A stretch of 64,000 bases of DNA from Mycteria americana. Taxonomy: Eukaryota; Chordata; Aves; Ciconiiformes; Ciconiidae. A model generated the notes under the pieces. The model did no database searches and had not been told where the DNA came from. It saw only the letters and a program-made list of their open reading frames with translations. Location of the stretch: contig NC_134370.1 of assembly GCF_035582795.1 (NCBI RefSeq), forward strand, positions 29,623,501 to 29,687,500, read 5' to 3'. Positions 1-64,000 of this stretch are shown here, one piece after another (position 1 is the first letter of the stretch; every line of letters starts with the position of its first letter). The position numbers and the translations under genes were made by a program.

Positions 1-2731
1 ACATAGAAATGAATTATGTTACAAAGAATATTGTGCTTCCCAACCCATGGATACCGCAATTAAGCTCCTACTTTGTTTCCAAATCTATTTATAGTTCCTA
101 GATTATGTGAAGTCCTTATGAAATTGTTTAGTACCCATGGTTACCAAACACATTTCATAAACTAATACAATTCTAGTGCTGTGATAGATCAGCAATTTTT
201 TGTCTTTTCCTAGCAGTAGTTTTCTGGTACAAATCCTCACAGGTATAGACAATAAAATCCAAAAATATTTCCTGTGTTTGCAGTAAGCTGTATTTAACAT
301 TACTGTTTCTGCATGGCTTTACTGTCAGCATGGTACTGTGGCACTTTGGAAACATAAATAGTCTTGGCCTGCATTGTATTACAACGAAAATTGTAAGTCT
401 GTAGGACATACCATTTCTAAGTAGATGAGAAAGAGCTGAAAAGCCTTCATGACTAAATCTAAAATGGAAGCTGGACTTCAGCCACATAAAACTCCCTTTT
501 CGTTGTCCTTTTCTATTGAAAATGTAAGCAGACAGCAGCAACTGTTGCAGCTATAATAATTGTAGCGTTAGCGGTCCTGTGATATTTTCTTATTGTGGTA
601 GGATTCACACTTTCTTAATGTTTTGTTCTTTTCATCTGATGATTCAGGAAATGTGTGCAATTGAGGCAGGGATGTTGTGTCTTATGGCTTCTCTATGATA
701 TAAAGATAGGAGTATTCACCAAAGACTTTTACAGCTATGCATGATTCCCTGTGAAGGGAAGAAAACTGACGTAATTGGCATAATACACTGAAATTAAAGC
801 TATTATTTCTTGATCCTGTTGTTTCTTTTCTCTCCTTTTTAATACATTAAACCATTCTTTGTTTTTTCATTCATTCCTTTCCTCTTTTGACACCTCTGAT
901 GTGTATACCTCACACACACATACAAAAATTGTGTGATGCTCGCATGAGTTATAACAGAAAAAAATAATATTTACAAACTCTTAGTTTTATCTAGTCCTTC
1001 CCTGTTTTCCTCTAACAATCCCTTCATACGTGCTATGTATGTATCTAATTAAATCAAGTAGCAAAAGCCAACATGACACCCATATGTACGAGTAATTAGC
1101 AGGTACAGTCTGATTGCCATCAGAAGTGGGTAATGTTTCGGCACTAATGGGCCATTGCAATGAGTGGGCATTATAGTCTCAGCACTTCTGTTGTGTAATA
1201 ATGTCGTCCTGTGCATTTTCTGCTTTTCTTGCTGACAATAGCTTAAAGTAAAATCTCAGCTAAACCAGGTAATCCACCTGATCCAAATCTGCTCGCTACG
1301 GAAAAACAGTTGGGAAAAGGAAGTGTTTGGAGTAGTGTTAATATTTCAGAAGTATGTTTAAATCATCTAGGGCTTGTATTGTTTTCCACTCTAATCATGC
1401 TACTTGTTTTTAAACAAAAGCTTACAGGAATCCATTCAATTCACAGGAGAGCTACAAAACTAATGCGTATATTCATTCCTGTGAACTGTTTATTATATTA
1501 TTGCAATTCATCTCCCCCTTCACATTTGTGTATTATATGGTAAACAGAACAACTGGAAACATATCTGTAGTGCCTATTGCTCAAAACAGATTTCTGAAAG
1601 GGGATAAAAAAGTAACTAGTTCGTATGGAGCTTTATTTGTAGAACATAGGTTCTTGTTTCATTTTCTCACTCTCTCCTAAGCGGTACACAGGGACTGGTA
1701 GGTGCAGTGTTATTATTTATCAATGGATAAAAAATACCTTTCTGCTCACTTCTGTCAGCATTTATGCTGTCATCAGGGACTGGGAGACTGAGGTAAGCAG
1801 AGAGAGGTTCGTGGCCTGACAGGAGGCAGTAGCTGCTTCTGCCCCGGCTTGGCCGTCTTCACAGCCCGCCACATGCTGAGCCTCACCAGCAGCAGCTTCC
1901 CCTCCGCCTCGCGGCGTGGGGCTGGACCCCAGGTGGGGCGAGTTATGGTGCAATGGCTGTGCAGAGTGGCTTCCCATCAGGAACGACTAAACAAACACCC
2001 ACTCTGTGTGTGTAGCGTTGTTTAGGAAAGGAGAGACTATTTGATCATACGCTGCAAACCATATTATACCTGGAAAAAAGAGAATTTTCCCTTCTCTTTT
2101 TAGCCTGGCTACGAAGCTTAACAAACTTGGCGTAGCTAGAGCATGGAAAGTCTATCTGTGGGAGGACCGTATTAGGTGTCCTGAGATATAAGATGCCAAC
2201 AGCTATGAGCCTCATTCCTCATTTTATACCTGCCTTGGGAACAGCACGTGAAAGTGGACCAAAGCTGTTACCGTAAGAGAGTGTGAAATGCCTAAGCAGA
2301 GAGCAGGCAGCTGTTCAGAAAGTGAAATGCAGTGAAAATGGGTACGTCCAAATGACTATGTGATTGCACTGCATTCCTCATCCAGCCATGGACGAGCTCT
2401 AACGTGGGAAACGTGCAGCCACGTTTGACGAATTAGCACCCGCTAAGCCTGTCAAAGAGGCTGTGGCGAGGCGAACCGTGCTGAGGCTGGAAGGGCTGGG
2501 TCCCTCCTCTGCTTCCCCAGCTGCCACGGCGTGATGCCTCCAGCCCACGTCAGTGCAGCCAGGCTCCCAAATCACTGCTAACTCTGTCCCTGAGCGGGCC
2601 CAGCGTGCTAACACACTCTGTGACAGCTGATGCACAGTTTAGGAAACTGCTCTTTCCTGCCTCCCAGCTACGTCTTGTTTCTTCATGAACTCCAAGTTAT
2701 CCCAAACTGGAACACGTTTGAGCAAATGCTT

Positions 2732-2875
2732 AGGATACGTAAATCCAGGACCATACTAAGGAGACAGTATTTGTGATCTAAGCCTCAATATACTGTTGAC
2801 AATAGGATATGTAGATCCAGGACCATACTAAGGTGACAGTATTCGTGATCCAAGCCTCAGTATACTGTTGACAAT
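2732..2875 (+). repeat. Tandem duplication, two 72-bp units
   Basis: Units 2732-2803 and 2804-2875 are aligned end to end, each running from AGGATAYGTARATCCAGGAC to TACTGTTGACAAT, with only a handful of differences. They contain no gene I recognise; the minus-strand reading frame across them is probably incidental. Confidence 0.92.
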
Positions 2876-5800
2876 CTGATCTCGGCATCTGTTGTGTGAG
2901 ATAATTGGTGTGTCTTGGCTTTGTGTCTAGTGTTAGGCTGAGCAGAAAGATGAACACAGTGTGCAGATTAAGGTTAAGACAAGAACAACGTTTCCTTGAA
3001 TGTCGCTGGAAGTAAGTTTGTCCGCAGCATGATCTTGCAAATGTGATGTGTCTCCCCATGAATCGTTTACTCTTTTTCTTCCAGATACTCATAAGTTCCG
3101 TGTCATTTTGTTTCTTTGTCATTTATGTGGAAATATATGTCATCACACTGTTCACAGTCTCTGGACACAGTTCTTATTGACCATCACTGTCATCTGGACC
3201 ACGTGAGATCACTCCCATTACGGACTTAGATGACCGAACTCTTTTAACATACATCATTTGATCTGTCTATCTAGAATGTGGCATGAGTAATTTTGACTAC
3301 ATTGAGCGTGAATAAAGCTATACTTATAATGACAGGGCAGTAGAATAAACAGCAGGAAAAACAGATATTAGAGAAAACAGATAATTGTTTGGAAGAAAAG
3401 TGAATGATGCCCACTTTGAATATTAGATTTTGGATTTATGGTGATATATGGTTTAAAATCCATGTGGTTTTGGTGTAACTTGCAAGTGAAAAAACTAGTT
3501 TTGATATTAAAGACCTATCTGTGGACTTTGTTTAAGTTGTGCTATGGATAACAGCAGGAACATCTCTGTTTAAGTGCAAAAGTGATCACAGAAAACCTTT
3601 TCATAACTGTGAGTTTTAATCGTAAGGGTTTTTTTAATATGTCACCTGCTCTTCTGTGAAATGTTGCTGTCCGTGTCGATACTGATGAAGGCCAGTCCAC
3701 TTTCAAAGTAAAGAATAACTGAGAGAATTTACTAAAATTTTGAAACTGAACATATTGGAGTCTCAGTTAACTTCTTCCTTTTGTCTTGTCACAAGCAGTG
3801 AGATAATGGGCATCGATACCTGTGATTTGAACTGAACATTTTAGCTTCAGATTTCAGCATTTTATGAAAGGAAGAATACTTGCCTTATTGTGATTCTCAC
3901 AATTCTTAAAGTAATTCTTGAGACACTTGCTCAGATGCAATTTCTACAGTGGTAACTGAGGTTTTGTGAATTACTTGCAAACTGATCTAAAGTTCTTGAA
4001 TCTTTTTTTAATTTTCAATAGTGATTATTCTCCCTCCCTCCCTCCTTCTCTCGTTTTTTCTTCACCCCTCTCTCCCTCCCATCCTCCAAAGGTAAGTTCA
4101 TTTTAAAGTCAAGTTTTCCCAGCTATGTGGTGGGGAGGATGAATCCTAAAACACTAACTAGTTTAGACCTGCTCTCTACATTTTTAATGGGCTCACTGCA
4201 CAGCACATATACAGCAAAAGAGACTCTGCATCAGCTGTAACAGAATTCAGGTTGAGTAAGCATATTGTACTTTTTGGCAAAATGATGTTTCTCCCTCCTC
4301 CTTTTTTCTCACTCTACAGTCTCTCTTTTTTTCTTTCTTTTTTTTTTTTTTTACAGTCTGTATGCTCTTTGTTTCACTTTTTCCCCCATTTTATATTCTC
4401 CTGAGTGGGATTTGATCCCAGTAGAGCTGGGGTTCAAGCTGATCTTTTAGAAGCAGAATTTGACTGGGTTATGCATTAATAACAGTAAGTGCATTCATCT
4501 CTTATTAAATATTCCCATATTTAAAGTGAAAATCTTAATTTTGCTTTAGAAGATGCTACTAATACTTCTGTAACTTCATGTTTAATAAGAAAAAAGAAGA
4601 AAAAGACCTAGCAACTTGCTTTTTAATTCTATAGATCTAAGCAGTTTCATACTGTAAATCATACTGCATAATACTACAATTTCACACTATAAATCTGTAA
4701 ATCGTAAATTATTAATGTAGCCTGTAGCTACATGACTGTGTGCAACAATCACATTTTTCTAAGTTTTTCCTGTAATAATTTAAATCTTCTTTTAGGGTTT
4801 GGTACTACAGATTGTGTTGACAATGATTTGGTAAAAGGCTCTCTTCTTTCTGGTTTGAAACAATGTGGTCAAAAGCAGAGCTGTACAAGTGGGCTGTGCT
4901 AACAGAGGGTGTATATGATGGTCTGTGGATGATGATAATGGCTTGATGCACTGTCCTTGCAGGATTCGCTTAGTTATTTTATTTTTGCCTTTTACAGGAT
5001 TTTCAGTTAAAGGATTATGTACGCCCTTCCACTGGAAGTGTTAAGTGTTGATCAAGTCAATGAAGTGTTGCAGCCTCTACGTGTGGCAGAGCATGGTCTT
5101 GGACATCATCAGCAAAGAATGTGAGCTCCTCCCAGAAGTGAAGTAACTTGCTTTCCAACCATGAAAATGCAAGGTTGGTAGTAGAAGAGGGGAACTATGA
5201 AAAATCACCAAAATGCAGGTGCATTGCAATAAAACCTGAGCGAACAGATGGGATTTTACTTAAATTCTGATGGCACTGTTCATTTCTCTGTCTGGCAGAA
5301 TATACTCGGGACACATCTTTTTAGTTCTATTACTAATTTTTAACCACTTTTAATTACGATTAGATTGGATCATCACTGATGTAAATAAATCAAGCTCGCT
5401 GTCCCAGTGAATACAGTGAAGATGCCCAAACTTCTGTGGGCTAGAATCAATACTGAGGGGAGTTGTGCAAATTAACGGTAATGGATTAGGACTAAGAATA
5501 ATTCAACAGTAAGGAATGTTCCTATTTCATTATGTGTGTGTTTTATGAAATCACTAGGTGAAATTAATTGCTTGCTCTGAAATCAGTAGGAGGTTTGTTT
5601 TTGACTTTAATGGCAGTGGATTTCACCCATTACATTCTACAGCTTTTGAAATCAAAAGGGAAAAGACAGAACACAAACTTGTTCTTATTTTTTATTAAAA
5701 CTGTCCCTCAGAAATTGCTGACCAGCATGTATCTCTTGGAAGGATGGTGGACGTATCTGCAGATGCAGGTGCACTGCAGGTTTGTCCATCAGTTTTTAGT

Positions 5801-7359
5801 GCTCTCTGTGAATAGTGGTTTCATCTTCCTTTTCTCTGGGGTCTCAACATGCCATTTATCAGACAAGCATGATCCTTATCTCTTCTTGGCAGAAGACATC
5901 ATATTTCTATCACTCATGTAAGACTGTAACAACCTCCAGCATGCTCCCGAGACCGTGTCCTCTATTTACAGTTTTTAAATGAGCTGACTTGAATGCTTTT
6001 TTAATTTATTGTTGTGTTGTCAGCAGGTTAATTATTGCCTTCTCATTGTTGTCCATGCCACTGTAGTCATTTATTTTAAAGGGTTGAGGTCATTCTGCTA
6101 TTTACACAAAGCTTCTGAAGAAATCATATTGCAGTATAAGCAGGGTTTCAGAAGCATTTAATCCTTCCTTTTGCAGTAGTTTCATCTATCTTTTTAATTT
6201 TATAATTGATGTCATCACTTTTGCAAGAGGTTAGTTGCTATTCTAACAGAGTCTTTTATTGCACTGTCTTGTCATTGTAAGTCTTCATGCTGTCAGATGC
6301 TAATCTTCCTGTCCTGAAAGCTTCCCACCATCTGAGATATTAACTGCATGTTTTACATCCCAGATATATTTATATTAACTATACTATATGTATTGTTAAA
6401 GATCTGGACAGATATTTGTCTGGCATCTCTTAAGCCTGCAGGAAAAAATGTGCCAAAGAGGAAAGTATTTCAGTGAGAACGGGTACATGTTTCTTCTTAA
6501 ATCAAATTTTTAGTAATTTGTCATTAGCTGTCTCAGCACATGCAAAACTTTTTCCTGACAGGAAGTCTCCCTAAAGAAGGCTTCCTCACTTTGTTGTAGC
6601 CTCAATTCTTTTACAACACTGGCTGTGTCTTCTATATTACACTGCCAAAATGTTTGATAGCAGAAAGGATTTTATTTCAAGGTTTTATCTATTTTTGGCG
6701 TAAAGCATTCTTTAAGTGGTATCATCTAGCCATTACAGGAAGCAGGTGTTTCCTCTGTTACTATCCATGTGAAGTGCACATACACTATCAAGTGCACTCA
6801 GAATCGCCTAGGATAGAAACACAGACTGACGTTAGGGGAGAGTTTGCGTGTCGGACATAGGATGCACACCTGGTTGGTGATGGTTTCATAGCTCCAGTCT
6901 CAGAAGACTGAGCAGTCAGTCTCCTGAACTGAGCAGATCATTACAGCACCTTTTATAAGACCAGTCTTTTGGGATCCTAGACTTCAGTTGTTAATTTCTC
7001 TCCCTCTAATTTCCTGGCGAGTGATGATGAAGGTGCAATTCGTCTCTTAGTCAAGAGACACCCTCCTACATAAATACAATTATACTGGGAAATTTCAGTA
7101 TATATTCAATCAATATGAATCGGATTTTAACCTACTGTGTTTTTTTAATTTGCCATGCCACATGGTCTTACAAGTGCCAGGGCTCTTTCGTAAGCAGACT
7201 GAAAGGAATTTAATCTCATTTTAAGTTGCAGCTCCACACAATTTAAAAGTCTATACCAGTTTCTCATATTCCTCTCCCCAGCCAGGATTTAATCAGTATT
7301 TCATTCTAAAATGAAATTGAACATAATTCTGAAATATGATTTGGGATACAGTTTATAGG

Positions 7360-7452
7360 GGTGTATGTATGCGTGTGTGTGTCTGTGTGTACATGCATGT
7401 GTACATATGCAAGCATTTATACAAGCATTTATACATACAAGCATTTATATGT
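7360..7452 (+). repeat. TG-rich microsatellite with CAAGCATTTATA units
   Basis: An impure (TG)n stretch passes into three copies of CAAGCATTTATA(C/T). Simple-sequence DNA; the reading frames across it are not genes. Confidence 0.85.
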
Positions 7453-9847
7453 ATAAAATAATGCTTGGTAGAATGGTCATCTTTTGTTTGTTTGGAAAGA
7501 TTTTTTTCCTCTTGCACAGAATTATTTTTCTCTGTATTGATTTTTTGGTTCCTGCAATTTTACTACCATAAACCTGAAAGCTTTACACAGTTATTATTCC
7601 AAGGGCTTTTACTATTACACTCGACATCTAGTGTCACACAGGATTGGATCCTTTTTCCTGTTGATTTGTTCTACAGAACAATTCTAAACCTCTCATTTTG
7701 TAAAATGGCAATTGATTCCAGAGGAAGAGAGTAATGTTGCAAATACAGAATTACAACTTCACTCCTGGCTTAGGCAGTAGAAGAAACTGGATTCAAGGGG
7801 TCTATGGGTTTTCATACACGTACAAATATCTAACACTGAACAAAGAAAAAGCAAAGGAGAGGACTGTCCAAGTTCATTTCTTTTTCTGTAAATATCCTCT
7901 TTTCTTTTTGAAGCTTGTTGCAGTGAGAAGGCTCCACTTTAATTATAGTGAGCTATAATATAGTTTCTAATCAGTCTGAAAGGCATAAAGCATCCCAGAC
8001 ACACAGGCTGCCCAGAGGAAGCCAAGCAAGTGTCAAACTGAGGTTCCTCTTTAAGAGTTAAGGAGATTATATGCTGCTGTAGAAGCCCACTGTGCAATTA
8101 CTTCACTTTCATAGTCACAGATTGCAACTGAAATCCTTCTATCTGATAGTATTTGATGAAGCATTTAACATTTTGAATCACAGTGGGCTAATACAGTTCA
8201 GAATTAATCTCGAATATTTTAACTGAATGAAATGCGTCTGAGAATTTTTTGTCTCAATATACCATGCTTTTTTACTTTAAGAAAATCTCAGGCACTTTAA
8301 AAATATAGTATTGAAAACTCCATATGCTGCTAGAGATTCTATAGAATATTAAAAAAAAAAAATACTTTCCTTGGTGGCTTTGGCCATTCCTTTCTCATCA
8401 TGAAGTATGTATTAGCTCTTTGAGGTAGCTGAGCAGTCCTATTGTCCTGGGCACTGAAAAGCATAAAATCACTGGCAATCACTTTGCCATTGTATTTGAA
8501 GATTAAAGGACAGGACCTAACAAATGAGGCAGACCTTGAGCCAGAAGATGAGGTAGCATCAGATAATGCAGCTAAACAGTATGTTTAGCACAGATTAGCT
8601 GTGAATGAATTCTCAGCCAGTCATCCCTTTGCCAACCTGTTTGCCAAGGAAAGGTCTTGATTTATCTTTCAGGTAGTATTGATTTTTATTTTAAATCTTG
8701 AATTACTTTTTTTTATTCAGTTTCAATTAAGATTTGCTATGGTCTTGTATGCTTCCAGGAATGCATAAAGAGCATATTGTGCCTTAGAAAACTCTACCTG
8801 GACGCCTACTTCTGTGGTTGTTCTCTTTACTCCTGTCCTGCCACCTGAATGACCTGATCCTGGCAGCACATATTTTTATCAATTTATCAACTTTCTAGTG
8901 TAAAATGCAGTGTATAAGGATTTATGTGAAGGTCTTGAGATGACTCAACTATTGGCTTGCATCTCTGCAGCAGAAGGCTGTGGTTTCCATTTCCACTTCA
9001 TGTACTAGGCTCATACCCAATGCTTGGCACTGTATTTCAGTGAGAGGGGGTGTTTCATTGTGGAAGATGTCATCCTGAAGATGACATGATGAACTCAGCT
9101 CTATTGTTTCTCCATCTGGAAATGAAAACCCCAAGGAACACTTCAGAAAGAGCAGGAGCTTAGCTTAGGGCCCCGCCAAACGTTCCTAAAATCATTGCTG
9201 TGGCAATGTGTGTGTGAGATGTTCAGTACATGACAACCGTGTTTCTGCCTGAAGAGTTTTTGCAGCATCACTGTCTACATCGTTTTCATCAGTGCACTGC
9301 ATCTGTTGTGCCATTTGTAAAACACTCAGACTTCTATTAGCAGAGCAGAAATTTTTCTTCTGTGCGAGTGACAGCAATTGTAACAAGTCAGCTTTGCTGC
9401 TGCCTCCTCTTCCTACCTCTGAGAGGCATATTCTTCCTGTTGCTGCAGCTGTAGGGTAAAAGGCAGTTGTAGAAGTCACCAGTGGAGCATTTAAATGCAT
9501 CTGCCAAGGGAAATGCTCTAGCTGATTGCATATTTTTCAGTGATATGGAGACAGAAATTCTTAATTATGGTCCATGATGGAGGCAGTCACAAGGGGCCAA
9601 TATTGACAGTTTATAAAGGTCTTTACTAAAGGAGCTTGACGTATCTAGGGAAAATAGAAGATTTTTAGTTCATTAGGATATTCTGCTTTTAATCTGCACT
9701 TAAAAAAAATTCTTTATCTTCCTGAAGTCTACATAGTGGATGTCATCTGTGTCTGTCCATCTAACTCCTTGTTACCACAGCTTTTCTGTACTTCTCTGTA
9801 ATCTCATTACAGCTTTCTGCTCTTGTTTCCTTCCTCTCCTCTTCAGA

Positions 9848-9873
9848 GGAAGAAAGAAAGAAAGAAAGAAGAA
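9848..9873 (+). repeat. (GAAA)n microsatellite
   Basis: About six AGAA units interrupted near the end. Confidence 0.85.
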
Positions 9874-12800
9874 ATCTTTCAAGCCCTTTCTCCCAAAGAG
9901 TTTGCTGCTTTTTCCTTTGGTTGGAGAAACATGGAAAATGCTTGACCCTACCTATGAAAACTGTGATAGCCAGAGGCCAGACTTCAGCCCTATGTTTTCA
10001 TGCTCTTCAACAGGGAACATGCTGATGAACCTGCACAGGTCTAGTCATAGCCCATTAATGAGCTCATTCTCACCCAGTGAACTGATAGTAGGCTTCAGAT
10101 GGATTTGGGGTTAAGTATACACAAGGAAAATGCTTCTGTTTGTTCTGTTCTCTTTAGGCTGGGCCATTGATATTATTCTGTACAATATTTAGCACAGTAG
10201 CTTTTCATACATTGAGGTCAGAACTTACTCCCCTTAATCCTGAAATTATTATGTGATCATTCCAAGATAATCTTTTGCAAATGCCTTTCTATCTCTCTAC
10301 TTTCTAGTAGTCTAAATGCTATTAAGAGACCTTATTGCAAACTTTTTCCCTAGGTGGCTGTAGGACCTAAAAAACCATCAAGTTTGCAATTTCTTGCAAG
10401 TTGTGAAAGAAAAAAGAACAAACCCATTTATGTTTTGATTGGTCTGGGGTTTTTTGGTTGGTTTTTTTTAGTTTCCTTTAGAAGTCTGCTTAGGAACTAT
10501 AGAAAATCAAAGCTGTAATTATATGTGAAGTCTTGCATCATGCATCAACATGACCTGATTGGAAAATATTCAGAGTGTAATTTGGATGCTGATAGTGTTA
10601 AAAAAAAAATAAAAAAATTAAGAAACCCTAAGCCACCGAAGCCCCAGACTCATATCCATAAAGCCCACAGATGAGAAAGGATTCTCTCTCTCAGTTTTAA
10701 GTAATCTAAGGCAGTGTGGCTTCTCTTCAAAAGTGATTTAAGCACTTGCATATAAGATCTTCTTTAAGTCCAAATCTGTCTTTTCTAAGACACAATGGAG
10801 CACCTTACCTAAAAGCTGTAGGGCCCTGTATTATTGTTCCATTGGTGCTTTCTGAAACTGCCTTTATCCTGTAAGTATTCTTACTAGACTGTTTCTACTT
10901 TTAATTTATTTCTAATAGGTAATAATGAACACTTGTCTGTGAATGTGCATAGGTTTTATGTAAACAGCACTAAAGTTTGCATCAATGAGTTCCTATAAAC
11001 TAGTCTTTCTTCTAAGTTTTTTAATATCGTGGCCTTCAGTGACTATGGAAATAACTAGCAAGCACCTATTTTTCTGGTGGTATGACATTCTTCCATTTAC
11101 ACTTGGAAGTATATGGGCACGGACAGCTGAGAAAATACTAAGAGGAAAATGAGATGTCAGAAAGCTCTCAGGTTAAAACACTGGTTGTCATCTGGCGTGA
11201 CGAGTAACTAGAGTTTAACCCAGAAGTGTGTTGTTTTCTGTTACGTATATCCATATATATTTAAAAATACAGTGTTTTTCAGTGTTTTCTCAGTTTCTGA
11301 CTGTTCAGTGTTGTAGAGTCAGAATTATTACAGGCAGCACAAATTATTAATAAATGGACAGTTAGTCTTATTCCAGCATGTTTAGAAATGTAAGAAAATA
11401 ACCAGAAATGATGACCAAGAACAGTGGGACAAACTTGAGTTTAAATAGCTTAAGCAGCTTTGCTAGTGTACAGAACTCCAAGTCTGTTCTGGGTTTATGA
11501 TCCCTGTGGGCTGAGGCATTGGAGAGTGCTGTCTGACCCTTCTTGCAACTAGAGTTTTGCTGCTCCGCCTAGTCAAATATGATCATTGGTCCTGTTCAGA
11601 ATTATGTATAGGGATCACATTGGCATTGCGTAATGAAAATAGTTTTGAGGGCAAATGTCAGGCTGCTGGATACTCTCATGCATTTATACCGTAGCAAATG
11701 CAAATATTCTCAGCACAGTATGGCATGTTTCTAGTCTCTCCCTATACAAAAACGCAGAGTTTTAATGCTTTCCTGGGACTTATCTCAACCTACAGCTGAC
11801 CAGCGTGCCAAACTTCTTCAGTTACTCCCTAGGTTTCACAGAAATTCAATTAAAAATTATCTTCTAGGTAAATTAGATATTAGGCAGTAGTGACACCTCA
11901 TTATACTACAAATATTCTGTGAAGGGGTTGGTTAGGCTTTTTGAGCCATGGTATCTTTGCATATTACAGTGAGTGATGCCAGTAACCGGGACTAGGGGCA
12001 GCACAGTGTGAGGTACCAGCCTTGCTGATATCAGTGGAAAATTTGCCTGCTCCTCCCTTCACCACAAATCTAATTTTAAAGAGCAATCAAAAATGCACTT
12101 TAAAGGTGTATTACGATTAGGATACTAGTATCCTAGGCAGGGGATACCAGGGTCATACCAAGGATACCATCATGTTCTAAACCCCTAGTATTCACAACCT
12201 CCTGGTAGTCACTTTGGAGAGCTGAATCTTCTCTGTGTCTGAGCTCAGAAATAGCTCTTGATGGAAGTTTGTAGAAAATCAGTTCTGAAAAGTATTGGCA
12301 AGTGAGAAAAAATAAGTTATTTAGTATCATGAAGAACATCTTGCATCTTTACAGTATAAATGTTCAAGTAATACCATTTTTGTCCCTTCAGTTCTCATGA
12401 CACAAAACTCAGTCGAAAACCCTAAATTAAATTTGTCTTACAGTCCACAGAAATAAGAGAGCAGGCATCTTTAAGAGAGTCTCATGTGTGAGCAAAGTTG
12501 CATATAAAATAGGCTGCTGTTAGGGAATTTAAGTAGTTTTCTTCTTTAAGAAAAATATGGCAGTTAGATGCTCTGCCAAACTTTTAGTGGTTTAAAACAC
12601 GAAGATCTCTACAGAGATCTGGAAAGAAGCCACTTTGGAACATGATTTTTATCAACAGGGATTAGAAAGAATGATCAAAACAAATTTGAAGTTTTAATAA
12701 ACAAACAAGTTTTCATCTTCATTGCTTACGTTACTGTTTCCCTCTGTTATGTTATGCAGGTATTACTAGATTGCAGGTAGCAGATGGGATTCTTGTTCTT

Positions 12801-14003
12801 CATTAGACTTTAATATCACTTCATATATATTTAAAATTTATAACAGGTCTCATGAATTCAAATGAGATGTTACAGTCCACAGATACAACTGCAATAACAG
12901 TTATACAGCTTTTAGAAAATAGCCAACCCCAGGTGTTGACTCATGAATATTTATACACATCAGTCATCATGGAAGCAAAATACAATTTGGACCTGATCCT
13001 ATTCCCAGTAAAATGGATAAAAAACACCCAGTACTAGAAACGATCCTTTAAAAGACGTCTGAGAAAAAATAATAATAATTCTTCCCCATCCCTATGTCTT
13101 TCCCCAAAAAATGGGATGGGGGGAGGGATCAGAAAATGAAAACATGACACAGTATTTTTTTTTAATTCTTGAGAGGGTACATATTTTTCCTAAATTTGGC
13201 ATAAATTCTTATCTTAAGACATGTAAACAAACTCTTTTTTACACACAAAAATTTTAAATTGTGTCACAATTTTTGAACTTAAGCAAATATTCTTTGCATG
13301 CTAAATTTCATTAATTAAAGTAATTTTTATGATGCCTGTGGAAGTAAAAGTATACATAATTTTTTTTAAGTCAGTAAAGATTTTATTTTAGTTTTATATA
13401 ACTAGAATGCAGCCAAATGGATTTTTCTCACTTAAAAAACCACTCATTTGAACCTGGAAAGTTTCAATTCCAAATACAATTTTTGAAATGTTCTAGGAAA
13501 AAAAAGAGTCTGTAATTGAAATAAGATAAAAATAAATACCCATTAAAGTATGAGCTGTAGGCTAGATTCTGATTTTATTTACACCCTTGTAGATACTAGG
13601 ATATTTCCATAAAGTAAGTAATATTGCTAGAGATTTATCTCATGGCACTGAGACCAATATCATGCACATGAATGTCTGACAGAGCAGAGGTGAGATGTAG
13701 GAATTTTTATCCATTGAGAAAGCCAGGCAGTTCAACAGATCAGGAAAACAGGACCAAAACCAGACTTTGTATGGAGCTTACATTTTCACTCTTTCCTCAT
13801 TTCTACATTTTTGTCCTGAAAACAAAACTCCATGAACCAAGGAGACAGCAAAAAGGGTTGGAGAAAGTGCTTGTGGCAATAAAAACACATGAAACTACAT
13901 AAAAATAAATGAGGTACATTTTATATCAGTTTAGAATGTAAATAAAAAACTTGTGAAAGATGATTAATTGCTTAGAAAGACACAAATCTCTTCTTTTTTC
14001 TAG

Positions 14004-14090
14004 TGACTATGGATGATGGGGGAACTCGTGCAGAACTGGTGACTGTTCTACTCCTCTTTCCAGTAGTCCATCATTTTCCTGCATTGGCAG
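14004..14090 (+). other. Candidate signal-peptide exon of an unknown gene
   Basis: A strong acceptor (TCTTCTTTTTTCTAG) and a strong donor (GGCAG|GTAAGA) bound 87 bases. ATG at 14009 opens 27 codons reading MDDGGTRAELVTVLLLFPVV then HHFPALA, ending in phase 1: a charged start, a hydrophobic core and an ALA signal-cleavage-like end. I do not recognise the protein. A possible partner in compatible phase is at 17559-17628. Chance matches of this quality do occur in non-coding DNA, so the call stays modest. Confidence 0.35.
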
Positions 14091-16429
14091 GTAAGATATT
14101 AAAGTATTAAAAACCTAATGATCAGCTCAGGCTGGGGAGTCTTCTCTGTCTGTCTTCAGAGTTAAAGAACTGTACTGAGTTACAGCAGACAGTATACAAG
14201 TGCAGTAGCCAGCAAAATTAAAAAGGAGCAACTTCTCATCTATTTATTTCAATACGACAGTTCTCTAGTAATGGAGAAGAAAAAAGTTGATTTCATAAGG
14301 TGATACTGCTATTACTTAGAGGACCAGAGCTATGCACTAAGAACTTTTTATGTGGTCAGTTGTCTTTCAACTTTCTAACTTGTGTCAACTTCCAAAACGA
14401 ACTACAGTTTCAGGAGCAACATTACTTGAGTAAAACTCATAAATGTAAGAAAATATTTGCAAGTATGGCAAAAGTGATACTTCAGTTCACTATGGCTTGT
14501 CTGGAGCATTTCTCATATGAGAGTTTTTGAATAGCCATTATGTATTTGTGATAAAGACTTTGAATCCCAGTTTTACAGAAAGCACTTAAGGATGTTATTT
14601 TGTTATTCTTCTATTTAAAACATTTCACACTTAATTAGGTAACAGAAACAATATCTGACTTTGGTGTTTAAATTTTAAGCTGGGTATAGTCAGAGTGAAA
14701 AAACTAATACTTTGATGGAAAAGGAATTAGCTTGCGAATTATTTGTAATGTGCAGTAGAGCCAAGAAATAATTGTTAAAGTTCTGCTTTAAAGGAAATAC
14801 AAGAGGACATAAATGAAAATTCTTTCCTATGCATGATCAGAGAAGAACATTAAGTAGACTGCCCATGTGGCTATTGTATAGGCAATTTTGCATTTTCTCT
14901 CATTTATTTTTGCTAAATATATTTTAAATAAAATACACAGATCTCTTTGAGGAGCATAGTGCTGCATGGCTAGAGGTCCAGGTGACACACGGTTTTGTCA
15001 TTACTTTATTCAGTGCGACTGTGTAAGGAAGGGCAACCAGTTTTCCTCACGCAGTCTCAAGACCGATAATCACGTACAGGCAAGTTGGGATTGATTCCAC
15101 ATCTAAGAATGGATTCATATCGGTGGGAATAAGTGGCATAAAGGAGTTAGATGGCTGTTTGCAACCTAAGAGCATGACAGAGCCTCATCTGTCTTTGGAT
15201 ATCAAGGTAAAAGCAGGCGGTGGCAAACACCGTGGGGTGTCTTTGCATCACCAGGGAATATATTTTGTATTTGCTTAGTAACTGTAACCGCTAACAGAAG
15301 TCTGCAATATCTAGAGAAACAGCTTAGTGCATATTAATTTCTTGGAACTGCCCAAAACAAAGCAGAAAGTACAATCAGTTTTCTATGGACTCAAACAATT
15401 AAGGCAAATTTAATTAGGTTAAAAACAGCTATCTGTACTTATGCAGAAAAGGGATTAAGACTTAGATGTAAAACATAACCTTGTTCAGCTATATGTGAGG
15501 CACAGTTTGTAGCTCTGTGCTGCATAATGATTAGAATTCATACAGAAGTATTGCTTAGAGAGGAAAGACATTTTAATTCATGTCTTCTAATTAATTATCA
15601 ACCAAGTATGACATAAAGACACCATAAGAGAAGGAAAGGGTATGAGACATCAGTTGCTCTAGCGCTTACTTTGTTGCCATAAGGAAAATCTTCTTTAGTT
15701 ACAGTTTCGAGACTCTGCATTGCTGGGGTTGATAAATTACAGTACACAGGAGCAATAGGCTTGTGTGGAACCTAGTGAAATTTGGATCTTAAAAAGAAAT
15801 GGGGTAACTGAAAGTGTGCCATGTTCAGATTAGGGATTCAGATGTAAGATAGTCCTCCAGAGAGACCATAACGTTCTGTGAGAAAATCTCATTGAAACGT
15901 ACCAGCAGTACATTTCATCAAAACAGCGGTGCTGAAGACTGATGTGTTCTCTAGCCACAGAGCAGAGACATACAAGTGAAGAAACGCTTTGTTCCTGTCC
16001 CCAGCAATGTGCTTGAATACTGATGCAGAAAGGCCACAAGTGGATCTGGAATAAATTTTTTGCAGCAGCATAACTGCATTTGAGGAAATATCTGTGTAGG
16101 CAGGATGGCAGCGTGGGTGTTTCATGACTTTAGTCTATATTGGTGAGGTTGGAAAGTACTGCATGATCTGGAGATGAGAAATCAAAGTATTAGCAAGCTG
16201 AAGGAGGAATCCCAATTCCTTCTGACTCCATTACTGAACCTGGCAGCATCTAAGATGCCAAGGGGGATGATATTCTATATAACGTGACTGTACCGTTCAT
16301 CACAGGGAAGCAGATTGCACATAGACAATAAAGCCATTGTCAGAGCAGTTGCTACTGGCCTAGCCTAGTGTGAAAGGCTGGCTTCTCCCGCTACTTACAC
16401 CGCAGCCAGCCAGCTTTTCCAGACTGGGG

Positions 16430-16800
16430 GTTAAATCGGCATCGCTGCCTGGTAAAGCGTTCGCAGGCAAATACCGGCATCCTGTTCAGCCGCCCGTTGC
16501 CTCACATCCTGCCAGACCCAATAAGGCGGCAGCTTTCTGCCCCAAGCACTGATTGCTTTCGGAGGTGATCGCAGGTGACGGTGAAGCCGGCCGCGAGGAA
16601 GCGCTGCCGCTCCCCGGGGGCTGCGGGGAGCTGCGGAGCGGGGCCCCGGGGCCGCCCCGGCACCGGCGCGGCTGCCCGGCCGCGAACTCTTGGGCCCGAC
16701 GCTCCCCCTCGTGGCTGAAATACAAGCACGGCCTGCTCTGAGCCTGCTGCAAGAGAACTGCAGGCTGCGTCTTCCCCCGGCCCGAATGGACCAGAGAGAT
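16430..16800. promoter_or_regulatory. CpG-rich island, probable promoter or first exon
   Basis: In otherwise AT-rich DNA this block is GC-dense, with roughly two dozen CpG dinucleotides between 16561 and 16740. Such islands in birds usually mark promoters. Overlapping frames in both directions are long only because GC-rich DNA has few stops. On the plus strand an ATG at 16786 opens 58 codons ending 16962 with an Ala run from (GCA)n; I do not recognise it. Direction and gene are unknown. Confidence 0.55.
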
Positions 16801-17558
16801 CGGAACGTCTGGGTTCGGTACAGCTTATTCTCCCTTAATGAACAGCGCGTTTATTTACAACTTCTCTCCCAGCCGGTTTTCTCCTGGTCCTGCCTGACAG
16901 CAGCAGCCGCAGCAGCAGCAGGAAGGATGAAGAAAATCAAAACAGTGCTTTGCAGGGCTTAAATGCAGTAATTCACCCTTATCTTATGTGCTGAATAAAC
17001 ACCCTGAACAGCTTAATAACTGCCTGGTCACGTTCAGGGGGATGCCTCAGCCCAACAGATCAGCAGTGCTTTCCTTATCCTCATCATCTTCTACCACTGA
17101 AGACTCCCACTTTAGAAGTGGATGTCTGCAAAGTATTTTGATGGCATTGATCTGTTTTGATCACACCTGTGTTAATCTGTTCTTCCAGCACCTCAGCAGG
17201 CATACAGCCTTCAGAAGCTATTTCAAACCGTTACCATGTTGGATTGTGGAAGCATATAAAAACTGCAGCGGATCCAAGAGCATTGCAATAATTGTGGTAG
17301 GCAAGTTTGTTGTCAAAACTTTCATCTGAAAAAGTAGTTGTTACTTTGTACATTATTTAAATGTATATTTAAATTCAAAGGCCAATTAGATTCTTTTGGG
17401 AAAAAACCAAACACCTCATAAACTAGCATGTCAGAAATTCATATTAATTTAGTATGCATTCTTGTCTGTACTTTTGCTCCCCAAATGGAAACTATAAGAT
17501 AAATTGATTTAAAGGTGCAAAAGTGGCAGATACATAATTCCTGTGTTTAATATTAAAG

Positions 17559-17628
17559 CCCAGTCTGAAGAAGAGCACGTACAAGGCATACCAGGAGAGC
17601 ATGGCAGCCTGCACAAGCCTATGGGAAG
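17559..17628 (+). other. Candidate exon with Gly-X-Y-like codons
   Basis: After AATATTAAAG, taking one base from the exon at 14004-14090, the frame reads AQSEEEHVQGIPGEHGSLHK then PMG, ending GGAAG|GTAGAG. It would give ALA followed by AQ, a normal signal cleavage site, and three consecutive Gly-X-Y triplets. The acceptor has a poor pyrimidine tract and no following exon was found, so this is weak. Confidence 0.15.
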
Positions 17629-17719
17629 GTAGAGGGGGGAAAATTACAGAAAAATGTGGAAAATACCACAAGGGAATATATCTGAAGAAACTCTGGAAAA
17701 TAAAGGCAAGTCAAAGAAA

Positions 17720-17736
17720 AACACACACACACACAC
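17720..17736 (+). repeat. (AC)n microsatellite
   Basis: Eight AC units. Confidence 0.9.
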
Positions 17737-20700
17737 AAAAGTTTAGGTGTTTTAGCTTTACTGTCAGCAACTGATGTTTAGGTTACTTGATAGGTACAAA
17801 TTATACATTTTCCTTATTTATCTCACCATTTATCCAGTTTATATCCCAGAATGTTTTGATATGAACTTTAGATTCTACTGGTAAACAAAAGAAGAATATC
17901 AATATAATAACTTAGATTTGCTTTACGGATTTAATTTTCTCCCTCTCTTTTCACGATGACCAGGAGCTAGTACTTTAACTATCCTTATCTCCAAAATACA
18001 AGTCAATTTATTTTTATGTCAAGATAGTGAAGGATTTAGAGATGAAGTAATACATTCTTGTGCTTTACAGTTAATACCATTTTCCTGCTTTTTCTTCATA
18101 TCTTGATATCTCTTCTGGTCATGATCACCTCTGCATGCCAGTTAGAAAATACAGAACACCATAAAGTTTTAAAGAACAATAGTATATTAGATAAAGAGGA
18201 AGCCACAAAACCACTGCCAGACTCTGAATGTCTCCCTCTAGAGCTGTTCTATGGTTCTGATTAAACTGATTGAGCTGATTCTAGGTCAGCAGAGGAGAGA
18301 CGCCTTCTGAGTGATACCAGACCCTCTCTCACTTTTACAGCCACCCGGTGTTTTTCTGTCCATATCACATGAACGTATGTTTGTACACACATTTATTTTA
18401 CTGAACACAAATGAAAGGAGAAACAGTTTCCATAGAATTTTAGGTAACAGTCTATAGGAGCAAGAAAGTGAAGTGGGTTTGGATGAATGCTGTACTGTAC
18501 TATTATTCCATTGTTGTTATCAGAATATTTTTATTCCTTAGCTGTCTTTTGAAACCATACAGAGTGTTCTTGGTGAAAAATCAAGGATGATTAAAAGAAC
18601 AGATCAGAGCAAGCATATTTTTCCAGAATAAAGTCACCCACAGTCCTTTGATAGAGTTTGTTAGTACATGCGTATATGTAATTTTGGACGCAAAGGCATT
18701 CAGATATGCTTTGCTTCAGTTTTATAAGTACATCAATTTTCTAGTTTAATTTATTGTTTTTATTAAATACAATGCACTAAATAGTAGATGATGTCTTTGT
18801 TATCTAAGTGGCTAGAATAATGGCTAAAATTTGGCAACAGTACCGTTTCTTTCCCTACCTATCCCAAATTCAATTCAAATTCTATTTTTGTGATGCAAGT
18901 GACAATCTGTGATAATTTCATTATAATAATTTAAACTACAACCTCTTTAATCTCATGTAATTTAGATGCACCTAAGAAAGACAGTTTGAGTTACAAATTT
19001 TGTTTTCTAATATTGGAAGTAATGTATGTAGATGGAAACTAAATTATAAAAGTTTGTTTCATATTACTTTTATGGCCATGTAATGTTCTCTGTTAGATTG
19101 GTATTACTTGAACTGTGCTCAGAATTTACAAAATTGCCACTTAGTATATGATTAGCACTGTTATTTATTTGAGTCCTCATAATCTTAGAAACCTGTGTTT
19201 AGGTTTTTATTTTGTCTGGCAATGAAAAAATAAGAGAACAAATATTAGGGAAAAGACTGCATTTGCGATGAGTGCTAGCTAATATTTTTATCAGTTTTAT
19301 TTTCTGCTCCAAAATTTTGGCTAGAAGACAGACCTAGAGACTTGGGATATCCTCACAACTTTGTAGCTTTTGAAATGCTCAGGAACCAGGGAGAATGATA
19401 TGCTTTCATTTTGGAGACTACAGTTTCCGAACAGCTATCTCATTCCAAACCAAGGCTAGGAGGAGAATGTAGAAAACAAAGAACCAGTTAAAAACTGAAC
19501 ATATTTGTGTTTAAACGGACACAGAATATTAGGAAATTATTAAAGGAATTACTTCAAGAAGGGCAAGTAATTTGACCTTTTTGGCTTCTGCTAGATTGCA
19601 TGCCCTTAGGTAGGATTTGAAGTAGAACATCAAAAGTACGTGAGAGGTCTCCAAGGAGAGTTCAGAGTCCAACATGTTCCTCAGTACAGACACTGGCTAC
19701 CTTTTAATGGACATAATTATTTTGTCAGCCGGGAAATTCTGCATAACAATAATGTCATAGCAGAGCAGATCTGTTGGATTTGGGTTTCAAGGAATGGATA
19801 AAAGTAATTATTTTCCTTAATTGGTTTCCCTACCCAGAGGGTTGGTTGGTTTCTCTGTTTTTAACAAATGTCATTCTGATCCATTTGTGGCTCCTTACGT
19901 TTGAGCAGCTGGAACACTGATGCAGGGATACAGCAAGCACATTTTTGTTTATCTCAGTAGCGCAAAATAGCTCTTGCGGTGGTTACTGCTGGGTAGCTAC
20001 TGGTCTTCCTCAGGGCATTGGGAGTCTGCAGCAGAGCTGTGAAGAGAGTCAGGGCTCCAGTCAGCAGCCTTCTGCTGTGCTCGGGGAGAACCGAGGATGT
20101 TGCTACCTCATTATTTCATTAGTGTTAAGATGAAGCAAGCAGGCAGCGTTGCTTTAAATACAAGGTATTCTCTCCTGCCTGCCTGGCTGCCTCTCTGAAT
20201 TCTTCCTGATGCTTGACCCTCTTATTTGGATCCATTCACCCTCCTACACTGAATTTTTTTCCAAGATTTCTTCTGTGGTGTGGTGCATGTAACTATGAAA
20301 ATTGGAATTCAGAGCACTGTGGAGGTTTATGAGTCTCAAATACAGAAAATGAACCAAAGGGGTTTTTTTTGTTTTGTTTTTAGAAAATTGTTTTAATTTT
20401 TAAACTAATACCATGAGCTTCTGGGCATGTCATCATTTTTTAATGCCTAAGAGGGAAAATAATGAACTGATTTGTGTACATAAAGGAAATATTTCTGTCT
20501 AGGAGTATATCCTGCATGAGGTACATAGCTAGACATATGGTCAATGAGCCATTTATTTTAGATACGTATTGCATATATTTTATGCTAATTATCTGCACAG
20601 ATATTAATTCCATCAGAGACAAACTAACCAATATCTTCAAATAACTTATGCTCAGTGTTCCTCATATTGTTAGGTTAGATTTCATGTCAAAAGATTAACT

Positions 20701-23052
20701 GTTCTGCTTTTTCATGAGGAAAAATACCATAAAAAAGAATCCTACATAATGTAATCACAGGTGCTTAAGTCAAAATACCTCTGTGCAGTATGACAGACAC
20801 AGGAAGAGCCTTGCTAATAAACAGATAACTGTCTTGTTTCCTTTAGAGGTAGGTCATTTATATCATGACACGGAATTCAGGAAGTCCAGTAGTGACTTGT
20901 TTCTTTTATTTGTCTGTCAACTACAAATCCAGTTGATTTTAACTATAATTTTTTTTCAATGCAAAAAGGCAATAGATATTGTGACAAATATTCCAGCATC
21001 TCACAGTTTTGTACCAAAACTCAAACCATTTTGATCTGAGATTAGATTGTAATATGCCCTTTCTTCCACTGGAGGAGTCAGAGGGTTCAAGATGCCCTGC
21101 CTTCTGATCTGCCAACCATATCTTAGAAAGTGTGCGAACCAAAGTTGTTGTACTACCCTCTATGCAAGCCCCGAAATGTGGAAAACGTTCCCCCTAATTC
21201 TCCCCACTTAGGCCTGTTTCAACTGGTGGATGCAATGAGTCAGCCTGTATCAATAAGCGATCATCTAATCGCTTACTGAAAAGAATATGGCAACACACCT
21301 GAAATAGCTTTGGCTATTTAAATACCTGGCTTTTCTGAGGATAAAATGTTGTTGTGATGGCATGAGCCTCAGTCTGGCCTGCATGTGTCTTCCTAGCATC
21401 AGCACTGGATGGATACCTAGTTAATCTCTTAAAGCTTCCTTGCTCTTTGTACCAGACTAACTAGGTTAAAACAAGGTTGAAGTTATCTATGGCATGATTG
21501 TAGCGTGCATTGCCTAAGGTCAGAGTGGTCCCAGTCTGGTCTGCTCTAACTCCTCACAAGTGGTGCAACATACTGCTCTCTCCTTGGGATTTGGTTTTGA
21601 GACAGCCGAGTTTCCTCCATTGCTGTTATTTATACTGAAAATGTAAACACACGTCAATAGATTTTAGAAATAATTTTTGTCATTTCCCTTTCAGATGTAA
21701 ATGAAATGGTTAAGTAATGTGATGAAGTCATCAGATTCCACATTAAATTTTCTTTAGAGAATTCAGAGAGAGACAATTAGTTTTAAGAGACCTAATTCAA
21801 TAGGTTCCTTCAGTAACTTCTAAACAGAAAGAGGATCACATCTCCTTGACTAAGAAAATATCTGACTAATCTTTGTGCATTTTTTTTTAACCCAAAATAT
21901 CACTTTAAGTTGCAAGGATTGTGCACTTATATGCATTTCATCATAGCTTCTCAGAGGTCAAAATAGCATGCAGACACTATGCAGCTGAGATATTATCCTT
22001 ATCTTAAATATTTTGGGAACAAAACACTTATTAAGGGTGGCTACCTCTATCAGGTAGATATAAAAAGTGGAAAATTAGGGAAGAAATGGAAGTTGAGACA
22101 GTCCAGTTTGGTGTACCTCTTTCACTTGCTAGTACAAATACATTTTTAAATACTTTCACAACTTTAATGTCTCCTTATATTATGTTAATTTAAATAAATG
22201 ATTCACGAGTACATCTGGCAATTTCCAAAGGCTAAGATGAGCATGGATGAGGCCTGATTCTTAATCGCCTGGAACTTCTTTAAGCCTATACAAAGCTGAA
22301 GCAAGGACACACCTCCGAAGTGGCTATCTGGGAGAGCTTATTAAAAGAGTGAGTGAAAAGGAATATATTTTACCTTAATAGTCTAATAACATTGTGGGCG
22401 ACAATACAGTAAATCAGAAGTTCCCACCTTCCGATTCCGTTGAATAAAGAACTGGAATTGAGAAGGCTCGTGATATATTGAAGCTCCCCTACTGAGGATG
22501 ACCACAACTGATACATAGCATGCAGTTTTAGGAAAGAGCTGATTATAAAATATTAGAATAGCCTAGTATAAACAGCTGGCTCAAATGTTTTGCAGGTGTA
22601 AAGGGACAGAAGAATCATGGTACCTTCATTCATATGCTGTGTAATCTTGGTGTATAAATATAGCCTTAGCATATATGCATCTTCATTATCACCACTCACT
22701 TATACCGTTGGTACCTATTATGCTCTGTATGGTTTTTATCCTCTGTAATCCTTCTCTCTGTGACTTTGCAAATGTACTGCATAATGCTTTGAAGATTAAT
22801 CCCATAATTAAAGGACATAGTTAAATTAAATTCTAGCTTGCTTATACTGAAGTGGCATGTACAATCTTCAACCATTAAAGTACATCTAAAACCATATTTC
22901 ACTTCAAATAACAAAGTACAAGCTAAAATTTTCAAAAGAAGGACTTACATCTGCTGATTCATGACATACCAGGCAAGCATGAATATCATATCGTGTATTA
23001 TGCTTTGGCTGGAATATACTTCACTTAAGGCGTAATGTTTAATTGATCTCTA

Positions 23053-23104
23053 CTATTGTCATATGACAGTAGAAACACCTTTCCTGTTTATTAAACAGAA
23101 AAGG
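23053..23104. repeat. Two adjacent near-perfect hairpins
   Basis: The first is a 20-base palindrome with one mismatch (CTATTGTCATATGACAGTAG, 23053-23072). The second has 13-base arms, one mismatch and a one-base loop (CCTTTCCTGTTTA / TAAACAGAAAAGG, 23078-23104). They are five bases apart in non-coding DNA. Confidence 0.9.
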
Positions 23105-24173
23105 CTTAATTTTACCAGTACACCAGGGTAACAACCCACAATGGATTGAAGAGGCAGTGATAGGTGCTGAATCAAAATCTAAATATCCTGCAGCACAAAT
23201 TACTCCAATTCCTATCTGATGCCTTGTCTGCCTATAGATAAGCAGGTCATAAGCTCATTCAAGTGGAGTCCTGTTTCTTCAGTTACCAATTTGTTCTGAT
23301 AGCTGCCTTCATTTGAGAAAGCTGTCCCACATCTCCTGCCATAACAAAGTCATCCTGCTGGCTGAACAATAATAGACTAAGCAATCCTGCCTGCTCCCAG
23401 AATTCAGATGGCACAGATGGAAGTTAAAGTTATCAGATGTTTGAGCAGCAGAATACCCTGCTTCTAGTCATTTGTACTGAAGTGTTTCACCTGGGGGATT
23501 ACTTTATCCACTTGATCTCTTCGGGTTTGGCTTGAAATGGAACCCTGGTGATGACTTTTTACAGTTAATGGTCCATCAGATATCACTTGGACTTCCCTTA
23601 ACTTGCAGCCATGGGAAAAAAAAAGGATGTGTTAAGATCAAAATATGAATTCTGTCCTTTTTTTAGATAAAAAGCTGCATCTGATAGAGTGTTATAGAAG
23701 TACTGAGCAAAATACTGTCTGTCCTGTGAGTAAAACCCTGAGGCTAGAACTGACTGAATCATAACAACGTTTCACTAACTGCCAAAATACCTGTAGGAAG
23801 CATGACCTTGTTGGGTAACTGCGCACATGAAATTTTGAATAAAGTCAGCAATATCATGTGCATTACTTGAAACAGGTTGAACAAAATACTGTACTGTACC
23901 AACCCTGTGCAGGCTATGTAGGGTAAGGGGGAATTTCAGGCAAACGTGAAGGGGGAAAAGAAACAATGGAACAGGTTCGATGGAAAGGGTTTTATTGAAC
24001 CTGAGGCCTTGGTTGGAGAGGAGGGGATCAAGAGAGGGTTTATAAGCTGTGGGGAGTAAAACTGGTGAATGACCTGAGGAGTACGGGCCCTGCCCAGAAG
24101 TTCTTGGCCTCAATATGGCTTAGTGAGGCAACATCGGTGAGCTATTTCAGTAGGATGAACTGTCATCCATAAA

Positions 24174-24197
24174 TCTCTCTCTCTTTCTCTCTCTCTC
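24174..24197 (+). repeat. (CT)n microsatellite
   Basis: CT units with one TTT interruption. Confidence 0.9.
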
Positions 24198-24734
24198 ATT
24201 CTCTGCTTGGAAGAAAGAACACTCTTTTAGTTGCCCTGTGTGATCTTTTTGCTTTTGGCAATCTCTGCTGTAAGGGAAAATAAAGAATCGAAAAGCAATG
24301 ACCTTAGCAACAATCCTGTAATCTCTATTTGAAATCTATTGGTAACTGGAAATAGGAATTTGACGGTTTTTCTCTTACGGTTTAAGAAAAGGTGCTGGAC
24401 TGCCAAGATTAGCTCTTGATACTAGTGTTTGTCCTCCTGTGTTCCTTCTGAAACGTATTTTCTGAAAGGATTCCTGTTACCATAAGCTCAACTTGCTCAC
24501 TTCCTAATTATTACTCTTAGTAAGGTCAGGTTGTAGGTTGGTTTGTTATTTGGAAAGGTATAGAATTAAGATTTCTTAAAGGCTGTCAGAGGCTGAAAAG
24601 TATAGAAACAGTTCCAGCAGGGATACATTTGATCAGAACAGTGCTAAAGTCTGTTCTTATGGGTCAGCCCTTGTGATATCCCAGAGTAATGAGATTCTGT
24701 CAAAGCATAAGCCTTCTAGCGACTTACTTTAATA

Positions 24735-24776
24735 TCTATATACACGTGTATATATATATATTTTTATATATATATG
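24735..24776 (+). repeat. (TA)n microsatellite with ACACGTGT palindrome
   Basis: Alternating TA sequence containing TATATACACGTGTATATA, which is self-complementary, and a later T-run interruption. Confidence 0.85.
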
Positions 24777-25934
24777 CATCATTTGTATCTTTTCTTAATC
24801 TTTGTGCATCTTTAAAATGGGGGGCACCCTTTTCAATCCCAGAGTAATCCATGTTTTATGCAGAAAGAGGGCAGCAACAAAAGGACTAGTTTAAATGAAG
24901 GGTAGCAAAACCACATCTATGGAAGCACATTGTAATGAGGAGGATTTTTAGAAGATTCTGTGACCTTTGTAAATAATTGGTCTTCATTACTGAAAAGCCA
25001 GGTGTGTGTACAGGTGACATAAAGTGAATCAGCAGGACAACCTGCAGCAGATGAAGCAGCAGTCAATTCAGTGTGCTTTTTCCTTCTTTACTGTGTCAAC
25101 ACTAAACTTTCTGTTGTTTGTGATATCTCTTGCGGTCATAGCTTCAAGTATGCTAGATGCCACTCCTGCTTACTGTAAACTGGCACAGCTGAGAAACCAA
25201 AGCTCCTGTCACTTAATCCATAGTGTACATATATACATGTATACGTATAAAGTGCCAGATTCTAAGTGAAGGCTTTATGTTAAGCATCCTCTAAAATACA
25301 ATTTCAAAATGACTTATGTGTTTCATGTCTCTCTTAATTACATAATTAAAGATAAAGCAGTACATAATTTGCCAAAGTTTTGTTTCCTTAAAGCATTTGC
25401 ATTTTAGATATTAAACGTGGAGCCCTTGTATGCAGACATGGCAGTGTGTGCTCATATCTTATTTCAAACACTAGCACTGGATTTTAATTCTTCTCCTTTC
25501 CTGACAGCAGTAGAAAATACAGCTCTAAATTTATGCTCTTAACAGAAAACTTGAGACATAAATGACTGTTAGGCCTGGTGCAAAATTATTGGTGTGACAA
25601 GCGTGCAGTTGTGACTGCAGAGTGTAAATATTGCAAAAAAAATGGTGGGTTTAAAGCATGTGCATGAGGCTGCAAATACAGCAATTCATTTTCTTAAAAA
25701 TAGCTGCCTACCTAAAGATTGTGGTTACACAAATAGCTCTGCAGCACGGAAATGTCAGGATGAGAGCAGGAGTGTTCAAATGTTAAGAACGTGCAGCCAT
25801 TTTACTACAAATTATGGATGCCTTAGAGGGCAAGTTCAACAAAGTGGCTCTTTGTACAGACATGAAGTAAGGAATGCTCAAACACGAGGAAGTGTTCAAA
25901 CATTGATGCTTTAATGGGACCTGTTTGAAAGACC

Positions 25935-26095
25935 AAGTACTGTATGAGTACTGTTATCTGTATCAGTACTGAAACTTCATCAGCAGATACATCAGTATCT
26001 GTATGAGTACTGAAACTTTTGTTTGTAGGTATGTATGCAAATTATTCCTATCATAGATGTTTAGCGTGCCTTTAGTTTTTTTTGTAGTACTGAAA
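25935..26095 (+). repeat. Cluster of degenerate direct repeats
   Basis: ATCTGTATSAGTACTGAAACTT occurs twice about 46 bases apart, and shorter relatives (CTGTATGAGTACTG, AGTACTGAAACAC) flank them. It looks like a decaying minisatellite. Confidence 0.7.
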
Positions 26096-29000
26096 CACAC
26101 GTACCTTACTTTGCATCAAGATACCCTGATTGCGAGTAAACAGTTGAATGATACTGCTACCACCAGTTTCACATCCTCCTGTCCCAGTGCAATCCCTAAA
26201 TGATAACTGCCAGCTCTAATCCAACTCAGGCTTTCCAAAAATAGGAACCAAATGTTTGTGTACTAATTAAAAAATGAAGACATGGGACAGATGGCATTAA
26301 AGGAGAAAAGATAGATCGGGATGTGCAATTATTTATTTTATGTTTATTCATGGCTCTAACTTCTTTTTAAGTTGATCCAAAGGATTAGTATTATATATCA
26401 TGTAGTGCTATAAACGTGTAATAAATTGTTGCTCAAGAATGAAAGATTTGGATGTCCTTAAACTGTGATACATGTTAAACTCTTAGAACAAAAAGCAAAA
26501 GCAATGTTCAAAATCCAGATAGAAACTAGGTACGTTGCAGGCCAGGATACCTGCAGCGTAATGCTAGAGGTGGCTTAGGGGAACGAGGGCTCCCGGGGTG
26601 GGACTCCAGCAGAGCCCTGCTCAGCGCAGGGAGCCTGGCTGGGAGCTGGCCTCACCCAAGGGGCTGTGGCTGAAGATATGCTTGGAGAGGGTGAGGACAG
26701 GCTTCGGGTTAGAGGTAATATCTCCAAGCATGTGATGAATACGTGGGAAAGAGGCCTGAGGCTGACCTGTGTGCCAGACCAGGGAGTGAGAGTGTAACAA
26801 GCGTTCCTGGTCCTGCTAGCTGTATGACATCCTCAAGTGAAGAGCTGGGTGCAGCTGCAACAGGATTTGATGAGATAATGCTTCAGAAGCACCTCAGTGC
26901 TCTCAGGAAAGGCAGTGACAATTGGAAGGAAATGTTGCTGAGCAAGTTATAAAAACAAAAAAAGTTGCTGCTATTTGGAGTATTTAGATTAGGTGCAACA
27001 GCAGTGCTCCTTTTTTTTGTTTGTTTTCTTTTGATATGCAAAAAAAGAAGAAGCTGGAAGAAGAGAGATTCTGTATTGTCAAAATCAGGTTAGTTAAACT
27101 TAATCGCACCATAAGCCCATGAAACACTAGTGAAAAAAGGACAGTTTTGAATCAGACCATGAGAAGGGTTAGGGGGGCCACATTAGTGTAGATCTAGCAG
27201 GCATAATATGTACAAATTAAAATACATAGCTGGCTTATTTCTTTTCTCATCATTATAAAAATTCTTTTTTGTGTCTGGAAATTTTTTGCAGACTTTCATT
27301 TGAGAACCATTTCTGACTCATGTAAAGCTGGCTGCCAGAGTTTTAGTGCCTGCCAACCTGCTACAAAACTAAGGTAAGCACTAGACTTCAACCTTGCTGT
27401 CATGGTGGTGTTGTAGCTGCTTGGATGTCAAAGTACATTTCTTTAGACTACAGTCTCCTCAGTCTTTAATGTCAGTGAATTCACAAGTGACATAACATAG
27501 GTGATAAATTCAGAGCATACTCCATTTTTATTAGAACACTAGCCTACTCTTGCAAAGCGTCTTTCAACATTTTAAAGCAGGATTAGAAACTCTCCATGTT
27601 TCATTGAAAATACTATCCCTGAAAAGAAAATAATTTTAAATCTAAATAAGATATGAGAGTAATATAAGGAAGGAAAAGGAGAAGTTTAAGATCTGATCTA
27701 CACCTAAATCTAACAAAAGTTAAAAATAAATCCAGGCGTGTCATTTAAGCCAGATTTTAGAAGGCAGAAGGTATTGTACTTAAGAGTCTCCGTAACCAGA
27801 TATATGAGGGCAACCTTTAAAGTGCTAGCTCCCCTGAGGTCACAGGGAATGACTTGGGGTCAATATTCTCTTCTGATAAACAGTATGAGAAGACCTGACT
27901 TTTGGGTACTTGAGTGGATCTGGCTTCCTATAGTGCCAAGATTTTTATTCCTTTTAGACTGTTTTAAGGAAAATCTGCTTCTGTCACTTTTCAAAACCTT
28001 GATCCTAGGCCACATTATTACTGAAACTGAGTTAGTAACTTAGCATATCCTGCTTTTGCTAATCAGGGCTCAAGGAATAAATCATTGCCATTTAGAAGTA
28101 CGTAGAAATACTCAGCTAGAAGACACTGCAGAAGTCCTATAATGACTATGTGTGGTAGACAGCCTTATGAAGTTCTAATAACATTTTGATTATTCAACTC
28201 TGATATTTTTTGAGCACTGGGCTATAAATTAGTGAAGTCATAAAAAATGACATTTTGACTACAGGGGAAAAATCATGTGCGAAGCTGAAAAGAAGCATCA
28301 TCAGTTTTTTCACTTCTCTGCTGTAGATATGGGCATCTCTGTGGAATGTCTTCCACAGCATCCCATAATTAGATATCCATTTTATATAACAGATGATAAA
28401 ATGACAGCTGGGAGTGGGGAAAAAACACTGGGAATTCCAGATGTGGTCTGAAGAGTATGAACTGAGGTGAATATATTGCAGAAGAAAAATCTTTTCTGTT
28501 TGTATTTCAGATTTTGGATTTACTGCTAAGTTCAGCATCATGCAAATTGACTCTGACAGAGGCATGATTCGGAGTTGTTACAGTCCACGGAAATATTTTC
28601 CTTGCTTTTATTAAACTTTTGATCAGTCCTAAATGGAGAATTTGGATGGGCTTAAGCAATAGCTTGCAGTGACTTACACAGACATTGTTTCTGGTATTAT
28701 CAAATACACTGGAAGCCTGATTACGATATGCATTTGGTCTCTATCATGCCATGAAGGAGGCATATCAGTTAATTAGCTATCAGCTGCAAGTCCTTTGTTT
28801 GTACAATGTAATTGTTTACCATGAAAAAAATTATTGATTATTTGTTTAGATTAATTATTTAAATGTACCTAAAATAAAGTGGCATAGGGGAGAAATTTGA
28901 GATCATTCTACTAATTGCTTAGGAGGCTAATGGAAGGTTGAACTCCAAAACTACTTCTGCTTAAAACTTCTGCAAAGCAACAAAAATTATGGAGTAAGTA

Positions 29001-29494
29001 ACTGAGTGCTTTCTCTGCCTCTAGTTTTCATTTTGTCTTTTTTCAATGAAGCATTCAGAAAAGGTGAAATTTATTTGGGTTTTTTATTCAGAGTCTGTAT
29101 TTATGTAGATGACGTTCTGATGACATATCTAGTGTAATAATGCTGAATTAACACGCGAAATAACACATGGCACCCATTAAATGTGTCTGATGTAATTCAT
29201 ATTTCTGGCCTCCTGTTGTACAGAAGATACGTTGATGTGCATCATCTTCTTATTATTGAGAGTTTATAATTCTGGACTTGACTTACATTGGTGTCATTCA
29301 CACAAAGCACCTTATCTGTGCGTATCTACCTCTTTTCACAGTCATGAAGATAAATGTATATTTGATAGATCCAGTCTGTATGGTTTTTGGCTGCTGATTA
29401 CAAACCCCTAAGCTTAGTAAATTGGATTTTAGTGCAGTTCTGTTTGAACAAACTCAGCCAATCCAGAGCAATTGTGAGCTCAGATGCAATTGGG

Positions 29495-29512
29495 CGTTAG
29501 CTATAGCTAACG
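29495..29512. repeat. Perfect 18-bp palindrome
   Basis: CGTTAGCTATAGCTAACG is its own reverse complement, with no spacer. It lies 546 bases upstream of relic A exon 1. It may be chance or a binding site for a dimeric factor. Confidence 0.95.
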
Positions 29513-30057
29513 AGTAAAACAGCAAAAAGGGATATCAAGAGACAGGGTTATAAGGGCTGAATTTTGCTTTCAAGGAGGAACTTTAATGGCTTAGCAGAAA
29601 TACCCCCATAATTACCAGCTGAAGCCCTCACCAAGCTCATCACCTTACACTCAAAGAATAAAGGCTTCCAAGTATGTTAGACATCCGCCTCATTTCTGAA
29701 GTCCTCTTATTTTCAGGGAATGTCACAGACCCTTAACTATAAGCAAGGGAAAATGCATCTGGAAGTACTTACATGCCAAGGCTCTTACAGTGTAATGTGA
29801 TGAAACCTTAGTTTGCCACTTTGGGTTTCCAAATTTTAGGTGATTTTTACAATTAACTTTTTTTTTTAAGAGCTTCTTTCTTAAAGGGGTTATTTAAGAG
29901 CTGTCCAGGAACACTCATCATGGTATGTATTAAAAAGCAGCAAATCAGAATGCAAAGTGGTAATCAACCCATCTTCATTTAATATAGTTACCTTATGGAG
30001 CCTGATTAGCTCAAGAGAGTCAAGAGCTCTGACAGTAACTATCATTAACTCTTCCAG

Positions 30058-30235
30058 ACCAGACGAGTGAGCAATGCTGCTGCATCCAATGCTGAGAGCA
30101 TCAGTCCCAGGAACGAGTGCTTCTGGTCACAGCTCCACCGCTACAAGCCCACAGCAGGCTGTGGCCCTGCTCAGAATGGAAAGCCAGGCAATGACAGCAG
30201 AAATAGAAAGGAAATGGGGGTAAAAAGGGATCCAG
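30058..30235 (+). pseudogene. Collectin relic A, first coding exon
   Basis: An acceptor (ACTCTTCCAG) is followed by a 16-base leader ending AGCA and an ATG at 30074, the same leader length and ending as in the MBL copy. The exon ends GATCCAG|GTACAGA; CCAGGTACAGAA is shared with the MBL donor. In the frame of the donor it reads CGPAQNGKPGNDSRNRKEMG then VKRDPG, matching the family layout of a Cys followed by NGxPGxDGRxG...DPG, with glycines changed to Ser and Arg. The ATG (MLLHPML) is in a different frame from the stalk, so at least one indel separates them. The exon is about 30 bases shorter than in the MBL copy. Homology is inferred by eye. Confidence 0.65.
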
Positions 30236-31965
30236 GTACAGAAAAATGTCTTTCTCCAATTTGTCTCGCTGGTAACTACGTTCAACTATTCTTCATTAAA
30301 AGCATGTTTAGTACAGTCCTCCTCACCCTGCCGAGCATGGATAGAAGGTTTGTGAGCATAGCTGATCTGAAGGTTTATAAAATCTTCTGATTTCATGTGA
30401 TTATGTGGTGAAAGGCTAGATGAACATGAGCACCATGCAAAATGTGAGTGGAATATTCCACAAGTACGTACTGGTGTATAGATCTTTCAATGCTGGGTTA
30501 CCATATTTAAATGTGCTCTGGTCTGGTAGTGAATTAAATCTCTTCCTGGTGGAGTTGTTTCAGAAAGTTTTTGAAGAAGAATTCTTCATGCCTTTTTCTA
30601 AGGAAAATATGACGCTGTACAATATACAGCCCAGTTCAATATCTTACACTAAAGCTGGAGCATCTATAAACACTTTTTTTCCATATAAAAACATTTTTTC
30701 CATAATATATACAAGTAGGAAATGAAAGGCCAAAATAAGGGAAATTCTGTAGACTTAAGAACTCTTTTCAATATAAATTGTTGCTAATAATGAGGAATTC
30801 ATTAGCTATCCGGGAATGCTCAGCCAACATCCTTACCAAGCATGCTCAAAATGACCTAAAGTTGAAGATTTCTATTCATTATTAAGGCAATTAAAAATGC
30901 TTATGTTAAAACTAAAATGAGTTAATATGAAAAGTTAAAGCTGTCTGGACCCATTGGAAGCATCCTTCTGACTCCTGTTAAATTCTGCAGAAATCTGATG
31001 TTTCTAGAGGGTCAAAGGAAAGAAATTGAACTTCAGAAAAGGTCTGAAACTTTCCCACTACCAAGTTAAGAAAAAAATATAACTCTAATGCAAATGTATG
31101 TGCCATAAGAGATTGAGCGCTCATAAAATGAAGCTGCTTGCAAGAAAATACTATTAAGGCATTAAACAGATGAAAAAAACCAGTATAGAAGAGAGGGCTG
31201 CTGAAGGTTGTGAAAGGTCATGTAATCCATCTCTCTGCCTGAAGGAAGGATAGAAGAATAGTGCCTTTAGAGCAAGCCTTAAGGCAGTATGCTTTACATC
31301 TCCACTGCAGCTGGTTAGGCAGAAAAATGTAAACCTCTCTGATTCAAGCAAGCAAGACTTTCCACCCCTTCCTCAGCTTTTTGACACTGGTGGTGGCTTA
31401 TTTGCTCATCCATGCTAGCAGGCAGCTGAAGAGGACAAGGTGGAAGATAAGGGAGCCACAATAGCTGGTCACAGACAAGTGGCCTTGTACATCACCACTG
31501 CAGCTTCAGTGGCAGAAGAGGAGTCAGGTTTGCCCCTTCTGCCTAGCAAATCAGTCACTGCATTAGTCCTCCCCAAAAGCGTCTTCTGTAATTACATACT
31601 CTACCTCAGTTCTTGCAAAACTCTTTATTATTGTCTCTGAATATTATCAGGGTCTTCTCCAGCTATTTTCTGTTTTACTTTGCTACCAGATATCTAGAGT
31701 TTCTCTATGGCTTTGCGTTGGTACTTGTTATGGTTTCCCTGTAAGCAGCCTGGAGAGGATGGCAGAAATGTCTCTCAAATACGCCATAGTTGCACACAAT
31801 TCTTATCTTGCCGTTGTCCTCTCAGGATGGGTATTTGGGTAATATATTTTTCTCTTGCTTTCCACATTTTCCTCTTCAGAATTGTCATTGATTAGAGCCT
31901 CTAATGCCATTCTATGCAAATATAAGGAGAAAGGAAATAAATTTTTGCACTTTTGTTGCTTGCAG

Positions 31966-32020
31966 AATTCCTGAGAGCAGCAGAGATGGTGAGGAGGATA
32001 CTAAAGAAAGATAGGCAGAC
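31966..32020 (+). pseudogene. Candidate collagen exon of relic A
   Basis: The sequence follows a fair acceptor (TTGTTGCTTGCAG). One frame reads IPESSRDGEEDTKER before a stop. If the first position followed a Gly, every third residue afterwards would be Glu or Arg from codons one change away from Gly. This is only suggestive: the phase requires one lost base at the exon start, and I may be over-reading it. Confidence 0.2.
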
Positions 32021-32901
32021 CAAGATAAAACAGCAGCCATTTTTCAGCCAGAGGAGCCTCCCAGCTTAGCTAGTAATAGAGACTGAAGTCAAGACATGCT
32101 TCTAATAAGGCCAGTATTAACTCACCATAATTAGTTTAGATGATGAATGCTAATTCATCATCATGGCACTGCTATAAATAGAATATCATCGCTTCACACT
32201 TTCCAATAAATTCAATACATTCTGAAATTAAGTAAGGTAGTAAAATTTGTGATTCCACACAGTAACACATAGCAATTGCTATTTACCACAGAAACCTTTA
32301 ACTTATGAATTAATGAATGCAGTATTAGGGGTTAGTGCTGATTTTAATTTCAGAAGAGAGACTGAATTTTCTCCTGAAATGATAATTTATATATTTCCAG
32401 TATATCTAGGTCAGTGCAGTTGTTTAGCGTATGTGGAAAATTGACTACTGTGTACATTATCCTACGATGAAAGAAGAAATCTGCTGTGTAGCACTGAAGT
32501 CTTTTCATTATTGTACCTCCTCCCATCAGGTAACTTTACAAAGCCCGATCAGGCAAACTGGCACAGAAAGCAATGCCTCTTTTCCACCTAAATAATTTTA
32601 CAAAGGCCAAAAGGAAGGCTTAAAAAGCTGTTACTCAGGCAATTATAGGAATTTATTCAAGAAGGATATAAATGCAAACATCTGAACTTTTTTAATATAT
32701 TCAGTTCTGGAATTCCAGTTAAGGTCCATAAGGATCAAATCTTGTACTTTGCATTTGTAGTAAAAGATTAGGGTTTCCTTTTAGTTGTTACAGCCTGTGT
32801 CTAGTGGTTTTAAGAGCAATCTGCAAATGTTTACAAAGCTATGAGACTAAAGTAATTATTTTCTTTATTTGCACTGTTTCTCTTCAACTCATTCTCTTCA
32901 G

Positions 32902-33066
32902 CTTCTCTGATTTAACTCATTAGATCATGAAGTGTTGAAGATCTTCTTGGAAAAAATGGACTGTGTGGACCAAAAAGGACAATGTTCAAAGACATCAGAA
33001 GAGCTGGGTGGCATAGTTCAGCCTTTTCTTAAAGGAAACAAAAGACCCATAAAAAGAGTAGCCTAC
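32902..33066 (+). pseudogene. Collectin relic A, 5' part of lectin exon, cut by LTR
   Basis: A pyrimidine-rich tract and acceptor (TCTTCAG) precede a frame reading LDHEVLKIFLEKMD, then TSEELGGIVQPF and NKRPIKRV. This resembles the collectin CRD start (KIF, then C-x-x-A-G-G-x-x-A-S-P, then E-N-x-A-I), with the Cys position now Ser (TCA at 32995-32997) and a TGA near the exon start. The similarity stops at 33066, where the solo LTR begins. I did not recognise the rest of the lectin domain on the far side (33.66-34.1 kb). Confidence 0.4.
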
Positions 33067-33661
33067 TGTGCTGGTTTTGGCCGGGGTAGAGTTAATTTTC
33101 TTCATAGTAGCTCGTATGGGGCTATGGTTTGGGTTTGTGCTGGAAACAGTGTTGATAACACAGGGATGTTTTAGTGCCTGCTGAGCAGTGCTCACACAGA
33201 GTCAAGGCCTTTTCTGCTCCTCACCCCACCCCACCAGCGAGGAGGCTGGGGCTGCGCAAGAAGCTGGGAGGGGACACGGCTGGGACAGCTGACCCCAGCT
33301 GACCAAAGGGCTATTCCATACCATACAGCATCGTGCTCAGCATACAAAGCTGGGGGAAGAAGAAGGAAGGGGAACACGTTCAGAGTGATGGCGTTTGTCT
33401 TTCCAAGTAACCGTTAGGTGTGATGGAGCCCTGCTTTCCTGGAGATGGCTGAACACCTGCCTGCCCATGGGGAGGAGTGAATGAATTCCTTGCTTTGCTT
33501 TGCTTGTGTGCACAGCTTTTGCTTTCCCTATTAAACTGCCTTTATCTCAGCCCACGAGTTTTCTCACTTTTACCCTTCTGGTTCTCTCCCCCATCCCACT
33601 TGGGGGGAGTGAGCGAGCGGCTCTGTGGGGCTTAGTTGCCGGCTGGGGTTAAACCACAACA
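33067..33661 (+). mobile_element. Bird endogenous retrovirus solo LTR
   Basis: The element starts TGTGCTGGTTTTGGC and ends GGGGTTAAACCACAACA, the TG...CA ends of a retroviral LTR. The body, with CACCCCACCCCACCAGCGAG, a CTTTGCTTTGCTTG repeat and TTTTCTCACTTTTACCC, matches a widespread bird LTR family that I recognise as ERVL-like from memory. A poly(A) signal ATTAAA is at 33530-33535 and a TATA-like CATACAAAGC near 33339. No gag, pol or env region and no second LTR flank it, so it is a solo LTR left by recombination. The five-base flanks (CCTAC and TCCAC) do not match cleanly as a target duplication. It interrupts the collectin relic A lectin exon. Confidence 0.85.
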
Positions 33662-34108
33662 TCCACCCTTATAGACAGAAGCCTTGTAAAGTAAACAAGC
33701 GTGTTATAAAAGTAGGGGGGAAAAGGTCTCCTTCCTCTTTTCAGGGTCAGATAAGGTCCTTGTTTAGATAGGAGAAGCTGGCGTAGCATGGGTACAGCAA
33801 CTTCTGTTAGTCGCTTCTCTCATACAGATACATTTTGAAAGGCGAATCAGATTGAGACTGGGTTTGTGAGTGATTTGGGCACCTGTGGGGTTTCAGGTCT
33901 TGTTTTGTCCTCAGCTGAGAGATACAGCCAAGCTGTTGCATGGCTGGTGGTGATGGCATAAACAAGGGCAAGTTGGTGTGTACAAGAAATACAATATTCC
34001 TCCAAGAAAAAACATTTCCCAGAGTTACTGCAGCTTCCTTGGAGATCTGACTGAAGTAATACTCCAGGATCTTAGTAACACCAGTGCAACGTAAAGGCCA
34101 TCTCAAAG

Positions 34109-34600
34109 GGTTTCTTGTTCCAGGACCCCTTTGATCCTGAACCCCCTAGATCTTTCAGAGAACTACAGAGCTGGAAACCCATTTAAACTTTTCCTTTGGA
34201 ATAGCAGTACTCAGCTGAACTGACATCAAAGTAAATTGGCAAATTAGCTATGCATTTGTATGCAGTGCTCTCACATGTGGGTCACTCAGGGAAATAACGT
34301 GGGCTTGCTCAGCAGGCTCCTAGAAGCTGCCACTCTGCTATGCTGTGCTGAAAGTAATTTAGATGTATTGTGCTTCTGGGTCCTCCTCATTCTCCTATTC
34401 CCAAAAGGCATGATTGCTTGTGGAAAAATATTCAAAACTTATATTTTTGAAGGTGACTTGAGACTTCAAAAGCTCTTCACTGCCAAGCTGCTGGGCAGCT
34501 TGCTTCTCTAAGGAAGTCAGGAGAGAACAGTGCTATAGAATAACTAGCAGCTCGTCATAACCGTTACCTGAAATAGGTGATAAACAGGCAGAAGAAATGC
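34109..34600 (+). repeat. Duplicated non-coding segment, copy 1
   Basis: This segment matches 43605-44060 in the same orientation. Shared blocks in order include TGACATCAAAGT, CTAGAAGCTG, CTGCTATGCTGTG, ACTTCAAAAG and AGCAGCnnnnCATAA. The similarity looks like roughly two thirds identity by eye. It begins about 0.45 kb after the solo LTR in relic A. It has no coding meaning I can see and may be the ancient 3' flank of a duplicated gene, or an unnamed interspersed repeat. Confidence 0.65.
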
Positions 34601-37600
34601 TTAGGCAGGTAAGTAATAAAATCCTGTAACTTAAACTGGAAATTAATATGAACAAATAGAGTGAGAACAATGGACAAATATGTAAGTGAAAAAGTGGATG
34701 CTGTTAGTAATTTCTGACTCTTTAATCTACCTGTCCCTGGGTCATCACTTTGTGTAAATGTGCATGTTGCTTTATATGTTGTTAGTGTATCATATTTAAG
34801 TAACATTTTGGACTATATTGCATAAATGATGTCCCCATTATGGCTGTACTGCATCACAGTAACAAATTCACTATTTTAGCATTCCTGCTTGGATTCCACA
34901 TTGAAGTTTGCCAGCTAGATGACTTTCTTCCTTCATTCATTTTGTCACCAGTAAAAATTAATTTTCTTGTATTCTGCCCTTCTTACCACTTTTAGACAAA
35001 CAGATACTGTCTGCTGGGTAGTGACTCACTGAAAGGAAATTAATATTCCTTCTTACTGCAAGGTGATATTAACGACAATAAATTCTCCCATGACCTTATT
35101 TATCTATCATTTACTATGTAATTCACAGTTATGTGTGAAGAGCTGTGATGTGTCCTATGATCATCTAAAAACAGGTTAGAAAACATTGGGAGAAAAAGAT
35201 GGTTGTTTTTTAGGGCTTCTCTTGTATGTATGAAAGTTGTTGGGGATCTATTCCATATTTTTCAGAATTATGTCTGTATTTAGCCGTGTTATTTAAACCA
35301 ACATGTTAAAATTAGGCTTCTTAAAAAAAAAAAAAAGTGGGTAGATTTTAAAAAATTCAGGAAACCCACATCTCTCATTGAGGTCAGTGAAAACTTTGGG
35401 GTACCAGACTTTTCAAAAAGATGACACATGTCTTTGGGCTGTAGTGAAAAGGGGCTCCAGAGACTTAATGGTGTAGACGCTGCCCATCTACTGGAGCAAT
35501 TACTAACAGAAAACAGTCTGTGCCAGAAGATCCTGTTCTATTATATACCTCACTTTGCGTTACAGATCATATTGAAACTACTGGTCACATAAAAATTATT
35601 CAGACTATATGAGAGAAGTGACTAACAGAGTAACAGTCATTCTTATTGCACTGGAGCTGCAAACCTCCTGTTGGATGGGACATGACTGAGAAGTGTTTGA
35701 GAGCTAAGGGGTGCTGTCAGAACACATTAACAAATGCATTTTTGCATTTCTGTCATCATATCAAGATATCTTTGGCTCACTCTCTTTGGAAAGATCTAGT
35801 GTTTCAAAATCCTGGGTCTGGAAAATCTTGATAACTTCCACGTTTTTGGCAGCTACCTTTTAAGAGCAGTTAGGATTCATTCCCTAATATTTTTCAAATG
35901 CCAAGACACATTTTGTGGAAAGATATTCTACAAATGCAACAGCTTTGATTTCTAATGAGTAGTAACGCTATCAAAGATTAATGACAACAGCTAGTTGTTT
36001 GGATGGTACCATAAATTAGCTGTGGGGAGGGGGTTTAAAGCAAACAAAAAATTAAAAAAAAAAGGGTCCATCTTGGTTTTAGTCCATAATGTGGGGAAAT
36101 TGTGCATGGCATTTACAAAAGGCAAAACTTCATCTCTGTTGTCCTTGTATTCAAAAGAGTCAGATCCAGAGGAGGCACTGGGGAGAAACAGCTTGTTCTG
36201 CATTATTGTCCATCCACTACGTAACAGCCTATGGACACATCTCAAAGAAGCAAGTAAAGCTTGGAGCATTTCTCTAAGCAGGCTCAATCTGCAAAACGGC
36301 GTCTGCCCCATGACCAAGCTGTGAAACTACTCCAAAACTGTTCAAAACCTTAAAAGTGTTTTTGAAATAAAGAGGATGAGTAAGTGAAAACATAATAGGA
36401 AGTTGTTTGTACAATTCATGGTTATGTGTGACAAATGAATACAAGAGAACTGGTAAAGTATTAGTGGAAAGTAGGGGATAGGAGCTGCCATACGAGAGTC
36501 GTTACTGTAAGTTTTTAATTTCTTCGCAAATATTAGATGTTTGATTTTTTTGTTTAGTTCAACATTATCCCTGATATGTGCTTAATCCACAGTCCAAAAA
36601 GTCAATGGAAAGCTTTACAGTGTCTCAACTGTTGGTCAAGCAGCATATGTACTTTAATTAAATTCAGATTTTAAAAGTCAGCTAACTGTTGAAGCCAGGC
36701 TAGTTCTTTGGTAATATTTGGGGGGGGTAATAATTGGAGGTGGTGTTCATTTGTAGACATTCCCCATTATCTTAATCAGTTCAAAAGCATCTGGTTTACT
36801 AAGGCTTCTATATAATATGAGAAATTACAAAATAATTAACAAGAGACTATCCCAAAGAAGACCAGAAAATAGTGAGGGAGTGATTACTGGAATGGCATGG
36901 AAATGGATTTGGCATGGAAATATACATATTTGAAATCTACCTTAAATTCTATAAAGATCAGGCAATTTAAATCCAGTGCAAACGGTCACACAAAACTGAG
37001 AGCGATGCTAGCTACTGTCTTATTGCATTGGTTTTATTCAAGATGCGTAAATGTGTATTATTTATTCTTTAAATAAGTCTAGTGTTCCTTCAATATTCCT
37101 TCAGCATAATATACATGTTTAGTTCAGAGTTAGTGCAGAAAAGTGTGGAGTTAGTGCCGTGCAGTTAGTGCAAATCAAGCCCACTCTTCATGCTTTTCCA
37201 TAGCTAGCACTGAGGTCGGAGAAGCTGTGGACTGAGACAGAAACATGGTCGCTCCGGCACCTGGCTGTGTGGGCAAGCTTTTCTGTGCCCATATTGGAGA
37301 TATTTTGCCAGCAGAAAAGGGAAGGAGGAGTTGAGGCAAAGGAGATCCCAGGTATTAAAAAAACAAAACAAAAAAAATTCTTTCTTGAGGTTGTACTTAT
37401 TGTCTGCACATCTATCCAACTGGTAATAATGCCCAACTCTTTTCTTGTTGAAAGATTTTTTTACTGAAAATGACATAGTTTGGCAGAGCACATAGAAAAG
37501 GTTTTTGAGACAGCTGTCTAAAAGGCATGTGGAATCTGAATTTCCCAATTGCTTATAGTTACTAAAAAGCACGGTAGCGCTGCCAGTATGGTACATCAAT

Positions 37601-38963
37601 TCAAACTGTGCAGATGTACCACATTATATTGCAATACCTCTTAGCCTGAGAAGTTCAATGCTAAATTTGATGTCCAAAGGAGTGCAGCAATGGACAACGG
37701 AAGTGCTTTAGTAGAGGTGAAAAAGTGCATTCCCCCTTCCCTTCCTTTGTTTACTAAAACTTCTGAAAATATTGATCCTAGAGAAGAAATGTAGCTGTTT
37801 AGCATAAACATATGATTGGCTCGTGTTGCTGTTGAATCTTAAATACTTTAAGAACACTTCAAAAACAATGTTTTCTCCCCCCTTACCTCACACCAGTCCT
37901 GTTTAGCAAGAGCTTGATCAGACCTAAGCTGTTTGTCACTATACCAACATTACAAGACTCAGCTGTTAATAGAAGTATTGGAATATATGCTAAAGGAAGC
38001 CTATGGCTTTGCAAATCAGGGAGGAATTTATTTAGTAATAGAATTTTATTTAGAGATTGCTCATTAATTCTTTAAATCAGCTTTTGGTTACAAGTATTTG
38101 CTTAAGTTTATGCAACATAAATTGCATACAACTACAGCTCAAATTATTTCTCATGAATAATGTATTTGAACAAATATAGGCCTTTAATGTTCTTGCAGTT
38201 GATTTGTAGTCAGTTCATAATTTTTATGTCTGAGCTCATTTTTTCAAGTTGTTTACTTGTTTAGGTTAGAAGTGGGATTTTACATATCTCCAGGTATTTA
38301 CTATGCAATTTTTAGGGTGTATGATTTATTGCTTGTGGTGCTTTTTTCCTCTCCTTGAAAGTCTCTGGGAGTCTACCTGCCTAATAGCCTCCTGAAACAT
38401 TTACTGTGTTTGAGTTTACTGTGCAGGTAATGGAAAGAGAAGTGTAAACTGATGAAAAACATTTCTCTGCTTCTTGTGCAAATATTAATTCATGCAATGG
38501 TTGTACTATCATCTAACAAACTCTTTTGCATTCCTCCTATATGAGAGTGCATGTGTCCAAATATTCATGACTAAATAAATAATAGTACGCATAGATTGGC
38601 ATCATTCAGATTAAAGAAGTAGAATAAACCATGAGAACTATTCCAGGAGGAAATAATTTTATGGCAAAGTCATGTTTTCTGAAACATGAATGTTTCTTTC
38701 AGATCAGTTTCTGAGAAACTGCTGGAAATGCTGCCCTTCCTGGACCCGGATATCCTGGTGCAGCCCTGCTCACCCTCACCCTGGCCCTTTTGAGCTATGG
38801 TGGACTCAGGTACTTCTCTTGTTTCTTCTAACTGATCCATTTTAGACTGCGGTAGCTTAAGTTTCTGCTCGCCACTCAACCCCTTGCTCGTTATTCAGTC
38901 ACCCAGAGTCTCCAGTCACTCATGTCCTTTGAGAGAGACAGCTCAGGGATAACAAACAAGCCC
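34601..38963. other. Non-coding stretch, no gene recognised
   Basis: AT-rich sequence with A-runs (35323-35336) and no convincing exon. Overlapping opposite-strand frames near 36.0-36.3 kb are of chance length and show no motif. Confidence 0.55.
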
Positions 38964-39271
38964 ATGAAAATGAAATGGCTGCTTTCTGTTTCATTGCTCT
39001 GCCTGGGCAGCAGGATTTCAAGGCAGCGCAGGACTGTGGGCTGGATGGGCACCACCAGCTCTGCGGCCAAAGGGCTGCTCGTCCTCCTCGTGAAGGAGAG
39101 TTGCCGTCCCTGCAGCCCCTGTCCTGGTGCGAGAGCCCCGTGGCTGTGCCCAAGGGAGGCTCACCTTGTGGGAGACCAGGCATTTCCAGGAGGTGTTGAG
39201 GAAAACTGTGCTTGGGCCTCTCGGAGGTGGCAGTGTAGGGGAAAAAGGGAACAGCAGGCTTTGGCCCAGAG
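38964..39271 (+). pseudogene. Collectin-like relic B: signal and collagen-like block
   Basis: This GC-richer block starts with two ATGs (38964 and 38970). The second gives MKWLLSVSLLCLGS, a plausible signal peptide. After a frame change the text reads DCGLDGHHQLCGQRAARPPR and further on CGRPGIS, with glycines at partial three-residue spacing. The end (39240-39271) reads GEKGNSRLW before a possible donor CAGAG|GTGAGG. No single frame is open across it. It could be a degraded collectin (SP-A-like) 5' part, or simply GC-rich sequence that gives Gly/Pro/Arg codons by chance. The link to the lectin-like block downstream is the main support. Confidence 0.28.
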
Positions 39272-39835
39272 GTGAGGCTTCGTATGTTGTGCTCTTACTC
39301 CTGGTGTGTGTGTGCAAATGGTGCTGAAAAGGAGACATTTTTAGGTTTGTGTTTCTATCCATTGCAATCAATGAGTGCTAGGCATATGCTGTACAGGGGA
39401 AGGAGCAGCAATTAATACAGCATGTGCTTTGTCCCAAAGTGGTATTAACTGCAGTAATGCCACTTTAGCAGAAAAAGCAATTAAGTCATAACAGGCAATC
39501 AAGGAGAGCTGAAGATGGGAACACGGTCCAAGGCAAGAGACTACCATTTGAGCTCCTTGTTATGAGCCTTAGGCTTCATTTAGGCTCAGGTCTGGGGCTG
39601 TGCAGTTACAGGTGCAGCACAGCCTTCCTGCAGCAGTGCTAGCCCTGATGAGCACCTGTGTCACTCTCCACGGAAGATATGAAATCAAAACCTGTACAGC
39701 TCTTCAAAGCTTTCACACTGTCTTCTGGCAAGCTACTTAGACAGAAACGTGCTCTGCCACTTTTATCTGTGCTCTGCTTAGTACTGTCACAGCTGTGTTG
39801 ACTTATATTCTGATGTGATTTTTCCAGTGCAATTT

Positions 39836-40153
39836 CCCTCTCCTGGTGGAGAGTTAAGCCAGTCCTTAACATGACTAGCTGAAAAAAAAAAAAAAAAAAA
39901 AAAGCTGTCTGCTGTAAGGATGCTGCCTATTAATATGCCTTGTAATTAGTATGTCCTGGATCTATGTTCAAGAGGCAGAATTTCAGTTAACCTCTTTGGC
40001 TGGTGCAAGTTCCCTCTCAATGAGAGCGAGGAGTGAAAGCCAATGGTGGGGGCTCTGCAGCTCTATTCCCTAGCCCCTCTGGTCTCTGAGAAAAATGACT
40101 CACGGATCGGTTTCCACAGACCAGTGGCCATCATCCTCTGCGAGGAGACTTAG
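39836..40153 (+). pseudogene. Collectin-like relic B: degraded lectin domain
   Basis: Motifs of a collectin CRD appear in the right order but in shifting frames: GGEL then ASP after one extra base (39845-39866); PGSMFKRQN (about 39955-39981); VNLFGW followed by PLNESEE and a TGA where a Cys is expected (about 39987-40044); KNDSR in place of WND-x-x (about 40093-40107); and a terminal ILCEET stop at 40136-40153. A 22-base poly(A) tract splits the block. I judge this chain unlikely to be wholly accidental, but each motif alone is weak, and a profile search would decide. Confidence 0.35.
39882..39903 (+). repeat. Poly(A) tract, 22 bases
   Basis: An uninterrupted run of A lies inside the lectin-like block of relic B. 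No retroposed gene body is recognisable on its 5' side, so it is better seen as homopolymer expansion than as the tail of a processed pseudogene. Confidence 0.9.
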
Positions 40154-40159
40154 TTGCCA

Positions 40160-43100
40160 GGACAACTGTTGCCAAGACAGACTGGTTTTCCTTGGGAACA
40201 ATTTCAGTGCGTTATTTCTGTACAGCGAACCATTTCCCATGTCTATTGTTAGACCCATGTTAGAAGCTATTGGAGTTTTAGCTCCAGGTGGAAATTAGGA
40301 AACAGTAGGAAGGGAAAACAAGTCTAATTACCAAAAGGGTGTTTGCAATCCTACATGGATCTTTTCGTGGTCTCTCAGACTGTACATGCATTCTGCAAAC
40401 ATGGGCCCCAAAACCCAGCGTTGGAAGCCTCTTCAAACCATGACATCAAAATGAATTGCCAAGCTTACAAGCCTCTTTAAAAATATTTAGTTGGGAATAG
40501 GATAAGGTCCTTGGGGATATTCTGTATTGTAGTACATAACTATAAAAGTTCTTATGATTGAGTACAGTGGCTGTCATCAACAGCCTTGCATGTGCTGGAA
40601 GCAACAGATTCCACCACCTCACCCGACCTGGGAAATGCTGGTGATTTTTGGAATGACTGATATGCCCTCAAAGGACCGGTCTGTTCCTTTTGAAATTGCT
40701 TGTGAGTTTTATATCACCTTAAAGGTTGTCTTAGCTTCACTTTGTTAATGGTTAATAGTGTTAATGGTATATATGCAACAGTCAAGAATCGCTCTTGTTA
40801 CAGAGACTTTTAAAGTTTATGATTCAAAACTTTACCATTCCTGTATTAGTTTCCAATTTTTTGCATGAAATACTTTTGGTTCAAGTGGAAAATGTCTTTG
40901 ATTATTGTATAATATTAGACAATATTCAACTGAATGGATGTAAGCTAGTTAAATGAATAAACTACTCTCCTGAGCAATGAAAAGCAAACAAATTTAACAC
41001 TGTTATTGTTGTCCACCAGAGGTCACTTATAGGCCACTTTATTCATTATTGGCTATGCTTCACTTGCCCAGTTAGCAACTGTTGCTTCCCATATTAAGTA
41101 CTTCTGGATCAGCTGTACAAATGCGGGTCCTGAAGATCCTACTAATGACTTTGAATCTTTTCTGGAATCATTAACGTTAAGAAACAGAAAGGCAAAATCC
41201 TGCTGAAACACAAGAAAAACCATGAAAAATTGTAGGGACTTCGTTGATCCCATAATCTCAGTAGGTAATCTCAGTAACTACGCCATGCTTCCCAAGCTTT
41301 GCTGTGCATATTAAAGAATTTTCAGTGTGAACAGGCTCTACCCTGTATTACTAAATCTATGTGGGATTCTTATGTGGATTCTTATCTGCTCAATCTTCGC
41401 AAAAAATTTCTCAATGTGCACTTAAATTGAGAAGCAAAATGTGTTTACAGCTTCTGATACTTCAACTGTATGTGAATTTCAGCTGTTGTGTGCTTGCGGA
41501 GACCTTTGCTTCACAAATTTTTGTTGCAACATGAAGAAAACCCTCAAGAAGTAATTACTTGACCGATCAGTTGTCAAATGTGAACAACTCATCCAACTTT
41601 GGCAAAAGATGCCATTCTGCATCTTCTATTGCGGCTAGAGTGAAAAGCTGGAAATCAGACATGGTGTTTTATGAGCCCTTAAGCATCAAGAAAAGGTATG
41701 CGTTTGAAGCAGTCTGAACAGAAAATAACCCCATCCCGTTCATGTTTCATTTACAGTGGATGAAAGAAAAACAAAGGAAAAAGCGAGTAGGTTCTTGTTC
41801 CTCCAAGATGAATGAAGGGCAGAAATTCCCCATTAGTCTATAGATCCCTTTAGCCCAATAGTTAGATTATGTGCTCTGAACTTTGTATGAATGGCATTTA
41901 TTTTAGTTTTGTTACTTTTTGATGGCAAGATTTAACCAACTCTTGCACAGAGCAATATAGCACTGAACAGTTGAGCAACATACACCCATGTAAGCATCAG
42001 CATATTTTTTGTTTGATTCAGTTGAGTAAATATCAAGGCGTAAACTGTGGTTTTATTGTGAAGCACTGTAATTTATCTTTGTATGTGAGTTTGCTGGAGC
42101 CCAAGAAAAACCTGTGAAATCCTCTGTCTTTTTAGCTCCCTAATTCTTCTGATATTGGTACAAGATTGTAGCTGCTCTCAAATATAAAAGTGTAAATATG
42201 TCATGATTTTACATTGTCATTAGTTTTCCAGTTGCACTAAGCAACACATTTTTTGCAGAAGTCAAACAGAAAGCTGGGTGAAAAGTGGCCTGGTGGCTGG
42301 ATAAGAACTTTTCTTAAGTGGTGGATGGCCCATACACAGATACATTACAAATGCATAAGGTAAGTTCCCTTAAATCTCTATGAAGGTGAAGACAGAAATT
42401 GTTTAGCTTTATAGTCAAAATTTTACAATGTAGGTAAAAAAGAACAGCTGACTAGGGACAGTAAGAATAGCATCTTGATATTATCTTCTTTCTGAATCTC
42501 ATGCTTTTAAAGCTCAGATCTCTTTTAGCTCAGGTGACGGGAAGCTCAGTCAGCAAATTTTCAAAAGAGGAGGAGAAACTTGGTACGTGTGTTCTTAACA
42601 GTCAGTACTCCGAGTGGGGGGTCCTGTGTGAATTGTGAACTTTGTCTGAATCTCAAACAGAACTTCCTCTGAGTTAAGTAGGTTGTTTGGGTTTTTTTGG
42701 TCTGGGCTGCTTCAGAACTGTCTCGCTCTCTTGCAGCCTCTGTAAAGATCATATGCTCAGTCTTGAAAACTCCAAAGTACAGACTCGGCACCTCTGCAAA
42801 GTCTGGTTTTAATAAGAAACAGGAATAGGTGTTGGTTTATAAGCTCAGGTTCAGACTAATACCCAGTCATTTAAAGTTTGAGGGAGGGGAAGGTGGTACA
42901 AAATTCCGCTTTGTTCCTAGTTTGTCAGCTGTCTGGCCCAGGACAGAAAAACAAATTAAAGAATATCTGACTTTCATTAAAGTCCACTGGAAACTTGCTG
43001 GGATCTGCTTGTTTACGTCTTTATTTTTATACAGAGATGTGAACTCAGAGTATTACACATGCTGTTGCTTAAGCTGTCTAATTTCTACCATGAACAAAGG

Positions 43101-43604
43101 GTGAGACTCTGTAATAATAATTACAGTATTATTCCTATTCCTACTTATCTGTGTTATTACTATGGCATTGTTCCTAGTGTGTCCTGCTATATAAATTCCC
43201 TCCTTTCTCACAAGCATTTGATACTTTTACACTGCTCTTAATATACAGAGTGGACACAGGACATCCAAAGATTTTATCATTAATGAGGGTTGACTCAGGG
43301 TACTAGCCCAAAACAGGAAGCAACTGTTCATCTGCATGGTCTCTGTGGCAGGCCAACAAGTGAAAAGAAACAGATGAAGAGCTTCAGCTCTGCTCCATCC
43401 TTCTTACTGTGCAGAAGTACAGAGGCATGGTAGGCTACACAGGCAAGGGATAAATCACTACTAATTCAGAAGAAAAAGATCCTGCACAGGACAGTTTCTA
43501 CTTTATATCTAAGAGCTCTAATTAAACTCACTGTATGACCACCTATTAAGAATGGTGCTCCATAATGCCTGGTCTGAGTTTTTTCTGAAACAAGGTTATT
43601 CCTA
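40160..43604. other. Non-coding stretch, no gene recognised
   Basis: No mobile element or exon could be supported. Because it lies between relic B and the second copy of the duplicated segment, further collectin remnants too decayed to see by eye may be present. Confidence 0.5.
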
Positions 43605-44060
43605 GGGTTTTGTTCTTCAAAAGCCTTTAATCCTGACTGTGGTTGTCTCAATGAAAAGTTTGAAATACTTTGTAAATTCCTGGTTTGGGGATAAGAGCAC
43701 TCTGTTGGTCTGACATCAAAGTGAATCAATGAGCTAGCTGTGCATTTCTATCCACTCTTTAGCCATATATTCTTTTGCAAGTGTCTAGAAGCTGTCACCC
43801 TGCTATGCTGTGATGAAAATAATTGGATATAGTTCCCACTTCTGTTATTCCCATATGATGTTGCCGTTGGTGAAGAATACTCGAAACTGATGGCTCCAAA
43901 GGCAAGTTTGAAACTTCAAAAGCCAAGTGTTCTCATGTGCCGAGCTCCTTGCCTCTCCAAGGAAATCTGCAGAGAGCTGCACCATATATCAAAGAGCAGC
44001 CAGCCATAAGACCATTTCCCCAAATGAATGATATACAGAAAGAAGGTACATTCAAGGATG
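43605..44060 (+). repeat. Duplicated non-coding segment, copy 2
   Basis: This is the partner of the segment at 34109-34600, about 9.5 kb away and in the same orientation. A short stretch at 40440-40465 (TGACATCAAAATGAATTGCCAA) may be a third remnant just after relic B, but too little is shared to be sure. Confidence 0.65.
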
Positions 44061-44582
44061 TGAGGAACTCAGTACTCAGACTGGGAATCAGGAGAACCAA
44101 CTAATTCTGGAGGAAGGGAAGGCTGTATAGAAATAAGGAGATGGAAAATGAAATTACAAATCCAGTGAAGACAGACATTTAATAATTTGTGAATACTAAG
44201 CTACCTGCCCTTATGATTTTTATTTGTCACTTGATGCAGGAATTTACAATAGTCCTGTAGGTTTGGATACCATGTATAAACATGCGGGGTTTGCCACAGC
44301 TTAATAACATTTCTACTGTGTGACAAACTATGTTTCAGCAAGATGATGTCCTGACCTGGCGAGAACCTAGGGGTGGGGAAATTGCTGAGAATCCTATCTG
44401 CTTCATACTTCCGCTTTTGCAGGCAAGCAACCTTCAGGGAAGTTCAACAGACATTCAACAAACCAGACATTTTTGTGGGTTACAAGATGAGCCCTGGATG
44501 CCATGTGTTGACAGCATATAGATACCACATTTGGTTCTTGGCCAAAATAGCAAAGGTCAGTGTGGAAATTTCAGCTTCTTAT

Positions 44583-44662
44583 TTAAAAAAATAATATAAA
44601 TAAATAAATATTATTTTATTATTTAATATAAAATAAATAAATAATATAAATTAAAAAATAAT
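44583..44662 (+). repeat. AT-only low-complexity tract, (AAAT)n-like
   Basis: About 75 bases are almost purely A and T, with repeated ATAAATAA and TATTATTTTATT units. Low complexity, no gene. Confidence 0.9.
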
Positions 44663-45096
44663 TCCAAATCTCTGTTTAATGATGTTGGCTCTACAATGTT
44701 TTTATCAAATCATGGCTGACAAATAGCACTGCTCTGAACTGATGTTTTCATTTTATTTTTACTGAGACTAAATTTATTTTAGTTCCTGAACAGGAAAGAT
44801 ACGAAGGCAGCCTGACAGCCTACAACATCTCTATCTGACACCACCACATCAGAGAAAAACAGCCCCAGAAATGGGATCTTGGGAACAAAATCACTCCTCA
44901 CACTGCTGCAGGTATGAAGAGTTTGAACTGATTTTTGCAGCTGGAGATGTCTAACAGACCTTCCTCTGGGTAAGGAAATTTTCTGCAAGCAGAATTGCCC
45001 AAGATGTCTCTTCCTCAGCGTTATATTTTATGTTATTAATTTTGCAGCTACCCATGGCAATATCCCACACACTATTCTTGCTACTGTACTTTTCAT

Positions 45097-45142
45097 GTCC
45101 CACAATGGTACCACAGCCATTGTGGGACACGGCTGTGGTACC
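45097..45142. repeat. Interlocking inverted repeats (A-B-A'-B')
   Basis: GTCCCACAATGG (45097-45108) pairs with CCATTGTGGGAC (45117-45128). GGTACCACAGCC (45107-45118) pairs with GGCTGTGGTACC (45131-45142). All arms are 12 bases and perfect. The two hairpins overlap and so exclude one another, or form a pseudoknot if transcribed. Role unknown. Confidence 0.95.
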
Positions 45143-45834
45143 ACCTGGGGGGAACAGCTGGACAGTGGAAGCTCTATTAATAGAGAAGTTTATTCTAATC
45201 ACTAACTGTATCACTAGCATTATAGGGAAGAGAAGTAGTAAGTGATTTACTTAAAAGTTTAAAGATCTATTCCTTCACCCCATGTTGTTTTTCCAAATCT
45301 CACATCCCATTTTTAACCATAAATGGGTATGTTTGAGTTGTCCAGGTTTCTTCCAGGGATAATTCAGAGTACATTGCAGGAAAGGCAGTCACTGCAGTCA
45401 AGCAAGCCTCAAATATCCTTCCCTCTCCTAGGTTATTAAAAAATGAATCAATCGACTGAATAAAGGAGAAAAACCTTACAGTCAAAACTTTTAGTGCCTG
45501 CAGTTGTTCTGATTTTTTGGTTGTTCATTTGTACTGTAACACAGCTAATGTCTGTCCAAGGCCAGGCAAAGAGCAAAGGGCTCACTCCCAGAATGTCATA
45601 TGCAGTACCTGTAAATAGGGGTGGTAAGATTGAGGTAGGCAATCATTAGGATTGTGCAAGACAGAGATAAGACAGTAAGCAACCTGGAGGGGATTTTTGT
45701 TTTTTTCTCTTGGCAGGCTCGTCCTCATGGTAAAAATCCAGCAGGTTCCTGTTCCATTTCTTCTCTGCTACATTCTGTTGTGCTGGCTGTCAGGGAAGCC
45801 AGTGGTGCAATAAGTTTCACTGTGTACCGATCAA

Positions 45835-45866
45835 GTGTTTGCAAGTAAAGGTGTTTGCAAGTAAAG
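45835..45866 (+). repeat. Tandem duplication, 16-bp unit x2
   Basis: GTGTTTGCAAGTAAAG is present twice without a mismatch, a recent replication-slippage event. Confidence 0.95.
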
Positions 45867-46463
45867 ATCTCCTTTGTTGCGATACGTATTTGACGATACT
45901 GAGGCCACACAACCTTTGCAGGTGCAGACATGTTGGTTAGAAAGGACTTTTGTAGCCTGCCCTACCGGAACATGGCAAGCTGGTGAGGAGGACTGTTAGC
46001 AGGATGTAATCTGTCAGTTTAATAGCATTCTGTCCCTGAGTATTCTCTGTATAAATGTAATATCTGCTTCTGAGGAGCAGTTTCCCTAGTATTTGACTTC
46101 AATAGGGCTGTCCTGTGCTGTCAGACTCTCAGGTTTCAGGCTAATGACTCAGAGCTGTCACCTCCAAGACTAGGTCTGGAACAAGGACTCCCTGCTGCCT
46201 CTTTCAGGATCCCCTCCCTGCTGTTACCTGCATTGCGTGAATCATATCCTAAAGCATGTTTTATGGAGGAACAAAAGAATTACCTGAGATCTATGTCTTT
46301 AAATAGAACCTCCAGAACTAGCTACCTCCTAAATATAAAAGTTTCATGGCATCTTTCAAGGCCTAATTCTGGTCTCTCTGCTGAGAAAGTCTGCAACTGT
46401 GTAAGCCTTGGGACCTGAGGACTGTCATCACATCCACACTTAGTGTGATTCTCCATGTCAGAT

Positions 46464-46867
46464 TCGCAGAATCACAGAATTGTATAGGTTGGAAAAGACC
46501 TTTAAGATCATTGAGTCCAACTGTAAAGCTAACACTACCAAGACCACCGCTATACCATGTCCCTAAGCACCTCATCCAAACGTCCTTTAAATACCTCCAG
46601 GGATGGTGACTCAACCACTTCCCTGGGCAGCCTGTTCCAATGCTTGGTAACCCTTTCAGTGAAGTAAAATTTCCTAATATCCAGTCTAAACCTCCTCTGG
46701 TGCAACTTGAGGCCATTTCCTCTTGTCCTATCACTAGTTACCTGGGAGAAGAGACCGACCCCCACCTCTCTACAACCTCCTTTCAGGTAGTTGTAGAGAG
46801 TGATAAGGTCTCCCCTCAAAGATAGAGAAGATTCTCCATCTTCTCTAAATATAAAGATGGATTGCAA
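46464..46867 (-). mobile_element. CR1 LINE fragment, 5'-truncated 3' end
   Basis: The plus strand starts with short GCAGAATCACAGAATT units (the CR1 3' tail repeat in reverse) and continues GGTTGGAAAAGACCTTTAAGATCAT, the classic avian CR1 3' region. The minus strand encodes the C-terminal end of the CR1 polymerase protein: [15 protein letters not shown] near 46.8 kb and [20 protein letters not shown] near 46.6 kb, ending LRDMV. About 400 bases remain, so it is a typical 5'-truncated insertion. The coding strip is still nearly open, so it is not among the oldest copies. Confidence 0.95.
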
Positions 46868-48675
46868 AACCTGTTTTTTCTATTTCGGGTCCCTAAGATT
46901 TACTCCATTTTTGTGAGAAATTTGGAACGTTTTGCTTTTTTATCTAAACCATTGTTGGTGCAAATTATCGTTAATCTCTTTGGGAAGTGATTTCATTGCT
47001 AGGAAACCCTGCCACCAATTTGCCAAAGGTAAACAGGCACTTTGGCTCTCCTAAAATAAAGGATTGGGGTGGTCAACTTGGAAAACTTTGGAGGTAAATA
47101 GATCTTAGCTCCTGGCAGGCAAAAACAACAAAGGTTTGTGTGAGGTTGAATCTCTGTAAGGAGAGGACTTCTCTGAGAGCTTAACATTTCATTTTCAAGT
47201 TTTCTTTTATTGTGCCATTAGTTTGAGTTCTGTCTTTCTGCCTTCATGGGAGACAGTGGCAATGTCAACTTCCCTGGTATTGGATAATTAACACAGTATA
47301 AAAATTCAGCAGAAGGAAATCCTTAGAGGGCTGTTAAGAACTGGCTCGAGTCCATGAAGCTGGGTAAGAAATATAAACCAGGATTCAAGTTTTGTTATAC
47401 TAGTTAGCTAAATACCTTTCCTTATTTTCTTTTGGTGTATGCCATTGTGCTTCCTCCATTAGGATCACATCAAAATCTGGGGCAAAGAAGTATATAGAAA
47501 AGTGGTGCTTCTTAAACTCTTTTTATCCTAAGGATAATGTTCTCAAGTAATAAGCTAGTGATTATACTTTACATTGTACTTTATCAGATGAAACATGACA
47601 GGGGAAGCTGCTCTCTGTGGGTAATCGTTTCTGAAGCTTAAAATAAAGAGAAATAACTGAGGTGACTAGCAAAATTCACGCTGGATTTTATTTTCTCGCC
47701 TTACCCCAATCTGTCAACCAAATGGTCCTTCCTTAGGCTTGTTTTTCTTTTTAACTGGCAGAACTGGGAGAAAATGAGGCCAATTGAATTTAGTATGTGG
47801 CTTATTTACTATAAAAGTTTGTCAGCTTATGTTTGTGGTAGTTTAATTTTATTTTTTTCAGTTAAACAGAGAATACATGGGACATGATTGCCTCAAATTT
47901 GACCCTCATTAAAATAAAGGACAATTACTGTGGTGCAACTTGTCAGAAAGTCATGCAGAGCTTTACCTTGTGAGGTTACTGCCTGTTACTGTTCTGCTCA
48001 GAGAGGGCAGCAAAGTATCGCAGATCTGGGATCCAAGAGGACTTCGGCTCTGAGGTGTAATACTGAGGAAGAAATGTATCTTATTAATATACAAGGTCTG
48101 AAAGGAGAAATTGGGAGGCAATCGGATCATTGCTACTCAAGCGCACTTAAGCTTTTTGTCCTTTAAGCATGGGTGTTTGCTAGTAGTGGAGATGCTATCA
48201 GAGAAACAGCTTAATTGCTCTAAGCTTAGAAATACAGTAATCCTGATAGCTGCGGAAAGAAGACTCCTAGCAGAAATACAATATCTGGAGAGTTCAGGAT
48301 TCATCCCAAACTGGAATGCTGAGTGACTCATTTGGCATGAAGAGGAATGCTTTCAATTTAGACATACAATGAACAAAACATTGAAATGGATTTGCAGCAC
48401 AGTGAGATTGATGACTGTTCCTATATTAGGTATTTTCATTACACCTCAAGATTTTCAGATTCTTATAAGCTTGGTTGTTTCTTTTCTGGTTTCCATACGT
48501 AAAGATACAATCAGAGGCCTGATTAAATGGTTCAGACACCATCCCTTTTTCTTGGTCTTTTGGCTGAAGATACAATTGTATTTCCTAGGACATGTAGGCA
48601 ACTCTTTCCTAGGCAACCCTTTAAAATGATGTAAACAGAGAAATTTATGAAATTACTCTGCTTGATTTGTCACAG

Positions 48676-48883
48676 ATCTGTGGACTTAGCAATGACTCTT
48701 TTTCAGCCTTTCAATGCCTCGGTACTTTGGCTTTCACTGTTGATGGTAATAAGTTCAGTTAACAGAGATAAACCTGAAGAGAAAATGTATTCCTGCCCAG
48801 TAATTCAGTGCAGTGCTCCTGCAGTCAATGGCTTACCAGGCAGAGACGGAAGAGATGGTCCCAAAGGTGAAAAGGGAAACCAG
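48676..48883 (+). pseudogene. MBL2: MBL pseudogene exon 1: signal peptide, cysteine region, stalk start
   Basis: The acceptor CACAG ends at 48675, which implies an untranslated exon further upstream. ATG is at 48692, after a 16-base leader. The 64 codons give a hydrophobic signal segment (residues about 8-22), then a region with cysteines in YSCPVIQC, which in the family make inter-chain disulfides. The stalk then begins with GLPGRDGRDGPKGEKG. The donor is CCAG|GTACAG. In related collectins this exon ends with one base of a Gly codon (phase 1). Here the last codons read AAC CAG and the exon ends in phase 0, one base short, which destroys the downstream frame. An upstream in-frame ATG at 48647 lies in front of the acceptor, so I did not choose it as the start. 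Confidence 0.88.
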
Positions 48884-50140
48884 GTACAGAACTATGACCG
48901 TTTAGCAATACTGTGTTTTTGACACTCCTTATCGTCCCTTTAGTCTTGTTTCATGCCTCCTTCATTCTTTCATTTTGTTTTTTTTACTTCTCTCCTTTTC
49001 TTCTGCCCCATTAACCTTTTGTAATCTCTGCACAATTTCAGGAAACTGAAAATGCTTTCTGCATTTGTAATGCTACTCTAGATACTTGGCTTTTAATAAA
49101 TAAAAAAAGTTCAATACTTTTTCACAGCAGCCCATAAAACAGAGCTGTAATGAGATTTTTAATCTAATTGTACCATTTGTACTCTGAATCACTTACAGAG
49201 TTTCCTACAATATCCTACTAAATGTTTATTGCTTTTTCTTTCCAGAGGCCAGCTCTCAAAACCAGAAATCATGCTTGCTAGAGTTGGCTACTCATCTGAT
49301 GGTCATAGCTTGATTGCTTCATACTCGCTAAGTCCCAACAACAGAATTCCCCCAGGGCATGATTTGTCAGGTAGGCGACTTTTTTCATGCACTGCCGCAA
49401 ACAGCAAATAGATCAGCAAGTGCTTTCTGTCATGTGGTAGAACCAAGTCACCTGCTCTTCCAAGTTGCCAAATCATAGTTTCTGTCCAAACGCTTAATAA
49501 GTACATATGGAATCATATACTTTCTTACCGTATCTTGTCTGTGTTATCATGTGTATACCACACGTCTTGGAATTACATCATTGCTTTTCAACCTCTAAGC
49601 AAACTCCCATCATTATCAATACCACTTGATATGAACTATGAGTATTTCAGTGGCATATATTGATAATCTGTATAGATATTTTCTGGTCCACATACCCTCA
49701 GTATGCCCTCTGCAATTTCATGGTTGAAATAAGTAAAGCCAGCATTATCTGTTTCAACAAACTGCTTCAGAAGTATTCTTAATCTTATGATTTAGCTCAT
49801 TTTCTAGATCATATACTGTGATGTGTGATTGGATGACAGTTGAAGTATACTGGCTTTGTGGTTTTAGAGCATGTATACTTCTGCAATAACATGAGACAGC
49901 ATTTATTTAATTTGATTTTCGGTGCCATAAGTAGGTGTAGTGAAGAATTTTTCATCAAAGTAATGCATTTCCTAGCAAATGAAGCTTTCCACAGGAACAA
50001 TTCAGTTTTCCTGAGATGTTTTTATTTTCGGGGGGGCGGGAAGGAGTCAGTGTTTGGTACTCTCTCTAAGCACTAAGAAAACATAGTGGGAGAAAAACTT
50101 AGAAAATATTGAAACAATTTTATTTTAAATCAAACTGTAG

Positions 50141-50248
50141 GAGAAGGATTGAGAAGTCTACAGGGTTTCCCCAGAGAAGTGGGACCTCCAGAAATAAAAG
50201 GAGATTTAGGACCACAAAGAGAGAAAGGACAAAAAGGCGAATGTGGAA
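50141..50248 (+). pseudogene. MBL2: MBL pseudogene exon 2: collagen-like stalk
   Basis: The 108-base exon is flanked by ...ACTGTAG and GTGAGA. Read in the ancestral phase (one base from the previous exon) it gives GEGLRSLQGFPREVGPPEIK and then GDLGPQREKGQKGECG. The Gly-X-Y register is clear, but at least four glycines are lost, each explicable by one G-to-A change in a GGN codon (AGT, AGA, GAA, AGA). An extra cysteine appears near the end. Read in the actual phase left by exon 1, the fourth codon is TGA. A collagen triple helix would not tolerate this many missing glycines. Confidence 0.85.
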
Positions 50249-50874
50249 GTGAGAAATTTATTTCTCATGTTTCTATATTCTGGTTTTCAACCTTTTAGTA
50301 TATTTTCCAAAAAATATTTGTGTTGATGTCCGGTATTCTTAAACATTATTTCAGGAAAGGTGTGATTTCCAGAAGTGTGAGGAGCAGAAAGATAAACCAT
50401 CTGTTACACAGGAGATGAGTTGACCAACATAACTGTGGGAAAAAAGTGTCTGGAATGAGTCACTAGTTTATTGTTGTATGTGAGTGAAATAACAAACCCT
50501 CTATCTCATCTTATAAATTTTTCTTTCATTCTTTCCTTGTTCATTTTTTTTTTTAGTTCAACTTTAATTAATTTAAAAATGTTTACATGTGTGTTTTGCC
50601 TTTGAGAACTGGGCTTTTCCCTCTGAATAGAAGATTACTTTGGCAGCCCTGAGAATTCAAAGCCCATCTAAGTATTCATCCCCATCAGGGATAAGGCTCT
50701 CCCAGTGGGACAAATTCCCATGGAACAAATCTGCAATGTGGCCTGTGGTTTCTGCTCTGGAAACCAAATAGCTCTTTCACATGGCATCAGGTTACAGGAG
50801 AGCTAAGCATCTCAGAGACAGTTGCTGTATAGTCATTTTAATATAAATTACTAAATAACACCCTTAACTCCTAG

Positions 50875-50964
50875 TTGTAGTGACCGATGACCTGCAGAGA
50901 CAAGTAACTGCTTTGGAAACAAAAGTACGGGTTTTGGAGGATGGACTAAATAGATACAAAAAAG
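50875..50964 (+). pseudogene. MBL2: MBL pseudogene exon 3: coiled-coil neck
   Basis: The 90-base exon lies between ...ACTCCTAG and GTAAGT, phase 1 to phase 1. In the ancestral frame it reads VVTDDLQRQVTALETKVRVL followed by EDGLNRYKK. Val and Leu recur with heptad spacing, as expected of the alpha-helical neck that trimerises collectins. This is the best-preserved exon; no stop or lost hydrophobic position is seen in the ancestral frame. Confidence 0.87.
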
Positions 50965-52624
50965 GTAAGTTCCAATCATTGATTAGTTGTCTTTTTGGCC
51001 TGGTAAAATGATGGACATGCTTGTGCTGGAGAAGGGACTGAAAACAGTAGGTTGAAACAAATATAACAAATTTCTCTTGTGGTGCTCATGGGAGATGGTC
51101 ATTAATTAAATGTTGTCTCACTGAATACATCCTTCCTGAACTGGCCTGCCAAACTTTAAGGATCACTTTGCCAACAGACAGGGCAGGGGCTTTGTTACAC
51201 GGACTGCGGGATCAGCTGCTGTTCTCTGGGTGCTTGTGCTTTAAGCGTTGCATTACATTTCTCTCACTGCCTCAGTTCTAGATAATTTTCTGTGAGTAGA
51301 CATGGATTGGGATGTTGTCTGCCTGGGCCTAGCTGCAAGTAATTTCTCAAGAGATACTGTGTGAAAATTTCAAAGAATGTCTCATCAGTGCACTACTAGC
51401 CCTGGTACAAATGCCGCATTAGGAAAAGCACAAGGTCCATCACTGTTCTTAAGTCAACTTGGGAGGAAATGACACAGGCTGCAATTTACTACATCACGAG
51501 CATCAGCAGAATAAAGTCATATAGCTCCGCACCACGTGACGGCCATCCTTCCAAGGGGGTGTCTTCCCTGGAGAAAGCACAACTTTGAAGCCATAGTTGT
51601 GTGCAAAGCCTGAAAGTTAACCTGAAATTGGGGCAAGAAATTGAAGAGCACAGAGAGGCTGAACAGCTGGTAGCAGTAATCTCTTCAGCCATCTCCCTTT
51701 TTCTCCTCCTGCGCTCATGTATCAGCACCCTAGAAAAGGGTGTCTGAAAAGGTTGTGGAGGTTTTACCTGGCACAGAAGTGTAGCACAAGAGCATTGTGC
51801 TGGTACCATTCCCACAACATCAGGGGAAAATTTAACTATGCATGTGTCACAGTTTTTGTATCATTGTTATAAGGTGGTAGACTCCCTTCACGCTAATCCC
51901 GCAAACCTGTTAAAGGCAATAAGGTAAAATAACTTGCCCATTAAAGACAGCAACTGTGTTTCAAAAGAATTGCTGCTAGCAGTTTTATCTGCTAAGCCAA
52001 CAAGAGTTTCACTTTCCATTGGCTTTTCACGAAGCCCTGTGAAGCATTTGAGCTATATATTCCTACTTCTCCTAAGATAATTTATATTTTCTGGAGAAAT
52101 ACTCAGTTTCCCGGGCTCACTAAAGCTGTCCCTATGTCTCCTCTTTCTGCTCTGTCACTTTAAACCCTGAATTTTGTTACAGTCCCTCAGCTTTGGTTTC
52201 TATGATAAAGCTGATGGGTACAGAAGATCTCCTAATTGCAGCTCAGTTCCTTTGTATGGTTTTAATTGATCTGTGATTTTTGCATTGAAACTTGGCAAGC
52301 TATTTTGTCATGCTTGCAATTTGAGTGTGAATTCCTTCAGATCCTGATTCAAGAGCTGTAATACCATATGAACTGGACATGAAAAACATTAGAACAAGAC
52401 TTGTGATCCAGTTTCTTGTGAAATTCCAGTTTTCTTGAAGTGTGGGCTTGATATTTCCAGGCGTCTCTTTTGTTTGACTTCTATTGGATTCTGCCTACTA
52501 TTTCAACAAATAGTCTGTTTATAGCTGGTGTTAGCTACTTCTGAAGTACAATGGTGATATGGATAAATAACTATAGCATGATCAATTTTTGGTATGATAC
52601 AATTATGTTCACTTTCATTTCTAG

Positions 52625-53000
52625 CTTTGATTTTAAGAAAATCAAGAGTATTGGTAAAAAAATATTTGTCTCAACTGGAAAAGAAGATACTTTTGACAAT
52701 GGAAAATCCCTTTGTGCAAAAGCTGGAAGTGCATTTGCCTCTCCTAGGAATGAGGCTGAAAATACAGTTTTAAAAGACTTAAGACCTTCAAAGCAGGCTT
52801 ATATGGGGATATGTGATGAACAGACTGAAGGCATGTTCATGTATCTGAATGGAGGTGCTGTAACTTACAGAAACTGGAATGCTGGAGAACCAAATAATCT
52901 AAAAAATGAAGACTGTGCAGTAATACAAGACTCTGGAAAATGGAATGACGTTAATTGTTCAAATTCACATGCCTTAACTATTCGTGAATTCTTGAGCTGA
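52625..53000 (+). pseudogene. MBL2: MBL pseudogene exon 4: C-type lectin domain
   Basis: The acceptor TTTCTAG is at 52618-52624. The lectin domain is in one open frame from about 52632 to the TGA at 52998-53000. Seen in order: KKIFVSTG, SLCAKAG (first Cys), SPRNEAEN, the sugar/calcium motif EPN (52887-52895), EDCAVI (second Cys) and WND (52941-52949) followed by NCS (third Cys). The Glu-Pro-Asn form indicates mannose-type specificity in the family. The expected fourth cysteine near the C-terminus (ICEF/ICEL in relatives) is CGT, Arg, at 52983-52985, so one conserved disulfide cannot form. The phase inherited from exon 3 does not match this frame: reading straight through gives a stop about 45 codons in. 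A net one-base deletion in the first 30 bases explains this. Confidence 0.87.
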
Positions 53001-53141
53001 TGAGTCTAAGAAAACCCCAAATTTTTGCTCTCAATTATGTGGTTGATATAGAAGTTTGTTCTCATAAAGGTGGCCTGGAGTAACCAGAACCAGAGTGTAC
53101 TTATAATTGTTTTCTCTTTGATATTCAGTTTTGAATCTCCT

Positions 53142-53147
53142 AATAAA
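53142..53147 (+). promoter_or_regulatory. Poly(A) signal of the MBL pseudogene
   Basis: AATAAA lies 142 bases after the lectin-domain stop codon, in an AT-rich 3' flank. Position and sequence fit the 3' end of the collectin transcript unit. Confidence 0.6.
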
Positions 53148-55887
53148 ATACAAATTTAATTTTTTCAATCATTATGAATTAAATGGTGTTTATCATAGTC
53201 GTAGTAAGGCTAATAAGTTATGGCGTGCTCAGCAGGCTGGTTGTTATACCTTCCTATGAGTTCCTCATAAATACAGCATGAGGGAAGCATTTTTTAATAA
53301 TCTTGAAACTAATGAAAAATTTTTATATATTCTGTCTTAGAGCTGAGCTGTAAACTCAGAGAGATTACTCTCCACATGTTGCTTCTGATACATTCTTTTA
53401 TCATGTAAGTAATGGACAGTGCCTACAGTCCTATGTTATTTCAGTATTCAGTGATGGCTTTTCTCCTAGTGCGCTTTTACTCTAGTTCTAAAATTGACTA
53501 ATAATGATCACTTAGAGCCTAGAGTGGTATTTGTCGTCTGGGTACAGAGCTCCATTGCACACAAGTGATTACTGACATGCAAATAATTTCTTTTTTGACA
53601 TTTCGGCTATTTTTGTGCTGTTTTTTCCATGTGACAGGAAAATGAAATGTGCTGTAACTACAACGAGGAATAAAACAGTAAAATGTCCAGCCAGGTTGCT
53701 TTGTGTGCAGTAGAACAATCACAAGAGAACAAGATGATCTTTTTTGGCAATCTATAGGCATCATTTGAAGTACAGGAGATATAGATCAAGATTTAAATGC
53801 AGTAGAAAGCAGAAAATTTTTCTTAAACACAAGTGCCTACTGGTGAAATGTACTCCACATGGAATTTAGCTCATGCAGAAAAACAGCAAAAGGTCTTTTT
53901 ACGTGAATAGGTCCTTAATGTGAGAGAAGTGATACCATAGGCTTTAATGATTTTCTTGATGGGAGCTGCTTTCACCTCAAGTGAACTACAGATTGGATTA
54001 ACTAGGAATAGGTGAATAACATGACAACAAAGCCCAATACTAAAAGTTCGACAATTAAGAAAAATGTTTACATGCAGGCTTTAAGTTTTTGACCATGGAA
54101 GAGTAGAAGATTTTCAATTCCTCTTCCACTTAGTTTAAGACATGTAAGCGAAGTACCTCTACGGAGAGAAGGACTGTGTCTACACTGGCAAGTCATGTGG
54201 ACCCATGGGAACACAGGAACATATCTGTACAGAGGAGCATTTGGTGCCCAGCTCATCTGTTTCATAGCTGTTATTTTCATTGCCTAATTTCCACGTCTGC
54301 TTTTGTAAGTAATGGCCTTTCTTTTCTCTGCACCAGGTTATATGGGTGCAGCAAAAAAGCAATTACTGAAATTGGTGAAGGGTATGAATTTTCTAGAGTA
54401 TGATTTATCTGCTGATCTGCATCATGTTCTCCTTGTCATTACCGGCAACATGTCTTTGCAGCTCTCAGGTGAACTGCATTCCTTTTCTTCATTAATTGGT
54501 GTCCTGCAGCTATGAAAACAAGAACTTTTTAAATTTTGCCTGGGAGTTTTTAATCAATATTTATTATATGAAAATGCAGGACATGGTGCACTATTTAAAA
54601 GACAGATTTGGGTTAATTTAGGACAAGAAAGAGACATTCTAGAGAGTAGGTACGATCCTGTTGTGCTTGCAGGTTTAGGGATCAGTAGTAATTCAGTCTC
54701 CAGTGCATTTATTTGGAATGATTATGTAAGTCTACTTTGAGATTGTATCGAAAAAACAGTGAGATATTTTGTGACCATTTCATTTGGAGCTGGACTAGGA
54801 GCAATGATGTATTGTGTCCCCAGTGCGTCGGCCAGTAGGTTATAATGACTAAACTGCTGATTTGAAAAAAGATTTGAAGTAGTATTTTGCAGATGTGAAT
54901 GGTTGTGTTGTTTCAAGTGAATTTTTTTAGAAATACTATTCCTAATTGCCATGTCAGTCACTCTCTCAGGAGTCCAGCTCCAAAATCTAATTTAGACTAA
55001 TTTTTACATGATTTGCCCAGCAAATCTCCAACACGGTCGTTAGAAATTTATGAAGCTTCTTGTAACCTTATGTTAAGATTGTTTGTGTTTGGAGAGCAAT
55101 ACACATCTTTCAAATGGGATCTATACAAACTGCAAAACTGTTTGCAGGTAAGTGCAAAAATATTCTTATGCTAAAAACACTGGGAGTTCAAGAAAGCAGA
55201 ATGGGAAAACATTTATATTGTATGCTCAGTTTCATACAGTCCAAAGTTATCAGATAACTAACTTTTCTACCAGGCTGTGTACATGAAAGGTGTATTTGGC
55301 CCCAGCAAGGATGGTGTAAATAGCAAATCCGAGCTGCATTTCTCGAAACTGCTTGAAGTAAACACCCTGTCAGCTCATCTCTTGGGTCCTTAAGCTCTCA
55401 GGCTTCAGTCTGGTATCACTTCTCCTGTTCCCAGCATTCCCGGTCTTGTAGGTTTACCCTGGTGTAATCCATCTCAAGGAAAATGGTTCCTGTGCAGAAA
55501 GGAAGCTGCTAGCTTCACTTCCTTTCCAGAAAACCAAACTCTGCTCTGTATTACACTGATGAAAATCCATCTCTGGTGGAGTTGCCCTAGAAATGCAGCT
55601 GTGTAAGTGAAAAGTATAGCTCTATTAGTCTGGGCTTACCCAGTAAACTGTCCTGTTCTGCACCTTTGCTCGGAGGAGCAGAATAGCAGTGCTGAAATCT
55701 GTGAGCTTTGGCAGGCCATTGCGTGGGAGCAGGCTGATCTTCTCAGATTAGACAAAAGTCCACAGGGCAGGAACAAGACCTGGAAATAGAAAATGAGCTT
55801 TTTATTAAGTCATATTACTGGAAACTTTTAAACTCAGCAAGGTACTATCAGCTGTGCCCTACGTTCTGACCTTTCTCACCATGCATG

Positions 55888-55919
55888 TTTAGGGACACGT
55901 TTCTTTAGGGACACCTTTC
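55888..55919 (+). repeat. Tandem duplication, 16-bp unit x2
   Basis: TTTAGGGACACGTTTC is followed at once by TTTAGGGACACCTTTC, one difference. Confidence 0.95.
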
Positions 55920-58900
55920 TTCAGTAGCTGCTGAAAAGAGAGAAAGAGTTTGAAATTGTGTTCTATTATCTTCCAAGAGGCTTAAATCAGCATCCCTGAT
56001 GACCACTTAATTTTGCATTAATTATAAACTAATCTGTATTTGCTGTTATACCCCTGATTAGAACCATCTCATTTGGTTCTAATGTGACCTCCGCAGAGCT
56101 TCTGAGTAATTCAGGATGAGAGCAGCATTTGTTAATCAGCTGTTGGGTTTATCTTTCTAAAACATAGCACAATTTCAGGCTTAAGTACGGGCTTAGGAAG
56201 AGCTATCCTGTCACATGTGAAAAAAACACGATCTCTGAAAAGCTCTTTTCCTTCTCTATTTTTCAAGTGGCCATTTTCAGTAGGAACTACAAAGTGGAAA
56301 CGGGAAGCTATTTCAATCAGTAGCAACTTGTACTTACTGCTTTATTTTTTAATTATAACACATAAATATGGGGGAAGGAGTAGTTAACTTATGCTCAGAG
56401 CAGAGGAGAAACGTGCCCTTTGCTCTGGCTTGTTTCCTGTTATGGAAGAAGGCATCACCCTCTTGTGTGAAACATGCAGAGGAGAAGTGTTATGTAGGGA
56501 AGTCTGTAGCCTTAGCGCTACCAAAGTGGCTCTACCCTTTGTCCTAGCACCTGGAGACATAAAGAAAGAAAAATAATTTCTGAATTGTAGCTTGGCCAAT
56601 GATGTCCAGGAGACGAAATAACGCAGGAGAGCCTGGAAACCTAGGTGCCATCCCATATATCTTTTGAGTTCTCTGCCAAACCTCTCAGCACTACTAGCAT
56701 GACTGGATCCTCTGTGTTATCTCTAGGGAATGAATTTATCCTGAGGCACCAACAGTTAACATCTCTTTTTATGGTCTGTGACCCTAGTGATGTTTCAGAC
56801 GTTGGTAGCTTGAGCTGTTTAGATCAGTGCTTCAGGGTAGACAGTTGTGAGAGCTTTTTCCTGGCTGTCTGTGTGCTCTGGTTTGTTTATGTCTTCAACT
56901 AGTGGCACAGTCTGTCCCACGGAGCTAAGCTTGTGCATTGATCCTGCAACAAGCTTCTGGCAGCTTTGCAGTGGGAGGAAGACTCTACAGTGTCTAACCG
57001 GTTGGCATTCTCTTCCAGGGTGTTTAAATACGGATAAGACTTCAAGCAGCTGGACTAAGTATACAGAATGTGAGAGCAGTAGTCAACCCACGTTTAGGTG
57101 TCTGATTTCAGAGACTCTGAGCGTGCTAACGTTGGGCTTCATGGAAACGGGCCCGCAGCAGTGCAGCGGTGCAGCAGACTGAATTTCAGTGTTTCATTGC
57201 AGCCTTAATAGAAAATATTACTACAGAGCTGCAAAAAATGCATGAGTCACAACAGTCAAAACCCCAGAGCTGCCCTAAATTCCTGTGTTGCTTTGCCTTA
57301 GTTTGGTCTGTTATTTAACCCATTGTTTGGATACTCACGGCAACTGTATCACGATGAGTCCCAGTTGTTTACATCCCTAACCATCCTACTCCATCTCACA
57401 GCTTGTACTTGAACAAATTTCAGACATGCGCCCAAGGCAGTGAGAAGGGGAAGGAGGAATTAAACCATCTGGTCCTGCCGCCTTGTTGCCGCTTTCCCCA
57501 GCAGGCTTTCTGCGCTCTCTTGGGAGAGCTCTGGACAGCATCTCTCCCCCCTCCTCCCACCTGCACCACTGGGCTACAACTCTTCACCACTTCTGCCTTG
57601 TGCTTGAGATATGTACAAAAAAAGGCTCTGTGCAACCTTCCCCCAAGAATTATTCCCAAGCATGTTTTTGATTCAAACTTGTGCTTTGATACCACTACTT
57701 CAAGCTGCTTTAGCTGAGACAGGCACAGCGCTTCCCCAAATTTAGTTGGAAATCCTGAAACCTCTTAGGCAACATCATAATGAATACATTGGTTACTCTC
57801 TTGATTATCTCCTACCTTGCACTTTATGGATCCAGTGACACCTGTGCAAGGGTGTCCCACTCAGAAGTGGTTTGATCAATGCTACTTTGCTTACAGATCA
57901 CAACCTCTTAGCCCCTCTATCCTCTTATGCCCTCTCCACCCTGCTTAAACAGCTATATGCATTCACAGAAGCAAGGTAAAGACAGGAAAAGAGAAAGGCA
58001 GGAGGAAGAAGTGATGCATTTCTTAAACCTTTTTACGTCTTTAGCTTTTATTATAGAGAGCTACAGCTAAAGTGAAAAAAAGGGTTATTAATGGTACTTC
58101 CTAAGCCTGCTAAGTAGACCTTTTATTTGTGCATCAAAAACTAGTAAAGCAAATATTATCTTGAAGCCTCAGATTGTCCTCCATGTGCTGTTATTTTCTA
58201 GAACCTGATATTTAGCTTAAAGCTGCAATTGCCAGCCGCTGGAGAATCTCAGCTTTCATTTTCAAGACTAAAGTGCGTTTCTAGCTTTCATGACTAATGG
58301 TGAAAAAAGCTTAGAAGCCTTTCAACTGGAAAGTTCCACAAACAGAGTGAAAATGTTTTTTTCATTTTAATCTCATGTTTTAAAGTCTATCTTAAAGCAG
58401 AACCTGTATTTTTCACAAATGGGGATTAAGTATCAGGAATGGCATGGCAGGACTCTATGGCAAGAAAAGCTGCCAGCTCATCACACAATAGAAGTTGTAA
58501 AAGCTATTTAAGAAATGTTTCAAGTGTTGTCTACAACACTTAAGTGTATTATATATCACTTCACCGAAAATTGTGTACTACGCTCCGTCTCGAGTTACTG
58601 GGAGCTCTCCAGTGGTTTTGAAGGTTTTGAAAGCTGCAGCCTTGAAGTTTAGCTTTGTCAAATGCTCTCAGAATAGTTCTGAATTTGGCCTTTATTCTGG
58701 CAAATTGTGTGAGCTGTTGAAAAGTATAACAGTTTACAACATTTATCTCTGTTACAGTGGCATAGTATGTTACTCTGGAAAGGTAAAAGAACATAAAAGA
58801 TGGAAGTTATTAGACAGTTGAGCCCCATTTGTGTGGAAACGTAGCTGGGGAAATAGATGGAAGAGAAATGCAATGTACCATTTGCATGGTAACACTGGTA

Positions 58901-59982
58901 CTGCGCCAGTCAGGAGCACAGTTATTCTCTGCAGGTTTTGAAAACTAATTTTAGAAGTTAATATTTAAAATCCACTTCAACTTTAGAGGACTGACCTTGT
59001 GAAAGGGGGACTCTGTGTACTCAGCAGGCTGGGCTCTGCACAGGGCTGAACGCACGTCTGAAAAGGCACACTTAGGAAAAACCTATGCTACACTTATTTT
59101 AGCTTGAAGCCCTGAGACAGCTGACAAACAAACATATTCCTGCCTGCCAGCTGCTAATGTTGCAGGTGTGTCTCTGTTGCAGTCCATTTCCTCACAAACT
59201 AGAGGTTATAAGACATCACAGCCCGCTTTTATAGAGGGAATGCTACAACCTGCTTCCCTCCCATGAATTTAGACAAGAATACTCAGAGAACAGGCAAGTA
59301 TGTGACTGGTGATAGGTGTGAGAAACCACGAGGGCTTCAGGAGATGGGAGAAAGACAGGAAAAGGAAAATATTAGCAGGACAACAGCTGCTCCAGCTATT
59401 TAGCATACTTACCTGAGGCTATTGGTCTAGACCTTTAGGTAAACTTCACTGTACTTGCGGCATATGAGCTACACTGATATGAAAAGTCTTGGTTTAGTTC
59501 AGTACTTTCATGTCTCTGCTAAAATTAATGGAAAAAAACAGTCAACAAAAAGGGTTGTGCTGCTGTTTATATTTCCAGAACAGTATGGATAGGCCAGCAA
59601 TCTGTAACGTCTTTCATAGTCACTGCTGCGAAGATTTTATTTAAATGAGATAATGGCTACATAGTTGCATGGTCCGTACATGTGTTGGGGTCTGAGACTA
59701 AATGAACAGAAGTTGCTATTTGTGCTTTTGCATTTCAAATGGAAAAGGTGTGGAGATACACATAGTCCATTGTACAGGTACGTACAGACATTTGTAATGC
59801 TTAGCAGAATGGATCTGAACTCTCCAGGCCAGGCTGTAGTTCAGATTGCCTCACTAAGAACAGGACAACTGCTCCTTAACCAGGCAGTGAGCTGCTTGAG
59901 CATACAGGGGCTAGATTTCTGCATGCCAACCTCCGAGAATGATTCCTCAAATCAGAGCAGTGAATGCCAAACCAAATTTAAA

Positions 59983-60001
59983 CATAAATAAATAAATAAA
60001 A
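59983..60001 (+). repeat. (TAAA)n microsatellite
   Basis: Four to five ATAA units at the end of a non-genic frame. Confidence 0.85.
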
Positions 60002-62149
60002 TTCAACAGGTAGCTGAAATGGTTATTAATAAGTTTGTAGAGTTTCTCTTGTCTTACTAAGAAAAATAACGTTAAGCTTCAAGACTACATATAAAGCTGC
60101 TATAAAGGCTGTAAGGAGTGACCGCCATGGAATAAAAAAAATTATATTTTATTAGTTACGTAGTTGACATCCATGATGATGATTACATTTCTCAGGGTTA
60201 TTAAACATTCCCTCTGATTTGTCATGCAAGCTACATCTCCTGTGTTTTAATAACCTACTAAACAGTTTTAGTTTGAATCATTCTGGCCTCAAGCAATATT
60301 CAAGATCTCCCAGTCTCTCCAGAGATACTCTGAGGTTGTAGGGCTCTGTTCATTCCCTTTTGTTTTCTTTCTGTTTCTCTTGGTCTTCATCTGTTCCTTG
60401 TTTTTATCTACTAGATGAACTCCAAGGGGCTTTAATTAGCTAGCTAAAACAGAAAATGTACTGCAGAGTTGAAAGAAAACAGATGGGAGTGTGTTTCTTC
60501 ATGCAACTTGCACTACAGGTTGCAGCGGCTTGTGCCTTGGCATAAGGAAAATGCTAACAGTGCTGTTATCCTAAACAGTGATTGAATAGCCCACCTTTTT
60601 CCCTCTTGATATCTGATTAGAGAGAAGAATTTCCTCCTAGTGATTTCTCAGACCTTCCTCCTCCAAGTTTTCCCCTTCCTTACTGTTTTTCATTTTTCTC
60701 CTCAACATTTTATGTGCCTAAGAAAGTTTCCAAAGGGCAATTAAGTACCAAAGTCCCTTTGAAGGTCACTGGAAATTAGATTTTAGAAGTGCGGGTGTTA
60801 TGTTTTAGACTCAAATTGAGTTGCATATTTCTACCTTATTATGTAGTGTTCCCCGAATCATTCTGTTCAGTACAAAAATACTTTTTACTGGTTAAAAAGT
60901 AAAAAATTCAAGAACTTGCCACTGTTCTGTTCTGTTCCATGCGGATACTTTACTGGAATCTTCAAAGAAACAAACAAGGAAAAAATACTATTGAGTGTTG
61001 CAATGCTTTTTAAAATGCCATAGATTCAGCTGCTTGAATTTCAGTTACATTGCAGCAGTCTTCTAATCCTCACAAATGAATGAATATATATGATTCATTG
61101 TGCTAATCTTTCCAGTTCTGGGTATCAGTTTTCACATTTTATAATCAGAACAAAAGGCTCAGTATAGCCCAGACTGTAATAACAACAAGCAAAATGGTGT
61201 AAGAGGAGTTTAGTTTTAGCAAAGATAATCTAAGGATAGAAACATGGCACATACTTTTATTAGGGTGCCAGACGTAGGCCTTAAGCTTTTATTTTGGACG
61301 TGAAGAATTTCTGTGCCAAAATCTTGCCATTTTTACTACATCAAGATGGTGAAAACATGAGTCCTCATTCTTCAGGGAGCAACTCAATGTATATGCTGAA
61401 CCAGTGCAACGAGTGTTGCAAACAAAGCCACTTCAGGTTGAAATAAGCCATACTTCTATTGAGATAATCCTCTCAATTTTAACCTATTTACTTACCCAAT
61501 TGCTAATTATGAAGTAAACATTTCCTCCAATTACATCCTCTGTATTATCTCTGTTAGTAGATGAGTAGTTTTGGTGAAATCCCACTCTACAGGAAAATCC
61601 AAGTGATTTCAACAAGCTGTGTTTATTTTCTTTAGGAGTTTGGCTTGCAAAGCCTTTCAGAGAACTCAGCAAGGAAACTGGCTTGTAATTAAAGAGTAAA
61701 ACTATAAGTATCTTTCAAAATATCAATAAACTGTTTTAGTCTGATATTTTTGAAAACTTAGTAATAAACAAAATCACTGCAGAAAACAACAAAATAATTC
61801 TCTTTAGTAGTTGTAGTCTTTAGTAGAATATTCTGTTCTGGATGCTCAGCTACAGTCAGGGAATGCTCAGGGTGAAAGGAAAAGGTTTTAATAAATATAT
61901 GTATGTAGCTGAGCCTTTCTTTTCTCTTCATCCCTTGCAGGAATCTTCCGAGAGTATTTCTACGCTGAAGCCTCTGCAATAACTGCACCTTACACAGTTT
62001 CAAGGCAACTCAGGGATCAATGAAAGGCAAGGAGATTAATCTGCTTTCTTGGGCACTTCAGTCTATGGCCTTTCCTTGGCATCTCGGTGCTCTAGCTATC
62101 CTGCCAGCAATACTTGGCACGGCTACTTTGAAGCTGCCAGGGATTTACA

Positions 62150-62269
62150 GGCAGGAGCTGCCGTGGCTGTCGGTAGGGCCACGTGCCTGCGCTGCATTAT
62201 GCTGCTGCTGTAAGGAAGAGCGCGATGCAGCAGCTGAGCACGGCAAGGGCTGGGGCCCCGAAGCACCGC

Positions 62270-62313
<44 letters not shown>

Positions 62314-62450
62314 CGATCCCCCTGGCCCTGGGGAGCGGGATCCACTCCTCCGGAGGGGAAGCACAAAACCACCACGCGCAGTTGCAGCAGCTGGGCGGAC
62401 ACACGGCTGTGCTTCACCAGCCCGGGCAGGTGCTCAGGAGGTCTGCTTTT
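62150..62450 (+). other. GC-rich block, possible first exon of unknown gene
   Basis: GC and CpG content rise sharply around a GCT repeat. ATG at 62225 gives MQQLSTARAGAPKHRS, then 13 Leu, then PDPPGPGERDPLLRRG. The Leu run would make a signal-peptide core. A possible donor is CGGGCAG|GTGCTC near 62429. A second frame through the same DNA, starting at 62020, has 14 Ala and stays open to 62544. Which frame, if either, is used cannot be told here, and no family is recognised. Confidence 0.25.
62272..62312 (+). repeat. (GCT)13 trinucleotide repeat
   Basis: Thirteen uninterrupted GCT units followed by GC. They encode Leu, Ala or Cys depending on the plus-strand frame, and Ser, Ala or Gln on the minus strand. 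They sit in the GC-rich block and are likely to be length-variable between individuals. Confidence 0.95.
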
Positions 62451-62544
62451 CATGGAAACTGAAATAATGAAGTGCCTTAATATCTATCTGCTACCACAGA
62501 GATATAAATTGTTCCTCTGTACTTTTGCACTAATTAGAATCTAG

Positions 62545-64000
62545 CGCCACTACAAAAGAAACAGATTCAGTATATTAAATACTATATGCTTCAAACAACA
62601 CAATCAGCTAAAACATACAGAATTTTGTGTTCAATCTCCTGAAATGTTCTGTGCAAAATGAAATGCTGTAATACCTGTTGTCTTAATTTTCAGCTCATAA
62701 CAACAATAACAACCACGATATGTGGCGTTTCCCAGGAATTCATTACCAGTTGGGTCCCTTCAGTAAGGTGCAAAGCAGCTTCATTTTACTATGACCATCA
62801 GACCTTAGCAGCAGCTTGGTGAGTTTATTATTTTCATTGTAACTCTGTATTTTCTGCCATGTGTTTTCAATAACAAGTTTATCCCAAGGACTTTGAATTT
62901 AAATTGCAAATAAAATGCTGACAATGCTTTTGAATGCATATGTTGTAACACTTATCAGTGAGACATTAGATGGGCTATTTCCCAGCAATAACAACATAGT
63001 AACAGCTTAGCAGGACTTTTTTTGCTATCTGCAGGCTAGATTATCTTTATTTTAAATTGATAACAAGGGCCAGGTGGCTGTTTATAAGGGCAAGATATGA
63101 ATTACAAGCATATGTTTCCAAGGCAATGTTGGCCAGTGGCTGTTCAGACATAAATTGCTTCCTATTACCACTTTTGATAGGAGGGACACGGTACAGGTAC
63201 AGTTCATCTCCATGGGTACACAATAAGGCAGGACACCTCTGTGATTACTCTTTATGCTATTTCCAGTAAAAAAAAGGCAATATTTACTCCATCATGACAC
63301 TACTATTGATATTGCAGTGGGTAATCTTATTGTGTTCTTGACCAAGGACTAGGAATAAACTCCCATACTGTTGTGTAGTATTCCCATAGAGGGCTATAGC
63401 CACCTATGAGTGCTTAGCATGGAAGATACAAGGAGGAAATATGAAGTTGGTAATATAGCTTACAGGAGAGAAAAGTTAATTAATTAATGCTTTGGGAAAA
63501 AAAAAAAATGGCTTCCTCAATAATAATAGGGATAGCACCTCTCTAAGCTTTAGGTTTTTTAGCTGTGAAACAGGTAAGGTACGGACCTTCTGGAACTCAT
63601 TACTAGGTTGTGAAGTTAGAATGGATTATTTCTGGGTTTCTGTTTATTTCTGAAAGGACAAGACAGAAGCTAATTATAGTATGGTTAAATTTTTACTAAA
63701 CCTGGAGAGAGGATATGGGAAGGGAGAAGGGGAGAGTACTTGTCCTGCCTGAAGGAAGGAAGAAGGCTGTGTCTAAAAATCTGCCATGTTACATCAAAGC
63801 AGGAGCTGCTTGCTGCCTTTGTTTTAATGTGCTCTGGTTGATTTTCTCTCACTTTTTTTTCAAGGCATAGAAATAATGGTTCAGTCAAAACGACTTGTCT
63901 AGCAACTTGCCTACCATTTTCATATAATCCAAGAGGCTGCTTTGCTGATGTTCTGTAGTATGCTGACTATGAGTCTGCAGTTTAAATCAATTGCTTCAAG
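62545..64000. other. Non-coding or unassigned 3' end of window
   Basis: A candidate exon lies at about 62694-62816 (acceptor TTTTCAG, open frame to a TGG|TGAG end) but has no motif. The remainder is AT-rich, with an A-run at 63500. Confidence 0.45.

What the first reader, a model, noticed from the sequence alone, without database searches (positions are those of the whole stretch)
48676..53000. MBL gene intact in layout but dead in sequence
All four exons, splice sites and the poly(A) signal are present. Yet two frame shifts, a resulting early stop, at least four lost stalk glycines and a lost CRD cysteine coexist. The glycine losses are all single G-to-A changes, the signature of neutral decay rather than one accident. 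Loss of MBL in a bird would mean a missing lectin arm of complement.
Basis: partly seen in the sequence, partly recalled or inferred. Interest (0 to 1): 0.82.

Follow-up and report, generated by a model that had tools for sequence, protein, structure and literature searches.

The report
Dead mannose-binding lectin gene in storks
The wood stork's gene for mannose-binding lectin, a blood protein that tags microbes for destruction, still has its full layout but is broken, the breaks seem to be shared with other storks, and remains of a second lost lectin gene lie beside it.

Summary
Confirmed and extended. The window is wood stork (Mycteria americana) or nearly so: NCBI protein P0090 of that species matches it exon by exon. 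The locus is a four-exon MBL orthologue (tree) with ordered splice sites and a poly(A) signal, but with one-base deletions in exons 1 and 4, a stop at codon 68, 4 of 19 collagen glycines lost and the last CRD cysteine lost. Protein models of two Ciconia species carry letters expected from the same deletions and three of the four glycine losses, so an assembly error is unlikely and the death predates the Mycteria-Ciconia split. At sites invariant in 14 intact birds the window changed at 10 of 101 against 47 of 1542 leave-one-out (p=0.002). Of 37 named bird MBL rows, 15 look whole or nearly so and 22 do not, so loss may be recurrent. Upstream on the same strand lie relics of SP-D, a gene birds are reported to lack. 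'Missing lectin arm' overstates it: CL-10 and CL-11 are reported conserved in birds. No dN/dS, read or RNA test was possible.

The parts
48692..48883 (+). MBL exon 1: signal peptide, N-terminus with two cysteines, first collagen triplets; one-base deletion at about 48878
   Evidence: 57 of 65 residues identical to Podargus MBL; boundaries
50141..50248 (+). MBL exon 2: collagen stalk; premature stop TGA at 50150 in the shifted frame; glycines lost at 50155, 50173, 50191, 50218
50875..50964 (+). MBL exon 3: neck (coiled-coil trimerisation)
   Evidence: 25 of 30 residues identical to Podargus; Pfam Surfac_D-trimer E=0.0007, 19.9 bits, below the curated cut-off of 22
52625..53000 (+). MBL exon 4: C-type lectin domain; one-base deletion at about 52639; EPN and WND kept; last cysteine codon now CGT at 52983
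   Evidence: Pfam Lectin_C 3.8e-18; best PDB match human MBL 1hup, E=2.4e-31
53142..53147 (+). poly(A) signal AATAAA
44871..44911 (+). first coding exon of NCBI's Mycteria model P0090, which avoids MBL exon 1
   Evidence: 14 of 14 residues match; followed by GTATGA
49246..49370 (+). second exon of the P0090 model, inside MBL intron 1, joined in frame to exon 2
   Evidence: sequence; matches; transcription not tested
26200..26268 (+). relic of an SP-D first coding exon, with a stop codon inside
   Evidence: score 59 against controls of 25-41; 59 against shuffled maxima 37-38; only 4 of 6 SP-D-type queries peak here
30160..30243 (+). relic of a collectin first coding exon, best matched by SP-D, collagen glycines decayed
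   Evidence: score 82 to turtle SP-D, 67 to duck MBL, controls 23-35; peak 74
34389..34564 (+). relic of an SP-D lectin domain (N-terminal part), one frameshift, one stop
   Evidence: score 100 to crocodile SP-D, 40-57 to three MBLs, controls 24-35
43839..44196 (+). relic of an SP-D lectin domain, near full length, 4-6 frameshifts and a stop
   Evidence: score 180 to a turtle SP-D-like protein and 137-169 to five further SP-Ds, 83-98 to three MBLs, 74 to an SP-A-like protein, controls 24-39

Best explanation
This is the wood stork's own MBL gene as a unitary pseudogene: the gene in its own place with its introns, not a processed copy and, as far as tested, not a spare. Shown: two one-base deletions, an early stop, loss of 4 of 19 stalk glycines and of a disulphide cysteine, with matching marks in two Ciconia protein models. 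Inferred: the normally spliced message stops at codon 68 and is removed by nonsense-mediated decay; a variant message that skips exon 1 reads collagen and neck but goes out of frame at the start of exon 4, so no lectin domain is made. The gene died before Mycteria and Ciconia parted and has drifted since. Its neighbour SP-D died earlier, judging by heavier decay. The lectin pathway then most likely runs on CL-10, CL-11 and ficolin (ficolin recalled; none checked in a stork).
For: Layout and lesions. Orthology: in a 27-row tree the window joins C. maguari (100/97) within 9 bird rows (100/99) inside 14 sauropsid rows (99/94), apart from the SP-D clade. Not an error of one assembly: of 37 bird rows, 21 read KGE(K/R)G(E/D)P at the end of exon 1 and only C. 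boyciana reads KGEKGN, as the window does; 2 of 2 Ciconia rows read NFDFK(K/Q)IKSIG at the exon 3/4 joint, a reading that fits the exon 4 deletion; 2 of 2 also have G70S, G76R, G82E. NCBI's Mycteria model P0090 follows the shifted frame and stops 49 residues into exon 4. Relaxed constraint: 10 of 101 invariant sites changed against 47 of 1542 in intact birds left out one at a time, p=0.0019; 7 of 16 Mycteria-C. maguari differences fall on invariant sites (0.44), neutrality predicts 0.42. No second stork MBL among the best 120 rows.
Against: The CRD exon is open for 151 codons in its own frame and keeps EPN and WND. Against four intact species pairs (28 of 118) the stork share of changes at invariant sites is only suggestive (Fisher p=0.083). 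Ciconia DNA was not seen; its lesions are read from protein models. The exon 1/2 joint of C. maguari is garbled, and that of C. boyciana (GN-VGEG) I could not derive from a GT-AG splice of the window sequence; P0002 is not flagged low quality. FDF readings also occur in the grebe and bustard rows, in other forms. The own-genome search did not complete, so a second copy is argued against by protein searches only.
Confidence: 0.92

Rival explanations
1. The gene is rescued by splicing: the other first exons avoid the exon 1 deletion, and a donor 4 bases further on at exon 3 (GTAA|GTTCC) restores the CRD frame, giving a shortened lectin.
For: P0090 shows an in-frame route round exon 1; both Ciconia models read as if this shift were used (KKGNFDF).
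Against: The shifted donor TAA|GTTCCA fits the consensus at 3 of 9 positions, the standard one AAG|GTAAGT at 9 of 9. P0090 uses the standard junction and loses the CRD. By eye it has no signal peptide (not run through a predictor). Four glycines are lost and the CRD disulphide would be broken. Gene builders choose such joints to save a frame (recalled).
Confidence: 0.04
2. It is a dead duplicate, and a working MBL gene lies elsewhere in the stork genome, as in humans where MBL1P1 is dead and MBL2 works.
For: A dead MBL beside a working MBL gene exists in man (PMC2885306, one passage).
Against: The three stork rows found are all this gene and no other stork MBL is listed among the best 120 rows, where an intact one should rank near the top.
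Confidence: 0.03
3. The frameshifts are sequencing or assembly errors in an intact gene.
For: Both are one-base deletions in or near short A or G runs.
Against: Matching marks in two Ciconia models; the lost glycines and cysteine are substitutions, not indels; 10 of 101 invariant sites changed.
Confidence: 0.01

Closest known systems
Human MBL1P1 pseudogene
   Same: A dead MBL gene. [quoted passage not shown] Stalk damage is seen here too.
   Different: In man MBL2 still works; in the stork no second MBL was found. Here frameshifts come on top.
MDA5 (IFIH1) loss in storks and Gruiformes
   Same: An innate sensor inactivated by lesions shared across storks; disrupted in Ciconia boyciana, C. ciconia and C. 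episcopus, dated there to 64.5-17.5 million years ago (PMC8619217, abstract and passages).
   Different: A cytosolic RNA sensor in another pathway; Mycteria is not among the disrupted species named in the passages I saw.
Reported loss of SP-D in birds
   Same: A neighbouring collectin stated to be lacking in birds completely (PMC12077231, Introduction read in full).
   Different: That loss is stated for birds as a whole; MBL is whole in fowl, duck, frogmouth, owlet-nightjar and one hummingbird row.

Membership tests
Mannose-binding lectin (MBL) orthologue | Falls with sauropsid MBLs, outside SP-D | tested here: met
   27-row tree: 9 bird rows 100/99, 14 sauropsid rows 99/94. The unrooted tree leaves mammal MBLs as a third group, so it does not by itself show mammal and sauropsid MBL as one clade; the best PDB match is human MBL (2.4e-31) ahead of SP-A (1.5e-24) and SP-D (2.9e-24)
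Mannose-binding lectin (MBL) orthologue | N-terminus with two cysteines, collagen with the MBL interruption, neck and CRD in four exons | tested here: met
   (layout met; collagen triplets broken at 4 of 19; Pfam collagen and neck below their cut-offs)
Mannose-binding lectin (MBL) orthologue | Working CRD: open frame, EPN, WND and four cysteines | tested here: not met
   EPN and WND kept, frame broken, fourth cysteine lost
Unitary pseudogene | Several disabling lesions in a gene that keeps its introns | tested here: met
Unitary pseudogene | No intact copy elsewhere in the genome | tested here: inconclusive
   no second stork MBL row; own-genome search unanswered in 12 tries (last)
Unitary pseudogene | Intact orthologues in relatives | tested here: met
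   11 of 37 bird rows whole with no glycine substituted, 4 more with one
Unitary pseudogene | Neutral evolution (dN/dS near 1) | tested here: inconclusive
   protein-level stand-ins agree; no other bird DNA was at hand, so no dN/dS
Surfactant protein D (NCBI's name for the Mycteria gene) | Groups with reptile and mammal SP-D | tested here: not met
   tree; rows named SP-D from Pygoscelis, Aegotheles and Calypte also fall with bird MBL

The most novel reading that the evidence does not exclude
MBL has died many times over in Neoaves. Of 37 named bird rows, 22 are broken, cut short, flagged low quality or have two or more stalk glycines lost (storks, penguins, loon, gannet, pelican, ibis, raptors, shorebirds, flamingo, grebe, bustard, seriema, falcon, mesite), and no passerine, parrot, dove, owl or ratite is named among the best 120 rows. 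Storks would then lack a working MBL and SP-D, and at least Ciconia also MDA5, making birds a natural knock-out series for the lectin pathway.
Probability: 0.6. Interest if true: 0.72.

Novelty: new member of a known kind. Interest (0 to 1): 0.55.

Why it matters
MBL is the textbook starter of the lectin pathway of complement. A bird family without it, which may also lack SP-D and in part MDA5, shows that these sensors can be spared, and gives a ready comparison (storks against fowl and ducks) for what MBL is needed for. It also flags a misleading database name: MBL orthologues of several Neoaves are filed as SP-D, a gene of which this window holds only relics.

Tried and rejected
Collagen-first decay (stalk breaks before CRD): pooled over seven broken lineages, 25 of 68 changes at invariant collagen or CRD sites are in collagen; neutral expectation 0.388, p=0.68; Mycteria alone 5 of 10, p=0.34. 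Against intact birds (6 of 31) the collagen share is higher, p=0.065. So collagen decays as under neutrality, not faster. Four broken pairs pooled against four intact pairs: 50 of 126 against 28 of 118 changes at invariant sites, p=0.0055, but those rows come from gene models of mixed quality. For the counts I left out alignment positions 61-67 and 131-136 (model joints; one search kept them in its leave-one-out of intact birds) and used 14 intact birds, dropping Gallus X2 as a second row of one gene; the leave-one-out sets of invariant sites are slightly larger than the set used for the window, a mild bias. Rfam and tRNA scans: nothing. In one search the Varanus pieces were cut wrongly and not used; one further weak peak (50, ending at 31996) appeared with the crocodile N-terminus only and is not counted as a relic. 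In print? Ten literature searches, seen as listings, gave no paper whose title or abstract start reports MBL loss in birds; subscription journals are mostly not held.

Full report
What the window is. A read-through of the broken gene, searched against 5.8 billion proteins, finds bird MBLs at the top: Ciconia maguari 87% and Ciconia boyciana 92% identity. A 170-residue protein named 'pulmonary surfactant-associated protein D isoform X2 [Mycteria americana]' (P0090) matches this window with 100% identity in exon 2, in the shifted frame of exon 4 and in a first exon at 44871, and 29 of 30 in exon 3, the odd residue being the codon split by the junction. The window is therefore wood stork, family Ciconiidae, or something nearly identical.

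The lesions. The four exons and their splice sites are in order. Against the Podargus MBL, exon 1 lacks one base near its end and exon 4 one base near its start; duck MBL shows the exon 4 deletion too and stops aligning just before the exon 1 one. Spliced normally, the frame stops at codon 68, 186 nt before the last junction, which by the usual rule (recalled) marks the message for decay. In exon 2, 4 of 19 stalk glycines are lost, each by one G-to-A step, and the last CRD cysteine is arginine. A one-codon gap in the CRD (KDL-RPSK) is shared with both Ciconia rows and also seen in the flamingo row.

Is it an error? C. boyciana reads KGEKGN at the end of exon 1, as the window does, where 21 of 37 bird rows read KGE(K/R)G(E/D)P. 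Both Ciconia rows read NFDFK(K/Q)IKSIG at the exon 3/4 joint; of the other bird rows the grebe (SFDFKKN) and the bustard (SFDFEEHQ) have FDF readings in other forms. G70S, G76R and G82E are in all three stork species, G91R only in Mycteria, and C. maguari keeps the last cysteine. So the gene was broken in the common ancestor and went on decaying. The two Ciconia are dated to a split of about 17.9 million years ago (PMC11494145, passages), a minimum age if Mycteria lies outside Ciconia (recalled). A weakness: the Ciconia evidence is protein models, not DNA, and the exon 1/2 joints of both models are unexplained.

Is it under constraint? At sites invariant in 14 intact birds the window has changed at 10 of 101; intact birds left out one by one have changed at 47 of 1542 (p=0.0019). 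Mycteria and C. maguari differ at 16 compared sites, 7 of them invariant sites (0.44; neutral 0.42); four intact pairs give 28 of 118 (p=0.083). This agrees with drift but is not a dN/dS test.

Which gene? In a 27-row tree the window sits with bird and reptile MBLs and not with SP-D. NCBI's name SP-D is therefore a misnomer here and for the penguin, owlet-nightjar and hummingbird rows tested. The mammal MBLs form a third group in that tree, so it does not settle mammal-sauropsid orthology. The best solved relative is human MBL (1hup).

The neighbours. Upstream on the same strand lie pieces that match SP-D better than MBL or SP-A: two first-exon relics (26200-26268, 30160-30243) and two CRD relics (34389-34564; 43839-44196, with 4-6 frameshifts against SP-Ds), with best scores of 59-180 against 23-41 for shuffled sequence or other stretches of the window. 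The first is the weakest, and for the second the margin over MBL is small (82 against 67). The minus strand and one shuffle gave nothing above 45. No named bird is among the best 120 rows for crocodile SP-D, in line with the statement that birds lack SP-D (PMC12077231, Introduction read in full). The order first exon, first exon, CRD, CRD does not give simple tandem pairs; I leave the pairing open.

How wide is the loss? My grouping of the 37 named bird rows (36 species): 11 rows (10 species: fowl, duck, frogmouth, owlet-nightjar, one hummingbird) have no glycine substituted, four CRD cysteines, EPN and WND, though the owlet-nightjar and hummingbird rows have one and two glycine positions in gaps and chicken X2 a different N-terminus; 4 rows (treeswift, trogon, hummingbird, swift) have one glycine lost; 22 are broken, short, flagged low quality or have several losses. 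Some of the 22 may be poor models or gaps: the Humboldt penguin row has all glycines and cysteines and is counted only for its flag. Rows are clusters at 90% identity, so they are not a census. No passerine, parrot, dove, owl or ratite is named among the best 120. This suggests recurrent loss but does not prove it.

Function. MBL binds sugars with its CRD and carries MASP proteases on its collagen stalk (established knowledge). With stalk, frame and disulphide broken, a working MBL from this locus is very unlikely. [quoted passage not shown] Storks of the genus Ciconia have also lost MDA5 (PMC8619217, abstract and passages).

Noticed in passing
window 26200-44196, + strand: Four relic pieces best matched by SP-D (two first exons, two lectin domains) beside the MBL pseudogene: physical remains of a gene that birds are said to lack.
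   Followed up: yes
window 50191 (glycine 82 of the stalk): The same glycine-to-glutamate change G82E recurs in stork, loon, gannet, snake-eagle and osprey rows but not in penguin, pelican or flamingo rows: a hot spot, or an old allele sorted unevenly in the early neoavian radiation.
   Followed up: partly
window 17202-17288, 38975-39148, 44373-44558, 45714-45839: Stretches matching upstream exons of MBL-type models from loon, owlet-nightjar, ibis and chicken; the loon one at 38975 is 91% identical. They may be old 5' exons.
   Followed up: no
protein database rows P0004, P0005, P0008, P0010, P0013, P0016, P0090: Bird MBL-like proteins carry the NCBI name pulmonary surfactant-associated protein D; the tree places the three tested (P0004, P0008, P0010) with MBL.
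   Followed up: partly
protein rows P0046 (Pelecanus), P0069 (Falco): Gene models that start as MBL but end in another collectin's lectin domain, as if the builder passed over a broken MBL exon 4.
   Followed up: no
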